Positions 1 to 64,000 of a stretch of 64,000 nucleotides of DNA are shown here, in pieces. This stretch comes from Algibacter pectinivorans (GTDB taxonomy: Bacteria; Bacteroidota; Bacteroidia; Flavobacteriales; Flavobacteriaceae). The number at the start of each line of letters is the position of its first letter. Position 1 is the first letter of the stretch. The translations under genes were made by a program, and so were the position numbers. The stretch is from the NCBI RefSeq assembly GCF_900112595.1, contig NZ_FOMI01000008.1, forward strand, positions 124,001-188,000, read 5' to 3'. The notes beneath the pieces were generated by a model. It was not told the origin of the DNA. It saw nothing but the letters and a program-made list of their open reading frames with translations, and searched no databases.

Positions 1-540
1 TACGGTACTGTGTCCATGCGCTGGAAGGATAATGATTTTCTTATTACTCCAACAGGCGTAAATAGATGGGATTTAGAAATTGATGATATTGTTCAAATTA
101 AAGATGGTAAACGCGAAGCAGGAAAAAAGCCTAGTAGAGCTTCTTGGATTCATCAAGAGATTTATAATCGTAATCCAAATGTTAACTCTATAATTATGAC
201 GCAATCGCCCTATTTAATGGCGTTTGGAGTAACAAATAGCTATTTGAATGTGCGAACTATTCCGGAAAGTTGGATCTTTTTACAAGACATTAACGCTGTT
301 AAATACGGTAACCATTTCAGAAAAAATTGTAGCTCAGAAATTGTAGATAATTGTGATACCGCATTAATAATAGAAAACGACTCGGTAATAATTACCGGCG
401 ATAAATTATTGCAAACTTTCGATTATTTGGAAGTAGCAGAGTTTAGTGCAAAGTCTATTGTTTTAGGTAATTCTTTAGGAGAATTAGTACCTATAAATGA
501 TGAACAGGTAGAAGATTTAAGAAAAAAGTTTTTATCATAA
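1..540 (+). CDS. Class II aldolase/adducin-family protein lacking metal ligands (5' partial)
   Basis: The reading frame is open to the first base, so the true start lies upstream. The visible residues begin YGTVSMRW and match the class II aldolase core (G-T/N-x-S-x-R ... FLITPTG). Fuculose/rhamnulose-phosphate aldolases bind Zn through one Glu and three His. Here the Glu position of PSSEW is PSRAS, the HNH/HTH motif is replaced by MTQ, and the later HHG is replaced by END. All four ligands therefore appear lost, so ordinary Zn-dependent aldol cleavage is unlikely. The next genes (lactate and lactaldehyde dehydrogenases) handle the product of deoxysugar aldolases, so a role in fucose/rhamnose use is inferred from context. 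It could be a non-catalytic paralogue or use a different chemistry. Confidence 0.8.
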   Translation, partial: YGTVSMRWKDNDFLITPTGVNRWDLEIDDIVQIKDGKREAGKKPSRASWIHQEIYNRNPNVNSIIMTQSPYLMAFGVTNSYLNVRTIPESWIFLQDINAVKYGNHFRKNCSSEIVDNCDTALIIENDSVIITGDKLLQTFDYLEVAEFSAKSIVLGNSLGELVPINDEQVEDLRKKFLS

Positions 541-551
541 AAAGAAATATT

Positions 552-1700
552 ATGGCTATAAAGTTTGATACCCGTTATCCCTCAATAGATGATTTGAGAA
601 CGAGAGCTCAAAAGAAAATACCAAAATTTGCATTCGAATATTTAGATGGTGGTTGTAATGAAGATGTAAATTTAATACGAAACACTTCAGAACTTAGAGA
701 TGTTCAATTAAAACCAAATTATTTAAGAGCACATCATGGCTCTACTTTAAAAACCAAATTATTTGGTGTAGAATACGATGCACCTTTTGGAATAGCTCCT
801 GTTGGGCTTCAAGGTTTAATGTGGCCCAATGCTCCAGAAATTTTAGCTAAGGCAGCTTTCGAGCATAATATACCATTTATTTTAAGTACAGTTACAACAA
901 CAAGTATTGAGCGCGCAAGTGAGTTAACAGAAGGAAAAGCTTGGTTTCAACTGTACCACCCTACAGAAAATTCATTAAGAGACGATATATTAAAACGAGC
1001 AGAGGCTGCAGAATGTCCTGTACTTGTTATTTTATGTGATGTTCCTACTTTTGGTTTTAGACCTCGCGATATAAGAAATGGATTAGCAATGCCGCCTAAA
1101 ATGAATATATCTAATATTTTACAAGCTTTTGGTAGGCCAGATTGGGCGCTTCAAACTCTTAAGTATGGTCAGCCTAATTTTGCAACGCTTAAACCTTACA
1201 TGCCTAAAGGTTTAGATTTAAAACAATTAGGTAAATTTATGGACCAAACCTTTAGCGGTCGATTGAATGAAGAGAAAATTAAACCTATTCGCGATATGTG
1301 GAAAGGAAAACTTGTTTTAAAAGGTGTGGCTTCAGAGTACGATGCTGAAGAAGCAATAAGGCTTGGTATTGATGGAATAATTGTTTCTAATCATGGTGGG
1401 CGCCAATTAGATGCAGGAGAATCTACAATTAAACCGCTTACTACTATTGCAGAAAAGTACGGAGATCAAATTGAAGTAATGATGGATAGCGGTATTCGTT
1501 CAGGACCAGATGTTGCTAGAGCCATGGCAAGTGGTGCTAAATTTACTTTTATGGGGCGCTCTTTTATGTATGGCGTTTCTGCTCTTGGTAAAAAAGGAGG
1601 CGACCACACAATATCGCTATTAAAAACAGAATTACAGCAGGTTATGGAACAACTTTGCTGCGAAAAAACAACAGATTTTCCATATCATTTAGTTCGATAA
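552..1700 (+). CDS. lldD: FMN-dependent alpha-hydroxy-acid (L-lactate) dehydrogenase
   Basis: At 382 residues this is close to E. coli LldD and aligns by eye over its whole length: an N-terminal FxYLDGG, then APVGLQG, STVTTTS, WFQLY, and the catalytic segment IVSNHGGRQLD with the active-site His-Gly-Gly-Arg. These are hallmarks of the TIM-barrel flavoprotein family that oxidises L-lactate to pyruvate and passes electrons to quinone or oxygen. It starts 11 nt after the aldolase-like gene and is probably cotranscribed with it. With aldA next door it would complete L-lactaldehyde to L-lactate to pyruvate. Related glycolate or mandelate oxidases cannot be excluded from motifs alone. Confidence 0.87.
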   Translation: MAIKFDTRYPSIDDLRTRAQKKIPKFAFEYLDGGCNEDVNLIRNTSELRDVQLKPNYLRAHHGSTLKTKLFGVEYDAPFGIAPVGLQGLMWPNAPEILAKAAFEHNIPFILSTVTTTSIERASELTEGKAWFQLYHPTENSLRDDILKRAEAAECPVLVILCDVPTFGFRPRDIRNGLAMPPKMNISNILQAFGRPDWALQTLKYGQPNFATLKPYMPKGLDLKQLGKFMDQTFSGRLNEEKIKPIRDMWKGKLVLKGVASEYDAEEAIRLGIDGIIVSNHGGRQLDAGESTIKPLTTIAEKYGDQIEVMMDSGIRSGPDVARAMASGAKFTFMGRSFMYGVSALGKKGGDHTISLLKTELQQVMEQLCCEKTTDFPYHLVR

Positions 1701-1829
1701 TTTTTTTATTATCAATTTTTAAAGGTTTTATGATTTTCATTTTTTTTTGTTTATATCAAATAAAAAATGAAATGTCATTAAATAATTTATGGAATTTATT
1801 TATAGTAAAATTAATCCAATTTTAACGTT

Positions 1830-3269
1830 ATGAAACATTATAAACAATATATAAACGGTCGGTTTATAGATTCCAATGCCTCATCGGTGATTGAAATACT
1901 TAACCCGTGTACAGAAGAAATTATTAGTACAATATCAACAGGAACAGTTGAAGATGCTAATCACGCATTAGAAGCAGCACAAGCCTCTCAACCAGCGTGG
2001 GAAGCTTTACCAGCAATTAAAAGAGCTGCCTTTTTACATAAAATGGCAGATGTTATTAGAGAAAATAGAGTGTTTTTAGCAGAAACATTATCTAAAGAAC
2101 AAGCTAAAGTTATTGGTTTAGCGCAAGTAGAAATAGATGTAACAGCCGATTATTTTGATTATAATGCGGGTTGGGCAAGACGTATTGAGGGTGAAATTAT
2201 TCAAAGCGATCGAGAAAAAGAGCACATTTATCTTCATAAAGTACCAATTGGTGTTGCCGTAGGTATTTGCCCGTGGAATTTTCCATTTTTCGTAATGGCT
2301 AGAAAAGTAGCAGCCTCTTTAATAACTGGTAATACCTGTGTTATTAAACCAAGTTCTGAGGCTCCAAATACGGTGATGGAATTTGCAGATTTAATTCAAA
2401 AAATCGATTTGCCCACAGGCGTTTTAAATTTTGTTTGTGGTTCTGGTCGCACGGTGGGTAATGCACTATCAAAAAGTCCAATTACTGGTATTATAAGCTT
2501 AACAGGTAGCGTTGGTGCTGGCCAACAAATTATTAGTGCAGCTGCAGAAAATATTACTAAAGTGTCTTTAGAATTGGGAGGAAAGGCTCCTGCAATAGTA
2601 TGTGCAGATGCTAATATGGAATTAGCCGTAAATGCTATAGTGGCGTCTAAAGTTATTTTTAGCGGACAGGTTTGTAATTGTGCAGAGCGCGTGTATGTAG
2701 AAGACCGTATTTATGATGAGTTTGTCGATAAATTGACTAAAAAAATGAGTCAAGTAACAGTAGAGGATGCTTTAACAGGAACAAATGCAGATATGAGTAG
2801 CCTAGTATCTAAAGCTCAAATAGATAAAATTTCTGAGATGGTTGAATTTGCCAAAAAAGAAGGTGCAGAAGTTTTGGTAGGAGGAAAACGCGACGAGAAA
2901 TTCGATAAAGGTTATTTCTACAAGCCAACACTTTTAACGAATGTTTCTCAAAATATGGAGATTATTCAGGAAGAGGTGTTCGGACCCGTTTTACCAGTCA
3001 TGAAGTTTAGTACATTAGATGAAGCCATTGCATTATCAAACGATTGCCAATTTGGACTAACTTCATCTATATTTTCTGAAAATTATAATAATATTATGAG
3101 AGCTACAAATGGATTGCATTTTGGTGAAACTTATGTGAATAGAGAGCATTTTGAAGCCATACAAGGGTTTCATGCAGGTTGGAAAAAATCTGGAGTAGGA
3201 GGAGCAGATGGTAAGCATGGTATGGAAGAGTATTTGCATACACGTGTAGTTTATGCCCAATATTATTAA
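1830..3269 (+). CDS. aldA: Lactaldehyde/glycolaldehyde dehydrogenase, AldA type
   Basis: The 479 residues equal the length of E. coli AldA, and the match is strong: an N-terminal YINGRFID, PWNFPFFVMARKVA, SLTGSVGAG in the NAD-binding part, the general-base segment LELGGKAPAIV, and the catalytic cysteine in SGQVCNCAERVYV. The C-terminal GFHAGWKKSGVGGADGKHG is typical of AldA rather than of generic aldehyde dehydrogenases. The enzyme oxidises L-lactaldehyde, the C3 fragment left by fucose and rhamnose aldolases, to L-lactate with NAD+. It lies 129 nt after the lactate dehydrogenase and is followed by a strong terminator hairpin, so it closes this transcription unit. Confidence 0.92.
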   Translation: MKHYKQYINGRFIDSNASSVIEILNPCTEEIISTISTGTVEDANHALEAAQASQPAWEALPAIKRAAFLHKMADVIRENRVFLAETLSKEQAKVIGLAQVEIDVTADYFDYNAGWARRIEGEIIQSDREKEHIYLHKVPIGVAVGICPWNFPFFVMARKVAASLITGNTCVIKPSSEAPNTVMEFADLIQKIDLPTGVLNFVCGSGRTVGNALSKSPITGIISLTGSVGAGQQIISAAAENITKVSLELGGKAPAIVCADANMELAVNAIVASKVIFSGQVCNCAERVYVEDRIYDEFVDKLTKKMSQVTVEDALTGTNADMSSLVSKAQIDKISEMVEFAKKEGAEVLVGGKRDEKFDKGYFYKPTLLTNVSQNMEIIQEEVFGPVLPVMKFSTLDEAIALSNDCQFGLTSSIFSENYNNIMRATNGLHFGETYVNREHFEAIQGFHAGWKKSGVGGADGKHGMEEYLHTRVVYAQYY

Positions 3270-3291
3270 TAATCTTTTTATTTTAATTTTA

Positions 3292-3327
3292 AAGCTCAGT
3301 TAAATTTATTAACTGAGCTTTTTTTTT
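3292..3327 (+). terminator. Intrinsic terminator after aldA
   Basis: A perfect 12-bp stem (AAGCTCAGTTAA with TTAACTGAGCTT, 5-nt loop) is followed by a run of T residues, 22 nt after the aldA stop. Confidence 0.9.
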
Positions 3328-3451
3328 AAACGGATATAAAAACGGCACAGTACAGGATAGAGTTATAAATTGTTCCATATATTTTCGTAATTAAAATTTA
3401 GTAACTTTATTAAAAAGTTAATTATTCATAAAACTTAACTAAACCACTATT

Positions 3452-4861
3452 ATGACTCAATACCAACAAGAAGAAGGCATTTTACAAGAAGACTCTGGAG
3501 GAGAATTTGAAAGAACACCTGTACCGCAATCTAAATTAAAAGGTTGGAAGAGTTTTATTGGCATGTATGCTGGTGAGCATGCTGCAGGTACAGAGTTTAT
3601 GATTGGACCTTTGTTTTTAACAGCCGGAGTTAGTGCCTTCGATTTAATTATTGGGTTATTAATTGGAAACCTTTTGGCGGTTTTAAGTTGGAGATTTTTA
3701 ACAGCAGAAATTGCCGTAAAAAACAGATTAACATTATACTTTCAATTAGAAAAAATATGTGGTAAAAAGTTAGTAACGGGATATAATCTTGCTAATGGTA
3801 TATTATTTTGTTTTTTAGCCGGATCTATGATAACGGTTTCTGCTACTGCTGTTGGTATTCCTTTTAATATGCCAATGCCTAAATTAGACGATACACTTCC
3901 TAATGGAATGACTTGGATTATAATAGTAATCATTATAGGTGCCGTTATTTCTTTAATAGCAGCAAGAGGTTACGATACGGTTACTAAGGCTGCCAATTGG
4001 ATGTCCCCTATAATTGTATTAGCATTTGTTGCTTGCGGTATAGTTGCTCTAGGGCAATTAGGAGTCGATAGTTTTTCAGATTTTTGGAATATATGGGGAG
4101 ATGGAGGAGAACCTTTTCCGGGCCAAACAAAATTTACATTTTGGCATGTTGTTATATGGTCTTGGTTTGCTAATGGTGCTATGCATATTGGAATGTCCGA
4201 TTTATCGGTATTTAGGTTTGCTAAAGAAGCTAAGGCAGGTTGGGCCACAGCGGCAGGCATGTATGTAGGCCACTATATGGCTTGGATAGCAGCAGCTTTA
4301 TTATATGCTGTTTATTTAAAATCTCCTGAGGCGCAGGCATTTTTATCAACTAATTCTGCACCTCCAGTAGCTCCAGGTCCTATGGCATATAACGCTATAG
4401 GTGTGCTAGGTATTATAGCAGTAGTACTTGCTGGTTGGACTACAGCTAACCCAACAATTTATAGAGCAGGTCTTGCATTTCAAGCTATTTTACCAAAACT
4501 TTCTACAGCAAAAGTTACTATTTTAGCTGGTACTATAGCAACAATAGCAGGATTATTTCCAGCCTTTGCAATGAAATTATTAGGATTTGTGGCTTTATAC
4601 GGTTTTATATTGGCTCCTTTTGGTGCAATTATAGTTTTTGAACACTTCTTTCATAAAAAGGCGGGTATTATCAAGAATTATGCAGAAGTAGCTAATCTTT
4701 CATTTAATAAGTCTGTGTTTTGGGCATGGGCTATTAGTTTTGGGGTGTTTTATTTTATTTCCATTCAGTTTGATGTATTCTTATCTTTTGTAACGTTACC
4801 TGCTTGGATATTATGTGGTGTTTTATTTTTAATATTGAGTAAATACTCTCAAAAAAAATAG
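3452..4861 (+). CDS. NCS1-like membrane permease
   Basis: This 469-residue protein is very hydrophobic, with about 12 membrane segments after a polar N-terminus of roughly 30 residues. The segment GMYAGEHAAGTEFMIGP near residues 37-53 and the order of helices resemble the nucleobase:cation symporter-1 family (cytosine/purine/allantoin permeases). The substrate cannot be read from the sequence. Its place directly after aldA suggests a carbon or nitrogen substrate of the same catabolic region, but it has its own upstream gap and a terminator on each side, so it may be independently expressed. Start: ATG at 3452, followed by MTQYQQEEG. Confidence 0.75.
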   Translation: MTQYQQEEGILQEDSGGEFERTPVPQSKLKGWKSFIGMYAGEHAAGTEFMIGPLFLTAGVSAFDLIIGLLIGNLLAVLSWRFLTAEIAVKNRLTLYFQLEKICGKKLVTGYNLANGILFCFLAGSMITVSATAVGIPFNMPMPKLDDTLPNGMTWIIIVIIIGAVISLIAARGYDTVTKAANWMSPIIVLAFVACGIVALGQLGVDSFSDFWNIWGDGGEPFPGQTKFTFWHVVIWSWFANGAMHIGMSDLSVFRFAKEAKAGWATAAGMYVGHYMAWIAAALLYAVYLKSPEAQAFLSTNSAPPVAPGPMAYNAIGVLGIIAVVLAGWTTANPTIYRAGLAFQAILPKLSTAKVTILAGTIATIAGLFPAFAMKLLGFVALYGFILAPFGAIIVFEHFFHKKAGIIKNYAEVANLSFNKSVFWAWAISFGVFYFISIQFDVFLSFVTLPAWILCGVLFLILSKYSQKK

Positions 4862-4876
4862 TTTTACTTAATAACT

Positions 4877-4937
4877 AAAAAGCAAAAAAAAGAATCATAA
4901 ACATTTGTTAATGATTCTTTTTTTTTTGCTTTTTATA
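4877..4937 (+). terminator. Bidirectional terminator hairpin after the permease gene
   Basis: A long stem pairs AAAAAGCAAAAAAAAGAATCAT with its complement around the loop near 4899-4910. The A-run on the left and T-run on the right allow termination from either strand. Confidence 0.85.
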
Positions 4938-5123
4938 TTTATTTTTTCACTTTATACATTAATAATGTATAATGGCTTTTCTCTCTTTATAGTTTTTACT
5001 ATTAAATTAAAACTGGGTTGATGTTATTAGTAGCTTATGTGAAAAATAGCGACTAGTACAGGATAGTAATTTTTATTAAAAGGAATAAATTGTTTTAAAT
5101 TTTTAATAATTAAATATAAATAT

Positions 5124-6491
5124 ATGTTCAAATTTAATAATTGGTTTTTTTTAGCAATAGTTATAGCTTCTTTTTCTAGTTGTTTAGAAAATAAAAATGA
5201 TAATATACCTTGGGAAAATTTAATAGAAAATAACACCTTAAATGGGTGGAACATAAAGGGAGGTAAAGCGACCTATAGTATAGAAGATGGTGTAATTACT
5301 GGAACTACAGTAAAAGAAACTCCTAATACCTTTTTAACAACAAATAAATTTTACGATGATTTTATTCTAGAATTAGAATATAAAGTAGATTCCACAATGA
5401 ATTCCGGAATCCAAATTCGTAGCAATAGTTTTCCTCACTATCAGGACGGAAGAGTACATGGTTACCAAGTAGAAATCGATCCATCTAAAAGAGCTTGGAG
5501 TGCCGGTATTTTTGATGAAGGGAGAAGAAAATGGTTAAATACATTAGAGAGTAATGAAGACGCACAAAAAGCATTTAAACAAAATGATTGGAATCATTAC
5601 AGAATTGAGGCGATTGGAGACACCATAAAAACGTGGATAAACGGTGTGCCTGCTTCTTATTTAATTGACGATAAAACGGCTTCTGGATTTATTGGGTTAC
5701 AAGTGCATAGTATTCACGGAAAACAAAAAGAAGGCACAACAATTTCATGGAAAAATGTAAAAATTTTAACTACGGAATTAGATAAGTACACTCAAAAAAC
5801 ACCATTGCAACCCGTAATTACAAAAAACAACCTAACCTTAGACGAAACTAAAAAAGGATGGAAAATGCTTTGGGACGGAAAGACAACTAAAGGATGGCGA
5901 GGTGCTAAACTAGAATCGTTTCCTGATAAAGGTTGGGTAATAGAAAATGGCGAACTTATTGTTTTATCTTCTGGAGGAGCAGAATCAGCAGCAGGCGGCG
6001 ATATTGTTACTACAGAGTTATATGGCGATTTCGAATTAAAAGTAGACTTTAAATTAACTCAAGGTGCTAATAGCGGTATAAAATATTATGTAGATACTAA
6101 CCTTAATAAAGGTCCTGGGTCTTCTATAGGTTTGGAGTATCAAATTTTAGACGATGCAGTACATCCAGATGCTAAACTTGGAAGTCATGAAGGTAGCCGA
6201 ACGGTTTGTTCTTTATACGATTTAATTCAAGCCAATCCAGAAAAACCAATTAAGCCAATTGGAGAGTGGAATAGCGCTTATATCATTTCAAAAAACAACC
6301 ATGTGGAACACTGGTTAAATGGGATGAAAGTTTTAGAATACGAACGAGGAAGTGCAGCGTTTTTAAAGCTTGTTTCAGAAAGTAAATATGCTAAATGGCC
6401 AAATTTTGGATTGCTAGAAAAAGGACAAATCTTATTACAGGACCATGGCGACCGTGTAGCATTTAAAAACATTAAAATTAAATCCTTATAA
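5124..6491 (+). CDS. Lipoprotein with two DUF1080 (3-keto-disaccharide hydrolase-like) domains
   Basis: The N-terminus has a hydrophobic stretch ending in the lipobox FSSC at residue 20, so it should be an exported lipoprotein. Two similar domains follow, about residues 28-215 and 240-455. Each has a concanavalin-like beta-sandwich pattern: W-x-x-L-x-x-N/D-x-x-L-x-G-W near its start, SGI(Q/K) in the middle and WN(H/S)(Y/A) later. Family knowledge links DUF1080 to hydrolysis of 3-keto-glycosides. It is 5 nt upstream of a Gfo/Idh/MocA oxidoreductase, the family able to make 3-keto sugars, so the two probably act on the same glycoside. The tandem arrangement is the main unusual point. Confidence 0.87.
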   Translation: MFKFNNWFFLAIVIASFSSCLENKNDNIPWENLIENNTLNGWNIKGGKATYSIEDGVITGTTVKETPNTFLTTNKFYDDFILELEYKVDSTMNSGIQIRSNSFPHYQDGRVHGYQVEIDPSKRAWSAGIFDEGRRKWLNTLESNEDAQKAFKQNDWNHYRIEAIGDTIKTWINGVPASYLIDDKTASGFIGLQVHSIHGKQKEGTTISWKNVKILTTELDKYTQKTPLQPVITKNNLTLDETKKGWKMLWDGKTTKGWRGAKLESFPDKGWVIENGELIVLSSGGAESAAGGDIVTTELYGDFELKVDFKLTQGANSGIKYYVDTNLNKGPGSSIGLEYQILDDAVHPDAKLGSHEGSRTVCSLYDLIQANPEKPIKPIGEWNSAYIISKNNHVEHWLNGMKVLEYERGSAAFLKLVSESKYAKWPNFGLLEKGQILLQDHGDRVAFKNIKIKSL

Positions 6492-6496
6492 GCATT

Positions 6497-7837
6497 ATGA
6501 CATCAAGACGAAATTTTATAAAAAAAACAACTTTAGCCGGAGCAGCTGTTACAATAGGACATTCAGCCATGGCAATGAGTGCTAAAAGTTACAATAACAT
6601 CGTGGGATCTAATGAGCGTATACATGTCGCTATAGCTGGGTTAGGACGAAGAATGGCCGCTTTTAAACAACCCATAGCGTTAAAAGAAAGCAATGCTAAA
6701 CTTTTATATTTATGCGATGTTATGGAAAGCCAGCGCACAAAAGGTTTAAAGGCGTTTAGAGAGCATATTGATTATAATCCAACATTGGAAAATGATATTA
6801 GAAAAGTTTTAGATGATAAAAATGTAGATGTTTTAATTAATGCAACACCAGACCATTGGCATACACCAGGTTCTATAATGGCCATGAAAGCAGGTAAACA
6901 TGTGTATGTAGAAAAGCCTTGTAGCCATAATATGTATGAAAATGAGCAATTGGTAAAGGCATCCAAGCATTTCAATAAAGTGGTGCAAATGGGGAATCAG
7001 CAACGCTCCTCAGGGCACACCATCGAGATTATAAACGAAATTCATAATGGTGTTATCGGTAAACCTTATAAAGCCGTAGCTTTTTACAATAATGGTAGAG
7101 GCCCAGTACCTTTGCAAAAAAGCGCAGCCATTCCTAATGGTTTAGATTGGGAATTGTGGCAAGGACCAGCACCAAGACGCGATTACACATCGGAAACATG
7201 GGATTATAATTGGCATTGGTATGGCTGGGAATATGGCACTGCCGAAGCTGGTAATAATGGAACTCATGAGTTGGATGTAGCACGTTGGGCATTACAAGTA
7301 GATTTTCCGCAACATATTTATGTGGAAGCAGAAAAACGCCATTATTTAAATGATGGTTGGGAAATGTATGATGATATGGATGCCACTTTTAAGTTTAAAG
7401 ATAATAAGGTTATAAAGTGGGATGGGAAATCGCGAAATAGCTATAAAACATACAGCACAGGACGTGGCACAGTAATTTACGGTACAGAAGGTTCGGTTTT
7501 TGTAGATAGAGGTAAATATATGTTATACGATCGTAGAGGTAAGCTCGTAAAAGAATATAATTCCTCATCAAATGAAGCAGGAACGGCATTAGGTGGCGGT
7601 GGCGATACCACTACAAAGCACGTTATAAACCTTTTTGATGCCATTAGAGGCAAAGCTAAATTAAATGCTCCTATAGACGATGCTAGTATAAGTATGGCTA
7701 TGGTGCATTATGCTAATATTGCTTATAGAATAAATAGCGGATTTGATATCGATCACCAAACAGGAATGATGTACAACAGGGACGCTATGAAACTGTGGTC
7801 ACGTACTTACGAAGCTGGATGGGATCCTGTATTTTAG
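6497..7837 (+). CDS. Tat-exported Gfo/Idh/MocA-family oxidoreductase
   Basis: The N-terminus MTSRRNFIKKTTLAG is a twin-arginine (SRRNF) signal followed by a hydrophobic stretch, so the folded, cofactor-loaded enzyme is exported. The Rossmann segment HVAIAGLGRR lies near residue 43, and EKPCSHN carries the conserved EKP motif. The segment GNQQRSSG and the W-rich region WNWHWYGWEYG..GNNGTHELD are typical of secreted Bacteroidota members of this family, which oxidise or epimerise sugar hydroxyls with NAD(P). It is 5 nt after the double DUF1080 lipoprotein and likely cotranscribed. Substrate unknown. A GH109-like retaining glycosidase activity is a possible alternative for this fold. Confidence 0.9.
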   Translation: MTSRRNFIKKTTLAGAAVTIGHSAMAMSAKSYNNIVGSNERIHVAIAGLGRRMAAFKQPIALKESNAKLLYLCDVMESQRTKGLKAFREHIDYNPTLENDIRKVLDDKNVDVLINATPDHWHTPGSIMAMKAGKHVYVEKPCSHNMYENEQLVKASKHFNKVVQMGNQQRSSGHTIEIINEIHNGVIGKPYKAVAFYNNGRGPVPLQKSAAIPNGLDWELWQGPAPRRDYTSETWDYNWHWYGWEYGTAEAGNNGTHELDVARWALQVDFPQHIYVEAEKRHYLNDGWEMYDDMDATFKFKDNKVIKWDGKSRNSYKTYSTGRGTVIYGTEGSVFVDRGKYMLYDRRGKLVKEYNSSSNEAGTALGGGGDTTTKHVINLFDAIRGKAKLNAPIDDASISMAMVHYANIAYRINSGFDIDHQTGMMYNRDAMKLWSRTYEAGWDPVF

Positions 7838-7856
7838 TAAGTAATAATAAAAATGT

Positions 7857-7893
7857 AAAAGCTCATAAACATAAAGTTTATGGGCTTTTTTTT
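7857..7893 (+). terminator. Intrinsic terminator after the Gfo/Idh gene
   Basis: The hairpin AGCTCATAAAC / GTTTATGGGCT with a 5-nt loop is followed by eight T residues, 20 nt after the stop codon. Confidence 0.88.
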
Positions 7894-7898
7894 GGAAT

Positions 7899-7931
7899 TA
7901 AAAAAGCTGAAGACGAATCTTCAGCTTTTCC
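7899..7931 (-). terminator. Hairpin next to attL, possibly the original tRNA-Met terminator
   Basis: A perfect GCTGAAGA-CGAA-TCTTCAGC hairpin is flanked by A and T runs. On the minus strand it reads as a terminator placed just downstream of the 17-bp tRNA 3'-end copy at 7942-7958. That is where the terminator of an uninterrupted tRNA-Met gene would sit if an element had entered at the tRNA 3' end. A second, unrelated hairpin occupies the same relative position beside the intact tRNA (31094-31116). Confidence 0.65.
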
Positions 7932-7941
7932 TTAAATTATC

Positions 7942-7958
7942 TTGTAGCGAGAGCGGGG
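7942..7958 (+). repeat. Left attachment-like direct repeat (copy of tRNA-Met 3' end)
   Basis: TTGTAGCGAGAGCGGGG occurs here and again at 31129-31145, in the same orientation. In the right copy it covers the acceptor 3' strand and part of the T stem of tRNA-Met. No rest of a tRNA follows on the right of this copy. This is the pattern left by integration at a tRNA 3' end. Confidence 0.7.
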
Positions 7959-7961
7959 GGG

Positions 7962-8594
7962 TTCATTGGTTATTAATATGAATTTTTTACTTTTTTAGAG
8001 TTTTATTTTCTTTAATGTGGTTGTTTAGTTTAATAATTATTTTAGTTTTATTTACAACTTTTAAGGTTTGAAAAAAGTATTTCGAAAATAGGAATACCAA
8101 AAAAATTGTATTACGGAATTAATTAGAAAGAGTTAATTGATAATAGTTTTTTACTGACGAAAATAAAAATACTTTAAGAGTTGTTATACAAAATCGAGCT
8201 AATCAATTAGAACTTAAAATTAATTTTAATGCGTTACCAATAATTTTGAAATAAACCACTCCAGGAAGAATTATTATATGATTAAAATGTTGCTTTTGCC
8301 AGATTCCCATAATAAGTCAATTGAATCTAGTCAATTATAAATTGTGGTTTTTTGTGGAAAAAACAGATAATTAACTGCGCTAATAGTATAAAATACGCCC
8401 TTTGTTTAATTGGTGAGCTAGAAAAATAAAAAATGTCAACCAAAAAGAATAAAAAAGAGACAGTAAATTACAAGGTTTTTATTATATAAATGTATTCTAA
8501 TACACTATCTGTTTTGTGGACTCCGTTGTTAACCATGTAACTTTCTCTATTTACGGTTTTACGTATTTCTATATCCAAAAAAAATCTTACATTA
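7962..8594. other. Gene-poor left edge of the island
   Basis: About 630 nt with frequent stops in all frames. A short open stretch at 8147-8254 encodes no family I recognise. I see no RNA gene. The region may hold degraded remnants, but nothing can be named. Confidence 0.5.
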
Positions 8595-8614
8595 GTCAAA
8601 AATTGACAAGTCAA
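8595..8614. promoter_or_regulatory. Candidate operator for the XRE controller
   Basis: Three alternating half-sites, GTCAA-AAA-TTGAC-AA-GTCAA, form two overlapping inverted repeats about 30 nt upstream of the controller ATG. This layout is like the C-boxes of restriction-modification control proteins. Binding is inferred. Confidence 0.5.
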
Positions 8615-8643
8615 CTTTTAAATAAATTTTATAATAAACATAA

Positions 8644-8928
8644 ATGATTGGTGTAAAAATAAGGCAATTACGAGAAGCAAAACAAATGCTTATTCGTGAG
8701 GTTGCAGCACAATTAAAAACCGACACGGCTATGCTTAGTAAAATGGAGCGTGGCGAACGTCCTTTTAAAAAGGAAGATATTATTGTGCTTGCAAATGTAT
8801 TTAAACAACCTAAAAAAGAATTACTAACCCTTTGGTTAGCAGACCGTATTTTAAAAAATACTTCTAACGAAGAATATACTATAGAAAGTATTCAATTGGC
8901 TTTAAAAATTGCAAAGGAAAACACATGA
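8644..8928 (+). CDS. XRE-family helix-turn-helix controller of the RM operon
   Basis: A 94-residue protein whose first about 60 residues form a Cro/C1-type HTH: IRQLREAKQMLIREVAAQL, then TDTAMLSKMERGERPF, the usual recognition-helix pattern. Its stop overlaps the mod start (ATGA-type, 4 nt), so translation is coupled. RM operons often carry such a controller to delay nuclease expression after entering a new host. The inverted half-sites at 8595-8614 are a plausible binding site. The C-terminal 30 residues are helical and may serve dimerisation. Confidence 0.85.
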   Translation: MIGVKIRQLREAKQMLIREVAAQLKTDTAMLSKMERGERPFKKEDIIVLANVFKQPKKELLTLWLADRILKNTSNEEYTIESIQLALKIAKENT

Positions 8929-10877
8929 ACAAAAAAGACATACTCAATAAAATAAAATCATTAGAAGGCCTTAACCAAGACGAACGTGCCTATTTGGTAA
9001 ACTTGGTAAACACCAAAAAAAAATACGGCCTAGTATGGGAAGACAAACCCGAAGATGTAGAAGAGCAACTACGCACCAAACTACCTGTACTGCAAGAAGT
9101 AAAAGAGCGTGCCATTATTAACGATGCTGTCACCCTGAGCGCAGTCGAAGGGTCTCATAATAATAACGATATCACGTCGAGCACGTCATCCCGAGCGGAG
9201 TCGAGGGGCGAGACGCCAAACCACATCCTCATAGAAGGCGACAACCTACACGCACTAACAGCACTTACCTTTACCCACGAAAACAAAATAGACCTCATTT
9301 ATATAGATCCACCGTATAATACAGGGAATAAAGCTGATGATGGCACTACAGATTTTAAATATAATGATGATTATGTAGATAGTGATGACGAATATAGGCA
9401 TAGTAAATGGTTGTCTTTTATGTCTAAAAGATTAACAATCGCACGTCAACTTTTAGCTGATGATGGATTTTTATGTGTTTCTATAGATGATAATGAAATA
9501 GCTCAATTGAAGATTTTACTCGATGAATTGTTTAATCAAAAAACTAAAGTAGTTGCAGTTAAAATGAGTGAAGCAAGTGGTTTGAAAATGGGAGCAACAA
9601 ATAGGATAAAAAATATTCCAAAATATAAAGAGTATCTAGTTTTTGCTAAGCCTTCCGGTATTAGAGATTTAGATATCGAAAGTGTTAAAAAAGATGAATG
9701 GGATAATGAATATAATATTTACATAGACAATTTCGAAAAAAAGGATAGAGATTTTATTGATGCACATATGTCTAATCCTTCACAAAAAATTATAGAAGAT
9801 ATTGACAAAATATTAGATAGAATTGAATTAACAAGTGTTAATCAAAAAATTAAGGACCTGAAAATCCCCAAAAAACATATTGATGAATGGAAATTTACAA
9901 ATTCTTGGAGAATTGTTAGAACAGCAGCTTCTACTTCTGTTAAAAGATTAGCAGATGATAAAAGAAACGATATTTCTCAAAATTATTTTTCAGTTATTTC
10001 TAAAAGAGATAAAATCGTTTATATTGTTAAAGGTGATTATTCTTCTGAATCGAAAAGTCCCAGAGTTCAGTTTTTATTTGCTGATACAAATTTAATGGTA
10101 CATCCGGGTGATTTTTGGTCAGATATAAGAACTACAGGTCTTGAAGCAGAGGGTGGTGTGGAGTTTAAAAATGGCAAAAAGCCACTAAAGCTTCTAAATA
10201 GAATCTTAAATTCTCATTTTAATAAAAATACTACAATATTAGACTTTTTTGCTGGTTCAGGCTCGACGTTACATAGTGCTCTTGAATTAAATAATAAAGA
10301 TGGTTTCAATAGAAATGTAATTTTAGTTACGAATAATGAAAATGATATTTGTGAAAACACGACATATCAAAGATGTTTAAATGTTATAAAAGGTTTTGGT
10401 TCTTTTGAGGGTTATACCAACAACAACCTACGCTACTACAAAACCGCCTTTGTAGAAAGAGAACCCTCTTTACAAAACAAACGCCAGCTTACGCAATTAG
10501 CTACAGAGCTATTATGCATAAAAGAAGATTGTTATACAGAGGTAAAACACCAGTTAAGCATTAGCCCAAAACAAGCGCAAATATTTACCAACAACAACGG
10601 TAAATACCTAGTGGCTATTTACCATTCCAGAAACCAGCTGCAAGTACAAGAACAGTTAATATCTTGGGTAGAGAGCTTAACCAACACCACAGAAAAAGTA
10701 CGTTTATATGCCTTTAGCCCAGAAAAAGAAGTACTAGCAGAAGAGTTTTATGAGGTGGCAGAAAAAGTAGAAGTGGTTCCTTTACCAGAAGCCATTTACA
10801 ATGCATATCTAAGTACCATAAAAGCATTAAAATTAGACAAAAAACAAGTGTATAACAACAATACTGCTGAGGCATAA
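8925..10877 (+). CDS. mod: Type III restriction-modification methyltransferase subunit (Mod)
   Basis: A 650-residue protein with the beta-class N6-adenine methyltransferase order: catalytic DPPY in LIYIDPPYNTG (about residue 128), a central target-recognition region, then the SAM-binding LDFFAGSGST (about residue 440). The product methylates adenine in the recognition site and guides the Res subunit encoded next. Two oddities are visible. Residues about 69-97 are encoded by a dispersed repeat (two units, 9129-9156 and 9185-9215) inserted in frame. The central part (about 9300-10405) is markedly more AT-rich and uses different codons from both ends, which suggests exchange of the recognition domain. 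The frame is otherwise intact, so the gene is probably functional. Confidence 0.92.
   Translation: MNKKDILNKIKSLEGLNQDERAYLVNLVNTKKKYGLVWEDKPEDVEEQLRTKLPVLQEVKERAIINDAVTLSAVEGSHNNNDITSSTSSRAESRGETPNHILIEGDNLHALTALTFTHENKIDLIYIDPPYNTGNKADDGTTDFKYNDDYVDSDDEYRHSKWLSFMSKRLTIARQLLADDGFLCVSIDDNEIAQLKILLDELFNQKTKVVAVKMSEASGLKMGATNRIKNIPKYKEYLVFAKPSGIRDLDIESVKKDEWDNEYNIYIDNFEKKDRDFIDAHMSNPSQKIIEDIDKILDRIELTSVNQKIKDLKIPKKHIDEWKFTNSWRIVRTAASTSVKRLADDKRNDISQNYFSVISKRDKIVYIVKGDYSSESKSPRVQFLFADTNLMVHPGDFWSDIRTTGLEAEGGVEFKNGKKPLKLLNRILNSHFNKNTTILDFFAGSGSTLHSALELNNKDGFNRNVILVTNNENDICENTTYQRCLNVIKGFGSFEGYTNNNLRYYKTAFVEREPSLQNKRQLTQLATELLCIKEDCYTEVKHQLSISPKQAQIFTNNNGKYLVAIYHSRNQLQVQEQLISWVESLTNTTEKVRLYAFSPEKEVLAEEFYEVAEKVEVVPLPEAIYNAYLSTIKALKLDKKQVYNNNTAEA
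9129..9215 (+). repeat. Dispersed CCCTGAGCG..GTCGAAGGG repeat inserted inside mod
   Basis: Unit 1 (9129-9156) begins GTCACCCTGAGCGCAGTCGA. Unit 2 (9185-9215) begins GTCATCCCGAGCGGAGTCGA. Sequences of this type are usually found between genes in Bacteroidota. Here they add residues such as VTLSAVEGSH and SSRAESRGET between the N-terminal region of Mod and its HILIEGDNL motif, without breaking the frame. Confidence 0.8.
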
Positions 10878-10892
10878 AATTCTTAATTTACA

Positions 10893-13244
10893 ATGTACAT
10901 TTTAAAAGATTTTCAAGAAACAGCAGTAACCAGTTTGTTAGAAAACACCTATACTGCTTTAAAAGAACCTACCAAGCAAACCCCTATTTTATTAGAATCG
11001 CCAACAGGTTCGGGTAAAACCGTAATGATGGCGTCGTATATAGAGCGTCTGGTAGACGAGCTACAACTAAAACCAGGCTATAACAGCAATGTGGCTTTTG
11101 TATGGTTAGCACCCAACACGCTACATATACAAAGTTACCACGCTTTGCAAAATCTTTATAGCGATACCCAAAAACTAAATTGTATAGATTTAGACAATCT
11201 AGGAAGCAATCCTATATTAAACGCTAAAGATTTATTGTTTCTTAATTGGAGCAGCATACATTCTGCCAAAAACATTTGGAGAAAAGACAACGAAACCAAT
11301 ACCAACCTAGAAACCCTAATAGAAAACACACAGGCTAACGATACTAGTATAGTGCTAATAATAGACGAAGCACATTTAAGTGCTTTTAGTGGTAAACAAG
11401 CCATAGCAGTACGTAATTTAATAGAAGCAGATGTAGAAGTATTGGTAACCGCTACAGCACATAACATACAACGTCCTCAATTATCGGTATTTGTACCAAG
11501 ACAAAAAGTTGTAGAACAAGAACTTATTAAAAAAGGAATTCGTTTAAACATTGGTTTAAACCCAGAAGAGCAAAACGGAGAAAATGTACATATGCATTTG
11601 CTTCGCAAAGCCTTTCAGAAAAAAGAAGAACTAAAAGCGTTATATGCGCAAGAGTTAGGCGACAACAAAGTAAATCCGTTATTGCTAATTCAATTACCTT
11701 CAGATAACGTTTCCTTAAGTTCAGAAGACAAGTCTATTAGAGATACCTTAGTAGGGCTTTTAAATACCGAGTACAACGTAACTACCCAAAACGGAAGACT
11801 GGCTATATGGCTAAGTGGCGAAAAAGATAAAGATGGTATTGAAGACATCAATGCAATGCAAGATGTAATGATTTTTAAACAAGCAGTAGCACAAGGTTGG
11901 GACTGTCCTAGAGCAGCCGTATTGGTAAGTTATAGAACCGTAAACAGTCCTTCCTTTGGTATTCAAACCGTGGGTAGAATTTTGCGTATGCCACACCGTA
12001 AACACTACAATAACGACGATTTAAATTATGGGTATGTATATACCAATATAGAAGCCACTCGTATTAACTTTGAACCTTCTGATGCAGATTTTATTAATTT
12101 TCAATTAGCAAAAAGAAAAAAGGACAGAGGTTGGGGCTTCGATAAAATCAACTCAGCTCAAATTGTAAACGACCGTACTGCAAAAGGGGTATTAACCTCT
12201 ACCTTTCAAACGCATTTTTTCAACCTAATGGAGCAGCGTTTTAATGTAGCTATGTTGCCAGATGTAGATCTATTTACGACTGAAGTAGAGGAGAATTTAA
12301 AAGAAGCAAAAGAAGCTAATTTATTAGCAATGCAACAAAATGGTTGGGAGTTTAACGTAGACGACCACCAAATACCAATTCCTGTAGATATTGAGGCAGA
12401 CCCTTATATTGTAAATAGCATTATGGTAAATGCAGACCATACCAAGCAGTTTGCTATTACTATGAATCAGTTTAATACAATGTTCGAGCGTTTTTGTTAT
12501 GACAATATAACTAGGCTTAACCGTTCCAAAAGCTGGAAAAAACTAAGAGATGTGTTACTCTTTTTTGCCGAATATTATTTAGGATTGTTTGAGCACGAAG
12601 CCAAACGTATCTATTTATTTCCTCAAAATAGAAGATTACTAGAAGAGTTAATTGTAGTAGCATTAGAACGTTTTGAGCAATGGCAAAAAGCAAAAGGGAA
12701 TGAAAAACGAAGAGTAGAATACGCAAGTTGGGAAGTGCCAGAATATCGTTACTACAGCGAAAATTTCAACAAACAATACATAGAAAATCACGCTATGGAG
12801 CCTTTCTATGAATACATAAGTGTATCTAGCCCAGAAAAAAGATTCAAAGAATTTTTAGAAGCAAACAGCGAACATATAGAATGGTGGTACAAAAATGGAG
12901 ATGCAGGAAAAGAACATTTTGCTGTGCCTTATATCAAGCAAGCAGATGAAAAGCTAGAAAGACCTAGCTTATTTTATGTAGATTTTGTAATAAAATTCAA
13001 ATCTGGTAAAATTGGGTTATTCGATACCAAAACAAAACGTTCAGATTTAGATGCACCTAAAAAGCACAACGCACTTCTAGAGTATATAGAAAAAGTCAAC
13101 CAAGAGGCTAACAATGAAAATTTATTGGGTGGTGTGTTAATAGAAGAACCCATAGACTCTAATCATTGGAGGTTTTGTGCGAATAGAATAGAAGATACAA
13201 AAGACTTAACAGGTTGGGAGTTTTTAAAACCAGAATTACTCTAA
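10893..13244 (+). CDS. res: Type III restriction enzyme helicase/nuclease subunit (Res)
   Basis: A 783-residue SF2 helicase: Walker A in SPTGSGKT (about residues 36-43), DEAH box in LIIDEAHLS (about 158), TATAH (motif III), and later motifs QAVAQGWDCPRA and GRILRMP (motifs V and VI). The C-terminus has a PD-(D/E)xK-like segment, FYVDFVIKFKSG..GLFDTK, near residue 695. It cleaves unmodified DNA with Mod after ATP-driven communication between two sites. It starts 15 nt after mod in the same operon. Length and domain order fit the family, and no break is visible. Confidence 0.92.
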   Translation: MYILKDFQETAVTSLLENTYTALKEPTKQTPILLESPTGSGKTVMMASYIERLVDELQLKPGYNSNVAFVWLAPNTLHIQSYHALQNLYSDTQKLNCIDLDNLGSNPILNAKDLLFLNWSSIHSAKNIWRKDNETNTNLETLIENTQANDTSIVLIIDEAHLSAFSGKQAIAVRNLIEADVEVLVTATAHNIQRPQLSVFVPRQKVVEQELIKKGIRLNIGLNPEEQNGENVHMHLLRKAFQKKEELKALYAQELGDNKVNPLLLIQLPSDNVSLSSEDKSIRDTLVGLLNTEYNVTTQNGRLAIWLSGEKDKDGIEDINAMQDVMIFKQAVAQGWDCPRAAVLVSYRTVNSPSFGIQTVGRILRMPHRKHYNNDDLNYGYVYTNIEATRINFEPSDADFINFQLAKRKKDRGWGFDKINSAQIVNDRTAKGVLTSTFQTHFFNLMEQRFNVAMLPDVDLFTTEVEENLKEAKEANLLAMQQNGWEFNVDDHQIPIPVDIEADPYIVNSIMVNADHTKQFAITMNQFNTMFERFCYDNITRLNRSKSWKKLRDVLLFFAEYYLGLFEHEAKRIYLFPQNRRLLEELIVVALERFEQWQKAKGNEKRRVEYASWEVPEYRYYSENFNKQYIENHAMEPFYEYISVSSPEKRFKEFLEANSEHIEWWYKNGDAGKEHFAVPYIKQADEKLERPSLFYVDFVIKFKSGKIGLFDTKTKRSDLDAPKKHNALLEYIEKVNQEANNENLLGGVLIEEPIDSNHWRFCANRIEDTKDLTGWEFLKPELL

Positions 13245-13263
13245 AACTTAAATAGCTCACAAA

Positions 13264-14247
13264 ATGGAAAAAGGAGAAATTTTAATCTATACCAACCAAG
13301 AGGGGAACATCAAAATAGATGTGCGCCTTCAAGAAGAAACCGTTTGGTTAACCCAAGAACAAATGGCTTTACTCTTTAATAGGGATAGAAGTGTTATAAC
13401 CAAGCATATAGGTAAAATTTTTAGTGAAGGTGAGCTAGATGAAAAAAGCAATGTGCAAAAAATGCACATTAGTACTTCAGACAAACCTGTAAAAATTTAC
13501 AATTTAGATGTAGTAATCTCTGTTGGCTACAGAGTAAAGTCGCAACAAGGTACACAATTTCGTATATGGGCTACACAGCGTTTAAAAGAATACATCATAA
13601 AAGGCTTTGCACTTAATGATGAACGTTTTAAAACCGGTACGTCTATGAACTATTTTAACGAACTGCAAAACCGCATTCGTGAAATACGTATCTCAGAAAA
13701 ATTCTTTTATCAAAAAATAAAAGACATTTATGCTACCAGTATAGATTATAATCCTAAAGACGAAAAAACCATTCAATTCTTTAAAATCGTACAAAACAAG
13801 TTACTTTGGGCTATTAGTCAAAAAACAGCTGCAGAGTTAGTGTATAGGAGTGTAGATGCATCATTACCTCTAATGGGAATGTTAGCGTACGACAAAAAAA
13901 ACAAATCGGTTACCAAATCAGAAGCAGGTGTTGCTAAAAACTATCTTAACGAAGATGAAATGCGTCTACTAGGGCTTATTGTAGAACAATACTTAGCGTT
14001 TGCCGAAACAATGGTACAACAACAAACACCAATGTATATGAAAGATTGGGTACAACGTTTAGATGCTATTTTACAATTAAACGGTAGAGAGTTGTTAACC
14101 CACGCAGGTAAGATAAGTCAAGAAATGGCTAAGAATAAAGTGGCTAAAGAGTATCAAAAATACAAAGAAGAAAACAAGCGTTTGTCCTACGAAAAAAGTC
14201 TTAAAGAGTTAGAGCAAGACATTAAAAATTTAAAAGACAAAAAATAA
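13264..14247 (+). CDS. RhuM-family protein
   Basis: A 327-residue protein whose first about 120 residues match the RhuM (virulence protein) family: ILIYTNQEG, VWLTQEQMALLFNRDRSVI, HI.KIF.EGEL, and YNLDVVISVGYRVKSQQGTQFRIWAT. The first helices resemble a DNA-binding wing. The last about 30 residues are a lysine-rich coiled coil. RhuM genes are common inside Type I and III RM operons and other defence loci, but their biochemical role is not established. It begins 19 nt after res and 33 nt before the next gene, so it is likely cotranscribed. No Fic/Doc motif is visible. Confidence 0.82.
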   Translation: MEKGEILIYTNQEGNIKIDVRLQEETVWLTQEQMALLFNRDRSVITKHIGKIFSEGELDEKSNVQKMHISTSDKPVKIYNLDVVISVGYRVKSQQGTQFRIWATQRLKEYIIKGFALNDERFKTGTSMNYFNELQNRIREIRISEKFFYQKIKDIYATSIDYNPKDEKTIQFFKIVQNKLLWAISQKTAAELVYRSVDASLPLMGMLAYDKKNKSVTKSEAGVAKNYLNEDEMRLLGLIVEQYLAFAETMVQQQTPMYMKDWVQRLDAILQLNGRELLTHAGKISQEMAKNKVAKEYQKYKEENKRLSYEKSLKELEQDIKNLKDKK

Positions 14248-14280
14248 GATAATAACCTTAGTCAATATAAAAATAGTATT

Positions 14281-14499
14281 ATGAGCAACAAAGGACTAGA
14301 TTCACTATTTATACATTACGGCATACGTAAAGATGATATGGCTACCATAGAAGCCATTTGCGAAAAATATGAGGTTGAAGCCGAGTGGCTAAAAGAATAT
14401 TTCTTAAAAGCCTACCACGAGAAAAAAATTAAAAATGAAGACTTAGACGAAAAGGCATTAAAAAAGCTAATGGAAAAAGCGCTTCAAAAAATAAAATAG
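14281..14499 (+). CDS. Small alpha-helical protein of a DNA-modification/defence module
   Basis: A 72-residue, charged, all-helical protein (core ICEKYEVEAEWLKEYFLKAY, lysine-rich tail), 2 nt upstream of the SMC-like gene. I associate similar small proteins with DndD-like genes, but I cannot confirm family membership from sequence alone. The tight spacing implies it is made stoichiometrically with the SMC/HerA pair and may be an adaptor or regulator. No catalytic motif is visible. Confidence 0.65.
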   Translation: MSNKGLDSLFIHYGIRKDDMATIEAICEKYEVEAEWLKEYFLKAYHEKKIKNEDLDEKALKKLMEKALQKIK

Positions 14500-14501
14500 T
14501 T

Positions 14502-16502
14502 ATGTTAATAAAAAGAATAAGAGCTAAAAATTTTAAAACATACCTAGAACTCGATATAAATCTAGAAACAGACCCAGACAAACCTATTGTATTAATCGGT
14601 GGTGCTAATGGTGGTGGTAAAACAACTTTTTTTGATGCTATTTACGGTGCATTGTATGGCTTAAACATATCCAACGATAAAGAATTTAACGAGTTACTTA
14701 ATGCTGGTGCTTTGGGTAAAATTGAAGAAAAAATTGAATTAGAATTATTTTTTTCAGGCAGAGTACTAAACCAAGAACAGTCCTATGTGCTTACAAGAAC
14801 CTATATGCTTAATACAGCCAAAAAACCTGTAGAAAGTGTAAAACTAAATATGAATGGTTCCATTTTTCAATACGGTACTGCAACACCTACAGGGCAAAGA
14901 GCAGAACAAGAAGCGCAAGTAAATAAAATTATAAAAGGGAATCTACCTGAAGAGTTAAGTCGCTATTTCCTATTTGATGCTATGGAGGCTGGGAGCCTTT
15001 TAAAAGAAGACCGTCTTAATCGTGTAATTCGAGAAAATATTGAAAATGTTATGGGCTTCAATAGATACTTGTCTTTTGCTAAAGCAGCCGAATGCTTAAC
15101 GCAAGACTATACAGCTCAAATGCTCGATTTAGAAAATGAAAAGAAAGAATATTTACAATTAGTAGAACAAAAACGTAAAGAAGAAGAAACGTTAACCGAG
15201 TTAAAAGGAAAACGTAAAGAAGCACTAGATTTTTCAGTGTCTAATAAAGATTTGTACGATACGTTAAAGGCAGGTATGAATGAAGAATCTACACTAAACA
15301 ATAAGGTGAAACAATTAGAAGAAGAACTAAATAATCTAGATAAAGAGGAAAAGCAATACAAAACTGATGTAAACGATTTTATTAAAAATTTTGAAATGCA
15401 CGTAAGCTTACCAAAATTAGCTGAGGTATTGCAAAATGATATTGCCTTAATTATAAACGAACGTGAAACTTCAAATGCAGATGCCTACTCGCATTTAAAC
15501 AAAGAAGTGGTAGAAAACGTATTGATAAAAGCTGTAAACGTACTTGCCGATAAAGGGCACAATTTAAAAGACGTGTCAGTAAGTCAATTAGCAGATAAAG
15601 TATTAAAATCATTAGAAGATAAAAACACAGATTTAGAATACGATTATTTTCAAATTTCAGAAGTTGAAGCTTTAAAAAAATTAGCAAATGGTAATTATCA
15701 AAATCCGTACAATTCTATTACCCATCGTAAAGAAAATCTAGATAAAGATATTGCCAACGCACACAAGATTAAAAAACAAATAGAAGATTTAAAAGCACAA
15801 ATTACAGGAAAAGACTATTCTTTAATTAAAGCTTATGAAGAGAATGAAAGTGCAATTAAAACCTTGAAATCTGAAATTGAGGATAAGGATAAAGAAGTAA
15901 AAAAGATAGCAAAACGTTTACAACAATTTGATATACCAACTACAGAAGAACCAGACCCTAAATTTGAAGCTTTAAAAAAATTACAACCCTTGTTTGATGA
16001 AATAGCAAATACGCTGCTTAAAAACAAAAAAGATAAAATAGAATATAAAATGAAACATGATTTAAACGTTAATCTTGCGGCTTATCAAGATGTCATAGAT
16101 CGTGTAGAGTTATCAGAAGATTTAAAAGATTTAAACTTTAGTATTTATCATAAAGCAGGTAACGAAATCTATTTAAGTCAACTAAACACAGCGTCTACAC
16201 AAGTAGTGGTGCAAGTGTTGTTAAAGGCATTACACGAATTTGGCGATTACGACCCACCTGTAATGATAGATACAGTTATGGGGGTGTTAGATGAAACAAG
16301 CCGAAGCACCTTGTTAGAAAATTACTTTCCAGAATTATCGCATCAAACTATACTATTAAGTTCTGATAGTGAGGTAAGACCTAATTCAGATTTGCAAAAA
16401 ATAGAACCTTTTGTGGCCAAAGCATATACATTACTTAGAGATAAAGAAGCTCAAAAAACAAATGTTACAGAAGGGTATTTTGGTAATTCTATAAACAATT
16501 AA
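14502..16502 (+). CDS. DndD-like SMC/ABC-type ATPase
   Basis: A 666-residue protein with Walker A GGANGGGKTTFFDAIYGALYG at residues 33-53, a long charged coiled-coil middle (about 200-300 and 410-480) without an obvious zinc hook, and a C-terminal Walker B/D-loop region VMIDTVMGVLDETSRS (about 587). Size and order fit the DndD branch of SMC-like ATPases rather than SbcC or RecF. No sulfur-modification genes (dndC cysteine desulfurase partner and so on) lie nearby. Its stop overlaps the start of the HerA-like gene (TAATG), so the two ATPases are translationally coupled and probably form one DNA-sensing complex. Confidence 0.8.
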   Translation: MLIKRIRAKNFKTYLELDINLETDPDKPIVLIGGANGGGKTTFFDAIYGALYGLNISNDKEFNELLNAGALGKIEEKIELELFFSGRVLNQEQSYVLTRTYMLNTAKKPVESVKLNMNGSIFQYGTATPTGQRAEQEAQVNKIIKGNLPEELSRYFLFDAMEAGSLLKEDRLNRVIRENIENVMGFNRYLSFAKAAECLTQDYTAQMLDLENEKKEYLQLVEQKRKEEETLTELKGKRKEALDFSVSNKDLYDTLKAGMNEESTLNNKVKQLEEELNNLDKEEKQYKTDVNDFIKNFEMHVSLPKLAEVLQNDIALIINERETSNADAYSHLNKEVVENVLIKAVNVLADKGHNLKDVSVSQLADKVLKSLEDKNTDLEYDYFQISEVEALKKLANGNYQNPYNSITHRKENLDKDIANAHKIKKQIEDLKAQITGKDYSLIKAYEENESAIKTLKSEIEDKDKEVKKIAKRLQQFDIPTTEEPDPKFEALKKLQPLFDEIANTLLKNKKDKIEYKMKHDLNVNLAAYQDVIDRVELSEDLKDLNFSIYHKAGNEIYLSQLNTASTQVVVQVLLKALHEFGDYDPPVMIDTVMGVLDETSRSTLLENYFPELSHQTILLSSDSEVRPNSDLQKIEPFVAKAYTLLRDKEAQKTNVTEGYFGNSINN

Positions 16503-18091
16503 TGATGGAAGAAATAGCATTACATAATATAAGGCAAAGCGAAGGGTTAATTGATAGCCTATTACCTTTAAAACATAAAATTGAAAAGAAATTAAACCTA
16601 AAAGAATATCGCAAAGAAGCGAAGCAGTTAACGTTAAATAATAATTTATTACAACGTTTAACATTAGCAGCAGGTTTAAGTCAAAATCACAAACGCTCTT
16701 GGTCAGTAGTAGAAAAGGTAGCAATGGATAGTTTAAGAATCCACGAAACAACCTTTACTAAGTTCAACCTACAAGTAATGTGGTCAAGTCTTATAAAATA
16801 TCGTTATAATCAAATAGATATCGATTGGGCAGTAGCTGCTAATCGTAGTCGTATAATTAATTACGAGATGCAACAAGGCTTAAAATATTTAATGGACGAT
16901 AATAATCTTGAGAATTGGTTAACAATTACTGCAAAATCTGGTAATGCTTCATTTGGCACAGTACCATTCTTAGATTTAAATATTGGTTTATTTGAAGGAG
17001 ATATGCCTGCTACCTTAAACCTAAACGGTAGGCAAATACCAAATACACAAATATTAATTGCAGGTTCTACAGGTTCTGGTAAATCTAATCTTTTGGCGGT
17101 ATTAATGCGTGAAATACGTACATTAACAGTAGAAACAGCGTATCCAGTAAACTTTCTGTTTTTTGATTATAAAGGCGAATTTTCAGATCCTGCTAATCGT
17201 TCGTGGTTCAGCCATTTTGAAATTGATGATACAGCAATTTTAGATCCAATAAGGGAATCATTGCCGTTTTCACCGTTTAAAAACTTTGAAGGGAAAACAC
17301 AGAACGAAATAAATCTATATGCTTCTGAGTTGTCAAATGCTATCTGTGCAATAGATAATGCACGTATGAGTGCAAATATGAGTAATAGATTAGCAGAAGC
17401 AGTAATCGCTTCTTACAGAAAAACAAGGAATAAACCAATTTCTTTTCAAATAATTTTAGATGAGTACAACCATTTACAAAACAAAAAAGACCGTCTAAAA
17501 GATGATAGTATTAAGTCTGTTTTAAAACAATTAATTAGAAATAACTTATTTGCTACCGAAGATAATATAGACTTAATAAATAATAGTTTTATTGTAAAAA
17601 TGGATGGTTATCCAAAAGATGGTCCTTTGGCAAAAGCAATTGTGTACTTTATAATATCTAAGCTCAACACTATTTATGAAAAGTTACCAAAACAAGAAGT
17701 ATCGGAAGAATGTGTTGAAATCCGTCACTTTACAATTATAGATGAAGCACATTATATGCTAGACTTTGACAACAAACCTTTAAGAGGTTTAATAGCAGTT
17801 GGGCGTAATAAAGGGCTGAGTATCATTTTGGCAACACAGAATATGGATAGTTATAAATCCAAATATTTTGACTTTTATGCTAATGCTCAGTATCCTTTAA
17901 TTATGAAACAGCAATCTATTACTGATACTGTTATTAAAGATTTATTTGGGGTTTCTGGTAACGAATTTCAAGAGATAAAGGAGTCAATAGCAGGTTTAGA
18001 GTTGGGAGAATTAATTATTAAAGATGCAACAGCAATTACACTTGGTATGGGTAAAAAATTCAAGAAAATTAAGGTTGATAGATTTGTATAA
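16502..18091 (+). CDS. HerA/FtsK-like (DUF87) DNA translocase ATPase
   Basis: A 529-residue protein: N-terminal about 130-residue helical domain, a beta-rich stretch, then a HerA-type ATPase with Walker A AGSTGSGKSNLLAVL (about residue 188), FFDYKGEFSDP, Walker B HFTIIDEAHYMLD (about 415) and sensor ILATQN. HerA-like hexamers pump DNA and partner with nucleases in several phage-defence systems; the DptH component of Dnd systems is one relative. Here the coupled partner is the SMC-like protein upstream. No nuclease domain is fused. The PLD-family gene downstream (now broken) and the relic at 18084 may once have belonged to the same module. Confidence 0.8.
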   Translation: MMEEIALHNIRQSEGLIDSLLPLKHKIEKKLNLKEYRKEAKQLTLNNNLLQRLTLAAGLSQNHKRSWSVVEKVAMDSLRIHETTFTKFNLQVMWSSLIKYRYNQIDIDWAVAANRSRIINYEMQQGLKYLMDDNNLENWLTITAKSGNASFGTVPFLDLNIGLFEGDMPATLNLNGRQIPNTQILIAGSTGSGKSNLLAVLMREIRTLTVETAYPVNFLFFDYKGEFSDPANRSWFSHFEIDDTAILDPIRESLPFSPFKNFEGKTQNEINLYASELSNAICAIDNARMSANMSNRLAEAVIASYRKTRNKPISFQIILDEYNHLQNKKDRLKDDSIKSVLKQLIRNNLFATEDNIDLINNSFIVKMDGYPKDGPLAKAIVYFIISKLNTIYEKLPKQEVSEECVEIRHFTIIDEAHYMLDFDNKPLRGLIAVGRNKGLSIILATQNMDSYKSKYFDFYANAQYPLIMKQQSITDTVIKDLFGVSGNEFQEIKESIAGLELGELIIKDATAITLGMGKKFKKIKVDRFV

Positions 18092-18240
18092 ATACAATCC
18101 ACGCTATAGTTTAAAACATTTATCAGTTAGAATACCTTGGCACGATAATGCGTGGAAAAACTGGTAACAGAACTTTTATAAAAATATTAAAACTATTGGC
18201 TCTCCTTTAAAGTGGATGGGCCAAAAAGCTACGAAACGAA
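18084..18240 (+). pseudogene. Remnant of the N-terminus of a larger gene
   Basis: Overlapping the end of the HerA-like gene in another frame is a short peptide, YNPRYSLKHLSVRIPWHDNA, which reads like the conserved start of a larger protein. A stop follows at 18165, then the same frame stays open into the next gene. The WHD motif reminds me of N-termini of large ATPase/helicase-type proteins in defence loci, but I cannot confirm the family. A deletion that removed the body of the gene is the simplest reading. Confidence 0.35.
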
Positions 18241-18636
18241 ATGAATTTGAAAAAGGAAAATAAATATGGTTTAGCAGCAAAAGAAGCAGCTTTAATTGGT
18301 GGTAACCCAATAGAAGCATGGAGAGCGGCTGTTCAAAACTTTGATTCTGAGAGTGCTAAGTTAAAAGGGTGTCCAAAAAATGCATTTTTAGGTTTGTGCG
18401 AAGCAGGTTTGGTAAAAGGTATAAAATCGGGTTCTTATTTTACCCGTAAAAAGGAAAACTTGAATAAAAAATATGCCATTACTGCAGTAAACCTATTAGC
18501 CACAAACCCATGCCTAAATAAAAATGAATTATGGAAAGAAGTTAGAGAAAAATTAGTTTTAGGTGAGAAAAAACATAATTCTCAAATGGATGTTGTTTTA
18601 GCTTTATGGAACAAAAAATTAATTCAATTCAATTAA
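18241..18636 (+). CDS. DUF6979-like protein
   Basis: A 131-residue soluble protein with the signatures KYGLAAKEAALI, GCPKNAFLGLCEAGLVKGI (residues about 43-60) and KKHNSQMDVVLALWNKKLI near the end. I recognise this as the DUF6979 pattern, whose function is unknown. The C-terminal half looks like a small winged-helix. It lies between defence genes and may be cargo or a module component. Start: ATG at 18241, just after the gene remnant. Confidence 0.65.
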   Translation: MNLKKENKYGLAAKEAALIGGNPIEAWRAAVQNFDSESAKLKGCPKNAFLGLCEAGLVKGIKSGSYFTRKKENLNKKYAITAVNLLATNPCLNKNELWKEVREKLVLGEKKHNSQMDVVLALWNKKLIQFN

Positions 18637-18735
18637 AATAAATCAAAATCTTAAAATGCCGTTAGCTAATTGGTGTTATTAAGGACAAGTTATAAAAGTA
18701 AAATTAACCCCCAATATTAAATAAATTAACCTATA

Positions 18736-19668
18736 ATGAGTACGTTTTTAACAGGAGACAACCTTAACAATGCTATTGATGGTATTATTACAAGTGCCAA
18801 AAAGTTTATTATAATTACATCGCCATACATAAAACTAGACGATCATTTTAAAGAACGTTTTAATTTAGTTAAAAATGATCCATCTATATATCTAAGAATC
18901 TTATTTGGTAAAAATGAAGATAATTTTTACCGCAGTATGAAAAGTGAAGATTTAGATTACTTTAAATCTTTTCCTAACGTATCCATTATTTACGAGCCAA
19001 GGCTTCATGCTAAAAGTTATGTTAATGAATCTGAAGGTATCATTACATCAATGAATTTATACGATTATTCAGCAGAAAATAATGTGGAATAAGGAGTGGC
19101 TTTCTCTAAAATGAACTTAACCGAAAAGGTATATCAAGAACATGCAGATCAACATTATGCCTTATTGGAAGATAGTGCTCATTGTGTATATATAAAACGT
19201 CCAGTTTTTAAAAAGGTGCTGTTAGGTTTAAGTAAAAATTATCTAAGATCTGAGGTGTTGTTGGATTTATTTGACTCATTCGACCCAAATAAAAGAGGTT
19301 ATGAGCGTGTTGTTTATCAAGACATAGATGTTATAAGTTTGGAGGATAAAGAGGTGGTTCCGGTATTAAAAACAAGATCGGAAAAAAGATTAGAAAAAGA
19401 CCAAAAACCAGATTTCGGAAAGAAGCTTAAAAAAGAAAAGCTATTTACAGAATCTAAAAAGCCAAAAGTGGGATATTGTATTAGAACAGGCGAAGAGATT
19501 CCTTTTAACCCAGAACGGCCATTTAGCTATAATGCATATAGATCTTGGGTGCAATTTGAAAATTATGATTTTCCTGAAAAATATTGTCATGAAACGGGTA
19601 AAGCCTCAAACGGAAAAACAAGTATGGCTAATCCTATTTTAAAAAATAGTTATTCTAGTTGGAGGTAA
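18736..19668 (+). pseudogene. PLD-superfamily nuclease-like gene interrupted by an in-frame TAA
   Basis: The two reading frames 18736-19092 and 19096-19668 are in the same phase and are separated only by TAA at 19090-19092. The sequence runs ...YSAENNVE-stop-GVAFSKMNL. In PLD-family proteins the segment after NN.E is normally one aromatic residue then GV, so a single substitution (for example TAT to TAA) explains it. The upstream half has the phospholipase D signature RLHAKSYV and SMNLYDYS. The downstream half has a lysine-rich linker and a conserved tail, FSYNAYRSWVQFENYDF, with Cys and His residues that may bind metal. Reinitiation at GTG 19096 or ATG 19111 could still give a C-terminal product. 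Confidence 0.75.
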
Positions 19669-19787
19669 CTTATAAATAAATTAAAATAGCTATGCTATTT
19701 GATAAAGTAAATAAGGTACACTTCTTTTAAAGGGTAAAGCATTTTTAAGATGTAAAAATTAATGTACGTCAATAAAATAAAAAATTA

Positions 19788-21749
19788 ATGATAGATTATA
19801 AAGATTACGAAAGGGAAGTATATAATTGGTTAAGCAATAAAAACAAACAAGATTCTAATTTCACATTTTCATTAAGGCAAAAAGCATCCAAAGGATCTGA
19901 ATTAGATTATTTTATCGGAACAGAAAAATCTAAATATTTTGCAGTAACTTTTTGGAGTATTCCGGTAACTTTTCCAGGTTCATCAGGAGATTTTATTGGT
20001 TTAGTTTTTAAATTATCTAAAGATTACGTTAGATATGGTTATGACTTTAAATTTACGCAAACAAACAATCCAGGGGATAGGCAGAACAAATCTGTTTTAA
20101 ATGTGTTAAAAGCTCTTGTTGAGCCGATAAGAGAAAATATCGGAGTGATTCGGGAGAGTGATGCTTTAAATAAAATGTTCACTATAAGAACCAAACCTAA
20201 AAAAGTGAATTATACTAATTTAGATGACATGTTAGTAGATGTAGAGGACGATTTGTTAAAAATAATACCTATCGTAAATGGGCAAATAGAAGGAGAGAAA
20301 AGAGTAAATCCTGAATTTGAAGCTCATAGAATTTCTAAAGAGGTATTTGCAGATATGAGGGCAAAGCTTTTAGCTAGATTTGAAAAATTTGGAGAACAAA
20401 GTGATTTGAATAAAGAATCAGTTGGTGTTTCTAATACTAGAAAAACAATAAACCGTTCTTTAAAGCCCATCAACCAAATTCTTTATGGCCCTCCGGGTAC
20501 AGGAAAAACATATGCAACGAAAGAGATGTCTGTTGCCATTATTGATAAAGATTTTATTACTGGGATTGACAAAACCTTGTCGAATAAGGATAAAAGAAAG
20601 TTAATTTCGGACAGATATACTGAACTCTGTAATTCGGAACAAATAGTTTTTACAACCTTTCATCAATCCATAAGTTATGAAGATTTTGTAGAAGGTATTA
20701 AGCCTGTTCCTCCAGTTTCTGAGGAATCTAGTATAAATTATAAAATTGAAGATGGCATATTTAAGAATATTTGTAAAAAAGCTTCTGAAATTAAAAGCTC
20801 CAGTAATTTTGATGATGCTTACTCAAAATTTGTTAATGATGTCGTAGAAGCAGGAACTATTGAATTAAAATCTTTAGTTCAAAAAAAACCATTTAATGTT
20901 AGAATTAATAGTAATGAAACTGCTGTTGCAATTCCTAAAACAGAAATAGCAACCGAAATGGGGATAACTAAAGAAATGATGCGTGAGTATATTGTAAATG
21001 GGATAATTAAGGATTGGAAAACTTACACGACTGCCATTGGTGAATATATTAAGGAGACATATAAGGTTTCAGTCGAAAATACGGACAGTAAAGCCAAAAA
21101 TTATGTACTTATAATAGATGAAATTAATAGAGGAAACGTGTCGGCTATATTTGGTGAACTTATTACACTTATTGAGCCAGATAAGCGTATTGGTCAAGTA
21201 GAACAATTATTAGTGAAATTACCATATTCTAAAATTGATTTTGGTGTACCTGCTAATCTTTATATAATTGGCACAATGAATACAGCAGACCGTTCTGTAG
21301 AAGCTTTAGATACAGCTTTAAGAAGGCGTTTCGAGTTTAAAGAAATGATGCCTGATTATACGGTTATTGAAAATGAATTTGTTAAAGATGTTTCCATGTC
21401 TGAAGTATTGGAAACAATTAATCAACGTATAGAATTACTAATTGATAGAGATCACACTATAGGGCATTCGTATTTTGTAGGCGTGGATAACGAAGAAAAA
21501 TTGGCGAATGCTTTTAACAATAAAATAGTGCCACTATTACAAGAGTATTTTTATGGTGATTATGGAAAAATAGGACTGGTACTAGGAAAAGGCTTTGTTA
21601 AAAGAAAAAAGAATGAGAATATAAAGTTTTCGAGTTTTAAATATGAGGAAAAAAACGATTTTATTACACCAACTTTTAGTTTAAAATTAATTGATGAATC
21701 AAATAGTGTTGATGCCGTTAAACAATTGCTAGAAACCAAAGAAAAGTAA
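19788..21749 (+). CDS. mcrB: McrB-like GTPase/AAA+ restriction subunit
   Basis: A 653-residue protein. Residues 1-190 form a variable N-terminal domain, probably for DNA recognition. The AAA+ part has Walker A LYGPPGTGKTY (about 233), the FHQSISYEDFVEGI segment typical of McrB, Walker B LIIDEINRGNVSAIFGEL (about 441), and the GTP-specific motif GTMNTADRSVEALDTALRRR (about 497). McrB recognises modified DNA and drives translocation with McrC. The gene ends 3 nt before mcrC, so they form an operon. The N-terminal domain does not match the E. coli 5mC reader, so target modification is unknown. Confidence 0.9.
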   Translation: MIDYKDYEREVYNWLSNKNKQDSNFTFSLRQKASKGSELDYFIGTEKSKYFAVTFWSIPVTFPGSSGDFIGLVFKLSKDYVRYGYDFKFTQTNNPGDRQNKSVLNVLKALVEPIRENIGVIRESDALNKMFTIRTKPKKVNYTNLDDMLVDVEDDLLKIIPIVNGQIEGEKRVNPEFEAHRISKEVFADMRAKLLARFEKFGEQSDLNKESVGVSNTRKTINRSLKPINQILYGPPGTGKTYATKEMSVAIIDKDFITGIDKTLSNKDKRKLISDRYTELCNSEQIVFTTFHQSISYEDFVEGIKPVPPVSEESSINYKIEDGIFKNICKKASEIKSSSNFDDAYSKFVNDVVEAGTIELKSLVQKKPFNVRINSNETAVAIPKTEIATEMGITKEMMREYIVNGIIKDWKTYTTAIGEYIKETYKVSVENTDSKAKNYVLIIDEINRGNVSAIFGELITLIEPDKRIGQVEQLLVKLPYSKIDFGVPANLYIIGTMNTADRSVEALDTALRRRFEFKEMMPDYTVIENEFVKDVSMSEVLETINQRIELLIDRDHTIGHSYFVGVDNEEKLANAFNNKIVPLLQEYFYGDYGKIGLVLGKGFVKRKKNENIKFSSFKYEEKNDFITPTFSLKLIDESNSVDAVKQLLETKEK

Positions 21750-21752
21750 GCT

Positions 21753-22997
21753 TTGAAAAAACGTAATAACATATCTGTTTTTGAGCATCAACGCTTATAT
21801 GTTGGTGAGCAAGGTTTTAGGCAGGTACATTTAGATGCGCTTTTAAAACTGAACGAATATCACGATGGTAATTATTTTGAACCTATTGCAAAAGGTATTA
21901 AATTTAATCAAAATGTAGGAGTAATTCAGGTAGATGGCTTAACGATTGAAATTAACCCGAAAGCAGACAAGGATGATGACGATAATAAATGGAAAGGTGT
22001 TTTATTAAAAATGCTACAAACTTGTGGAAAGCTTAAAGCACAATCCTCTGGAGCAGCACATGTAAAAAGACAACATCTTAATTTGTTAGAAGTGTACTTT
22101 GAATTGTATTTGCTAGAAATAGAAAGTCTAGTTAGAAAAGGACTAATAAAGCAATATAGAAAGCAATCTAAAAACACTAAAGCATTAAAAGGTAAATTAG
22201 AATTTGCAGGACATATAAGAAAAAATCTAGTTCATAAAGAACGCTTTTATACCACACACCAGGTATATGATAGTAATCACTTTTTACATCAAGTATTGCA
22301 AAAAGCGCTTACTATTGTAAATCAGTTTACAAACGGAACTCGATTGCAAGATTTAGCAAATAGAGTACAATTGAATTTTCCAGAAGTTACCACTAAACCC
22401 ATTACCGCAAAACAACTTAACGCCATTCAATTAAACAGGAAATCTAACGCTTACAATAATGCTATAGAATTAGCACGACTAATAATTTTAAACTATTCGC
22501 CAGATATTTCTAGCGGTAAAGAAAAAATGCTATCGCTGCTGTTTGATATGAATGAACTGTGGGAAACCTACATTTTAAAGCAATTGCAAAAAGCCTGCGT
22601 AGGAACCAATATTGAGGTTTCAGGACAAGAAGCGAAATCGTTTTGGGGAAATAATACATTACGACCTGATATTGTATTGCGCCAAGGCGAAAAAATCATA
22701 ATTATAGATACCAAATGGAAACGCCCACAGAAAAACACAGCTTCCGTGAGCGATTTGCGCCAAATGTACACCTATTGCCGTTTTTGGGATGCCGAAAAAG
22801 CGATGTTGTTATATCCTGGTGATTATACCGAAAACCAGTTTGAAAACTTTAAAACCGATGATTATTTCTTAGATCAGGAGAATACCCCGCATAAAATGGA
22901 ACACTTATGCAAAATGGGGTTTGTTTCTGTTTTGGATGCGGGTGGTGCACTTTGTGGGGCGATAGGTTATTCTATTCTAAATCTTTTAAAAGATTAG
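21753..22997 (+). CDS. mcrC: McrC nuclease subunit
   Basis: A 414-residue protein. The first half is the beta-rich bridging domain (VFEHQRLYVG, GVIQVDGLTIEINPK), and the second half carries the PD-(D/E)xK nuclease core LRPDIVLRQGEKIIIIDTKW (Asp near 303, DxK near 317). It stimulates McrB GTP hydrolysis and cuts DNA. Translation probably starts at TTG 21753, because no ATG precedes the conserved SVFEHQRL segment and the gene follows mcrB by 3 nt. The C-terminus (after about 390) is short and non-conserved. Confidence 0.9.
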   Translation: MKKRNNISVFEHQRLYVGEQGFRQVHLDALLKLNEYHDGNYFEPIAKGIKFNQNVGVIQVDGLTIEINPKADKDDDDNKWKGVLLKMLQTCGKLKAQSSGAAHVKRQHLNLLEVYFELYLLEIESLVRKGLIKQYRKQSKNTKALKGKLEFAGHIRKNLVHKERFYTTHQVYDSNHFLHQVLQKALTIVNQFTNGTRLQDLANRVQLNFPEVTTKPITAKQLNAIQLNRKSNAYNNAIELARLIILNYSPDISSGKEKMLSLLFDMNELWETYILKQLQKACVGTNIEVSGQEAKSFWGNNTLRPDIVLRQGEKIIIIDTKWKRPQKNTASVSDLRQMYTYCRFWDAEKAMLLYPGDYTENQFENFKTDDYFLDQENTPHKMEHLCKMGFVSVLDAGGALCGAIGYSILNLLKD

Positions 22998-23046
22998 TTG
23001 TGTTTTGTATATTTCTAAAGTATCGATTTTGAGTGAGATGGTTTAT

Positions 23047-24867
23047 TTATTTTTTTAAGGAGTATTTATTTTTCCATTTGTTAAATGTGTTTTCGGTTAC
23101 AGTATCTTTTAATAATTTAAAATGTTCAATAGCTTTGTTTCTACCTCCAAATTTTTCAACAGCCCATTTCTGAAGTTCAAATAAATAATCCGCTTGCATT
23201 TCTTTTGTGGTTTGGTTTGTGTTGAAGTTATATTTATCGTCTTTTAACTCTGTAACAATAGTATGGTATTTGGTGAATTCTTGTTTCGTGTAATAGAAAG
23301 GCGTCTTTTCATTCAGCATAGTTTTCGTTTCATCATCAAAATTAGAAAAAGCATTATAGTACATGGCAATTTTTTGTAAATCTCTGTAGTTTCCGTAAAG
23401 CGGTAATGTTTTTATCCATTGATTTAATTTCTCGTCATCTGGTGGTTGAGGTTTTCCTGGTAGTCTTAAATTTTTCCAAACATTAGACCAGTCTTTCATT
23501 CTATCTTCTTTGGTTTCTCTTAATGGAGGTATGTTTACAACATGTTGTACAATTCTATCATAAAAATCAGGAAGTAATAAGGTTCTTAATTCTTGAATGG
23601 TTTTGTTTGTGGCAAAAATTAATCGACATACTACTTTTATTTCTTTGCTGTCTCCCATTTTTCTGATAGACATTTTGTTATGTTCATCAGTTTGTAATGC
23701 TTTCATTAATTTAGCTTGAACTAATATAGGTAAATGGTGCACTTCATCTAAAAATAAAATTCCATTATTCGCCTCTTCAATTAATCCTTCTTTACCACCA
23801 GGTAGTCCGCCTGTGAAAGCGCCTTTATCGTACCCGAATAATTCTGATTCTGCTTTGTTGTCATCATCATTAAAGGAAGCACAATTTGCTTGAATTAACT
23901 TTCCTTTGTGTTTTAATGTTTGGCTAGCTTTACTTGCTATATCAGATTTCCCTATACCTCTTTCTCCTAGTAATAAAATGGAAAATCCAGATTCTAGAAA
24001 TACTTTCATTTTTTTATTGACGAGTTTTCTAGGGTTAGATTTTGTGTCTGAATATAAATTGAAATCTTCTCCAATGTTAGTAATAAGGTTAATAGGTATT
24101 TCTTTAATAGAGAATGGTTTAAATCTTTTTTCTTTTTTATCAGATTTATCGTCGTAAGTTTTTATAAAACGAGTATTTGAAGGTAGTTGATTAGCTTGAG
24201 ATAAAATATGCCATACCACCTGTGTCTCATTGCTTCCTAGCGAAACATTTATAATGTTTTCAGATTTTTGAAGTTTTTTATGGTCCTTTTTTAGCCATGC
24301 GTTAACTTTATTAGCAATGAGCTTTTCATTCCGCAGGTCATTTATGTCTAGCTCAACAATCTCTAGTTTATCTTTATAGATGTTATTGAAATTAGAGTAT
24401 TCTTTAAGCCATTTTAATTGCTCTAGAATAGGGTAGTGTTGTATGTTTCTCCAAATAGATTTTTTAAAAGCATCAAGTTTGTCTGGATACTTTTCTTTTA
24501 CAAATAAGAGTTCTTTGGAAAGGTTATAGCATAAATCATCGTTAGAAGTGATTTCATCATAAATGTCGCTTAGTCCTTGGATTTTTATTGTATCGTCGTG
24601 TACAATGTTTTTTTTATAACTAAATCTTCTACTTGAAAGTTTGTCGAAAGATTCTTGCTGGGTAATTAAGTAAATTACCTTGTCAAAAACAAAGCCGTCT
24701 TGATCTTTAGCGTTATCGAAAATAGTGTTCAATTCCATTTGGTTTAAGTCCTCAAAATGGAAATTTTTAGGTAAGTCATTTTCTTTTTGGTAAAAGCAGC
24801 TTAAAATATGTTTAAGATATGCGACGCCATGTGTCGTGTAATGCCAAGTGATGTATGTTTTATTCAT
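23047..24867 (-). CDS. RtcR-like sigma-54 activator with CARF-like sensor domain
   Basis: A 606-residue protein. Residues 1-240 are not a response-regulator or GAF domain. The segment INVSLGSNETQVVWHILSQA (206-225) matches the part of E. coli RtcR reading HITTGTHVAQICWFLLAEA, which belongs to its CARF-like ligand domain. Residues 270-510 are a sigma-54-type AAA+ module: Walker A GERGIGKS (301-308), the sigma-54-contacting GAFTG loop (349-353), Walker B GILFLDEVHH (369-378), and FYDRIV..PLRE arginine-finger region. The C-terminus ends in a helical, possibly HTH, region. RtcR activates RNA-repair genes on sensing RNA damage products. Here the divergent neighbours are a mini-protein and a DUF4258 gene, behind a -24-type promoter element. 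Confidence 0.8.
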   Translation of the reverse strand: MNKTYITWHYTTHGVAYLKHILSCFYQKENDLPKNFHFEDLNQMELNTIFDNAKDQDGFVFDKVIYLITQQESFDKLSSRRFSYKKNIVHDDTIKIQGLSDIYDEITSNDDLCYNLSKELLFVKEKYPDKLDAFKKSIWRNIQHYPILEQLKWLKEYSNFNNIYKDKLEIVELDINDLRNEKLIANKVNAWLKKDHKKLQKSENIINVSLGSNETQVVWHILSQANQLPSNTRFIKTYDDKSDKKEKRFKPFSIKEIPINLITNIGEDFNLYSDTKSNPRKLVNKKMKVFLESGFSILLLGERGIGKSDIASKASQTLKHKGKLIQANCASFNDDDNKAESELFGYDKGAFTGGLPGGKEGLIEEANNGILFLDEVHHLPILVQAKLMKALQTDEHNKMSIRKMGDSKEIKVVCRLIFATNKTIQELRTLLLPDFYDRIVQHVVNIPPLRETKEDRMKDWSNVWKNLRLPGKPQPPDDEKLNQWIKTLPLYGNYRDLQKIAMYYNAFSNFDDETKTMLNEKTPFYYTKQEFTKYHTIVTELKDDKYNFNTNQTTKEMQADYLFELQKWAVEKFGGRNKAIEHFKLLKDTVTENTFNKWKNKYSLKK

Positions 24868-24975
24868 TAAGTAAAGATATTTAAATATTTATAAATATTT
24901 TTTTATCTTTTTTATTTTTTGCTTTAAATATTTATATCGCTGATTTTTAGTTTATTACGTGTGTGTGCGTTTTTG

Positions 24976-24991
24976 TGGCACGATTATGTCT
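24976..24991 (+). promoter_or_regulatory. Candidate sigma-54 promoter
   Basis: TGGCACGATTATGTCT matches the -24 element TGGCACG exactly. The -12 element is weaker (TGTCT against TTGCW, the key C and following T kept) at the correct spacing. It lies between the divergent RtcR-like gene and the mini-protein gene, 41 nt before the latter's ATG. The weak -12 GC pair is a real caveat. Confidence 0.6.
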
Positions 24992-25031
24992 TAGTGTTAA
25001 GTAATATTAATTATTTAAAACAATAAAAATT

Positions 25032-25175
25032 ATGAGTAAATCAAAACCAATGACAAGTAAAGCAGCATCTAGAATTCAAAGTAGTACTGCAAAAACATCA
25101 AAATCAGGAGGAGTATCAAAAGGGAGTTTTGCATCACGGGCACAAAGTGCAGCAGCTAATAGTTCTAAAAAGTAA
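25032..25175 (+). CDS. 47-residue seed-maturation-protein-like mini-protein
   Basis: The peptide is low in complexity (Ser, Lys, Ala) yet ordered: two similar halves, AASRIQSSTAKTSKSGG and GSFASRAQSAAANSSKK. The A.RIQS and GSFA.RAQSAA patterns resemble the plant SMP (seed maturation/LEA) motif, which also occurs in short bacterial proteins. No signal peptide or membrane segment is seen. It is the first gene behind the candidate sigma-54 promoter, so it is probably induced by the RtcR-like activator. It is followed by a perfect 12-bp hairpin. Function unknown; a nucleic-acid- or protein-binding stress peptide is conceivable. Confidence 0.7.
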   Translation: MSKSKPMTSKAASRIQSSTAKTSKSGGVSKGSFASRAQSAAANSSKK

Positions 25176-25185
25176 TTAATAATCA

Positions 25186-25214
25186 AATCTCGCCTTTTAG
25201 TTAAAGGCGAGATT
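25186..25214 (+). terminator. Perfect 12-bp hairpin after the mini-protein gene
   Basis: AATCTCGCCTTT pairs fully with AAAGGCGAGATT across a 5-nt loop. Only a weak T-run follows, so it may be a partial terminator or an mRNA-stabilising hairpin that sets expression of the mini-protein above that of the DUF4258 gene. Confidence 0.75.
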
Positions 25215-25234
25215 AAAATTTAATACGTCATAAA

Positions 25235-25525
25235 ATGAAAAACATCCTGAATTACAAGCTAACGCCACATTTTGAAGAACGATTAATGCAAAGGCAAATA
25301 GATCCTTTTTTAGTTTCTATGTGCCTTGTTAAAGGAGCTATGAAACCTATGGGGAGTTCTAAAGTTGAATACACATTGTCTAAGGAAGGTATTTTGAAGG
25401 CTATAGATTAAGGTTATATGTTAGCGAAAGATATTCTTTGGGTAACAAGTTTTACTGTTGTTGCCAAAGGAGATAAATTAATAACAGTTTTTGCAAAATT
25501 TGGGGATACAGGAATTACAAATTAG
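25235..25525 (+). pseudogene. DUF4258-like gene interrupted by an in-frame TAA
   Basis: The ATG at 25235 begins KNILNYKLTPHFEERLMQRQ, the (H)F..R..QR.I..F.V pattern of DUF4258. After KEGILKAID a TAA at 25409-25411 stops the frame. The same frame then continues GYMLAKDILWVTSFTVVAKG and KLITVFAKFGDTG to TAG at 25523, which is the missing second half of the family (hydrophobic strands and final VTVF). One substitution in a Glu, Gln or Lys codon would explain the stop. DUF4258 proteins are small RelE/BrnT-like folds, so a toxin or RNase-like role is possible. Here the product would be a 58-residue truncation. Confidence 0.65.
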
Positions 25526-25628
25526 AACAATTGTAAATAAGTAAAATGAACATGACTTATTTCGTTTTTATGTATAAAAAACTACAAATAATACTATTTT
25601 TCAACTTTTAAAAAGAATATAAAAGTAA

Positions 25629-27929
25629 ATGCACATATTAAAAATAATACATGGCTATCCGCCAAATTATAATGCAGGGTCGGAAGTTTATAGCCAATCC
25701 ATATGCAACCAATTATCAAAAGAAAATGCAGTTTCCGTTTTTACAAGAGAACAGAATCCGTATGCTCCAGATTTTGAAATCCGTCACCAAAAAGTAAGCT
25801 CAAATTTACATCTTTATTTTGTTAATAATCCTAATGGTAAAGATGGTTACAGGCATCAAACCATAGATGATAATTTTAAAATTTTAGTAGAAGAATTAAA
25901 GCCAGATATAGCGCATGTTGGCCATTTAAATCACTTATCTACAGGTTTAATAGATGTTTTGAATGATTTGCAAATCCCAATCGTATTTACATTACACGAT
26001 TTTTGGTTAATGTGCCCAAGAGGCCAATTTTTAACCCGTAGTATTGGTAAAGATTGTAACACGATGCTTTGTTCGGGTCAAGAGGACAAGAAGTGTGCTA
26101 CAAATTGTTACCAAGTTTATTTTAGTGGAAACAAGGAAGAGGAACAAACAGATATCGATAATTGGAGCAATTGGGTAAACCGAAGAATGCAAGAAACCAA
26201 AGTGATAATAGATAAAGTAGATTTGTTTATTGCGCCTTCTAAATATCTTCAAGATCGGTTTGTTTCCGATTTTAATATAGCAAAATCCAAAATTACTTAT
26301 TTAGATTATGGTTTTCCAACCCATTATTTAACGCAAACGGAGAAAGTAAAAACAAAAGAACTTTTCACCTTTGGTTATATAGGAACGCATATTCCTGCAA
26401 AAGGTATCGACCAATTAATACAAGCTTTTAAACAAGTTAAAACACCTGCTGTTTTAAAAATTTATGGAAGAGAAAGTGGACAAAGTACAGCGGCATTAAA
26501 AGCATTGGCTGCAACTTCAGAAAATAAAGTGGAGTTTATGGGCGAATACATTAACCATAACTTGGCAAATGATGTTTTTGCACATGTAGATTGTATTGTG
26601 GTGCCTTCTATTTGGGGCGAAAATTCACCTTTAGTTATTCATGAAGCACAAGCTTGTAAAATTCCTGTAATTACTGCCGATTTTGGAGGGATGAAAGAAT
26701 ATGTAAAGCATCAAGTAAATGGGCTATTGTTTAAACATAGAGATGTTGATGCCTTGGCAGAACAGCTAAACTTTGCAGTCTCCAATCCAGATAAAATGCG
26801 TACGTATGGAAGTAAAGGTTATTTGTTTTCAGAGGATGGAGGCGTGCCCGATATTGTAGCGCATTGTAAGCAATTAGTAAATATATATAAGCAATATACC
26901 CATACTAGTAAGTTTTGGAGAGTAACAATTGATACCAATCCGGAAGATTGTAATTTAAAATGCATTATGTGCGAGGAGCATAGTCCGTATAGTAACTTTA
27001 TAGATACGCTTTATAAAGAAACTGGTGTGAAGCGCAGACGTATGGATTTTAAAACCGTGCAACAAATTTTTGAGCAAGCGGCTGCATTGGGCGTAAAGGA
27101 AATTATACCATCTACAATGGGTGAACCGTTATTGTATAAACAATTCGATCAAATTTTTGACTTAGCGAAACAACATGATGTCAAAATTAATTTAACCACT
27201 AACGGTACATTTCCTAAAAAGTCTGTTTTAGAATGGGCTAAGTTAATAGTGCCTAATACTACAGATGTTAAAATAAGTTGGAACGGTGCTACTGCGGAAA
27301 CTTCCAAAGAAGTGATGCATGGTTTGGATTTTGAAAAAGCAATTGCTAATGTAAAAGCGTTTATAGCGTATAGAGATGCGTATTTTAAAACAAATGGGTA
27401 TTTCTGTCGTGTAACATTGCAATTAACATTTATGCAAAATAATATGCATGAATTAGTGGATATTATCAAACTAGCAGCTCAATTAGGTGTAGATCGCGTG
27501 AAAGGGCATCAGCTTTGGGATCATTTTGATGAAATAAAAGTATTGTCTATGACGGCAACTCCAGAAAGTGTAAAGCAATGGAATATTTATGTTAAACAAG
27601 CGCACGCTGCGGCAGAAACCTTTAGAAAACCAAATGGAGAAAAAGTGTTATTAGAAAACATTATTCCCATTGAAGATGATGCCGTTAAAGAGGTTCGCGA
27701 AGATTACGAATGTCCTTTTTTAGAGCAAGAATTATGGATATCTGCAACTGGTAAAATATCACCTTGTTGTGCGCCCGATAATTTAAGGCAGTCTTTAGGT
27801 GATTTTGGTAATATAAAAACAGAATCTATTCAAGACGTTTTTAATAGTAGACGCTATAAAGATTTGGTGAGTAACTATAAAACAAAAGCTGTTTGTAAAA
27901 CTTGTGTCATGCGTAAACCTGTAGCATAA
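25629..27929 (+). CDS. GT4 glycosyltransferase fused to a radical SAM/SPASM-like domain
   Basis: A 766-residue fusion. Residues 1-420 are a GT-B, GT4-type glycosyltransferase: IIHGYPPNYNAGSEVY at the start, FGYIGTHIPAKGIDQLI, and the donor-binding E-x7-E region ENSPLVIHEAQACKIPVITA. From residue about 430 comes a radical SAM domain with the cluster motif CNLKCIMC (CX3CX2C, about 440), STMGEPLLY and NLTTNGT. The C-terminus has further cysteines (ECPF, SPCCAPD, CKTCVM) suiting a SPASM-like auxiliary Fe-S cluster. Each part is familiar; the covalent combination is unusual. It overlaps the next gene by 1 nt and heads a four-gene coupled operon. Substrate unknown: a peptide or glycan modified by both domains is my inference. 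Confidence 0.87.
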   Translation: MHILKIIHGYPPNYNAGSEVYSQSICNQLSKENAVSVFTREQNPYAPDFEIRHQKVSSNLHLYFVNNPNGKDGYRHQTIDDNFKILVEELKPDIAHVGHLNHLSTGLIDVLNDLQIPIVFTLHDFWLMCPRGQFLTRSIGKDCNTMLCSGQEDKKCATNCYQVYFSGNKEEEQTDIDNWSNWVNRRMQETKVIIDKVDLFIAPSKYLQDRFVSDFNIAKSKITYLDYGFPTHYLTQTEKVKTKELFTFGYIGTHIPAKGIDQLIQAFKQVKTPAVLKIYGRESGQSTAALKALAATSENKVEFMGEYINHNLANDVFAHVDCIVVPSIWGENSPLVIHEAQACKIPVITADFGGMKEYVKHQVNGLLFKHRDVDALAEQLNFAVSNPDKMRTYGSKGYLFSEDGGVPDIVAHCKQLVNIYKQYTHTSKFWRVTIDTNPEDCNLKCIMCEEHSPYSNFIDTLYKETGVKRRRMDFKTVQQIFEQAAALGVKEIIPSTMGEPLLYKQFDQIFDLAKQHDVKINLTTNGTFPKKSVLEWAKLIVPNTTDVKISWNGATAETSKEVMHGLDFEKAIANVKAFIAYRDAYFKTNGYFCRVTLQLTFMQNNMHELVDIIKLAAQLGVDRVKGHQLWDHFDEIKVLSMTATPESVKQWNIYVKQAHAAAETFRKPNGEKVLLENIIPIEDDAVKEVREDYECPFLEQELWISATGKISPCCAPDNLRQSLGDFGNIKTESIQDVFNSRRYKDLVSNYKTKAVCKTCVMRKPVA

Positions 27930-29350
27930 TGAAACATATAAAGACTATAGAAAAGATAAAGACTATTTTACCTAGAACATCAAATATCGATGTTGCACTG
28001 TTATATGGTTCTTATGCTAGGAAAGAAGCTTTAGGGAATTCAGATTTAGATATAAAGCTTATTGTTGACGAGAATTTTGACATTCAGAACTTTATAGCGA
28101 ATATAAAAAATGGTTTAGATGAAAAAATAAAAACGGTACACTATATTAAGTTAAGAAATAAAGTTGTTGTTTATTTCAAGGAACTACCAAAGTTAGAGTT
28201 TGGTTTATGTTACAGCATAGAGGCTATAAATCGAGATTTTTTGGGATCAGAAATCTCAGAACTGAAAGACATCGTTTTGTATGAAAAAGATAAAGCGAGT
28301 ACCCAAATAGAATCGTATTTAAAACAACTTATAGCTTCTAAAAAGGATATGAATACCTCAGATATAAACAACTTGATAGATAAGTTTATATATGAGTTTG
28401 AGAGTTGTTCATCGAAGCATAGTAGGAGTGATGGTTATCAGTTTTACTATTTCTATAATATTGCTTTTCATATTGCCATTCAATTAAATTATTTAGCTAA
28501 AGGGAAGACAGCCTATTACTTTCTTCCAAAAAACTTTATGACGAGTGAACTTTCGGCAGAAGCTCAAGCTAGTTTTTCTAAATTAAATGGCACTACTTTT
28601 CTTCCAGAAGGGAATACAAGAAAAAGAGCCTTATTAGATTTCTTTTACAGTGCAATAGAACAGCTAATTCCAACTAATAAATATAAGGAGATAAAAGCGT
28701 TTTGCGAATGGGTTTACGAGCGTGACTTCTTTTGGAATTTTAGAGATGCAAATGCATTTAATACTAAAATGATAAATAATTTAGTTTATAGAACATCTGC
28801 ATTAGCTTTATTTCAAAACACAGAAGAACTAAATGTATTGCTGCGTGAAAATAACATTAAAACAATAATTGATTTAAGAGCGGATAGAGAAATAGAAGCA
28901 ATTTCATATTCAGATGAAGTTTTAAGTCAAGTCAAATACGTTAAAGCGCAATTCGATCCTTGGGATCAACCAGAATGGTTTAAAGAAAAGCATAACGAGG
29001 GTTCTAATCACGAGATTGCGTATCGTTTTTTTGCTATGGGTTGTAAAGATTCTATAAAGAAAACATTTGAAACTATTTTGGAAGAAGAAACAGGCGCTAT
29101 TGCTATTCATTGTCATGCAGGTAAAGATAGAACAGGTATCATCTTTTCATTATTACATTTACTCTTGGGATCTCCAATAGATAATTTAAATACAGATTAT
29201 TTAACGAGTGAAATGGATGTGTCTTTAGATAAATTAAAAATAGCACTTGATGTTGTAGAAAACGAAGGTGGGATTTTAAAATATTTAATGTCTTGTGGGT
29301 TAACAGAGAAGCAAATAATGGATTTAAAAATAAAGTTGCTAAATGAGTAA
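27929..29350 (+). CDS. Nucleotidyltransferase-tyrosine phosphatase fusion
   Basis: A 473-residue fusion. Residues 1-110 are a minimal nucleotidyltransferase with the motif GSYARKEALGNSDLDIKL (27-44; GS plus two Asp for metal). Residues about 130-270 are helical, like the partner domains of such enzymes. From about 285 the protein reads as a Y_phosphatase3-type dual-specificity phosphatase: NLVYRTSAL, TIIDLRADREIE and the P-loop HCHAGKDRTG (catalytic Cys near 395, Arg six residues on). The two chemistries (adding and removing phosphoryl groups) in one chain suggest processing of a phospho- or nucleotidyl-sugar or an antibiotic-like product. The start overlaps the previous stop (TAATG) and the end overlaps the next gene by 8 nt. 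Confidence 0.85.
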   Translation: MKHIKTIEKIKTILPRTSNIDVALLYGSYARKEALGNSDLDIKLIVDENFDIQNFIANIKNGLDEKIKTVHYIKLRNKVVVYFKELPKLEFGLCYSIEAINRDFLGSEISELKDIVLYEKDKASTQIESYLKQLIASKKDMNTSDINNLIDKFIYEFESCSSKHSRSDGYQFYYFYNIAFHIAIQLNYLAKGKTAYYFLPKNFMTSELSAEAQASFSKLNGTTFLPEGNTRKRALLDFFYSAIEQLIPTNKYKEIKAFCEWVYERDFFWNFRDANAFNTKMINNLVYRTSALALFQNTEELNVLLRENNIKTIIDLRADREIEAISYSDEVLSQVKYVKAQFDPWDQPEWFKEKHNEGSNHEIAYRFFAMGCKDSIKKTFETILEEETGAIAIHCHAGKDRTGIIFSLLHLLLGSPIDNLNTDYLTSEMDVSLDKLKIALDVVENEGGILKYLMSCGLTEKQIMDLKIKLLNE

Positions 29351-30308
29351 TAGAGCGTTTTTAAAATCTTTCTTTACAGAACATTGGAAATATATGACAG
29401 TAAACGCTGCTTGTAAATTAAATCTGTTTGATGTTTTAGATGAAACAGGAAAAACTAAATATCAGATAGCAAAACTATTATCTGTTCCAGAAAAAAATAT
29501 TGAATTGTTGTTGAAAGGTTTAGTAAGTATAAACTTTTTAGATGAGGTAGAAGGAAGTTACAAGTTAAATGAAAGGACTATTCTTTTAACAGAGGAACAC
29601 CCAGATTCTCTAAAATATGCTTGTTTGAATTGGTCAGGAGATCATATGGATGCCTGGATAAACTTAGATGTTTCCATTAAAACAAGTAAAAGTGCTTTTG
29701 AAAACAAATACGGAATGGGGTATTTTGACTATTTAAATCAAGATGAAGAAAAACTAAATCATTATCATAAGGCGATGTTTGCTTATGCTAAAGATGATTA
29801 CCGAAACATAATTGACGTAATTAACTTTAATATTCATAAAAGCGTAATGGATGTTGGAGGTGGTTATGGGGCTGCAATTTCTAATATAAAAAAGGATCTA
29901 CCAGATGTAGAGTGTTTTTTGTTTGATCTCGATGAGGTTATAAATAAATGCCATTTAGAGAATAACGTTAAACCTATAAAAGGTGATTTTTTTATAGAAA
30001 TACCGAAACTAGCAGAGGCTATAATATTATCTAGGGTTTTACATGATTGGAACGATGAAAAGGCAAATCAAATTATAAATAATGTTTACCAAGCGCTTCC
30101 TGAAAATGGATCGTTATATATTATTGAAAATTGTTCAGATAAGATAGGTGTAGATTTATCTCTATTATCCCTAAATATGTTATGTATGTGCGAGGGTTAT
30201 GAGCGATCGTCTTACGAGTATATCGCATTAGCAAATCAATCTAATTTTAGGTTTATGGAAGCCAAAAAACTAAATGAATTACAAACTGTATTAATATTTA
30301 AGAAGTAA
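29343..30308 (+). CDS. SAM-dependent O-methyltransferase (Methyltransf_2 type)
   Basis: A 321-residue protein. Residues 1-85 form the winged-helix dimerisation domain common to small-molecule O-methyltransferases (NLFDVLDETGKTKYQIAKLL, then LLKGLVSINFLDE). The catalytic domain has SAM-binding MDVGGGYGAAI (about 172), the acidic FLFDLDEV, and the family's LSRVLHDWNDEKA (about 232) with the catalytic His-Asp. The family methylates natural-product hydroxyls. It overlaps both neighbours (8 nt upstream, 1 nt downstream), so it works with the GT4-radical SAM and nucleotidyltransferase-phosphatase fusions. Confidence 0.88.
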   Translation: MSNRAFLKSFFTEHWKYMTVNAACKLNLFDVLDETGKTKYQIAKLLSVPEKNIELLLKGLVSINFLDEVEGSYKLNERTILLTEEHPDSLKYACLNWSGDHMDAWINLDVSIKTSKSAFENKYGMGYFDYLNQDEEKLNHYHKAMFAYAKDDYRNIIDVINFNIHKSVMDVGGGYGAAISNIKKDLPDVECFLFDLDEVINKCHLENNVKPIKGDFFIEIPKLAEAIILSRVLHDWNDEKANQIINNVYQALPENGSLYIIENCSDKIGVDLSLLSLNMLCMCEGYERSSYEYIALANQSNFRFMEAKKLNELQTVLIFKK

Positions 30309-31009
30309 TGGATTGGAGAGATATAAAAGTTTCAGAAAAGGGTAATTTTTTTATTTATAATGATGAGATACTTTTTAATAAAGAATATGATGCCGTTTTG
30401 AAATTTCATAATCCAGGAATTGCTCCTGTTAAAGATGAATCAGGTTGGTATCATATCGATATTAATGGTGTAGAAGTTTATAAGGAACGTTACGACCGAA
30501 CCTTTGGTTTTTATTTTAATCGGGCAAGTGTAATTGATGAAAGTTTATGGTTTCATATTAACGAAAAAGGAGAGCGCTTGTATAGTGAAAACTATGCTTG
30601 GACAGGTAATTATCAAGAAAACATATGTTCTGTTAGAGATTTAAACAATCAGTATTTTCATATCGATTTGGATGGAAACTCTATCTATGATTCAAAATAT
30701 AAATTTGTTGGAGATTTTAAGGATGGTTATGCTTGCGTGAAGCAACTAAATGGGTTTTATAAGCATATCGATAAAAACGGTAATTTTTTAAATAGTAAAG
30801 AGTTTTTAGATTTAGGGGTTTTTCATAAATGTTATGCCACAGCAAAAGATACAAGAGGTTGGTTTCATGTTGATAAAGAAGGTAATGAACTTTATTGCGA
30901 GCGCTATAATATGGTTGAGCCTTTTTATAATGGATTTGCCGTTGTAGATACTTTAATAAACACAAAACAAATTATTAACGAAATGGGTGTGGTTGTTTTG
31001 GATATTTAA
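30308..31009 (+). CDS. WG-like beta-repeat protein
   Basis: A 233-residue protein built of about five repeats of roughly 40 residues, each with a core like GWYHIDINGVEVY, LWFHINEKGERLY, QYFHIDLDGNSIY, FYKHIDKNGNFL and GWFHVDKEGNELY. This is the WG/KWG-type beta-repeat pattern. No signal peptide, so it should be cytoplasmic. Repeats of this type usually form a beta-propeller-like scaffold or binding surface. As last gene of the coupled operon (1-nt overlap) it could bind the substrate or hold the three enzymes together. It could also be an effector or immunity-like part; nothing in the sequence decides this. Confidence 0.8.
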   Translation: MDWRDIKVSEKGNFFIYNDEILFNKEYDAVLKFHNPGIAPVKDESGWYHIDINGVEVYKERYDRTFGFYFNRASVIDESLWFHINEKGERLYSENYAWTGNYQENICSVRDLNNQYFHIDLDGNSIYDSKYKFVGDFKDGYACVKQLNGFYKHIDKNGNFLNSKEFLDLGVFHKCYATAKDTRGWFHVDKEGNELYCERYNMVEPFYNGFAVVDTLINTKQIINEMGVVVLDI

Positions 31010-31093
31010 ATCTAATTAATACATGGGCAGTAATTTATATTTGAGAGTCAGATCTGTTTATGTAAAGTATTCGACTTCTTTAAAACAAAAAAA

Positions 31094-31116
31094 GCCAAGA
31101 ATAAAATTCTTGACTT
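31094..31116 (-). terminator. Hairpin downstream of tRNA-Met (minus strand)
   Basis: GCCAAGAAT...ATTCTTGAC forms a stem with an A-run on its left, that is, a T-run in the direction of tRNA transcription. It would terminate the tRNA-Met transcript and may have been brought in by the island. Confidence 0.7.
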
Positions 31117-31128
31117 TTCTGGTTTTAA

Positions 31129-31145
31129 TTGTAGCGAGAGCGGGG
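31129..31145 (+). repeat. Right attachment-like direct repeat within tRNA-Met
   Basis: Identical to 7942-7958 over 17 bp. It covers the T-stem 3' strand, the acceptor 3' strand and 3 nt downstream of the tRNA. Confidence 0.7.
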
Positions 31146-31205
31146 CACGATCCCGCGACCTCCGAGTTATGAATCCGACGCTCTAACCAGCTGAGCTACC
31201 TCGCC
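31132..31205 (-). tRNA. tRNA-Met (anticodon CAT)
   Basis: On the minus strand the gene begins GGCGAGGTAGCTCAGCTGG and has a D arm GCTC/GAGC, anticodon loop TTCATAA, T stem GCGGG/CCCGC and acceptor GGCGAGG/TCTCGCT. CCA is not encoded. Some features depart from the consensus: the T loop reads ATCGTGC instead of TTCRAnn, and as I number the anticodon stem, position 31-39 is an A-C mismatch. A CAT anticodon could also be the lysidine-modified Ile tRNA, but elongator Met is more likely. Confidence 0.9.
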
Positions 31206-31338
31206 ATAATTTGAGGCTGCAAATATAAAAACAATATTGTACTACACAAACAGAATTTGAAGAAATTATTATTAAATTTTCTTGCTTAACTTATCAATTT
31301 ATGTATATATTGAGCATCAATAATATTAAACATAAATA

Positions 31339-31734
31339 ATGGACGATAAAGTTAAATTTGAAATAGAATTTCCTATTCATGCTTCTCCACAATTATTATA
31401 TCAATATATCTCAACGCCTTCAGGTTTATCCGAGTGGTTTTCAGATAATGTAAACTCTCGTGGCGAATTGTTTACCTTTATTTGGGATGATAGTGAAGAA
31501 CAAGCAAAGTTACTTAATAAAAAAAGCGGAGAACGTGTAAAATTCAGATGGATTGAAGATGAAGAAGACGGATTATCTTGCTATTTTGAAATAAGAATTC
31601 AAGTTGACGAAATCACTAAAGACGTATCCTTAATGATAACCGATTTTGCCGATGACGACGATGAGGTTGCAGAGTCTAAAATGTTATGGACCAACCAAAT
31701 TTCTAGCTTAAAGCAAGTGTTAGGCTCGGCGTAA
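31339..31734 (+). CDS. START-like (SRPBCC/AHSA1-type) domain protein
   Basis: A 131-residue soluble protein with the helix-grip pattern: FEIEFPIHASPQLLYQYIS, PSGLSEWFSDNV, FTFIWD, then acidic strands and a long C-terminal helix (LWTNQISSLKQVL). The family binds hydrophobic ligands or helps chaperones; the ligand is unknown. It stands alone between the tRNA-Met and the aminotransferase gene, both separated by regulatory sequence, and a terminator follows. Widely conserved in Flavobacteriia. Confidence 0.82.
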   Translation: MDDKVKFEIEFPIHASPQLLYQYISTPSGLSEWFSDNVNSRGELFTFIWDDSEEQAKLLNKKSGERVKFRWIEDEEDGLSCYFEIRIQVDEITKDVSLMITDFADDDDEVAESKMLWTNQISSLKQVLGSA

Positions 31735-31765
31735 TACTTAATGTTACAAACAAAAAATAAACATA

Positions 31766-31797
31766 AAAACCTCGGGGCTAGCGCTTCGGGGTTTTTC
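31766..31797 (+). terminator. Intrinsic terminator after the START-like gene
   Basis: AAAACCTCG pairs with CGGGGTTTT (one wobble) around a short loop, followed by T residues. Confidence 0.75.
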
Positions 31798-31855
31798 TAT
31801 TTTATTCGCATAAATTTATATTAAACTAAGTAAGATGGCACCAAGCTATTTTAAT

Positions 31856-31863
31856 TATATTTG
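31856..31863 (+). promoter_or_regulatory. Bacteroidota -7 box before the aminotransferase gene
   Basis: TATATTTG fits TAnnTTTG and lies 37 nt upstream of the ATG at 31901. I see no clear -33 TTG at ideal spacing. Confidence 0.5.
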
Positions 31864-31900
31864 TGGCGCTTTTAAAACAAGGTAAACTCTATATTTTTTT

Positions 31901-32743
31901 ATGATAAATTTTAACGGAACACTATCAGAAAACAACACAATACTATCAATACAAAATAGAGGGTATGCTTATGGTGATGCGCTTTTTGAAACCATAAAAG
32001 TAGTTAGCGGTAAAATATTGTTTTGGGAAGACCATTATTTTAGGTTAATGGCATCTATGCGTATTTTGCGTATGGAAATACCAATGGCCTTTACAATGGA
32101 GTTTTTAGAAGCCGAAATTTTAAAAACCTTAGGGGTTAATAGTCAATTAAAAGAAACAGCACGAGTAAAATTACAAATGCATAGAAACGAAGGCGGACTT
32201 TACACCCCAACCACGGCAGATGTTAGTTTTATAATTTCGGTAAAACCACTTACAGAAAACTTTTACTTGCTAAACAACGATTTTTATGAGGTCGATTTAT
32301 TTAAAGATTATTATGTGTCACCAAGTTTATTATCTACGCTAAAAACCAATAATAAAGCTTTAAATATAGTAGGAAGTATTTACGCCAAAGAAAACAATTT
32401 AAACAACTGTTTATTAGTTAATACAAATAAACACGTAGTAGAAGCTTTAAACGGTAATGTGTTTTTGGTAAAAGGAAACACTATTAAAACGCCCCCTTTA
32501 ACCGATGGCTGTTTAAAAGGTATAATGCGCACGCAGTTAATAAATATCATTAAAACATTACCAGAATACCAACTGGAAGAAGATTCTATCTCGCCATTCG
32601 AAATTCAAAAAGCCGACGAGATGTTCATTACCAATGTTATTACGGGTATACAACCCGTTAGTAAATACAGGAAAAAAAGTTATGATAATGCGGTAGCTAA
32701 GTTATTACTGCAAAAATTAAATGTAAAGATAAGATTGGGTTAG
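31901..32743 (+). CDS. Class IV (fold IV) PLP aminotransferase
   Basis: A 280-residue protein: NRGYAYGDALFETIKV near the start, the PLP-lysine region SLLSTLKTNNKALNIVGSIYA (Lys near 150), EALNGNVFLVKG and ITNVITGIQPV. This fits the BCAT / D-amino-acid aminotransferase / aminodeoxychorismate lyase group. Which reaction it performs cannot be read off; the PabC-like role is possible because of its size. Monocistronic, and convergent with the AlgH gene (32-nt gap). Confidence 0.85.
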   Translation: MINFNGTLSENNTILSIQNRGYAYGDALFETIKVVSGKILFWEDHYFRLMASMRILRMEIPMAFTMEFLEAEILKTLGVNSQLKETARVKLQMHRNEGGLYTPTTADVSFIISVKPLTENFYLLNNDFYEVDLFKDYYVSPSLLSTLKTNNKALNIVGSIYAKENNLNNCLLVNTNKHVVEALNGNVFLVKGNTIKTPPLTDGCLKGIMRTQLINIIKTLPEYQLEEDSISPFEIQKADEMFITNVITGIQPVSKYRKKSYDNAVAKLLLQKLNVKIRLG

Positions 32744-32774
32744 TCCAATTTTACGCTAAACAGAAGTTAAAATC

Positions 32775-33335
32775 TTAGTTGTAACTTGGATTTTCAGGTG
32801 CGTTAGACCAAATACTATATTCGCCACCAAACTCTAACATTTTTTCTTTCCAAAAACTTTCGTAGTCTTTTTCTATAATGTTCTTTTCGTAGGTGTTTTT
32901 AGATACTACCCACGAGTTGGCTTTAAGCTCGTTAACCAACTGGCTAGTTTCCCATCCAGAATACCCCAGAAAAAACTTAATGTCATTTTCTTTAATGGTA
33001 TTATCCTTAATAAGTTCGGCCACTTTACTAAAATCGCCTCCCCAATAAATACCTAACGAAATTTCAATACTATTAGGAATTAAATGCGGTATTTTATGTA
33101 TAAAGTAAAGGTTGTCCTGTTCAACAGGGCCACCGTTATAAACTTTAAATGTAGCTTCTACCTCTGGGATAAGGTCGTTTATATTATATTCTAAGGGTTT
33201 ATTTAGTATGAAACCTATTGAGCCTTCATCTGAGTGGTCTGCAAGTAGTACTATGGAACGATTAAAAGAAACATCGCCAATTATTGCTGGTTCTGCAATT
33301 AATAGATCTCCTTTTTTGGGCTTTGTTGTAACCAT
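32775..33335 (-). CDS. YqgE/AlgH family protein
   Basis: A 186-residue protein with the family signatures KKGDLLIAEP, SFNRSIVLLADHSDEGSIGFILNKPL and YNGGPVEQDNLYFIH, then FFLGYSGWETSQLVNEL. The function of this widely conserved family is not settled; AlgH was named from alginate regulation in Pseudomonas. Downstream of the HU gene on the same strand, but the hairpin between them suggests separate transcripts. Confidence 0.92.
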   Translation of the reverse strand: MVTTKPKKGDLLIAEPAIIGDVSFNRSIVLLADHSDEGSIGFILNKPLEYNINDLIPEVEATFKVYNGGPVEQDNLYFIHKIPHLIPNSIEISLGIYWGGDFSKVAELIKDNTIKENDIKFFLGYSGWETSQLVNELKANSWVVSKNTYEKNIIEKDYESFWKEKMLEFGGEYSIWSNAPENPSYN

Positions 33336-33402
33336 ATTTTGAGCAATTAATAACTAAATCTAACATTTATTTATTTAAAATGCAACTCTTAATGGTAATA
33401 TA

Positions 33403-33436
33403 AAAAAAAGCCTCCAAAAAATTGGAAGCTTTTTTC
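33403..33436 (-). terminator. Terminator of the HU gene
   Basis: AAAAAGCCTCCAA and TTGGAAGCTTTTTT pair around a short A loop. Runs of A and T on both sides allow termination in either direction; HU (minus strand) ends 18 nt away. Confidence 0.8.
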
Positions 33437-33453
33437 TACTAAGAAGTAAATAA

Positions 33454-33726
33454 TTAGTTTACTGCATTTGATAAATCAGATCCAGCTTTAAACTTTACTA
33501 CGTTTTTAGCTTTTATTTTGATTGTAGCACCAGTTTGAGGATTTCTTCCTTCTCTAGCAGCTCTTTTAGAAACTGACCAAGATCCAAAACCTACTAAAGA
33601 AACTCTGTTACCTTTTTGTAAAGCACCTTCAATTTCAATAATTGCACATTCTAAAGCTTTTTTAGCAGCTGCTTTAGTAATTCCAGCGTGTTCTGCCATT
33701 GCGTCGATTAAATCTGTTTTGTTCAT
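33454..33726 (-). CDS. HU-family DNA-binding protein
   Basis: A 90-residue histone-like protein: MNKTDLIDAMAEHAGITKAA, then VSLVGFGSWSVSKRAAREGRNP with the DNA-minor-groove arm GRNPQTGATIKIKAKNVVKFK. It bends DNA and compacts the nucleoid. Length and motifs are canonical. A good Bacteroidota promoter lies upstream (33781-33810). Confidence 0.97.
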   Translation of the reverse strand: MNKTDLIDAMAEHAGITKAAAKKALECAIIEIEGALQKGNRVSLVGFGSWSVSKRAAREGRNPQTGATIKIKAKNVVKFKAGSDLSNAVN

Positions 33727-33780
33727 AATATAAAATTAAATTATTAATAATTCGGTTAAACATTTTTGTTAAATCCTTTA

Positions 33781-33810
33781 CAAATTTATACGGATTCTTC
33801 AACCACACAA
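33781..33810 (-). promoter_or_regulatory. Promoter of the HU gene
   Basis: On the minus strand TTG (33810-33808), 19 nt, then TAAATTTG (33788-33781) matches the Bacteroidota consensus TTG-N19-TAnnTTTG. The ATG is 55 nt further on. Confidence 0.75.
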
Positions 33811-33915
33811 GTAACAGCAAGGGAAATCCCCGGTTTTGTTAATAACTTATAGCATTTGTTAATAAAGGAAGTGTTATTTGTCGAATAATAACTAAATATG
33901 AGTGATAATAAGGCT

Positions 33916-34863
33916 TTACAGCATTTTAGCATTTTCATTAAAAGTATAACCGTTTAAAAGCGATGTTATATCCATAGCGCGTTTCCCGGGAAGTTTAATT
34001 TCTTTAATAATTATGTAACCATTTGTTACTGCTACCTTTAGTGTTTTCTTTGTAGAAATTATCTTTCCAGCCTCTAAATTATGTTGTTCTTTCTCTTTTT
34101 CTACCTTATATATTTTAATATCTAAAGCCTCATCATCATTTATTAAGGTACACCAAGCAGCAGGATAAGGCGATAAACCTCTAATATGGTTAAAAATAGC
34201 ATCCATAGGAGCCTTCCAATCTATCTTGCAGTTGTCCTTATTAAGTTTGTAAGCTGTTTTAATATCACTAGTGTCCTTCTGCTTAATGGTTTCAACCTTG
34301 CCATTTTCAATTAAACCAACCGTTTTTAATACCAACGCGCTTCCAATAGCCATTAGGGTATCATGTAAACTACCAGCATTCTCATCGGGCTTAATAGCAA
34401 TGCCCTCTTGCAGAATCATATCGCCCGTATCAATTTTCTCATCAATAAAAAAGGTAGAAACCCCAGTTTTAGTTTCACCATTTATAATAGCCCAATTTAT
34501 TGGCGCTGCACCTCGGTAATTAGGAAGTAGTGATGCATGTAAGTTAAACGTACCATATTCTGGCATTTGCCAAACCTGTTTTGGTAACATTCTAAACGCT
34601 ACAACTATTTGTAAGTTAGCATTAAGGGCTTTTAATTCAGCAAGAAAGGCTTCGTTTTTTAAATTAGTAGGCTGTAAAATTGTTAAATCTTGCGATTTGG
34701 CATATTGCTTTACAGCACTCTCATTAAGTTTTCTGCCACGTCCAGCAGGTTTGTCTGGTGCAGTAATAACACCAACTATATTATAATTATGTTCTACTAA
34801 TGTTTGTAATGTGGCAACGGCAAAATCTGGTGTGCCCATAAAAACAATTCTTAAATCTTTCAT
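33916..34863 (-). CDS. fmt: Methionyl-tRNA formyltransferase
   Basis: A 315-residue protein: RIVFMGTPDFAVATLQTL, PDKPAGRGRKL, the catalytic-site segment LHASLLPNYRGAAPINWAI and DTGDMILQ, then the C-terminal OB-fold (LSPYPAAWCTL). It formylates initiator Met-tRNA using 10-formyl-THF. Transcribed in the same direction as the HU gene, 189 nt upstream of it. In many Flavobacteriia it lies next to recQ, as here, where only a small membrane-protein gene and a repeat separate them. Confidence 0.97.
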   Translation of the reverse strand: MKDLRIVFMGTPDFAVATLQTLVEHNYNIVGVITAPDKPAGRGRKLNESAVKQYAKSQDLTILQPTNLKNEAFLAELKALNANLQIVVAFRMLPKQVWQMPEYGTFNLHASLLPNYRGAAPINWAIINGETKTGVSTFFIDEKIDTGDMILQEGIAIKPDENAGSLHDTLMAIGSALVLKTVGLIENGKVETIKQKDTSDIKTAYKLNKDNCKIDWKAPMDAIFNHIRGLSPYPAAWCTLINDDEALDIKIYKVEKEKEQHNLEAGKIISTKKTLKVAVTNGYIIIKEIKLPGKRAMDITSLLNGYTFNENAKML

Positions 34864-34880
34864 TTTTTTCTTTTATATTT

Positions 34881-34973
34881 TGGCGTTACCCATAAAGGGT
34901 CGGGCTTTCCAATACAAGTCCTCGCACTTCCTTCGTCAGGCTGTGGGCTATCCTTTTCAATCCCTAACGCGGG
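34881..34973 (-). repeat. Dispersed intergenic repeat, copy A
   Basis: A roughly 90-bp element with outer inverted hexamers GCGTTA (34883-34888) and TAACGC (34965-34970). On the minus strand its centre contains GGATAGCCCACAGCCTGACG and GTGCGAGGACTTG. Related copies lie at 38202, 48416 and 59691. Confidence 0.85.
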
Positions 34974-35067
34974 TATGTTTGCTTAATTCTGTCTTTTTAT
35001 TTTAAAAAAATAGTATTCTTACTGTGGTTCGTTTATTATGTAAATAAGCTTTTTTTTCGACTATAGT

Positions 35068-35526
35068 TTACTGTTTTAAGAGCTCTTTAAAGCGTTTTAA
35101 AAGTTTTTTATCTTCTTGCTGTACCACATATACTATTAGAATATAAAGTATTGGGAATAAAAAGAAAAATGCTACTGGAATTCCTAAATTAAAAATAAAC
35201 TCAATTAATAACATTCCAATAGGAGGTAAAAGTAAATACATTAACCAGTATTTACTTTTAGTAGTTAAATTTATTTCTGTTTCAAAATCATTTATTGCTT
35301 TTAATGTACCCGTAGCAATAATATCGCTTTTGGTGTTTGCGTAATGCGTATCAAATAAACGGCTAGAGCCAAACGAAAAATTTAAACTAATTATAAAACT
35401 ATCTTCTGATAGCCACTTAAAGTGAATTTTTTTCTCCTTGGAATCGATTATTTGTTTTAACGTCTTAATACCTACGTTAACTTTAATCCTCTCATTTTTA
35501 GGTTTAATGTGTTTAAAAATAGTCAT
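35068..35526 (-). CDS. Small membrane protein of unknown function
   Basis: A 152-residue protein. The N-terminal about 90 residues are predicted soluble (MTIFKHIKPKNERIKVNVGI, FSFGSSRLFDTHYANTKSD). Two adjacent hydrophobic segments follow (YLLLPPIGMLLIEFIFNLG and VAFFFLFPILYILIVYVV), then a short basic tail. I do not recognise a family. It is downstream of recQ on the same strand, separated by about 117 nt. Confidence 0.6.
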   Translation of the reverse strand: MTIFKHIKPKNERIKVNVGIKTLKQIIDSKEKKIHFKWLSEDSFIISLNFSFGSSRLFDTHYANTKSDIIATGTLKAINDFETEINLTTKSKYWLMYLLLPPIGMLLIEFIFNLGIPVAFFFLFPILYILIVYVVQQEDKKLLKRFKELLKQ

Positions 35527-35643
35527 TTAGTTTACGTTCTTGCTATGGTATTAAAATTAGCAACTTTAAAATGGTTTTTAAAGTTAATTTCCAGCGTTAA
35601 ACGAAGGTATTAGAAAGTTTTTACAAAGTCAAATAACTCACAC

Positions 35644-37551
35644 CTATAAATGGCTTAATTTATAAGTATTTGTTGGTGTAATTACAATTATTTGGTGTTC
35701 TAATAATAATTTTAGTACAGGTTTTAAAGCCTCCTGCTCACATTGTAATTGTTTTACCATAGCGCGCGACGATTGGTCGCCATTTTCAAGCAACTCAATA
35801 ATACGTTTTTTAAGCGTTTTACCATCTGCAGGCTTTTTTTTATCATGCTTGGCTTGTATACACACCGAGCAAATGCCACAGTTTTCAGCATCGGTTTCAC
35901 CAAAATAGGAGAGTAGCTGTATACTTTTACAAACCAATTCGTTTTCAACATAATCTAACATGGCTTTTACTTGCCCTTGTTTTAATTTATTTTGTTGCTC
36001 GATAGTTTTAGCTATTCGGTTTATGGTTTTATCATCTTCCCGAGGTTCAATAAACGTAACTTGTGCATCGGTTTTTGCTAGGTTTAATGTAATAATCTCG
36101 TCCTTTTCTAATTCTTGTAATATATTGGTTAATCTGCCCTCGGATATGGCTGCTTTTTCGCAAATCTTTTTAAGATCTATTTTTGTAACATGATCGAACA
36201 CACCGCCATAAAGGCGTAAAATAGATTTTACTATAATTCCGAAATTTTGGTGCGTCTCCAAATAGTTAAACAAGGCTTTGTTTGAAATTATAAATTGTAC
36301 GGTTACCTTGTTTTTAAATTGTTTGGATAAGGTTATTATGCTATTTCTGTCTAATATTAACAAGGCATTATAACAGGTTATAGCACTAAATTTATAGGTT
36401 TTACAAAAGGTATTAAAATCGAAATCGAAGGTTAAATATTCGCCTTCGCCATACGATATTTGAAAATAGTTGCACAACTTTCTATACACTTGTTTTACCA
36501 AGCTTACCGTAGGTAACACACTTAAAAATTGGTTTTTAACCAAAGCTTTATCGCTATCGTTTTTTAAAATTACAGCAAAAGCTTTGTCGCCGTTTCGTCC
36601 TACACGACCAGCTTCTTGAAAATAACTCTCAATACTTTCGGGTAAAGTAAGATGAATAACGGTTTTTACATCGGGCTTATCTATGCCCATACCAAAGGCA
36701 TTGGTGGCTACCATAACTTGTTTTTGGTTGTTTAACCAAGCCGCCATGTTTGCATCTTTCTCAACATTTGAAAGTCCGCCGTGATAATGCGTAGCAGTAA
36801 TTTTTTTAGAACTTAAAAAGGCACTTATATCTAGCGTTTGTTTTCGGTTACGAACATAGATTATAGACGATGCACTGTTTTTTTTTAATATGGTTTCTAG
36901 CCTATAATATTTATCGTTTTCATGAAAAACCATATACGCCAAATTTGGCCTATAAAACGATTGTTTAAATATTTTAGGATCTATAAAATCCAACTCGTTT
37001 ACAATATCTTGTACCACTTCTGGTTTTGCCGAAGCGGTTAAGGCTACCACATTTACACTGGGTTGTAGTTGGCGTAATAACGTAATGTTTTTGTATGCTG
37101 GCCTAAAATCGCTGCCCCATTGCGAGATGCAATGCGCCTCGTCTACAGCTATTAAGTTTACCGGCATTTGTTGTATACGGCTTTGTACCAACTCTTGTTG
37201 CAAGCGCTCTGGCGATAGGTATAAAAACTTGTAGTTACCGTAAATGCAATTATCTAAAAGGGTGTCAAGCTCTTTATACGTTATGCCGCTAGTAATAGCC
37301 ATGGCTTTTATACCTTTGTTATTTAAGGCTAAAACCTGGTCTTTCATTAATGCTATTAACGGCGAAACGACTATGCAAATCCCTTTTTTTGCCAAAGCTG
37401 GTATTTGGAAGCACATCGATTTTCCGCCACCTGTTGGTAGTAATACAAAAGTGTCTTCGCCTGCAATAACTGCATTAATTATGGCTTCTTGTTGCGGCCT
37501 AAAACTTGTGTATTTCCAATAGCGTTCTAATATGTAAATGGGATGTTCCAT
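35644..37551 (-). CDS. recQ: RecQ-family ATP-dependent DNA helicase
   Basis: A 635-residue helicase: Walker A LLPTGGGKSMCFQIPAL, IVVSPLIALMKDQ, DEAHCISQWGSDFRPAY, ALTASA and the motif VI region QEAGRVGRNGDKA. The RecQ zinc module appears as CKSIQLLSYFGE..NCGICSVC. The C-terminal winged-helix region is present, but I see no clear HRDC domain, a common short form in Bacteroidota. It unwinds DNA 3' to 5' in repair. The start is 1 nt from the stop of the NadR-like NTPase gene, so the two are coupled. Confidence 0.94.
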   Translation of the reverse strand: MEHPIYILERYWKYTSFRPQQEAIINAVIAGEDTFVLLPTGGGKSMCFQIPALAKKGICIVVSPLIALMKDQVLALNNKGIKAMAITSGITYKELDTLLDNCIYGNYKFLYLSPERLQQELVQSRIQQMPVNLIAVDEAHCISQWGSDFRPAYKNITLLRQLQPSVNVVALTASAKPEVVQDIVNELDFIDPKIFKQSFYRPNLAYMVFHENDKYYRLETILKKNSASSIIYVRNRKQTLDISAFLSSKKITATHYHGGLSNVEKDANMAAWLNNQKQVMVATNAFGMGIDKPDVKTVIHLTLPESIESYFQEAGRVGRNGDKAFAVILKNDSDKALVKNQFLSVLPTVSLVKQVYRKLCNYFQISYGEGEYLTFDFDFNTFCKTYKFSAITCYNALLILDRNSIITLSKQFKNKVTVQFIISNKALFNYLETHQNFGIIVKSILRLYGGVFDHVTKIDLKKICEKAAISEGRLTNILQELEKDEIITLNLAKTDAQVTFIEPREDDKTINRIAKTIEQQNKLKQGQVKAMLDYVENELVCKSIQLLSYFGETDAENCGICSVCIQAKHDKKKPADGKTLKKRIIELLENGDQSSRAMVKQLQCEQEALKPVLKLLLEHQIIVITPTNTYKLSHL

Positions 37552-37552
37552 A

Positions 37553-38092
37553 CTACATATTAACGGTGTTTAAAATAAAATCTGTACGTTCTTTAACGGT
37601 ACCAAAAGGTACATCAATAAGTTTGTAATTAAAGGATTTGTAGGTGTTAACTAGGTGGTCGTGTATTTGTTGTGCTTGATCGAAGGTTTCGTAGCGCTCG
37701 TTGTCGCTTGTGTAAATAGCTTCCCAGGGTTTTAATATAAAAACCAAATTGTAAACGGCTTTTTTACAAGTTTGCACAAAGTTTTCGGGGTAAGTGTCTC
37801 CAATAAAATCCATATAGGCAAGTACATCGTGCACACCACGATCAAAAAAAACGGTTTGGTTTTTATAGAGGTCGGCTTCTAAAAATTGTTGCTGCCTGCC
37901 TTGTAAAAGGCGTTCGCTAAATAATAAAGGGTTGGTTAAAAATAGTTGGTCTACACCATCCTTTTTAGCATCTAGGGTTACTTGTCGCGAAATTTCTTCG
38001 AGACAAATATGGCCTTGTTGTATTAATGCGTTAATTAAAGTAGATTTTCCGGTTCCGGGACCACCTGTAATTACTATTTTGTTTGTGCTCAA
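37553..38092 (-). CDS. AAA_28-type NTPase/kinase (NadR-like)
   Basis: A 179-residue P-loop protein with VITGGPGTGKSTLINALIQQG at the start, EEISRQVT, FFDRGVHDVLAYMDF (Walker-B-like DRG) and YETFDQAQQIHDHLV. The pattern matches the AAA_28 family, whose best-known relative is the nucleoside kinase part of NadR. Substrate not known. It lies directly upstream of recQ with almost no gap, so is likely cotranscribed. Confidence 0.85.
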   Translation of the reverse strand: MSTNKIVITGGPGTGKSTLINALIQQGHICLEEISRQVTLDAKKDGVDQLFLTNPLLFSERLLQGRQQQFLEADLYKNQTVFFDRGVHDVLAYMDFIGDTYPENFVQTCKKAVYNLVFILKPWEAIYTSDNERYETFDQAQQIHDHLVNTYKSFNYKLIDVPFGTVKERTDFILNTVNM

Positions 38093-38201
38093 TGCTGTTT
38101 TATTTGCCGTAAAAATCGGAATTTTAATGATGAAAAAAAAGTAGAAGCCTAACTATTGTATATAGGCTGTGGTTTTTGGCACTGTATTTTGCTGGCGTAT
38201 A

Positions 38202-38296
38202 GTTGCGCTAGGGGTTGTAGTGGATAGCCCACAGCCCGACGTAGGAGGTGCGAGGACTTGAAATGAAAAACCCGACCCCTTTTTGGGTAGCGCCCA
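38202..38296 (+). repeat. Dispersed intergenic repeat, copy B
   Basis: Outer inverted hexamers GCGCTA (38205-38210) and TAGCGC (38288-38293), with the centre GGATAGCCCACAGCCCGACG and GTGCGAGGACTTG on the plus strand, then AACCCGACCCC. Compared with copy A both hexamers differ by one base and still pair. Confidence 0.87.
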
Positions 38297-38336
38297 AATA
38301 ATAATATTTAATGTTTTTAAATGTGGTTTGCTGCCG

Positions 38337-38344
38337 TATATTTG
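38337..38344 (+). promoter_or_regulatory. Bacteroidota -7 box before the DUF493 gene
   Basis: TATATTTG fits TAnnTTTG, with a start site expected a few nt downstream, giving a very short leader before ATG 38362. Confidence 0.55.
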
Positions 38345-38361
38345 TAGTTTAATTTATAATT

Positions 38362-38655
38362 ATGAGCACACCTCCAAATTCTGAAGAGTTTTACAAAAAG
38401 TTAAAAATCCAATTAGAAGATACCTCGCTTTGGCCTAGTGAGTATTTGTATAAATTTATTGTAATTTCTGATAAGGAAAAGATAGAGCAAATAGAATCTA
38501 TTTTTAACTATTTAGGCGCTGTTATTGAAACTAAGGAGTCTAAAAACGGTAAGTATACTAGTGTTTCTATTAATGTTACCATGAAAAACCCCGATGCTGT
38601 TATTACTAAATACAAAGAAGTTGCAGAAAAGGTTGAGGGTGTGATTAGTCTTTAG
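38362..38655 (+). CDS. DUF493 family protein
   Basis: A 97-residue protein: EEFYKKLKIQLEDTSLWPSEYLYKFI, then EQIESIFNYLGAVIE and KYTSVSINVTMKNPDAVITKYKEVAEKVEGVISL. This ferredoxin-like (YbeD-type) family is widespread; the function is unknown. A TATATTTG box at 38337-38344 lies 18 nt before the ATG. The next gene follows after 67 nt in the same direction. Confidence 0.9.
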   Translation: MSTPPNSEEFYKKLKIQLEDTSLWPSEYLYKFIVISDKEKIEQIESIFNYLGAVIETKESKNGKYTSVSINVTMKNPDAVITKYKEVAEKVEGVISL

Positions 38656-38722
38656 TTTTTTTTCGTATTTTGCGCATGCATAGAATACTACATGCAAAAA
38701 CATATAACTCTACACATTTATT

Positions 38723-39373
38723 TTGATAGATAATTTAGAATACAACACCGAGCGTGAACATTTAATTATTCCTGAGTATGGTCGCCATATGCAAAAAATG
38801 ATTAACCATGCTAAAACACTTGAAACAAAAGAGGAACGTAATAAGGTAGCTAAGGCTATTATTGCCGTAATGGGTAATATGCAACCGCACTTAAGAGATG
38901 TTCCAGATTTTCAGCATAAACTTTGGGATCAGCTTTTTATAATGTCTAATTTTGAATTGGATGTTGATTCGCCTTACGAAATTCCTACCAAGGAAATTTA
39001 CGAAGAGCGTCCTGAACCATTGGAATATCCACAAAATTTTCCAAAATATCGTTTTTACGGAAACAATATTAAAACCATGATTGATGTGGCAAATACCTGG
39101 GAAGAGGGCGAGCTTAAAGAGGCTTTAACGTTTACTATTGCCAACCACATGAAAAAGTGTTTTTTAAATTGGAATAAGGACACCGTTGAGGATGCTGTTA
39201 TTTTTGACCATTTATACGAGCTTTCTGGTGGTAAATTAAACTTAAAGAGCTCAGATGAGGATTTATCAGACTCTACAAGCTTATTGCGTACTAAAGGGAA
39301 ATACTCTAACAACAATAATAAGAAATCGCACCAGAAAAAGAATTCTAATAACCGTCAAAGAAAACGCTACTAA
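38723..39373 (+). CDS. DUF4290 family protein
   Basis: A 216-residue protein with the family's EYNTEREHLIIPEYGRHMQKM start and FYGNNIKTMIDVANTWEEGEL, EALTFTIANHMKKCFLNWNKD. The tail is Asn/Lys-rich and probably disordered (NNNNKKSHQKKNSNNRQRKR), which could bind RNA. The family is restricted to Bacteroidota and has no known function. The start is TTG at 38723: the only nearby ATG (38691) is in another frame, and the conserved DNLEYNTERE begins right after it. It ends 7 nt before murA, as is usual in this group. Confidence 0.9.
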   Translation: MIDNLEYNTEREHLIIPEYGRHMQKMINHAKTLETKEERNKVAKAIIAVMGNMQPHLRDVPDFQHKLWDQLFIMSNFELDVDSPYEIPTKEIYEERPEPLEYPQNFPKYRFYGNNIKTMIDVANTWEEGELKEALTFTIANHMKKCFLNWNKDTVEDAVIFDHLYELSGGKLNLKSSDEDLSDSTSLLRTKGKYSNNNNKKSHQKKNSNNRQRKRY

Positions 39374-39380
39374 TCAAAGC

Positions 39381-40691
39381 ATGGGAACATTCAAAATTGA
39401 AGGTGGTCACCAACTAAAAGGAAAAATACAACCTCAAGGTGCCAAAAACGAAGCATTACAAATTTTATGTGCTGTGTTACTAACTCCAGAACTTGTAACA
39501 ATTAATAATATCCCAGATATTGTTGATGTAAATAAACTAATAAGCTTATTAAAAAAGTTAGGTGTAAAGGTAGAAAAACTAGCAAAAGGCTCTTATACCT
39601 TTAAGGCAGATAATGTTGATTTAGACTACTTAGAGTCCGATCAATTTAAAATTGATGGTCGTGGTTTACGCGGTTCTATAATGATTGTTGGCCCTTTATT
39701 AGCACGTTTTGGTAGAGGATATATTCCTAAACCTGGAGGCGATAAAATTGGTAGACGACGTTTAGATACTCATTTTGAAGGTTTAATAAAACTTGGTGCT
39801 AAATTTGGTTACAGCAAAGAGGAGCAGTTTTATGGTGTTGAAGCTAAAAGACTTAAAGGTACTTACATGTTGCTTGAAGAGGCTTCTGTAACTGGAACTG
39901 CTAATATTTTGATGGCTGCTGTGTTAGCAGAAGGCCAAACCACTATATACAACGCAGCTTGCGAACCGTATTTGCAACAACTTTGTAAAATGCTAAATAG
40001 AATGGGCGCCAAAATTAGTGGTGTGGGTTCTAATATGTTAATTGTTGATGGTGTTGATAGTTTAGGTGGTACCGAGCATAGAATGCTTCCTGATATGATT
40101 GAAATAGGAAGTTGGATAGGGCTTGCTGCTATGACAAAAAGTGAGCTTACCATTACAAATGTATCTTGGAATGATTTAGGAATAATTCCTGAAACGTTTA
40201 GAAAATTAGGTATTACGGTTGAAAAACAAGGTGATGATATTCATATTCCTGCGCATACAGATGGTTATGAAATACAAAGCTTTATTGACGGGTCTATATT
40301 AACTATTTCTGATGCGCCTTGGCCAGGATTTACACCAGATTTACTAAGTATTATTTTGGTTGTTGCTACCCAAGCTAGAGGTAGTGTTTTAATACACCAA
40401 AAAATGTTTGAAAGTCGCTTATTCTTTGTGGATAAGTTAATAGACATGGGCGCAAAAATTATTCTTTGCGATCCGCATCGCGCTACTGTTATTGGTCACG
40501 ATTATAAATCGACTTTAAAGGCTACTACCATGACATCGCCAGATATTCGTGCTGGAGTTTCATTGTTAATTGCTGCACTTTCTGCAAAGGGAACCTCTAC
40601 AATTCAAAATATAGAACAAATTGATCGTGGTTACGAGAATATTGACGAAAGATTAAGAGCAATTGGAGCTAGAATAGAGCGTATAAACTAG
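39381..40691 (+). CDS. murA: UDP-N-acetylglucosamine 1-carboxyvinyltransferase
   Basis: 436 residues from ATG 39381 (MGTFKIEGGHQLKGKIQPQG). An in-frame upstream extension overlaps the DUF4290 gene and is not conserved. Signatures: QGAKNEALQIL, GRGLRGSIMIVGPLLARFG, and the PEP-loop region around residue 115, where this protein has PKPGGDKIGRRRLDTH in place of the Cys-containing loop, so the usual fosfomycin-target Cys appears to be Asp or shifted. DIRAGVSLLIAALSAKG and RGYENIDERLRAIGA close the fold. It catalyses the first step of peptidoglycan precursor synthesis. Confidence 0.95.
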   Translation: MGTFKIEGGHQLKGKIQPQGAKNEALQILCAVLLTPELVTINNIPDIVDVNKLISLLKKLGVKVEKLAKGSYTFKADNVDLDYLESDQFKIDGRGLRGSIMIVGPLLARFGRGYIPKPGGDKIGRRRLDTHFEGLIKLGAKFGYSKEEQFYGVEAKRLKGTYMLLEEASVTGTANILMAAVLAEGQTTIYNAACEPYLQQLCKMLNRMGAKISGVGSNMLIVDGVDSLGGTEHRMLPDMIEIGSWIGLAAMTKSELTITNVSWNDLGIIPETFRKLGITVEKQGDDIHIPAHTDGYEIQSFIDGSILTISDAPWPGFTPDLLSIILVVATQARGSVLIHQKMFESRLFFVDKLIDMGAKIILCDPHRATVIGHDYKSTLKATTMTSPDIRAGVSLLIAALSAKGTSTIQNIEQIDRGYENIDERLRAIGARIERIN

Positions 40692-40692
40692 T

Positions 40693-40920
40693 TTACGACG
40701 CTTTGAAGTTAGAATGTACTACGGTTAAATTTGGCTGAAATTCGTTTTCGTTTTCTTGGTCGTTTCTTAATGTTTCAACATAATCTTTTAGAATAGATAG
40801 TGGTATGTTTATGCATTGTGCTGTACTTATATGTCGTTTAAATTCTATCTCTAGCATTTCATCTTTTTTATTAAAATTAATATTTTTAATAACTGAAGGT
40901 TTTAAGTTTAGGCGTATCAT
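40693..40920 (-). CDS. Small protein, possibly KTSC-like
   Basis: 75 residues if ATG 40920 is the start (MIRLNLKPSVIKNINFNKKD). An earlier in-frame ATG at 40986 would add 22 non-conserved, hydrophobic residues. The segment ..INFNKKDEMLEIEFKRH.. faintly resembles KTSC-type small beta domains. Convergent with murA and 1 nt from it. Function unknown. Confidence 0.55.
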   Translation of the reverse strand: MIRLNLKPSVIKNINFNKKDEMLEIEFKRHISTAQCINIPLSILKDYVETLRNDQENENEFQPNLTVVHSNFKAS

Positions 40921-41105
40921 AACTATTTGGTAATTAATGGGTTTAGTGTAAATATAGGCCAAAATCTGGATTCGTAAAATACGCATAAGTACGTATTTTA
41001 TGTTTTTCAGCGTTTAAAATAATAATGAAAACCCAATAAAATTAGGGTTTAAAGATGTTTTTATTGATAATGTGTTTGCTTAGGTTTAGGCAAAAAAAAA
41101 GAGTT

Positions 41106-41759
41106 TTACCTGAGGTGTTTTGAAATGCTTTTTAATACAACTTGCGCCGCAATATCATTTCCCTTTTTAGAAGGAAGGAAATTATCATCGCCGTAATAGT
41201 CAAATTTCTTAGTTTTATCGAAGTACGATTTCCATACCTGTCCTACAGGGCATAATACATCATCGTTGGTTTCTGAAACAAGTTGGTAATTTAGTATTTC
41301 GGTATCGAATGTAATAAAGTGATCTAGAGTTGGCCAGCACATAAAAAAGGCCAATATTACACTGTTTTCTTTACAAAGTTTACTATACCTGTTACTGTAA
41401 TCGACTAAATTATCGTAACTATTAATGCGATTAGTGGGGTTTTGTTGAATAACAACCACATCATAAACCTTACTGCTTATTAAACTTTGTACACCACTTT
41501 TATTCCAATGGTCGGAATAATTGTAGTTTGAAGTAGCAATCATTTTAGTTTCTATGGTATAACCAGAATACTTCGCTTTTTTCTTTACCGCAGCGGGTAG
41601 ATTGTGAGTAGAAATAATATCGTTACCAATAAAAAGAATTTTATGAATATCTTCTTTTTTCTTTAATCTGTCTATCTCATTATTTTGACTACTAACATTT
41701 AAGATAACACACAAACAAAACAGTGTTGTAAAGCAATACTTTAAAAAACGATATGGCAT
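41106..41759 (-). CDS. Exported SGNH/DUF4886-like protein
   Basis: 217 residues from ATG 41759; a longer frame would overlap the peptidase gene. An N-terminal signal sequence (RFLKYCFTTLFCLCVILNVSSQ) is followed by KILFIGNDIISTHNLP, which resembles the GNS.. block I of SGNH-type DUF4886 proteins with Ser replaced by Asp. VYDVVVIQQNP and PSKKGNDIAAQVVL match later blocks. The changed nucleophile position makes hydrolase activity doubtful. It follows the M1 peptidase gene on the same strand (20-nt gap). Confidence 0.6.
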   Translation of the reverse strand: MPYRFLKYCFTTLFCLCVILNVSSQNNEIDRLKKKEDIHKILFIGNDIISTHNLPAAVKKKAKYSGYTIETKMIATSNYNYSDHWNKSGVQSLISSKVYDVVVIQQNPTNRINSYDNLVDYSNRYSKLCKENSVILAFFMCWPTLDHFITFDTEILNYQLVSETNDDVLCPVGQVWKSYFDKTKKFDYYGDDNFLPSKKGNDIAAQVVLKSISKHLR

Positions 41760-41778
41760 TTGTTTTATGAGTACGTTG

Positions 41779-43998
41779 TTATTTGTTTTGTTTAAATCTT
41801 TCAAATTCTGAGATGGTTTCTGTTCTAGGGAAACTATTGTTTTCTGTGTTTGTATCTGCAAATTCAAAGTTAGGATCCAAAGTTACAGAAATTACTTCTT
41901 TTTCCTTTATAAAAGTTTCTTGAATTTCGTATTCGTTCCTGCGCCATAGATCTGCAGGAAGTCTATCTATTTCGGATGTTCCATCCTTAAATTCCCATTT
42001 TATGGTTACCGGCATAACTAAACCTCCAATGTTTTTTACAGTAATTTCATAAATATTTTTTCCAGATACTTGTTTTCGTACTTCATCTTCGTCAATTCTA
42101 GAAAGGAATTGCCCGTACGCCTTATCTGGGGTAGCGGTCATGGTAATAACTTCTGGTCCGTTACTAAAATCTTTATTAATGGTTTTGCTGCTATTAGCTT
42201 GCGATGCTATTTTAGCTTTCGATGTTGCTTTTTTGTCTTCAATATTTAACTCATCCTCATAAACTTTAAACCATTTAACATGACTTAATTCCATGTCTAC
42301 GTGGTCGGTAGTAAAAAACCATCCTCTGTAAAACCAATCTAAATCTGTTGCCGTGGCATCCTCTAAAGTTCTAAATAAATCGGCAGGGTTAGGGTGTTTG
42401 TATTTCCATCGGTTCGCATATTCTTTAAAGGCTTCATCAAAAAGTTCTTTTCCAATAATAGAATGTCTTAACATTTGCAATCCAACCGTTGGTTTTTGGT
42501 AAAAGTTAGAGCCAAATTGCGTCATAAGTTCATTATCAGAATTGGTCATTATTGGTCGTAAAATGTTCTTATCGCCACTCATAAAAGGCACAATAGTTTG
42601 CGGTGTTACACTTGCAAAACTAGGGTAGCGCTCTTTTAGTGTTCTGTGATGTAAAAAGGTATTTAAACCTTCGTCCATCCACATCCATTTTCGTTCGTCT
42701 GAACTTACAATCATAGGAAACCAATTGTGTCCAACTTCATGGATTATAGTACCAATCATAGATTGTTTAGCCTTTTCGGTTATTTCACCATTAATTGGTC
42801 TTCCGCCATTAAAGCTAATCATAGGAAATTCCATACCAATATTGGATGTGTTTACCGAAATACAAACAGGATAAGGATAATCAAAAGTAGCTTCAGAGTA
42901 AACTTCTAAACCGTGTTTAATGGCTTCGGTAGATACCTCTTGCCACACAGGTAAACCTTCTTTGGGATAAAATGACATAGCCATAACTGTATTAGTAGGT
43001 AATTTTACAGCCTGGGCATCCCAAATAAATTTTCTTGAAGAAGCGAAGGCAAAATCTCTAACATTAGTTGCATTAAATTTCCATGTTTTTTTATTGGTAG
43101 ATTTTTGTTTTTCGTTGGCTATAGCTTCTTCTTTGGTAATAATCATTACGGGTTTGTCAAAAGATTTTTTGGCAGCTTCTAATCTTTTTCTTTGAGTTTT
43201 GTTTAATACAGCGTCACTATTTTGTAACTCGCCAGTGGAAGCAATTACATGATCTTCAGGTACTGTTATTTCAACTTCGTAATCTCCAAACTCTAAGGCA
43301 AATTCCCCTAATTTTTGAAATTGTTGATTTTGCCAACCTTCAGTATCGCTATACACCGCCATTCTAGGAAACCAATGGGCTATTAAATAGACAGTGTTGT
43401 CATCTTCAGGGAAATACTCATAACCTTCTCGAGATAGTAAATACATGCTTCTGTCAGTTATTGGATAAGACCAAGAGATTAATATTTTAGTGGATTCGCC
43501 AGATTTTAAAATAGTACTTAGTTTTACTTTCATCATGGTATTGTTAACCATGGTTTTTAGTTTATTATTACTGCCGTCTGTTACCGATTTTATAGAATAA
43601 CCGGCAGGAAAGTCTATGGCTCTAGTTAAAAACTGTAGGTTTCTAGTAGTCATGGAGTCTCTCATGCTATTTCTTAAGTTGCCAAAATCTTCATTTTCTT
43701 TTTTATTGACGTTTTGTTCTAGCTGAATCCATACATAACTTAAATCATCAGGAGAATTATTAAAATAGGTAATCGTTTCTTCGCCGGTTAAGGTATTATT
43801 GGTTTCATCTATAACGGCTTTAATTTTATAGTTGGCGCGTTGCTGCCAATAATCACTTCCGGGTGCGCCACTTGCGGTTCTATACGTGTTAGGTGCGGCT
43901 ATCATATTATCAATAGGTTCAAACTTGCCTTGCCAAGGTTTAGTTTGTGCCTGTACTGTAAAAAGGGAGGTAATTACAAAAAATAAGAAAAAACGCAT
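41779..43998 (-). CDS. M1-family metallopeptidase, exported
   Basis: A 739-residue protein with a signal peptide (MRFFLFFVITSLFTVQAQ). The zinc site HEVGHNWF (about residue 418) and the downstream ligand in WMDEGLNTFLHH are the M1 HExxH...E pattern. GMEFPMISFNG is the substrate-binding GxMEN-like region, here GMEFP. The C-terminal about 150 residues are beta-rich. It probably trims peptides from the N-terminus outside the inner membrane as part of protein use. Common in Flavobacteriia. Confidence 0.92.
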   Translation of the reverse strand: MRFFLFFVITSLFTVQAQTKPWQGKFEPIDNMIAAPNTYRTASGAPGSDYWQQRANYKIKAVIDETNNTLTGEETITYFNNSPDDLSYVWIQLEQNVNKKENEDFGNLRNSMRDSMTTRNLQFLTRAIDFPAGYSIKSVTDGSNNKLKTMVNNTMMKVKLSTILKSGESTKILISWSYPITDRSMYLLSREGYEYFPEDDNTVYLIAHWFPRMAVYSDTEGWQNQQFQKLGEFALEFGDYEVEITVPEDHVIASTGELQNSDAVLNKTQRKRLEAAKKSFDKPVMIITKEEAIANEKQKSTNKKTWKFNATNVRDFAFASSRKFIWDAQAVKLPTNTVMAMSFYPKEGLPVWQEVSTEAIKHGLEVYSEATFDYPYPVCISVNTSNIGMEFPMISFNGGRPINGEITEKAKQSMIGTIIHEVGHNWFPMIVSSDERKWMWMDEGLNTFLHHRTLKERYPSFASVTPQTIVPFMSGDKNILRPIMTNSDNELMTQFGSNFYQKPTVGLQMLRHSIIGKELFDEAFKEYANRWKYKHPNPADLFRTLEDATATDLDWFYRGWFFTTDHVDMELSHVKWFKVYEDELNIEDKKATSKAKIASQANSSKTINKDFSNGPEVITMTATPDKAYGQFLSRIDEDEVRKQVSGKNIYEITVKNIGGLVMPVTIKWEFKDGTSEIDRLPADLWRRNEYEIQETFIKEKEVISVTLDPNFEFADTNTENNSFPRTETISEFERFKQNK

Positions 43999-44127
43999 AA
44001 TTTTTTAGGGTATTGAGTTAGTCATGCACAAGATAATAAATTGTTGGATGTAGTTGATAATAAACACTTAATAAGGTTGATTAAAATTAAAGTCTTATTA
44101 AAAAAATATTAATGTCTAGTTTTAAAG

Positions 44128-44158
44128 TTGCTAAAGGGTAAAGTGTTGTTTACATTTG
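44128..44158 (+). promoter_or_regulatory. Promoter of the inorganic pyrophosphatase gene
   Basis: TTG (44128-44130), 20 nt, then TACATTTG (44151-44158) fits the Bacteroidota consensus, 57 nt before the ATG. Confidence 0.65.
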
Positions 44159-44215
44159 TCTTCTTAAAAAGTAAATTTATAAGCGATATATAAAGGCTAT
44201 TAAAACTAAAGTAAT

Positions 44216-44749
44216 ATGAGTGAAAAAAAGAAACAATCTGTAACATTTGATGTGCTAATTGAAATACCTAAAGGAAGTAGAAATAAATACGAATATGATT
44301 TTGCATTAAACAAAATTAGATTTGACCGTATGTTATTCTCTTCTATGATGTATCCTGGAGATTATGGCTTTATTCCAGAAACTTTAGCCTTAGATCAAGA
44401 TCCATTAGATGTATTGGTTTTAGGGCACCAGCCCACTTACCCAATGGTTGTAATGGAAGTTAGGCCTATTGGTGTTTTTTATATGACTGATGAAAAGGGG
44501 CCGGATGAAAAAGTAATATGCGTACCTGTTTCTGATCCTATTTGGAGTAATAAAATGGATATTGCAGATTTAAACCCACATAGATTAAAAGAAATTGAAC
44601 ACTTTTTTCAAGTATATAAAGATTTAGAGAAGAAAAAAGTTGATACAGGAGGATGGGGAAATGCCGAGGCAGCTCTTAAAATTTATCAAGAATGTGTTAA
44701 GCGTTATGATGAAAGTGAGCACAAGAAAAAACGAACTTTTACAATCTAA
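44216..44749 (+). CDS. ppa: Soluble inorganic pyrophosphatase (family I)
   Basis: A 177-residue protein: IEIPKGSRNKYEYD, DRMLFSSMMYPGDYGFIPET, and the metal-binding DQDPLDVLVL with the DxDxxD-type Asp cluster; HFFQVYKDLEKKKVDTGGWG follows. It hydrolyses cytosolic PPi to drive biosynthesis. It is followed by a strong terminator and then by hppA, so the cytosolic and membrane pyrophosphatases lie side by side but are separately transcribed. Confidence 0.96.
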   Translation: MSEKKKQSVTFDVLIEIPKGSRNKYEYDFALNKIRFDRMLFSSMMYPGDYGFIPETLALDQDPLDVLVLGHQPTYPMVVMEVRPIGVFYMTDEKGPDEKVICVPVSDPIWSNKMDIADLNPHRLKEIEHFFQVYKDLEKKKVDTGGWGNAEAALKIYQECVKRYDESEHKKKRTFTI

Positions 44750-44786
44750 ATTATTGGATTCTTAAAATAACTGCAAATAAAATGAG

Positions 44787-44814
44787 CCATCTTTAATTAA
44801 AGATGGTTTTTTTT
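44787..44814 (+). terminator. Intrinsic terminator after ppa
   Basis: CCATCTTTAA and TTAAAGATGG pair completely, followed by eight T residues. Confidence 0.9.
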
Positions 44815-44879
44815 ATCACATATATTTTCATATTTTCACTTAGTTAAAAAATTAATTAATTTAAAACCGACTAACTAAT

Positions 44880-47276
44880 ATGGAATTAATAGTAAAATTT
44901 TTACCTCTTTTTGGTGTTGCAGCTTTAATTTTCGTTTTTCTAAAAAGCGGATGGGTTTCAAAACAAGCCGTTGGAAATGAAAAAATGTCACGTATCGCTA
45001 AAAATATAGCCGATGGCGCTATGGCTTTCTTAAAAGCCGAATACAAAGTTTTAGCCATTTTTGTAGCCGCTGTAGCGGTCTTATTGTTCTTTAAAGGAAC
45101 TAATGAAGTAGGATCTAATGGTATGGTAGCCTTATCATTTATTATTGGAGCTATTTGTTCGGCATTAGCCGGATTTATTGGTATGAAGGTAGCAACCAAA
45201 GCCAATGTAAGAACTACCGAGGCTGCTAGAACATCGCTAGGGCGCGCTCTAGAAGTAGCGTTCGCTGGTGGTGCTGTTATGGGATTAGGTGTTGTAGGTC
45301 TTGGCATTTTAGGTTTAAGTGGTTTGTTTTTTATATACCAATCCATGTGGCCTGGAGCAGAAAATTTATCAATGGTTCTTAATGTGCTTTCAGGGTTTTC
45401 TTTAGGGGCTTCATCTATTGCATTGTTTGCGCGTGTTGGTGGAGGTATTTATACTAAAGCTGCCGATGTTGGAGCAGATTTAGTTGGTAAGGTAGAAGCT
45501 GGTATTCCAGAAGATCATCCTTTAAACCCGGCAACTATTGCAGATAACGTGGGGGATAATGTTGGTGATGTTGCTGGTATGGGAGCCGATTTATTTGAAT
45601 CTTATGTCGGTTCAATTATTGGTACTATGGTATTAGGAGCGTTTATCTTAACACCTAATTTTGATGGTTTAGGAGCTGTTTACTTGCCTTTAGTGCTTGG
45701 TGCTGTAGGTATTTTAATGTCCATTTTAGGAACATTCTTTGTAAAAGTAAAAGATGGTGGAAATCCACAAACAGCGTTAAATATTGGGGAATTTGGTTCT
45801 GCAGGTTTAATGGTTGTAGCGTCTTATTTCATAATTAATTCATTAATCCCTGAGGCTGTTGAAGGTTTACCTTTTGGAGCGATGGGTGTATTTTGGGCAA
45901 CAATTGCTGGTTTAGTGGCTGGTTTAGGTGTTGGTAAAATAACAGAATATTATACGGCTACAGGAAAAAAACCTGTGATGTCTATTGTTGAGCAATCCGA
46001 AACGGGAGCAGCAACAAATATTATAGCTGGTTTAGGTGTTGGTATGATGTCTACCATGATTCCAATACTTTTAATAGCTGCTGCGATTATGATTTCGCAT
46101 CATTTTGCTGGATTATATGGTATTGCTATTGCCGCGGTTGGTATGTTAGCTAACACAGGTATTCAATTAGCTGTTGATGCTTACGGACCAATTTGTGATA
46201 ATGCTGGTGGTATTGCTGAAATGGCAGAATTACCTAGTGAGGTTAGAGAACGTACAGATAAATTAGATGCTGTTGGTAATACAACGGCTGCCGTTGGAAA
46301 AGGGTTTGCTATTGCATCTGCGGCTTTAACAGCATTAGCTTTATTTGCTGCTTTTATGAAAACGGCAGGAGTTGTAGCCATTGATGTGTCTCAACCAAAA
46401 ATTATGGCGGGATTATTAATTGGTGGGATGTTACCATTTGTATTTTCTGCATTATCTATGAATGCTGTTGGTCGCGCTGCTATGGCCATGATTGAAGAAG
46501 TTAGACGCCAGTTTAGAGATATACCAAAATTAAAAGCGGCTTTAGAAGTTATGAGAGCTGTTGATTCTGATATGTCTAAAGCTACTCCAGCACAAAGAGC
46601 CATTTTTGATGACGCCGATGGTGTTGCCGATTATGGAAAATGTATTGATATCTCAACTAAAGCTTCTATTAAAGAAATGGTGTTACCAGGTTTATTGGCT
46701 ATTGCCGTTCCCGTTGCCATTGGTTTTTTAGGTGGCGCCGAAATGTTAGGCGGACTTCTTGCCGGTGTTACAACTTGTGGTGTGCTAATGGCTATTTTTC
46801 AGTCGAATGCCGGTGGTGCTTGGGATAATGCTAAAAAAACTATTGAGGAGCAAGGCAAGAAAGGCACAGATGCTCATAAAGCTGCTGTTGTAGGAGATAC
46901 CGTTGGAGATCCGTTTAAGGATACTTCAGGTCCTTCTTTAAATATTTTATTAAAATTAATGTCGGTAGTTGCACTTGTAATTGCACCTAGTATTGCAATG
47001 AATGCCAATGGGATTACCGATTATGCTAGTAATTTAAATACTAATGAACAGGTTGAAGTTTCTAAAGAAGTTAAAGTTGAAATGACGAATAATGAAGATG
47101 GTACAGTTAAGGCAGTCGTTAAAACGGTTACTACTAAAAATGGAGAGTCTTCAACTAGTTATGAGACTTTTGAAGGTGCAGAAGCAGAAGTAAGAGCACA
47201 AGTTAAGGCTTATAATACTGCTGATGAAAGCGTAAAAATAGAAACAAAAATTATAGATAAAGTGATTGAGAAATAA
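44880..47276 (+). CDS. hppA: Membrane-bound ion-pumping pyrophosphatase
   Basis: A 798-residue protein with about 16 membrane segments. The substrate loop [20 protein letters not shown] and [21 protein letters not shown] lie near residues 185-240. The segment [17 protein letters not shown] has Ala where K+-independent enzymes have Lys, so it is probably K+-dependent. Whether it pumps Na+ or H+ cannot be decided by eye. The last about 80 residues, after the final membrane helix, form an acidic hydrophilic tail ([17 protein letters not shown]..) longer than in typical family members. It couples PPi hydrolysis to an ion gradient. Confidence 0.95.
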
Positions 47277-47315
47277 ATATCTGCTCATATTTTAAAAGTT
47301 AAAATGTGTTGTCAT

Positions 47316-47343
47316 AAAAACCACGCCATTATCGTGGTTTTTT
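47316..47343 (+). terminator. Intrinsic terminator after hppA
   Basis: AAAAACCACG pairs with CGTGGTTTTT across a 7-nt loop, followed by T residues. Confidence 0.88.
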
Positions 47344-47359
47344 GTATTTTTAAACCCAT

Positions 47360-48358
47360 ATGTTTAAGAAAGATCCGCTTCAAATAATAGCATTTCAAAC
47401 CTACGGTACCTCGAATCATTTGTATTTAAGAGGTCGCGCCATAGAAGATGAAAGTATAAACCTAGAACAACAAGGTGCTTTTAAGCTTCTTTTTAATGCA
47501 TGGAAGCGTTTTGAAACCGACGAAATTAAAAATACCGAACTTAGAATTAAAGTTGGTGATGATAAGTTTTTTTACACCAAAACAGACAAGAAAGGCTATT
47601 TCTTGATAAATGAAGTTGTTGAAAATTTAGAGACGTTTGCAAATACTGAAGGTTGGGTGCCCTTGGAGATTTCGTATAATACGAAGCATTTAAAAAGAAC
47701 TATTCAAAGTGATAATAGATTTCCAGGAAACATGCTTATTCCTTCAAAAAAGGCATCTTTTGGGGTTATTAGCGATATTGACGATACCATTTTACACACG
47801 GGTTTAACATCTATTTTAAAATGGCGCGTCTTAATAAATACCTTGCTTACATCGGCAGGAAAACGCTTGCCGTTAGAAGGGGCACCAGAATTTTACCACC
47901 TTTTACATCGTGGTAAAGCAGAGCAGGAGGCTAACCCTATATTTTATGTAAGCCATAGTCCATGGAATTTATATAGGTATTTGGAGTTGTTTTTAAATAA
48001 AAATAATTTCCCTAAAGGCCCTATAATACTTAGAAGTTTCCCTAGACCGTTTGCTAAAAAGCAAAAAGGAGAAAAACCCCAAAAGCATAAGGAGATTGTA
48101 AGCATTTTAAAAACGTATCCGGATTTAAAGTTTATACTTATTGGCGATATTGGAGAGCATGATCCTTACATTTATAAGGAAGTATCGGAGTCTTTTCCGG
48201 GTAGAATTTTGGCTATTTATTTAAGAAGTGTTAACCATAAAAAGAAAATGTTACGTGTAAAGGCGTTGTATGATGGTTATAAAACTATTCCTGTGTTATT
48301 GGTAGAGCATGCCGATGCTGTTATAGCACACGCTAGATTACATGGTTTTATAAAATAG
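47360..48358 (+). CDS. App1-like (DUF2183) phosphatase-domain protein
   Basis: A 332-residue protein. The DxDxT motif appears in FGVISDIDDTILHTGLTS (about residue 140). YVSHSPWNLYRYLELFLN and FILIGDIGEHDPYIY complete a HAD-like fold; this is the catalytic domain of yeast App1 phosphatidate phosphatase (DUF2183). The N-terminal 130 residues form a beta-rich domain (NHLYLRGRAIEDE). It may dephosphorylate lipids, but the bacterial substrates are unproven. It is read from just after the hppA terminator. Confidence 0.85.
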   Translation: MFKKDPLQIIAFQTYGTSNHLYLRGRAIEDESINLEQQGAFKLLFNAWKRFETDEIKNTELRIKVGDDKFFYTKTDKKGYFLINEVVENLETFANTEGWVPLEISYNTKHLKRTIQSDNRFPGNMLIPSKKASFGVISDIDDTILHTGLTSILKWRVLINTLLTSAGKRLPLEGAPEFYHLLHRGKAEQEANPIFYVSHSPWNLYRYLELFLNKNNFPKGPIILRSFPRPFAKKQKGEKPQKHKEIVSILKTYPDLKFILIGDIGEHDPYIYKEVSESFPGRILAIYLRSVNHKKKMLRVKALYDGYKTIPVLLVEHADAVIAHARLHGFIK

Positions 48359-48415
48359 AATCATGCTTTTTATAGATAAACCAAATTTAATTTTGTGTAA
48401 TTACTTTGGCGGGTA

Positions 48416-48580
48416 GTTGCGTTAGGAATTGTAGTGGATAGCCCACAGCCCGACGCAGGAGGTGCGAGGACTTGTAACCTTTCGACTTTGCTCAAGACAG
48501 CCTTCAAGCCCGACGTTTTACGATGGACTAAGGTTTTTAAATCTGGCTTGGTATGCGAATTAGTGAAACGTAACGCCCTA
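48416..48580 (+). repeat. Dispersed intergenic repeat, copy C (expanded, chimeric)
   Basis: Outer hexamers GCGTTA (48419-48424) and TAACGC (48571-48576) are kept, and so is the first half with GGATAGCCCACAGCCCGACG and GTGCGAGGACTTG. The second half is replaced by about 95 nt that include CCTTTCGACTTTGCTCAAGA (48478-48497), a degenerate inverse copy of the CCCTGAGCG..GTCGAAGGG repeat seen inside mod. Confidence 0.75.
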
Positions 48581-48589
48581 AAAATTTAA

Positions 48590-49204
48590 TTAAAACAATC
48601 CGTTTATCTCAGCATCAATAGTATTTATTACGTGTCCTAAATCTTCTTGATTATCCACAAAATCTAGATTATCTACATCAATAATAAGTAATTTACCTTT
48701 GTTGTAACCATGAATCCACGCTTCGTAACGTTCGTTTAGTCGACTTAAATAATCGATGCTAATTGAATTTTCGTAGTCGCGTCCGCGTTTATGAATTTGC
48801 GATACTAAATTTGGAATAGAACTGCGTAAATATATAAGTACATCTGGCCCTTTTACTAAAGATTCCATAAGTTCGAAAAGCGAGGTGTAGTTCTCGAAAT
48901 CGCGATTGGTCATTAAACCCATGGCGTGCAAGTTTGGTGCGAAAATATGGGCGTCTTCGTAAATAGTACGGTCTTGAATAATGTCCTTTCCGCTTTGACG
49001 AATTTGTAAAACTTGACGAAATCTGCTGTTTAAAAAATAAACCTGAAGGTTAAAACTCCAACGTGCCATTTCGGTATAAAAATCATCTAAATATGGGTTG
49101 TCCACCACGTCTTCCAACTGGGCTTCCCAGTTGTAGTGTTTTGCTAATAATTTGGTGAGTGTAGTTTTTCCTGCGCCAATATTTCCGGCTATAGCAATGT
49201 GCAT
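48590..49204 (-). CDS. Deoxynucleoside kinase
   Basis: A 204-residue P-loop kinase: HIAIAGNIGAGKTTLTKLLA at the N-terminus, the catalytic DRTIYEDAHIF (DRS-like motif), YLRSSIPNLVSQIHKRGRDYE (lid) and GKLLIIDVDNLDF. The dNK/dGK family phosphorylates deoxynucleosides for salvage. Base specificity cannot be read. It is 4 nt downstream of the preceding minus-strand gene, so they are cotranscribed. Confidence 0.92.
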   Translation of the reverse strand: MHIAIAGNIGAGKTTLTKLLAKHYNWEAQLEDVVDNPYLDDFYTEMARWSFNLQVYFLNSRFRQVLQIRQSGKDIIQDRTIYEDAHIFAPNLHAMGLMTNRDFENYTSLFELMESLVKGPDVLIYLRSSIPNLVSQIHKRGRDYENSISIDYLSRLNERYEAWIHGYNKGKLLIIDVDNLDFVDNQEDLGHVINTIDAEINGLF

Positions 49205-49208
49205 GGTG

Positions 49209-49988
49209 TTACAGTATTTTAAGTTGATATTTACTTAGGACATTATTGCTGTAAATATACAAGGTTTCGTTGACTACAAAAAACTGATTTATTAATAAAT
49301 TAGATGTATCGATGGGGATTTTTACGTCATTGTCCTTTGGTATATAAAATAATGTGTTTTCGCTTTTTAAAATAATATTTTCATTACTTTCAGTTAGAGT
49401 GGTATACCCCGTATTTTTTATTTTTTTGACTAAACTGCCAAAGTAATTATAGGTGTACAGATAGTTTTTAGTTAATAGCCAACAAAAGTTATAGTTGCTT
49501 TTTATATCTAGAACTTCGCTTTGTACAGGAGTCGTTTGTGCACGAGTGGTTTTAGTTTTATAATCAAACAATTCTAGTTTTTGTAAATCTTGGTTAAAAA
49601 TCCAAAGTGTATTATCGTAACCCGTAGATATATGCGATACGTTTTTATAGGGCGATAGGGTGTTAAAATCTATTTTAAAAACTTCTGCTAAGCGATTATC
49701 TAGTACAACAACTGTATTAAAATCATTGTAGAACAGATTAATTTTTAATGGGTTAAAGGTATTTACAATACTTAAGTTACCAAGTTGTAAGTTGTTGTAG
49801 GTTATGGTTTTAGTGTCTGTTTTTTTATGAAGAATATTGTTGTTAACATAAAATACAGTATTAAAATTATCCACCGATATTAGGGTTTCGGTTTTTAAGT
49901 TTACAGAATCTATAAACTTTATAGCTACAGATTCTTGTGCGCTAATGGAAACGAAGAAAAAAATAAAAATATAGTAAGTGTATTTCAT
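49209..49988 (-). CDS. Exported beta-propeller-like protein of unknown function
   Basis: A 259-residue protein with a signal peptide (MKYTYYIFIFFFVSISAQ). The remainder is a series of short strand pairs (FNTVFYVNNNILHKK, NTLWIFNQDLQKLELFDYK, CWLLTKNYLYTYNYFG, ENTLFYIPKD), as in NHL or WD-like propellers. No catalytic motif. Found next to deoxynucleoside kinase genes in Flavobacteriia as far as I recall; role unknown. Confidence 0.7.
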   Translation of the reverse strand: MKYTYYIFIFFFVSISAQESVAIKFIDSVNLKTETLISVDNFNTVFYVNNNILHKKTDTKTITYNNLQLGNLSIVNTFNPLKINLFYNDFNTVVVLDNRLAEVFKIDFNTLSPYKNVSHISTGYDNTLWIFNQDLQKLELFDYKTKTTRAQTTPVQSEVLDIKSNYNFCWLLTKNYLYTYNYFGSLVKKIKNTGYTTLTESNENIILKSENTLFYIPKDNDVKIPIDTSNLLINQFFVVNETLYIYSNNVLSKYQLKIL

Positions 49989-50179
49989 TGCAGCTTGAAA
50001 AATACAAAAATCAATCCAGTAATACGTTGGTTGTTAATAAAACGCTACTCAGCTTTTTTATTGTTTTATTTTAACTAAATATTAACTTTTTTAAATTAAA
50101 CTGTTGGGTGTTGGCAAGGTCTAAACCGTAGTTTAAAAACTACTTTTGGTTTAAAGTATAATCTTTTTATAATTTGATA

Positions 50180-51040
50180 ATGAAAAACAACAACACTACA
50201 ATTTTTACGCTAATCCTAGTTTTGCTGGTTAGTGTATCACTACATGCACAACAGGATTTTCAAGGTAAAGCTTACTATTTTTCTAAAACAACTATGGATT
50301 TGAGTCGTTTTAATAGAGGTGGCGAGCAAATGACCGAACAGCGTAAAAAAGAGTTGGAAACGCGTTTTAAGTCTATGTTAGAAAAAACGTATGTTTTAAC
50401 TTTTAACAAGGAAGAATCCATTTTTGTTGAAGATGAAAAATTATCGTCTCCTGTAAATTCTGGAAGAGGCTTTGGAGGGTTTGCAAGTAGTTTTGCTCCA
50501 GGGCCACAATACAAAAACGTTAAGGAAAAACTGTATTTACAAGACCAAGAGTTTTTTGGAAAGCAGTTTTTAATTAAAGAAGACATGGAGCCTTTAGAGT
50601 GGGTTATGGGAAAAGAAACCAAACAAATAGGGCAATATTTATGCTTTAAAGCGACTGCTAAAAAAGTATCTAATGAAGTTGGGTTTGGGCCACCAAGACG
50701 AGGTAACGATGATGATAAAGAAGGCGATGAGGCTAAAAAGGACGAACCAAAAATAGTTGAAGTTACAGCGTGGTACACACCACAAATACCTGTTAGCCAA
50801 GGACCAGCAGATTATTGGGGGTTGCCTGGTTTAATTTTAGAAGTAACCGCCGGCAATACGGTTATGCTTTGTTCTAAAATTGTTATTAATCCAGAAGAAA
50901 AAACTGAAATTAAAGCCCCTAAAAAGGGATCGGTTGTTACACAAGCCGAATATAAAGAGATTGTTACTAAAAAAATGGAAGAATTTAGAGCCAATCGTGG
51001 TAGAGGAAACGGAAGACCAGGCGGCGGAAGAGGGCGTTAA
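50180..51040 (+). CDS. GLPGLI-family protein
   Basis: 286 residues from ATG 50180 (MKNNNTTIFTLILVLL); a TTG six nt earlier would add only two residues. A signal peptide ends about residue 25. The family motif appears in DYWGLPGLILEVTAGN (about 215). The C-terminus is Gly/Arg-rich (RANRGRGNGRPGGGRGR). GLPGLI proteins are Bacteroidota-specific, envelope-associated and usually sit beside a TonB-type outer-membrane protein, as here: the next gene starts 29 nt downstream. Confidence 0.9.
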   Translation: MKNNNTTIFTLILVLLVSVSLHAQQDFQGKAYYFSKTTMDLSRFNRGGEQMTEQRKKELETRFKSMLEKTYVLTFNKEESIFVEDEKLSSPVNSGRGFGGFASSFAPGPQYKNVKEKLYLQDQEFFGKQFLIKEDMEPLEWVMGKETKQIGQYLCFKATAKKVSNEVGFGPPRRGNDDDKEGDEAKKDEPKIVEVTAWYTPQIPVSQGPADYWGLPGLILEVTAGNTVMLCSKIVINPEEKTEIKAPKKGSVVTQAEYKEIVTKKMEEFRANRGRGNGRPGGGRGR

Positions 51041-51069
51041 TTTTTTGAATTTTTAGAAACCAATTCATA

Positions 51070-53802
51070 ATGATAAAGAAACTTATATTAATAGTTTTAA
51101 TTGGCTTTGCTAATACCGCAATGTCTCAAATTAAATTAGAGGGTATTGTTAAAGATAGCATAGGCGCGCCATTAGAATTGGCAAACGTAATAGCTATTAA
51201 TCAAGAAACAAAAACCTTGCAGTCCTACGGCATTACAGATCAGGCAGGGTTTTACAGAATAAGTTTAGCTAAAAATGGTACATACAGTATACAGGTAAGT
51301 TATATAGGGATGAAAACCTATACCGAAACCATTACAATTGTAAATGACGATGTGGTTAAGGATATTGTTTTAGAAGCCGATAACGCCTTAGATGCAATCG
51401 AGTTAACATACGAAATGCCTGTTACCGTAAAGGGCGATACCTTAATTTATAATGCCGATTCTTTTAAAAACGGAACAGAACGCAAGCTCGAAGATGTATT
51501 AGAAAAACTTCCGGGTGTCGAAATAAATGATGATGGGCAAGTAGAAGTGGAAGGCAACGTGGTTAGCAAGTTAATGGTTAATGGAAAAGATTTTTTTGAT
51601 GGCGATACCAAATTAGGTATTAAAAACATTCCTTCCAATGCGGTCGATAAAATACAAGTACTCCGTAATTTTTCAGAAGTTGGTCAATTAAGTGGTGTTA
51701 CCAATAATCAAGATAATGTTGCTATTAATATAAAACTTAAAGAAGGAAAAGAGAATTTTTGGTTTGGCAATATAACTGCAGGAGGAGGCGCTTCAACTAA
51801 CGATGAACTCTACATTTTGCAGCCAAAATTATTTTATTATAGCCCTAAGTTTAGCTTAAACTTTATTGGCGATTTAAATAATACAGGCGATTTAGCTTTA
51901 ACGCGCCAAGATTTGCGTGGTTTTGGTGGTGGTTTTAGAGCGCCAAGTAGAAGCAGCGGAACAAGTATTAGTTTAGGAAATAACAGTCTTAATTTTTTAA
52001 CGTCGCAAAACAATGCTTTAGAAATTAAAAACAAATTGGCGGCAACAAATTTTAGTTATTCGCCTAACAAAAATTTAGATTTAAGTGGATTTGCTATTTT
52101 TAATAGTAGCAATATTTTATCAAAAGAAAAAAGTTTGGTGCAGTATACAGATTCCGATCTAGGGATTCCAGACGAAGCTACCGAGCAAAATAGCGAAGAA
52201 CGTTCTAATCAAGGTTTACTAAAACTTAGTGCAGCCTATAAGCCTAATATTAATAATCAATTAGACTATGATATTTTAGGGCGATTCTCTAAAGATACAC
52301 AAAATCAAAACTTATTTTCTTCTGTTCTTGGTAATACCACACAGTTAGATGAAGCTACGCCTTTTAGTATTAGTCAAAGTTTAAATTATTATTACACCTT
52401 AAACGAAACTAATATTTTTGCTTTTGAAGGCCAACATTTAATTAAAAATGAAGATCCGTTTTACAATGCATTATTGTTAAATGATCCTGATAATAATGAG
52501 GATGAAGACAATGATGCTTTTGATACAACTGCAGATGCCATAGGGTTTTTAACAAATTTAGATTATTACGATATTGGGCAAAATAAACGTATAAAATCGA
52601 ACCAAGTTGATGCTAAAATTGATTATTACAATATTCTTAATGCCAAGAGTAATATCAATTTTACCTTAGGAACTATTTATAGCCGACAAGAGTTTAACTC
52701 GAAGATCTTTCAGTTTTTAGAAGATGGTTCACAGTTTGAACCAACCCCAAGTTTTAATGATGGTTTAGCAAAAAATGACACCGAGTATAATTTTACCGAT
52801 GTATATTTAGGAGCACATTATACTTTAAAAACGGGTAAGTTTACCATAACACCAGGGTTTTCTGTACATGCCTACGGAAATAAAAATACCCAGTTTGGTG
52901 AAACGTTCGAAGATAGTTTCTTTAAGCTGTTACCAGATTTCGAAACCCGAATTCAGCTTAAAAAAAGCGAAAGTTTAACACTGCGCTATCAAATGCAAAA
53001 TCAGTTTACCGATGTTACAAATTTAGCACAGGGCTTAGTATTTAATAGTTTTAGTAGCATTCAATACGGCGAGCCAGAACTACAAAATGCCTTATCGCAT
53101 AATTTAAGTTTGTTTTACAGAAGTTTTAATCTTTTTAATTACACTAATGTGTATGCGCGACTTGCTTATAATAAGAATATCGATCAAATACGAAGTCTAA
53201 CAGATTTTGATAATGTAATAAGAACAAGTACATTTTTTAACTCTAATTTTGCCGATGAAAGTGTTTCGGCTAGCGGTCGTGTACAACGTACTTTTGGGAA
53301 ATTGCAAGCCGGAATTACAACTGGTTTAAACTACAGTAAAATTAATCAGTTTATTCAAGGGCAGCAGTCGTTAAACGAGCAGTTTACACAAAGCTACACA
53401 CCAGAATTACGAACTAATTTTAGAGAAGCACCAAACGCTAGGTTAAGATACCGTTATAGCGTTTCAAATAACGATCAAGGTTCTAGTTCTACAAAGTTTG
53501 TTACTAAGGCGCCATCTATTAATTTTGATGCCTACATTTGGAAGTCGGTAACTTTCGAAACCGATTTTACATATAGCAATCAGGACGATGGTGTAAACCC
53601 ATCACAATCCTTTAAAACTTGGGATGCCTCGTTAGCATACCGAAAAAATGAGGGATCCAAATGGGAATATGTTTTAAAAGCTACTAATTTATTAGATATA
53701 GATTCTCGAGTACGAAATAGTGCAACAAACTTGTCTGTTTTTAGTTCAGAAACGTTTATTCAGCCTCGATTTGTAACTTTAAGAATACGTTACGAGTTGT
53801 AA
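51070..53802 (+). CDS. TonB-dependent receptor-like outer-membrane beta-barrel protein
   Basis: A 910-residue protein: signal peptide (LILIVLIGFANTAMSQ), a carboxypeptidase-regulatory-like beta-sandwich at about 20-105 (LEGIVKDSIGAPLELANV, TYSIQVSYIGMKTYTE), a plug-like domain (VLEKLPGVEINDDGQVEVEG..VNGKDFFDGD), and a long C-terminal barrel ending in FVTLRIRYEL. This is the Bacteroidota group of barrels that lack a strong TonB box and pair with GLPGLI proteins. Cargo unknown; import of metal or peptide, or a signalling role, is possible. Confidence 0.88.
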   Translation: MIKKLILIVLIGFANTAMSQIKLEGIVKDSIGAPLELANVIAINQETKTLQSYGITDQAGFYRISLAKNGTYSIQVSYIGMKTYTETITIVNDDVVKDIVLEADNALDAIELTYEMPVTVKGDTLIYNADSFKNGTERKLEDVLEKLPGVEINDDGQVEVEGNVVSKLMVNGKDFFDGDTKLGIKNIPSNAVDKIQVLRNFSEVGQLSGVTNNQDNVAINIKLKEGKENFWFGNITAGGGASTNDELYILQPKLFYYSPKFSLNFIGDLNNTGDLALTRQDLRGFGGGFRAPSRSSGTSISLGNNSLNFLTSQNNALEIKNKLAATNFSYSPNKNLDLSGFAIFNSSNILSKEKSLVQYTDSDLGIPDEATEQNSEERSNQGLLKLSAAYKPNINNQLDYDILGRFSKDTQNQNLFSSVLGNTTQLDEATPFSISQSLNYYYTLNETNIFAFEGQHLIKNEDPFYNALLLNDPDNNEDEDNDAFDTTADAIGFLTNLDYYDIGQNKRIKSNQVDAKIDYYNILNAKSNINFTLGTIYSRQEFNSKIFQFLEDGSQFEPTPSFNDGLAKNDTEYNFTDVYLGAHYTLKTGKFTITPGFSVHAYGNKNTQFGETFEDSFFKLLPDFETRIQLKKSESLTLRYQMQNQFTDVTNLAQGLVFNSFSSIQYGEPELQNALSHNLSLFYRSFNLFNYTNVYARLAYNKNIDQIRSLTDFDNVIRTSTFFNSNFADESVSASGRVQRTFGKLQAGITTGLNYSKINQFIQGQQSLNEQFTQSYTPELRTNFREAPNARLRYRYSVSNNDQGSSSTKFVTKAPSINFDAYIWKSVTFETDFTYSNQDDGVNPSQSFKTWDASLAYRKNEGSKWEYVLKATNLLDIDSRVRNSATNLSVFSSETFIQPRFVTLRIRYEL

Positions 53803-53930
53803 TATAATGGGTTAGGCATCCCGAATTAACACTCGGGATGTCATTTTAAATCCTCAAGGTTTTCTTTTCTTTTTGTGCTGAAATATGAGCAATAAGAAAA
53901 AATCAAAAAAATATATTAAATTCTTCATTT

Positions 53931-53938
53931 TATCTTTG
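53931..53938 (+). promoter_or_regulatory. -7 box of the tRNA-Tyr promoter
   Basis: TATCTTTG, the preferred form of TAnnTTTG, lies 39 nt before the mature tRNA 5' end. The -33 TTG is not clear. Confidence 0.6.
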
Positions 53939-53976
53939 CAGAATTAAGAAACAATAATATATTTGCGGTCAGTTTT

Positions 53977-54058
<82 letters not shown>

Positions 54059-54067
54059 CTTAACTAG

Positions 54068-54096
54068 AAAAGTCTGCCTTGGCAGACTTTTTTTAT
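54068..54096 (+). terminator. Intrinsic terminator after tRNA-Tyr
   Basis: AAGTCTGCC and GGCAGACTT pair across a 2-nt TT loop and are followed by seven T residues. Confidence 0.9.
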
Positions 54097-54315
54097 TTCT
54101 ATAAAAATGTAAAACCTATTTTAGTGTTTTTATAGAAACGAAAAAGTAAGCTGTAATAACTGCGTTCCTTTTCATTTTTAGGAGTGGGGTACAGGGCTAT
54201 GTAATCCTGTTCTACTTAGTTTAGCTTTATAAAACAGATTATTATTCTAACGTAACTTTTTCTTTAGGCAATAAAGGAACAAGAATATTTAATCCTGTGC
54301 TTTACTCACTTCTAC
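54097..54315. other. Intergenic sequence before the LRR-kinase gene
   Basis: About 220 nt with stops in every frame. A weak hairpin (TATAAAAA..TGTTTTTATA near 54102-54140) is visible. I see no gene. Confidence 0.5.
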
Positions 54316-54347
54316 TTGTAAATTCTAATGCATTATAGTTAGATTTG
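54316..54347 (+). promoter_or_regulatory. Promoter of the LRR-kinase gene
   Basis: TTG (54316-54318), 21 nt, then TAGATTTG (54340-54347), 18 nt before ATG 54366. The box overlaps an earlier in-frame ATG at 54345, which argues that 54366 is the true start. Confidence 0.55.
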
Positions 54348-54365
54348 CACGCAGAAAATATATTC

Positions 54366-55667
54366 ATGACACATACTTTAGAAGCATTGCAATCTGGACA
54401 GCTAATTGGCCTTAAAAGATTAAAATTAGCCTGTGGGTTAAAAACATTTCCAGAGGACATTTTAAAACTAGCCGATACCTTAGAAATTCTAGATTTATCG
54501 GGTAACGACCTTTCTACATTGCCAGATAGTTTTGCCCAACTAAAGAAATTAAGAATTTTATTTTTTGCAAATAATAAGTTTACAGTCTTTCCTTCGGTTT
54601 TAGCTCGGTGTCCTGATTTGAGTATGATTGGTTTTAAATTCAATCATATTACAACAGTTCCTGAGGATGCATTTCCACCCAAACTAAACTGGCTTATTTT
54701 AACTGATAATAAAATTAAGACATTACCAAAAAGTTTAGGACAAGCAGTTAGGCTCCGTAAATGTGCCTTATCAGGAAATAAAATTGAAGCATTACCCGTC
54801 GAAATGGCAAACTGTGTAAACTTGGAGCTTTTACGTATTTCGGCAAACCATTTAAAGGTGATTCCTAATTGGTTATTTAAGTTGCCTAAATTATCATGGA
54901 TAGCCTTTGGAGGAAATCCTGCAGCGCAAAGCATACCAGGTGAGAACAATCTAGAATCGTATAATTGGGACCATTTCACTATTAAAACGTTAATTGGCGA
55001 GGGTGCTTCTGGATTTATTTCCCACGCACATTGGGAGCAAAAGCAAGAGGATGTTGCTATAAAAGTGTTTAAAGGCGCGGTAACTAGCGATGGTTTACCC
55101 GAAGATGAAATGGATGCCTCCATAGCGGCCGGAAACCATAAGAATTTAATACCTATTTTGGGTAAAATAAAAAATCATCCAGATGGTAAAAGTGCTTTAA
55201 TAATGGAACTTATAGCATCCAATTATAGTAATTTAGGAAATCCTCCAAGTTTAGAAACATGCACAAGAGATGTATTTGATGAAACCTCTAGTTTTACGGC
55301 TAGCCAGTTGCTAAAAATAGCTAAGGGTATGGCTTCGGTAAGTACACAATTACATGAAAAGGGTATTAATCATGGCGATTTTTATGCACATAATATCTTA
55401 ATAAATAAAACAGCAGATTGTTATTTAGGCGATTTTGGAGCAGCTAGTTTTTATAATGTAAATTGGGAAATTGCACCAAATATACAACGCATAGAAGTAA
55501 GAGCTTTTGGGTGCCTGTTAGAAGATGTTTTACATGTAGTTAACCAAGATACTTTTAACGATGGCCAACTTAATAATTGGCTAAAACTAATACAAGAATG
55601 TACTAAGCCAGAGGTAATAGAGCGCCCTAGTTTTTCAGAAATTACAGAGGTTTTAAATACTTTTTAA
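54366..55667 (+). CDS. Leucine-rich-repeat protein fused to a protein kinase domain
   Basis: 433 residues. Residues about 10-185 hold seven or so leucine-rich repeats (LEILDLSGNDLSTLPDSF, LNWLILTDNKIKTLPKSLG, LRKCALSGNKIEALPVEM). From about 200 comes a eukaryotic-like kinase: glycine loop LIGEGASGFISHAHW, VAIKVFKG (VAIK Lys), catalytic loop HGDFYAHNIL (Asp and Asn kept, HGD in place of HRD) and DFG in LGDFGAASF. It should therefore be active. No signal or membrane segment is seen, so it is cytoplasmic. Known LRR kinases of this arrangement sense and signal in eukaryotes; in bacteria the ligands are unknown. It stands alone. Confidence 0.88.
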   Translation: MTHTLEALQSGQLIGLKRLKLACGLKTFPEDILKLADTLEILDLSGNDLSTLPDSFAQLKKLRILFFANNKFTVFPSVLARCPDLSMIGFKFNHITTVPEDAFPPKLNWLILTDNKIKTLPKSLGQAVRLRKCALSGNKIEALPVEMANCVNLELLRISANHLKVIPNWLFKLPKLSWIAFGGNPAAQSIPGENNLESYNWDHFTIKTLIGEGASGFISHAHWEQKQEDVAIKVFKGAVTSDGLPEDEMDASIAAGNHKNLIPILGKIKNHPDGKSALIMELIASNYSNLGNPPSLETCTRDVFDETSSFTASQLLKIAKGMASVSTQLHEKGINHGDFYAHNILINKTADCYLGDFGAASFYNVNWEIAPNIQRIEVRAFGCLLEDVLHVVNQDTFNDGQLNNWLKLIQECTKPEVIERPSFSEITEVLNTF

Positions 55668-55670
55668 ATA

Positions 55671-55703
55671 AAAAAAATCCGTAACTAAAAATTACAGATT
55701 TTT
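55671..55703. terminator. Bidirectional terminator between convergent genes
   Basis: AAAAATCCGTAA and TTACAGATTTTT pair (one mismatch) between the LRR-kinase gene and the convergent coiled-coil gene, with A and T runs on the two sides. Confidence 0.75.
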
Positions 55704-55726
55704 GTATAAGTTGTAGAAATAAGAAT

Positions 55727-56356
55727 TTATTTTCCTTTTTTCTGTTTATTAATCTCGTCTTGTAACTGGCGTCTCACTTTTTGTTCGCGCTCTAATGCTG
55801 TTCTGCGGTGCTCATCAAATTCTTCTTCAATTTCAGCTAAATTATGATTTGCTTTTCTGGTTATAGCATTACTATTTTTAAACTTGTAAATAAACAAAAT
55901 TAGTAACGCTAATAAAGCACCAATAATAGACCACATAAGTACATTGTAGTTTATTTTGCTCATTTGCATTCCAAAAAGAGAAATATTGTTTTTTTCGGAG
56001 TTTGTGGTTTCTAAATCGGATTGCGTATTAGAAAGATTCGCCTTTAAAGCCGAAATTTCTTTAGCCTGCGCAGAAACTACAGCCTTTGTTTCTGCTAAAT
56101 TTTTATGTACTGTTTTTAGAGAATCTAGAGTATGCGCGCGTAACGCTAATAACATACTCAACTTAACGGCCTCGTAGGGTTGCCCGTTAGTGCCTTTAAA
56201 ATTTCCAGATTTTTTTAGAATATATTCAAATTGATTATCAATAGTTCCTTTATATAAGGATAATTGGTCGTCGTCTTCAGTAGTGTTTTGAGAAAATGAA
56301 TTAAAGCTTAGTAAACAGCTAAATAATAGTAGACATAAAGATTTGATAGGATTCAT
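55727..56356 (-). CDS. Membrane-anchored coiled-coil protein
   Basis: A 209-residue protein with a signal peptide (SLCLLLFSCLLSFNSFSQ), a conserved segment (YEAVKLSMLLALRAHTLDSL), a coiled coil (about 80-120), one membrane helix (VLMWSIIGALLALLILFIYKF, about 140-160) and a basic cytoplasmic coil with a KKGK end. No enzyme motif. Similar Bacteroidota proteins are often labelled as tRNA (guanine-N1)-methyltransferase, for which I see no support here. Function unknown. Confidence 0.7.
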   Translation of the reverse strand: MNPIKSLCLLLFSCLLSFNSFSQNTTEDDDQLSLYKGTIDNQFEYILKKSGNFKGTNGQPYEAVKLSMLLALRAHTLDSLKTVHKNLAETKAVVSAQAKEISALKANLSNTQSDLETTNSEKNNISLFGMQMSKINYNVLMWSIIGALLALLILFIYKFKNSNAITRKANHNLAEIEEEFDEHRRTALEREQKVRRQLQDEINKQKKGK

Positions 56357-56430
56357 TTTAAATGCTTTTTGGTTGTATTTGGTTTGCGAATTTAAAAAAT
56401 ATAGTTAATTAATCGATTAAAAATCAATAA

Positions 56431-56456
56431 AAAGCCTCATAAAAATGAGGCTATTT
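56431..56456 (-). terminator. Terminator of the GAPDH gene
   Basis: AAAAGCCTCAT and ATGAGGCTATTTT form a stem with a short A loop, 59 nt after the gene's stop on the minus strand. Confidence 0.75.
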
Positions 56457-56514
56457 TATATACGAATAGAATTCAATAATAGATTATTAAAAATACGTTT
56501 AAATTTAATAGGTA

Positions 56515-57963
56515 TTAATAATAGGTATAACGTCTTACCTTGGCAATATATTTTGCAAGCCTAATAACTTGATGGCTGTAACCATATTCGTTATCATACC
56601 AAATGTATAAAATGATGTTTTTACCATCTTTTCTAACAATGGTAGCTTTACTATCGTAAATGGATGGAGCAGAACAGCCAACAATATCGCTAGATACCAG
56701 TTCGTCGCTTAATTCAAATTTAATTTGTTCTACCAAATCGCCTTCTAAGGCATATTTTTTTAAAACCGAATTTACGCCTATAAGCGAGGTTTTATTTTTA
56801 ATTTCTAAATTTAAAATGGCTAAAGATCCATTTGGTACAGGTACCCTAATTGCGTTGGATGTTAATTTGCCCTCTAAACTGGGTAATGCTTTGGCCACCG
56901 CACTTCCAGCTCCGGTTTCTGTAATTACCATATTAAGGGCTGCCGCTCTTCCACGGCGGTATTTACCATGAAAATTATCGACTAAATTTTGGTCGTTAGT
57001 ATAGGCATGTATAGTTTCTAAATGGCCACTTTTTACGCCGAAACTTTCATCAATAACTTTTAAAATTGGGGTTATGGCATTTGTAGTACATGAGGCTGCC
57101 GAAAATATGTCTATTTGCTCTGGGTTGTTTTCCTTATGGTTTACACCATGCACTATATTTGGAATGCCTTTTCCTGGCGCTGTTAATAAAACCTTTTTAA
57201 CGCCTTTCGATTTTAAATGCTTACTCAAGGCTTCTTTATCTCTAAAGGCACCAGTATTGTCTATAACTAATGCGTTATTAATATTATAGGTCGTGTAATC
57301 TATCTCCTCTGGCGTATTTGCCGAAATTATATGTACTGTAGTACCATTAATTATTAGAGCATTCTGCTTAGCATCAATTGTAACGTTACCCGAAAAATCA
57401 CCATGTACCGAGTCGTTACGTAAAAGGGCAGCTCTTTTTTCTAATATTTGCGTATCAATAGCTCCACGTGTTACAATGGCTCTTAAGCGCAATTGGCTCC
57501 CTTTTCCGGTACGCGCCATAAGTTCTCTGGCCACCAATCTACCAATTCTACCAAAACCATAAAGTACAACGTCTTTAGGATCAAAACTTCCATTTTTACT
57601 GGCATCTTTGAGTTTGTGAGATACAAAGGCCTTAGCGTTATTATGCTTATTGTCGTCTAAATGGTATTCGTACGTTAGCTTTCCAATATCTAACTTGGCA
57701 GGAGGGACGTTTAGGGCTTTAATAGCTTGTGCAATTTCAACCGAATCGAAAATAGAAATAGGCTTTTGTACAAATTTACCAGCATATTCATGCAAGTTTA
57801 ATATCTCGCTCACATTTCTATCTATTAATTGGTTTTTAAAAAGTACCAATTCAATCGATTTGTCATACCATAAATTGCTTACGGCTTTTATAAATTCTAC
57901 GGTTGCTTTTCTTCTATCAGCCTGAAAAGCTAATTCTTTTTCATAAGTTTTATTAGAACCCAT
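56515..57963 (-). CDS. gap: Glyceraldehyde-3-phosphate dehydrogenase, long form
   Basis: A 482-residue protein: NAD-binding VVLYGFGRIGRLVARELM begins near residue 128, the catalytic Cys sits in SAASCTTNAITPILKVID, and WYDNEYGYSHQVIRLA closes the domain. Ordinary GAPDH has about 335 residues. The extra N-terminal about 125 residues (AFQADRRKATVEFIKAVSNLW..) are helical, and this long version is typical of Bacteroidota. The reversible oxidation of G3P serves glycolysis or gluconeogenesis; cofactor preference is not evident. Confidence 0.94.
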   Translation of the reverse strand: MGSNKTYEKELAFQADRRKATVEFIKAVSNLWYDKSIELVLFKNQLIDRNVSEILNLHEYAGKFVQKPISIFDSVEIAQAIKALNVPPAKLDIGKLTYEYHLDDNKHNNAKAFVSHKLKDASKNGSFDPKDVVLYGFGRIGRLVARELMARTGKGSQLRLRAIVTRGAIDTQILEKRAALLRNDSVHGDFSGNVTIDAKQNALIINGTTVHIISANTPEEIDYTTYNINNALVIDNTGAFRDKEALSKHLKSKGVKKVLLTAPGKGIPNIVHGVNHKENNPEQIDIFSAASCTTNAITPILKVIDESFGVKSGHLETIHAYTNDQNLVDNFHGKYRRGRAAALNMVITETGAGSAVAKALPSLEGKLTSNAIRVPVPNGSLAILNLEIKNKTSLIGVNSVLKKYALEGDLVEQIKFELSDELVSSDIVGCSAPSIYDSKATIVRKDGKNIILYIWYDNEYGYSHQVIRLAKYIAKVRRYTYY

Positions 57964-58042
57964 AATGTATAAAGTTTAGTTTGTGGTGTTTTGGCTAAAA
58001 TACCATATTTCAAACGTTTTCGTAAAGCATTTTAACGAAAAA

Positions 58043-58082
58043 AATAACCCTTTAAATACTAAGTATATTTAAAGGGTTATTA
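58043..58082 (-). terminator. Terminator of the HtrA gene
   Basis: AATAACCCTTTAAATA and TATTTAAAGGGTTATT form a long stem. On the minus strand a run of seven T residues follows. It lies 63 nt after the htrA stop. Confidence 0.88.
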
Positions 58083-58145
58083 AAATTAATTGGAACTGGA
58101 TTTCGGTAATTAAAACCTATAATTGGTTTTAATTAAGTATATCAT

Positions 58146-59558
58146 CTATCTAAAATTATAGCGTTCTAAATCGCCATTGGTATTTATAACTTCTAGTCTT
58201 AAAGCTTCGTATCTAGATTTATTTCTTAAGGCACGTTGCACATCTTCTACATTTTTAACTTTAGTGTCGTTAATAGAGGTAATAATACAACCTTCTTCAA
58301 TACCATTCTTTCTCCAATATTCGGCATATTGCTCATCCAGATCTACAATTTTTACACCGTAAGTCACATTATATTTCTTTAAATCTTTAGTTTTAGCATC
58401 TTTAATGCGTCCTACTAGTGGCATAGTAAAAGTGTCGTTTTTAGCCAATGTAACAGGAATACTTTTTAAATCGCCATCTCTAGATACTATTAAGTTTACC
58501 ACATCGTTAGGACGTTTAGCACTTAAATGCCCAGTTAAATCAGAGAATTTAGATACTTTAATATTGTCAATCTCTTTAATAATGTCTCCTTTTTTAATAC
58601 CAGCTTTTTCCGCACCAGAATCTGCAACAACATCATCAATATAAACACCTTCGGTATCTGTAACTCCAATTTTTTCGGCATTAATACTGTTTAAGGCACC
58701 ACCTTGTATCCCTAAAACACCATTTTGTACGTTACCAAACTCCATAATGTCTTCAATCACCTTTCTAGCAATATTACTAGGTACAGCAAAAGAATACCCA
58801 ACATAAGAGCCCGTTTGCGATGTTATAGCGGTATTAATACCCACCAATTCACCATTGGTATTTACCAACGCACCACCAGAATTTCCTGGGTTAACTGCGG
58901 CATCGGTTTGTATAAACGATTGTCTGCTAGTACCCGATAAATCTCTAGATTTTGCACTAATAATACCCGCCGTAACCGTCGATGTTAAATTAAAAGGGTT
59001 ACCAACCGCCAAAACCCACTCCCCAATTTTAGCGTTATCAGAATCCGCAAAAGTAACAAACGGTAATTCCTCCTCGGCATTAATTTTTAAAAGGGCAATA
59101 TCTGTTTTTTCGTCTGCGCCAACCAACTCCGCGGTATACGTTTTGTTGTTGTTTAAAGTAACAGACAGTTCGTGCGCATTTTTAATAACGTGGTTATTAG
59201 TAATTATATACCCATCGGCGTTAATAATCACACCAGAACCCGTGCCCGTTTGTGCGCGTTCAGACGATCGTCCAGAAAACAAATCTTGCATGGTATAAGT
59301 GCCTTTACTAAGTGTCACATTTTTAACATGCACCACGGCGTTTACCGTGTTTTCGGCAGCTACGGTAAAGTCTATTTTATCTTCGGCACTAAATAAAGGA
59401 CGCGTATTGCTAGTAGGTAAAAACGTAGGGTTTTCGGCTGCCTGGGCAACAACAACGGGTTGTTTTTCTTCTAAAAAAAACGTGTATGCTCCCAAAGTAA
59501 AAATACCACCCAAAGCCGATACAAAAACTAATGTTAAAATCTTTTTCATATGCTTCAA
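58146..59558 (-). CDS. htrA: HtrA/Deg-family periplasmic serine protease
   Basis: A 470-residue protein with an N-terminal membrane or signal segment (ILTLVFVSALGGIFTLGAYTF). The catalytic triad is visible: His in NNHVIKNA, Asp in KTDIALLKI and Ser in NPGNSGGALV. Two PDZ domains follow (about 275-365 and 380-470; GAEKAGIKKGDII and EEGCIITSIND). It degrades or refolds damaged envelope proteins. Start: ATG 59558 or 59549 (MKHMKK); the difference is three residues. Confidence 0.95.
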   Translation of the reverse strand: MKHMKKILTLVFVSALGGIFTLGAYTFFLEEKQPVVVAQAAENPTFLPTSNTRPLFSAEDKIDFTVAAENTVNAVVHVKNVTLSKGTYTMQDLFSGRSSERAQTGTGSGVIINADGYIITNNHVIKNAHELSVTLNNNKTYTAELVGADEKTDIALLKINAEEELPFVTFADSDNAKIGEWVLAVGNPFNLTSTVTAGIISAKSRDLSGTSRQSFIQTDAAVNPGNSGGALVNTNGELVGINTAITSQTGSYVGYSFAVPSNIARKVIEDIMEFGNVQNGVLGIQGGALNSINAEKIGVTDTEGVYIDDVVADSGAEKAGIKKGDIIKEIDNIKVSKFSDLTGHLSAKRPNDVVNLIVSRDGDLKSIPVTLAKNDTFTMPLVGRIKDAKTKDLKKYNVTYGVKIVDLDEQYAEYWRKNGIEEGCIITSINDTKVKNVEDVQRALRNKSRYEALRLEVINTNGDLERYNFR

Positions 59559-59690
59559 TCTTATGTGTTTTAAAATTATTTCAATCTATTTAACGATTAA
59601 AAATAATTATTTATTGAATACATAAATTTGTTTTAACTTTTTTTAACGCTAATTTTAACGCTCATTTAACACTCCAAAAAAATCAGTATT

Positions 59691-59775
59691 TGGGCGCTAC
59701 CACAAGGGTCGGGCTATACATTACAAGTCCTCGGTCGTGCCTCCCTGTGGGCTTTCCATTGCTATCCCTAGCGCA
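59691..59775 (-). repeat. Dispersed intergenic repeat, copy D
   Basis: Outer hexamers GCGCTA (59694-59699) and TAGCGC (59769-59774). On the minus strand the centre reads AAAGCCCACAGGGAGGCACG and CGAGGACTTGTAATG, then AGCCCGACCCTT, so it is the most diverged centre of the four copies. Most of the 300-nt gap between htrA and dapF is this element plus the dapF promoter; the remainder is AT-rich without a visible gene. Confidence 0.82.
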
Positions 59776-59843
59776 CTTACCAATAAAATGTAGCAATTAA
59801 TAACTAGCTTTAATATTACCCTAAAAAATTTAAATCACTTCTT

Positions 59844-59851
59844 TATCTTTG
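59844..59851 (+). promoter_or_regulatory. -7 box of the dapF operon promoter
   Basis: TATCTTTG lies only 9 nt before ATG 59861, so the transcript would have a very short leader. It also overlaps the upstream in-frame TTG (59849), which rules out that codon as the start. Confidence 0.65.
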
Positions 59852-59860
59852 TGCTACATT

Positions 59861-60634
59861 ATGCAGCAAACTTTTTATAAATACCAAGGAACAGGGAATG
59901 ATTTTGTGATGATTGATAATCGTCAGCAAACATTCGATAAAAACGATACCAAACGCGTTGCTTTTTTATGCGACCGCCGGTTTGGAGTAGGAGCAGACGG
60001 ACTAATTTTACTAGAAAACCATCCAGAACACGATTTTAAAATGGTGTATTACAATGCCGATGGTAACGAAAGTACCATGTGTGGTAACGGTGGGCGTTGT
60101 TTAGTAGCCTTTGCTAAGCAATTGGGCGTTATTAAAGATAAAGCCGTTTTCGAGGCTATCGATGGTTTACATCATGCCACGGTAGAAGGCGATATTGTTA
60201 ATTTACAAATGCTAGATGTGTCTAAAATCGAAACCCATAAAAGCCATGTGTTTTTAAATACAGGGTCGCCGCATCATGTACAATTCGAACCTAATATTGA
60301 AGATTTTAGTATTAAAATCCAAGGCGCTAATATTCGCTATGGCGAACCTTATAATGAGGCTGGTACCAATGTTAATTTTGTAAAAAAACAATCGGACACA
60401 GAGTTTAGAGTGCGAACTTACGAGCGCGGTGTAGAGGACGAAACCTTGTCCTGCGGAACCGGTGTAACAGCCGTAGCTATTGCTATGCATTACATTGGTG
60501 AAACCGAAAAAAACCTAGTGCATTTAAATGTACAAGGCGGAAAACTAAAAGTAAGTTTTAATGTGGAGAACGGCGTTTATAAAAATGTATGGCTAAGTGG
60601 TCCTGCAAAACTGGTTTTTAAAGGTAGTATATGA
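59861..60634 (+). CDS. dapF: Diaminopimelate epimerase
   Basis: 257 residues from ATG 59861 (MQQTFYKYQGTGNDFVMIDN). Both active-site cysteines are present: MCGNGGRC and LSCGTGVTAVAIAM. It converts LL- to meso-diaminopimelate for lysine and peptidoglycan. It overlaps the next gene by 4 nt and heads an operon with a GNAT gene, mltG and a DUF2279 gene. Confidence 0.96.
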   Translation: MQQTFYKYQGTGNDFVMIDNRQQTFDKNDTKRVAFLCDRRFGVGADGLILLENHPEHDFKMVYYNADGNESTMCGNGGRCLVAFAKQLGVIKDKAVFEAIDGLHHATVEGDIVNLQMLDVSKIETHKSHVFLNTGSPHHVQFEPNIEDFSIKIQGANIRYGEPYNEAGTNVNFVKKQSDTEFRVRTYERGVEDETLSCGTGVTAVAIAMHYIGETEKNLVHLNVQGGKLKVSFNVENGVYKNVWLSGPAKLVFKGSI

Positions 60635-61155
60635 TTACTCTAAAAGGCGAAAACATATATTTACGTGCTTTAGAGCCCGAAGATTTGGACTTTATCCATA
60701 CCATCGAAAACGATGAGTCTATTTGGGAAATTAGTAATACCCAAACCCCATATTCTCGGTTTTTAATTAAACAGTATTTAGAGCATGCGCACAAAGATAT
60801 TTTTGAAGTAAAACAATTAAGATTGGTTATTTCAAGTTATAACGATGTGGCATTGGGAATGATTGATTTATTCGATTTCGATTTTAAAAACAGAAGAGCG
60901 GGCGTGGGGATTTTGGTTAAAGAATCTACCAATAGATTAAAAGGCTATGGACGAGAGGCATTAAAGCTATTAATTAACTATAGTTTTACACATCTCGATT
61001 TACATCAGTTATACTGCAATATTTCAGAAGAGAATGAAGCTAGCATCACACTGTTTTTAAATCAAGGTTTTAAAGAAATAGGACTAAAAAAAGACTGGAA
61101 CTATGTAAATGGTTCTTATAAAAACGAATACCTATATCAGCTTATTAATAAATAG
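60631..61155 (+). CDS. GNAT-family N-acetyltransferase (RimJ/RimL-like)
   Basis: A 174-residue protein: NIYLRALEPEDLDFIHTIEND at the start, GMIDLFDFDFKNRRAGVGILV, the acetyl-CoA loop region NRLKGYGREALKLLINY, and HLYCNIS-like LHQLYCNISEENEASITLF. Fits the ribosomal-protein or small-molecule acetyltransferase group. Overlaps dapF by 4 nt; mltG starts at the base after its stop. Confidence 0.88.
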   Translation: MITLKGENIYLRALEPEDLDFIHTIENDESIWEISNTQTPYSRFLIKQYLEHAHKDIFEVKQLRLVISSYNDVALGMIDLFDFDFKNRRAGVGILVKESTNRLKGYGREALKLLINYSFTHLDLHQLYCNISEENEASITLFLNQGFKEIGLKKDWNYVNGSYKNEYLYQLINK

Positions 61156-62199
61156 ATGTACATAAAAAAAATACTTTTAGCAATTTTAGTTATAGGCCTA
61201 ATTGTGGCTGCTTTTTTCGCCAATTTTGTATATAAAGCCATGTTAAAACCAAACACTGCTTTTAATAACGACAGCGCTTATATTTTTGTGCCTACAGGTG
61301 CAAGCTATCAAGAGGTTCGCGAGCAGTTAGAACCTTTATTAGACGATATAGAGTCGTTCGATAATTTAGCCGAACGTAAGGAGTATACCAAATATGTAAA
61401 AGCTGGTCGTTTCCAAATAAATAAGGGCATGACCAATAACGATATTATAAACTCTATTCGAAGCAAAAATTTGCCAATTAAAGTATCTTTTAATAATCAA
61501 AGTACACTCGAAAAATTAGCAGGTCGTGTTTCAAAAGAAATTGAAGCAGATAGCATATCCCTTTTAAATGCCATGAAGGATAGTGCTTTTTTAAGCGAAA
61601 ACGGTTTTAAAGAGGCTACAGCTTTAGGTATGTATTTACCAAATAGTTATGAGTTTTTCTGGAACACATCTGCCGAAGATTTTAGAGCACGTATGTTAAA
61701 GGAATACAAACGATTCTGGACCGATGCTAAAATTAAAAAGGCAAATGCCATTGGTTTATCGCAAGATCAAGTTATCGCATTGGCGTCTATAGTGTACGAA
61801 GAGTCTAAACAAGCATTGGAGCAGCCAAGAATTGCCGGAGTTTACATGAATAGGATACGTATAGGAATGCCACTTCAAGCAGATCCTACTTTAAAATTTG
61901 CGGCTTACCAACTTCCTAAATACAAAAATACGGTTATAAAACGTGTACTTAATGTTCATAAAGACATTAATTCGCCTTATAATACGTATAAGAATAGAGG
62001 CTTACCTCCAGGACTTATCGCCATGCCAGATATATCGGCCATAAATGCGGTATTAAACTATGAAAAGCATAGTTATTTATATTTTGCTGCCGATGCTAAA
62101 CGTTATGGCTTCCATAAGTTTGCCAAAACCTTAGCGCAACATAATGTAAATGCTAGAGAATATCAGCGTTATTTATCATCTCAAGGTATAAATAAATAG
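61156..62199 (+). CDS. mltG: Endolytic murein transglycosylase MltG
   Basis: A 347-residue protein: an N-terminal membrane helix (ILLAILVIGLIVAAFFANFVY), a LysM-like part (YIFVPTGASYQEV), and the YceG catalytic domain with SIVYEESKQALEQPRIAGVYMNR (catalytic Glu near 214) and PLQADPTLKFA, then PYNTYKNRGLPPGLIAMP. It cuts nascent glycan strands and sets their length. Immediately follows the GNAT gene. Confidence 0.95.
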   Translation: MYIKKILLAILVIGLIVAAFFANFVYKAMLKPNTAFNNDSAYIFVPTGASYQEVREQLEPLLDDIESFDNLAERKEYTKYVKAGRFQINKGMTNNDIINSIRSKNLPIKVSFNNQSTLEKLAGRVSKEIEADSISLLNAMKDSAFLSENGFKEATALGMYLPNSYEFFWNTSAEDFRARMLKEYKRFWTDAKIKKANAIGLSQDQVIALASIVYEESKQALEQPRIAGVYMNRIRIGMPLQADPTLKFAAYQLPKYKNTVIKRVLNVHKDINSPYNTYKNRGLPPGLIAMPDISAINAVLNYEKHSYLYFAADAKRYGFHKFAKTLAQHNVNAREYQRYLSSQGINK

Positions 62200-63110
62200 T
62201 GCGTTTTTGGGTGTTAAAACATATTATGCTTTTTGTTTTGTTGCCGGTGGCTTCTTTTTCGCAATCTAAACTAAATGCCTTTTTAACCCCAAGCGACACA
62301 CTTAATAAACCACGCCGAAATGCTGTGGTTATTACCGAAGCTGCTATAGGTGGCTTAACATTGGTTGGATTAAATCAACTGTGGTATGCCGATTTTGAAC
62401 AATCTAAGTTTCATACCACAAACGATAATAATCAATGGTTACAAATGGATAAATTGGGTCATTTGTTTACGTCTTATCAATTAGGAAAGCATGGAGCTCA
62501 ATTATTACATTGGAGCGGTGTTAACAAAAAGCATCAATTAATTTACGGAGCTACTTTAGGTTTTTCGTTTTTATCGGCCGTTGAAGTGTTGGATGGATTT
62601 TCATCCGAATGGGGATTTTCATGGGGCGATATTTTAGCCAACGGAGCAGGAACAGGACTCTATATTGGGCAAGAATTACTATGGAAAGAGCAACGCATTG
62701 CCTTAAAATACAGTTTTCATCAAACTAAGTACGCCAAACAACGTCCAGATAAGCTAGGTGAAACCTTCCTAGAGCAAACCTTAAAAGATTATAACGGCCA
62801 AACCTATTGGCTTAGCGCAAACATACATTCTTTTTTTAAAGAAAGTAGGGTTCCTAAATGGCTAAATGTAGCCGTTGGCTATGGTGCCGATGGCATGTTA
62901 ACAGGGGTAGAAGGTGTTGATAGTCAATTAATAAACACCAATGGGCGCTATAGGCAATACTATTTAAGTTTGGATGTAAATTTAAAAGCTATAAAAACAA
63001 ACTCTAAGCTTTTAAGCTCTGTTTTCGATGTTTTTAACATGATAAAAATCCCTTTACCTACCATAGAATTCAATAAAAAAACCGCTGTATTTCATCTATT
63101 CTACATGTAG
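62199..63110 (+). CDS. DUF2279 envelope protein
   Basis: A 303-residue protein with a signal peptide (HIMLFVLLPVASFSQ) and the DUF2279 core: WLQMDKLGHLFTSYQLGKHG, LGFSFLSAVEVLDGFSSEWG and GDILANGAGTGLYIGQELLW. The family is a Bacteroidota YfiM-like outer-membrane or periplasmic group of unknown function. A GTG at 62199 overlaps the mltG stop; ATG at 62226 is an alternative that would still keep the signal peptide. Confidence 0.85.
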   Translation: MRFWVLKHIMLFVLLPVASFSQSKLNAFLTPSDTLNKPRRNAVVITEAAIGGLTLVGLNQLWYADFEQSKFHTTNDNNQWLQMDKLGHLFTSYQLGKHGAQLLHWSGVNKKHQLIYGATLGFSFLSAVEVLDGFSSEWGFSWGDILANGAGTGLYIGQELLWKEQRIALKYSFHQTKYAKQRPDKLGETFLEQTLKDYNGQTYWLSANIHSFFKESRVPKWLNVAVGYGADGMLTGVEGVDSQLINTNGRYRQYYLSLDVNLKAIKTNSKLLSSVFDVFNMIKIPLPTIEFNKKTAVFHLFYM

Positions 63111-63132
63111 AGTGTGTACTTAATCGATTAAT

Positions 63133-63163
63133 TTTGAAGTTATTGAAAAAAGGTGTACTTTTG
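63133..63163 (+). promoter_or_regulatory. Promoter of the lysozyme-like gene
   Basis: TTTG (63133-63136), 19 nt, then TACTTTTG (63156-63163) is a close match to the Bacteroidota consensus, 57 nt before the ATG. Confidence 0.75.
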
Positions 63164-63220
63164 CACGCTCAAATTTCACGATGTATATAATTTGTATATA
63201 TATCGAAAAAATTTAAAATT

Positions 63221-63880
63221 ATGATAAGGAATATTGGAAGATTCGTAACTATTACGCTTACAATATTAACACTATTGTATGTGTCGTTTCAATCAAATGA
63301 AACAATCGATTTAAGCAAGTACTCAACTGAAGGCTTAGACTTAAATTACACGGTTAGTAATATTGCTGCTGTGAACGAAAATGAATCGGAGTTATGGGAT
63401 TCTGATTTTGAATTCTCACCTTACTTAGGAAAATCTTTTGTTGGTTTTAAAGAGGCTTTGGCTTTTAAAGAGTCTGGAGGCGATTACTCTAGTGTAAATA
63501 CTTACGGGTATTTAGGTAAATATCAATTTGGCTCCGAAACATTAAAGCTTATTGGTATACATAACCCTGAAAAGTTTCTAAAAAGCCCAAAGCTACAAGA
63601 AAAAGCATTTATTGCTAATTCTGCACGTAACAAATGGATATTAAGAAGAGATATTAAAAACTTTGTTGGTAAACGTATTAATGGTATTATTATAACAGAA
63701 TCGGGTATGTTAGCTGCAGCGCATCTTGCCGGCCCAGGAAGTGTAAAAAAGTACTTAAGGAGCTACGGCTTGGATAATTTTGCCGATGGCTATGGTACTA
63801 CGGTACACTATTACATGAAACGTTTTTCTGGTTATGATACCTCTTTTGTTAAAGCAAATAGAAAAGCTAAAGCTATATAA
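63221..63880 (+). CDS. Exported lysozyme-like (muramidase-fold) protein
   Basis: A 219-residue protein with an N-terminal membrane or signal segment (FVTITLTILTLLYVSF). The core (about 85-215) reads FKEALAFKESGGDYSSVNTY, GYLGKYQFGSETL and LAAAHLAGPGSVKKYL: the E-S-G-G pattern and GKYQF are typical of lytic transglycosylase or lysozyme-like folds, with Glu in KESGG the probable catalytic acid. It may remodel peptidoglycan. Own promoter and a terminator follow. Confidence 0.8.
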   Translation: MIRNIGRFVTITLTILTLLYVSFQSNETIDLSKYSTEGLDLNYTVSNIAAVNENESELWDSDFEFSPYLGKSFVGFKEALAFKESGGDYSSVNTYGYLGKYQFGSETLKLIGIHNPEKFLKSPKLQEKAFIANSARNKWILRRDIKNFVGKRINGIIITESGMLAAAHLAGPGSVKKYLRSYGLDNFADGYGTTVHYYMKRFSGYDTSFVKANRKAKAI

Positions 63881-63910
63881 TAGGTTTTAACTTTTATGAA
63901 TTATAAATAT

Positions 63911-63946
63911 GGTAGGTCTTTTATGAAGGTCTACCTTATTTTTTTT
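63911..63946 (+). terminator. Intrinsic terminator after the lysozyme-like gene
   Basis: GGTAGGTC pairs with GGTCTACC (two G-T pairs), followed by TTATT and eight T residues. Confidence 0.75.
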
Positions 63947-64000
63947 CCATTGGTTTGCGGTTTGCGTTTTTATAAACTCGGTTCTTAATGTGATATCGCA

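Follow-up and report, generated by a model that had tools for sequence, protein, structure and literature searches.

Does a run of four overlapping genes for dissimilar proteins, carried on an island of the Algibacter pectinivorans genome, work as a unit, and what might it make? The window, i.e. the whole stretch of 64,000 nucleotides that was analysed, contains these genes on the forward strand:

25629..27929, forward strand: GT4 glycosyltransferase-radical SAM fusion (GT-rSAM) with a C-terminal auxiliary-cluster domain, 766 aa, core gene
27929..29350, forward strand: nucleotidyltransferase-DSP-type phosphatase fusion (HCxAGKDRTG), 473 aa
29343..30308, forward strand: COMT-type O-methyltransferase (OMT), 321 aa, optional module
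30308..31009, forward strand: WG-repeat, beta-propeller-like protein, 233 aa, core gene

Organization and domain content of the operon

The ORF coordinates confirm overlaps of 1, 8 and 1 nt between the four genes, as claimed in an earlier note on this DNA, and a Pfam profile search matched the domain content that it gave for all of them. GT-rSAM matches Glycos_transf_1 (2.8e-30), Radical_SAM (8.1e-13) and SPASM (5.9e-11). Across 19 aligned sequences, E331/E339, C441/C445/C448 and C695/C713/C714/C756/C759 are invariant. EX7E is the GT4 motif, and E331/E339, the Pfam match and the structural neighbours (sucrose-phosphate synthase, MshA and BshA) place the glycosyltransferase domain in this family. 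The motif CX9-15GX4C marks the C-terminal twitch/SPASM domain of radical SAM enzymes; here CxxxCxxC is accompanied by C695-x12-G708-x4-C713, both invariant in the 19 sequences, and we take the C-terminal domain to be twitch rather than SPASM. The best solved match of the radical SAM profile is SuiB (1.7e-05), whose substrate is a peptide according to the structure entry titles (it was solved with its precursor peptide), and weaker matches are BtrN (0.004) and cytosylglucuronate decarboxylase (0.006).

The second protein matches Polbeta (8.4e-10) and Y_phosphatase3 (1.5e-27), with S38/D39/D41, H394-C395 and A397-G403 invariant in 21 sequences. Its nucleotidyltransferase profile matches lincosamide nucleotidyltransferase (2.6e-06) and stays below the curated cut-offs of the MntA and HalB nucleotidyltransferases (24.7 of 60 bits and 18.4 of 190 bits). 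The OMT matches Methyltransf_2 (6.8e-40), and its H234-D235-W236 is invariant in 16 sequences. A single stretch of the last protein passes the cut-off for WG_beta_rep (3.9e-07). Its predicted model (pLDDT 95.9) has Foldseek matches to beta-propellers, at a query TM of about 0.5 and an rmsd of mostly 7-8, and a search of the PDB with its sequence gave no match. None of the four proteins carries a sugar-nucleotide gene's domains in Pfam, and none strongly matches described anti-phage systems in PADLOC 2.0.0; the best match is that of GT-rSAM to pVip (1.3e-09), which, judged by sequence, is one of general radical SAM likeness, and the WG protein has none.

The arrangement is not due to chance: homologous operons occur elsewhere, the genes are tightly spaced and dN/dS is 0.08-0.24 across the four genes (compared with locus L009). 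The earlier idea of a compact biosynthetic or tailoring operon is also supported.

A modular family with a constant core

We tabulated 82 loci, comprising 80 of 92 relatives, L006 and the window. Modules were counted in 62 of them, the 20 loci with <4 kb downstream being excluded, and a module was scored as present when its profile, built from these same loci, had a hit anywhere within the stored locus. The near-duplicates L028 and L030 were both kept in these counts, with co-occurrence computed both ways; L028 was dropped from the TGGCAY test described below, and both were dropped from the flank and small-ORF surveys. In 148 other relatives, neither GT-rSAM at 1e-40 nor the nucleotidyltransferase-phosphatase at 1e-15 had a match.

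Glycosyltransferase and radical SAM domains are encoded by one gene in 55 of the 82 loci and by two in 24, and the glycosyltransferase is cut off in 3. Neighbouring modules overlap or lie <=20 nt apart in 195 of 217 pairs in the tabulated loci. All 62 loci that extend 4 kb downstream have the WG protein; its gene shares the strand of the glycosyltransferase in 61 and lies on the opposite one in L073. A phosphatase, which belongs to either of two unrelated folds, occurs in 58/62 loci, and none is recognised in 4/62. A histidine phosphatase replaces the tyrosine-type one (PTP) in 32/62 loci; the two co-occur in 2/62 loci where 14.3 were expected, and the type has switched at least 10 times along the radical SAM tree. 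This avoidance and repeated switching make most sense if a small phosphate is the substrate. The methyltransferase, carbamoyltransferase (CarbT) and nucleotidyltransferase are optional modules: OMT is missing in 36/62 loci, and OMT and CarbT co-occur in 1 locus against 4.2 expected (p 0.025, kinship ignored). Fusions of GT-rSAM and of WG-OMT are both found, and the family recurs over several bacterial phyla.

The four genes are conserved, but not as a fixed set: they represent one assortment of modules in a family whose constant part is GT-rSAM and WG. Strong synteny, seen when syntenic homologues were sought across the loci, contradicts the possibility that the homologues always occur separately.

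The divergent activator and the upstream region

The earlier note did not include the upstream elements, which are part of the unit:

23047..24867, reverse strand: divergent sigma-54 activator, putatively of the RtcR/PspF (CARF-AAA-HTH) type
24976..24991, forward strand: sigma-54-like promoter motif TGGCACGATTATGTCT, with a good -24 half and a degenerate -12 half
25032..25175, forward strand: 47-aa hydrophilic, SMP-like peptide (Pfam SMP 0.013, below cut-off)
25235..25411, forward strand: DUF4258-like ORF that ends early (Pfam DUF4258 0.0065, below cut-off)

The activator matches the PADLOC profile RtcR_PspF1--CARF_AAA_HTH at 5e-74 (residues 172-587) and E. coli RtcR at 7e-28 by hhalign (residues 173-457, 28% identity over 276 columns). 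RtcR/CARF activators have a CARF N-terminus and an NtrC-type AAA domain; here the alignment to E. coli RtcR takes in the AAA domain and the latter part of CARF, and residues 1-170 have no match by PADLOC or hhalign. By profile, a sigma-54 activator is present in 37/59 loci with 2.5 kb upstream and absent in 22/59, including the close relatives L007 and L010. RpoN is encoded in the A. pectinivorans genome. Facing the operon and <=200 bp from the activator start, TGGCAY occurs in 20/37 loci (2.6 on average and at most 9 in 500 shuffles), a test devised post hoc from the full-consensus output. The full sigma-54 consensus is weak promoter evidence and was set aside: its scores (20.6) are barely higher than those of the reverse strand (19.0) and of shuffles (18.3), and sites scoring >=22 occur in 12/38 regions against 7 on the reverse strand.

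A terminator in the upstream region was also rejected, the hairpin at 25186-25214 lying on the minus strand only and such sites being no commoner than in shuffles. The SMP-like peptide occupies the same place in L008 and L009 only and was discarded as a core part (3 loci; among 60 relatives, this genome only). Homologues of the DUF4258-like ORF in these two loci have 96 aa.

Island, defence setting and mobility

The operon is carried on an island, as the earlier note had stated; the note did not mention the defence setting. At the right edge of the island is a tRNA gene:

31131..31205, reverse strand: tRNA-Met

Homology to congeners (blastn, pieces >=120 nt) stops there, at 31076-31129, in all 8 congeners compared, from a set of 9. 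The gene at 5124-6491 has relatives in 7/9 congeners, and in G004 this relative shares a contig with the right-hand neighbour, ~57 kb apart versus 25 kb here. These relatives and this synteny place the left edge probably to the right of 6491.

Genes flanking the loci matched 124 PADLOC families against 2 for control genes (the control was not matched by taxonomy), these being counts of families, many of them redundant, and not of genes. The flank sample was drawn from 55 loci and comprised 141 of their 325 eligible genes, including a kinase beside viperin in L074; for the control, 15 fixed stretches in the genomes of relatives supplied 130 of 134 genes. In L031 and L056 the gene for pVip is located within the operon, and in L074 it lies upstream of the glycosyltransferase, whereas the other loci have no strong match by profile. 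Weak viperin matches in L021, L046 and L084 (1e-8 to 1e-13) were not counted. In L106, the operon is cargo on a viral contig, between a GH108 lysis-type gene and an integrase. PMC7159879 describes conflict systems that also have a radical SAM domain but differ from the GT-rSAM operon.

A candidate biosynthetic cassette

Our preferred reading, held tentatively and with somewhat less than even confidence, is that the operon is an inducible, mobile cassette for the biosynthesis of a modified small molecule of sugar type, whose likeliest use would be defence against phage or competitors. It draws on what was observed: which genes are present and how conserved they are, the swapping of modules, the enriched motif, the defence genes nearby and the mobility. 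By analogy with RtcR, a ligand arising from RNA damage or infection would bind the CARF part of the activator and open the sigma-54 promoter facing the operon. The GT4 domain may then use an NDP-sugar to glycosylate a small phosphorylated acceptor, as do sucrose-phosphate synthase and MshA, with which it has the GT4 fold in common. In those pathways the phosphorylated acceptor is glycosylated first and dephosphorylated afterwards; we know of no radical SAM or WG partner in them. A phosphatase of either fold would strip the phosphate, the linked radical SAM enzyme could oxidise, epimerise or otherwise alter the sugar part, and the O-methyltransferase or carbamoyltransferase may cap a hydroxyl group. 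In loci that have a nucleotidyltransferase domain, it may adenylylate an intermediate or the product itself, and the WG protein, the constant partner, is probably a scaffold or product binder.

For this reading we counted the glycosyltransferase neighbours, the radical SAM and nucleotidyltransferase profiles, the constancy of WG, the near-constancy of the phosphatase, the rarity with which its two folds, or OMT and CarbT, share a locus, the activator profile, TGGCAY enrichment, RpoN, PADLOC flanks, pVip and the mobility of L106. On the other side stand the loci lacking an activator (22/59) or a phosphatase (4/62), the weak full sigma-54 consensus, the weak BtrN and decarboxylase matches, the action of SuiB on a peptide and the lack of a sugar-nucleotide gene in the operon.

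A core in common with the Undecim Cluster

The earlier note had called the pathway undescribed. No characterised cluster that combines these four genes came up in literature searches, but a homologous GT-rSAM fusion is in print: WD0613/UC3 of the Undecim Cluster of Wolbachia phage WO (WD0611-WD0621). It is 46% identical to the window's protein over residues 1-766, and the ORF after it has WG and OMT domains (3e-90 and 4e-17). By sequence comparison, the two share a core, limited to GT-rSAM, WG and the OMT domain; the eleven-gene content UC1-UC11 is not found in the window's operon. Differences run both ways: the 26-kb Undecim stretch has no sigma-54 activator and no phosphatase by the operon-family profiles, and it carries genes for an NTP transferase, an epimerase, PhyH, an ABC transporter and a beta-eliminating lyase. 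The term "WG repeat" does not occur in the main text of the Undecim paper. The WO NTP transferase, epimerase, oxygenase and ABC transporter were counted for biosynthesis, as were the APH-family kinase and CarbT at L084.

GT4 enzymes, O-methyltransferases and carbamoyltransferases are typical of surface-glycan loci, and this counts for a role in tailoring LPS, capsule or exopolysaccharide. Such decoration would alter phage receptors or host contacts, and an exopolysaccharide/LPS role has been proposed for part of the Undecim Cluster. We consider it rather unlikely here: the identified modules include no flippase, polymerase or lipid-linked transferase (neighbours being partly annotated), and this role would account neither for the radical SAM enzyme nor for a phosphatase that can be exchanged.

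Peptide, RNA and cargo explanations

The radical SAM enzyme and glycosyltransferase could instead act on an upstream-encoded small peptide or on the WG protein, as the match to SuiB, the short hydrophilic peptides upstream in several loci and the presence of WG in every counted locus would allow. To follow up a precursor peptide, suggested in the earlier note, small ORFs near the operons were clustered and their families traced, and loci still without a family member were surveyed for hydrophilic ORFs. This gave four unrelated families (N-rich, in 13 loci; SMP-like, acidic and NNPPKPKK-tailed, each in 3), none universal, with many loci without any found. A RiPP cluster would have a precursor gene next to the radical SAM gene in every member, and this is not so across the loci. 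The N-rich peptide occurs in 3/395 genomes, of which G342 has GT-rSAM; G451 and G432 have no GT-rSAM match at 1e-20, and their N-rich relatives are surrounded by none of the operon's modules. A search of 60 relatives for this peptide, run without a positive control, was empty. WG, as modelled, is a confidently folded 233-aa protein, which speaks against it as the substrate. From the small-peptide results, modification of a peptide or protein stays among the rivals, as an unlikely one.

The RtcR-like switch might also control enzymes that modify or mend infection-damaged tRNA or other RNA, which we judge very unlikely. Some nucleotidyltransferases and phosphatases have RNA substrates; to our knowledge, the constant enzymes belong to no families known for acting on RNA. 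The rtc RNA repair operon has a divergent sigma-54 activator, as here, but places RtcA and RtcB under RtcR, whereas the window's four proteins have other domains; neither RtcA nor RtcB is seen among the modules mapped. A 2014 paper (PMC4012209) notes RtcR-type activators that have no link to Rtc and frequently lie close to restriction systems. Finally, islands gather unrelated genes, but cargo without a common function is hardly credible given the synteny, WG in 62/62 loci, the tight spacing, the GT-rSAM and WG-OMT fusions and the spread over several phyla.

Implications

The cassette reading has a bolder form, which we regard as possible but doubtful: an as yet unrecognised class of inducible chemical immunity in which a CARF/sigma-54 switch, sensing RNA damage linked to infection, would turn on a glycosylated, radical-SAM-remodelled antiviral metabolite, with viperin in some loci, and which the Undecim Cluster would reuse. 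The analysis links the Undecim core, RtcR-type activators and the defence islands of free-living bacteria, and we found no paper connecting all three. Carriers include named cultured strains, among them Winogradskyella ludwigii and Lacinutrix mariniflava, which makes the Undecim core testable outside an intracellular symbiont. The metabolite, if any, would stem from an unusual glycosyltransferase/radical SAM/phosphatase logic, and, if the immunity reading is true, phage WO and insect symbionts would have reused the same core and the Undecim Cluster would gain a function.

The operon and its enzymes

The earlier note had described four coupled genes overlapping by 1, 8 and 1 nt, and the ORF coordinates bear this out. 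The domains it had named are also correct:

25629-27929, +, GT4 glycosyltransferase fused to radical SAM with a SPASM-type C-terminus (GT-rSAM; Pfam)
27929-29350, +, Polbeta nucleotidyltransferase (NT) fused to a Y_phosphatase3 tyrosine-type phosphatase (PTP)
29343-30308, +, O-methyltransferase (OMT), Methyltransf_2
30308-31009, +, WG-like protein, in which a single WG stretch passes the threshold

Motifs that we take to be those expected for activity are invariant in the alignments: EX7E, CxxxCxxC and five C-terminal cysteines in GT-rSAM (19 sequences), S-D-x-D and HCxAGKDRTG in the nucleotidyltransferase and the phosphatase (21 sequences), and HDW in the methyltransferase (16 sequences). The dN/dS values between the window and the relative locus L009 are, in gene order, 0.077, 0.133, 0.154 and 0.240. 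The four are maintained as working genes.

In the predicted model of GT-rSAM (mean pLDDT 82, residues 125-149 poor), the glycosyltransferase half is closest to sucrose-phosphate synthase, glycogen synthase, MshA, GlgM and BshA, and the radical SAM half to SuiB. A profile of the radical SAM part alone also matches SuiB (1.7e-05), with weak matches (0.003-0.006) to an Fe-S radical SAM protein, 7-carboxy-7-deazaguanine synthase, BtrN and cytosylglucuronate decarboxylase. The closest neighbours of the other domains are lincosamide nucleotidyltransferase, the Y_phosphatase3-type PtpB and, for the methyltransferase, CalO6 and an entry titled just "Methyltransferase". The WG protein is predicted with high confidence, and Foldseek pairs it with beta-propellers, BamB and designed ones among them; since the TM-scores are about 0.5 and the rmsd mostly 7-8, we call it propeller-like.

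A larger, probably regulated unit

The unit extends beyond the four genes, and the region upstream contains:

23047-24867, -, divergent sigma-54 activator (PADLOC RtcR_PspF1--CARF_AAA_HTH, 5e-74)
24976, TGGCACG motif, between activator and operon
between activator and operon, 47-aa SMP-like peptide
25235-25525, between activator and operon, DUF4258-like ORF, ended early by an in-frame stop at 25409-25411 (its homologues in L008 and L009 have 96 aa)

The activator matches the E. coli RtcR profile (7e-28) over the second part of the CARF domain and the AAA domain; no match in PADLOC or in this comparison covers residues 1-170, so the CARF assignment is based on part of the domain. A sigma-54 AAA activator occurs in 37 of the 59 loci having at least 2.5 kb upstream, 35 of them with a divergent activator only, and a profile of the N-terminus of the window's activator matches in 19 of the 59. 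In a test designed after a whole-consensus sigma-54 scan showed a weak signal, 20 of the 37 loci had TGGCAY, the -24 half of the promoter, on the operon strand no more than 200 bp from where the activator starts, against 5 on the opposite strand and a mean of 2.6 (maximum 9) in 500 dinucleotide shuffles. The Algibacter pectinivorans genome encodes RpoN. RtcR-like activators without a link to Rtc, frequently close to restriction-modification systems, are noted in PMC4012209.

Small peptides recur upstream of the glycosyltransferase gene. A conserved N-rich peptide, 44-55 aa long, is encoded directly upstream in L012 (7628-7771), L044 (7835-7972), L067 (7655-7792) and ten further loci; distant relatives occur elsewhere, as in L128, beside an AAA gene with a MoxR look. 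Very short peptides of a different family, with NNPPKPKK at their end (L011, L034, L041), lie 145-149 nt upstream, at nearly constant spacing from the GT start.

Distribution and exchange of modules

GT-rSAM is absent at 1e-40 from all 148 other relatives of the A. pectinivorans genome, and at 1e-50 occurs in 2 of 395 genomes of the phylum, A. pectinivorans included. A contig scan of genomes gave 95 stretches and 92 relatives, of which 80 were kept; 82 loci were tabulated with profiles built from the loci themselves. Glycosyltransferase and radical SAM form a single gene in 55 of these and two genes in 24, the former being truncated in 3.

Module counts, with names from Pfam, were restricted to the 62 loci that have 4 kb or more downstream. 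All 62 contain WG, which is the last module in 53; a phosphatase is present in 58 (PTP 26, histidine phosphatases HisP1 28 and HisP2 6), OMT in 26, NT in 18 and carbamoyltransferase (CarbT) in 10. Neighbouring modules overlap or lie at most 20 nt apart in 195 of 217 pairs. WG and OMT are fused in L048 (4993-6654), L058, L107 (14298-15992) and L108 (10227-11936), and are separate genes in the window.

PTP and histidine phosphatase co-occur in 2 of the 62 loci against 14.3 expected. The tree of the radical SAM domain (77 rows) implies at least 10 switches of phosphatase type (65 rows) and, over 70 rows, 16 changes in the presence of OMT and 8 in that of CarbT. A step tolerating unrelated phosphatase folds would most easily be dephosphorylation of a small molecule. 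OMT and CarbT co-occur in 1 locus against 4.2 expected (p 0.025, uncorrected for kinship).

An enlarged cluster in L084 (6281-17462) has a second radical SAM gene, an APH-family kinase, a histidine phosphatase, PTP and CarbT; two adjacent ORFs there look like a split aldolase.

Relatives in phage WO and Arsenophonus

A tblastn search of 50,697 phage records at 1e-60 found GT-rSAM in two, both of them Wolbachia phage WO; among 72,556 plasmid records, the three with a match are all from Arsenophonus. In one phage WO record and one Arsenophonus record the following ORF carries both WG and OMT domains; the phage WO neighbours are NTP transferase, epimerase, PhyH oxygenase, ABC transporter and beta-eliminating-lyase genes. 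In the radical SAM tree a split with 100/100 support puts proteobacterial, myxobacterial, WO and Arsenophonus rows on one side and those of Bacteroidota, Planctomycetota and Chloroflexota on the other (phyla taken from record titles, some of MAG bins), although WO and Arsenophonus are long branches that meet.

PMC9203015 describes UC3 (WD0613) of the phage WO Undecim Cluster as a glycosyltransferase/radical SAM fusion and proposes for the cluster, among other roles, exopolysaccharide or LPS synthesis and export of antibiotic or cytotoxic compounds; its functions are stated as unknown in PMC12801941. In the open literature covered by the searches, we recognised no described relative besides that of the Undecim papers.

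Genomic setting and possible role

Homology to the 8 congeners examined ends at the tRNA-Met immediately beyond the operon, and the activator is missing at 1e-30 from 9 of 9 congeners. The island genes left of the operon (8925-22997) encode an N6_N4 DNA methylase, a ResIII helicase, RhuM, an AAA_23 and HerA-like pair and an AAA_5 and McrBC pair. At a threshold of 1e-20, the 141 flanking genes examined at other loci match 124 PADLOC families, with type I methyltransferases, GajA and LmuA/LmuB among the matches listed, versus 2 families for 130 control genes from fixed stretches of the relatives' genomes. The L031 and L056 operons have viperin inside them; in L074 it lies upstream, with a thymidylate-kinase-type gene. 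The viral contig L106 has the operon, together with the sigma-54 AAA gene, between a GH108 lysis-type gene on one side and an integrase on the other, and its radical SAM and that of Carboxylicivirga L067 are identical; another viral contig, L105, which carries RusA, has GT-rSAM and WG.

Our best reading, held tentatively and at somewhat under even chances, is that the operon is an inducible cassette producing a modified sugar-type small molecule. Because the genomic setting and the regulatory switch both point there, this cassette may be used in defence.
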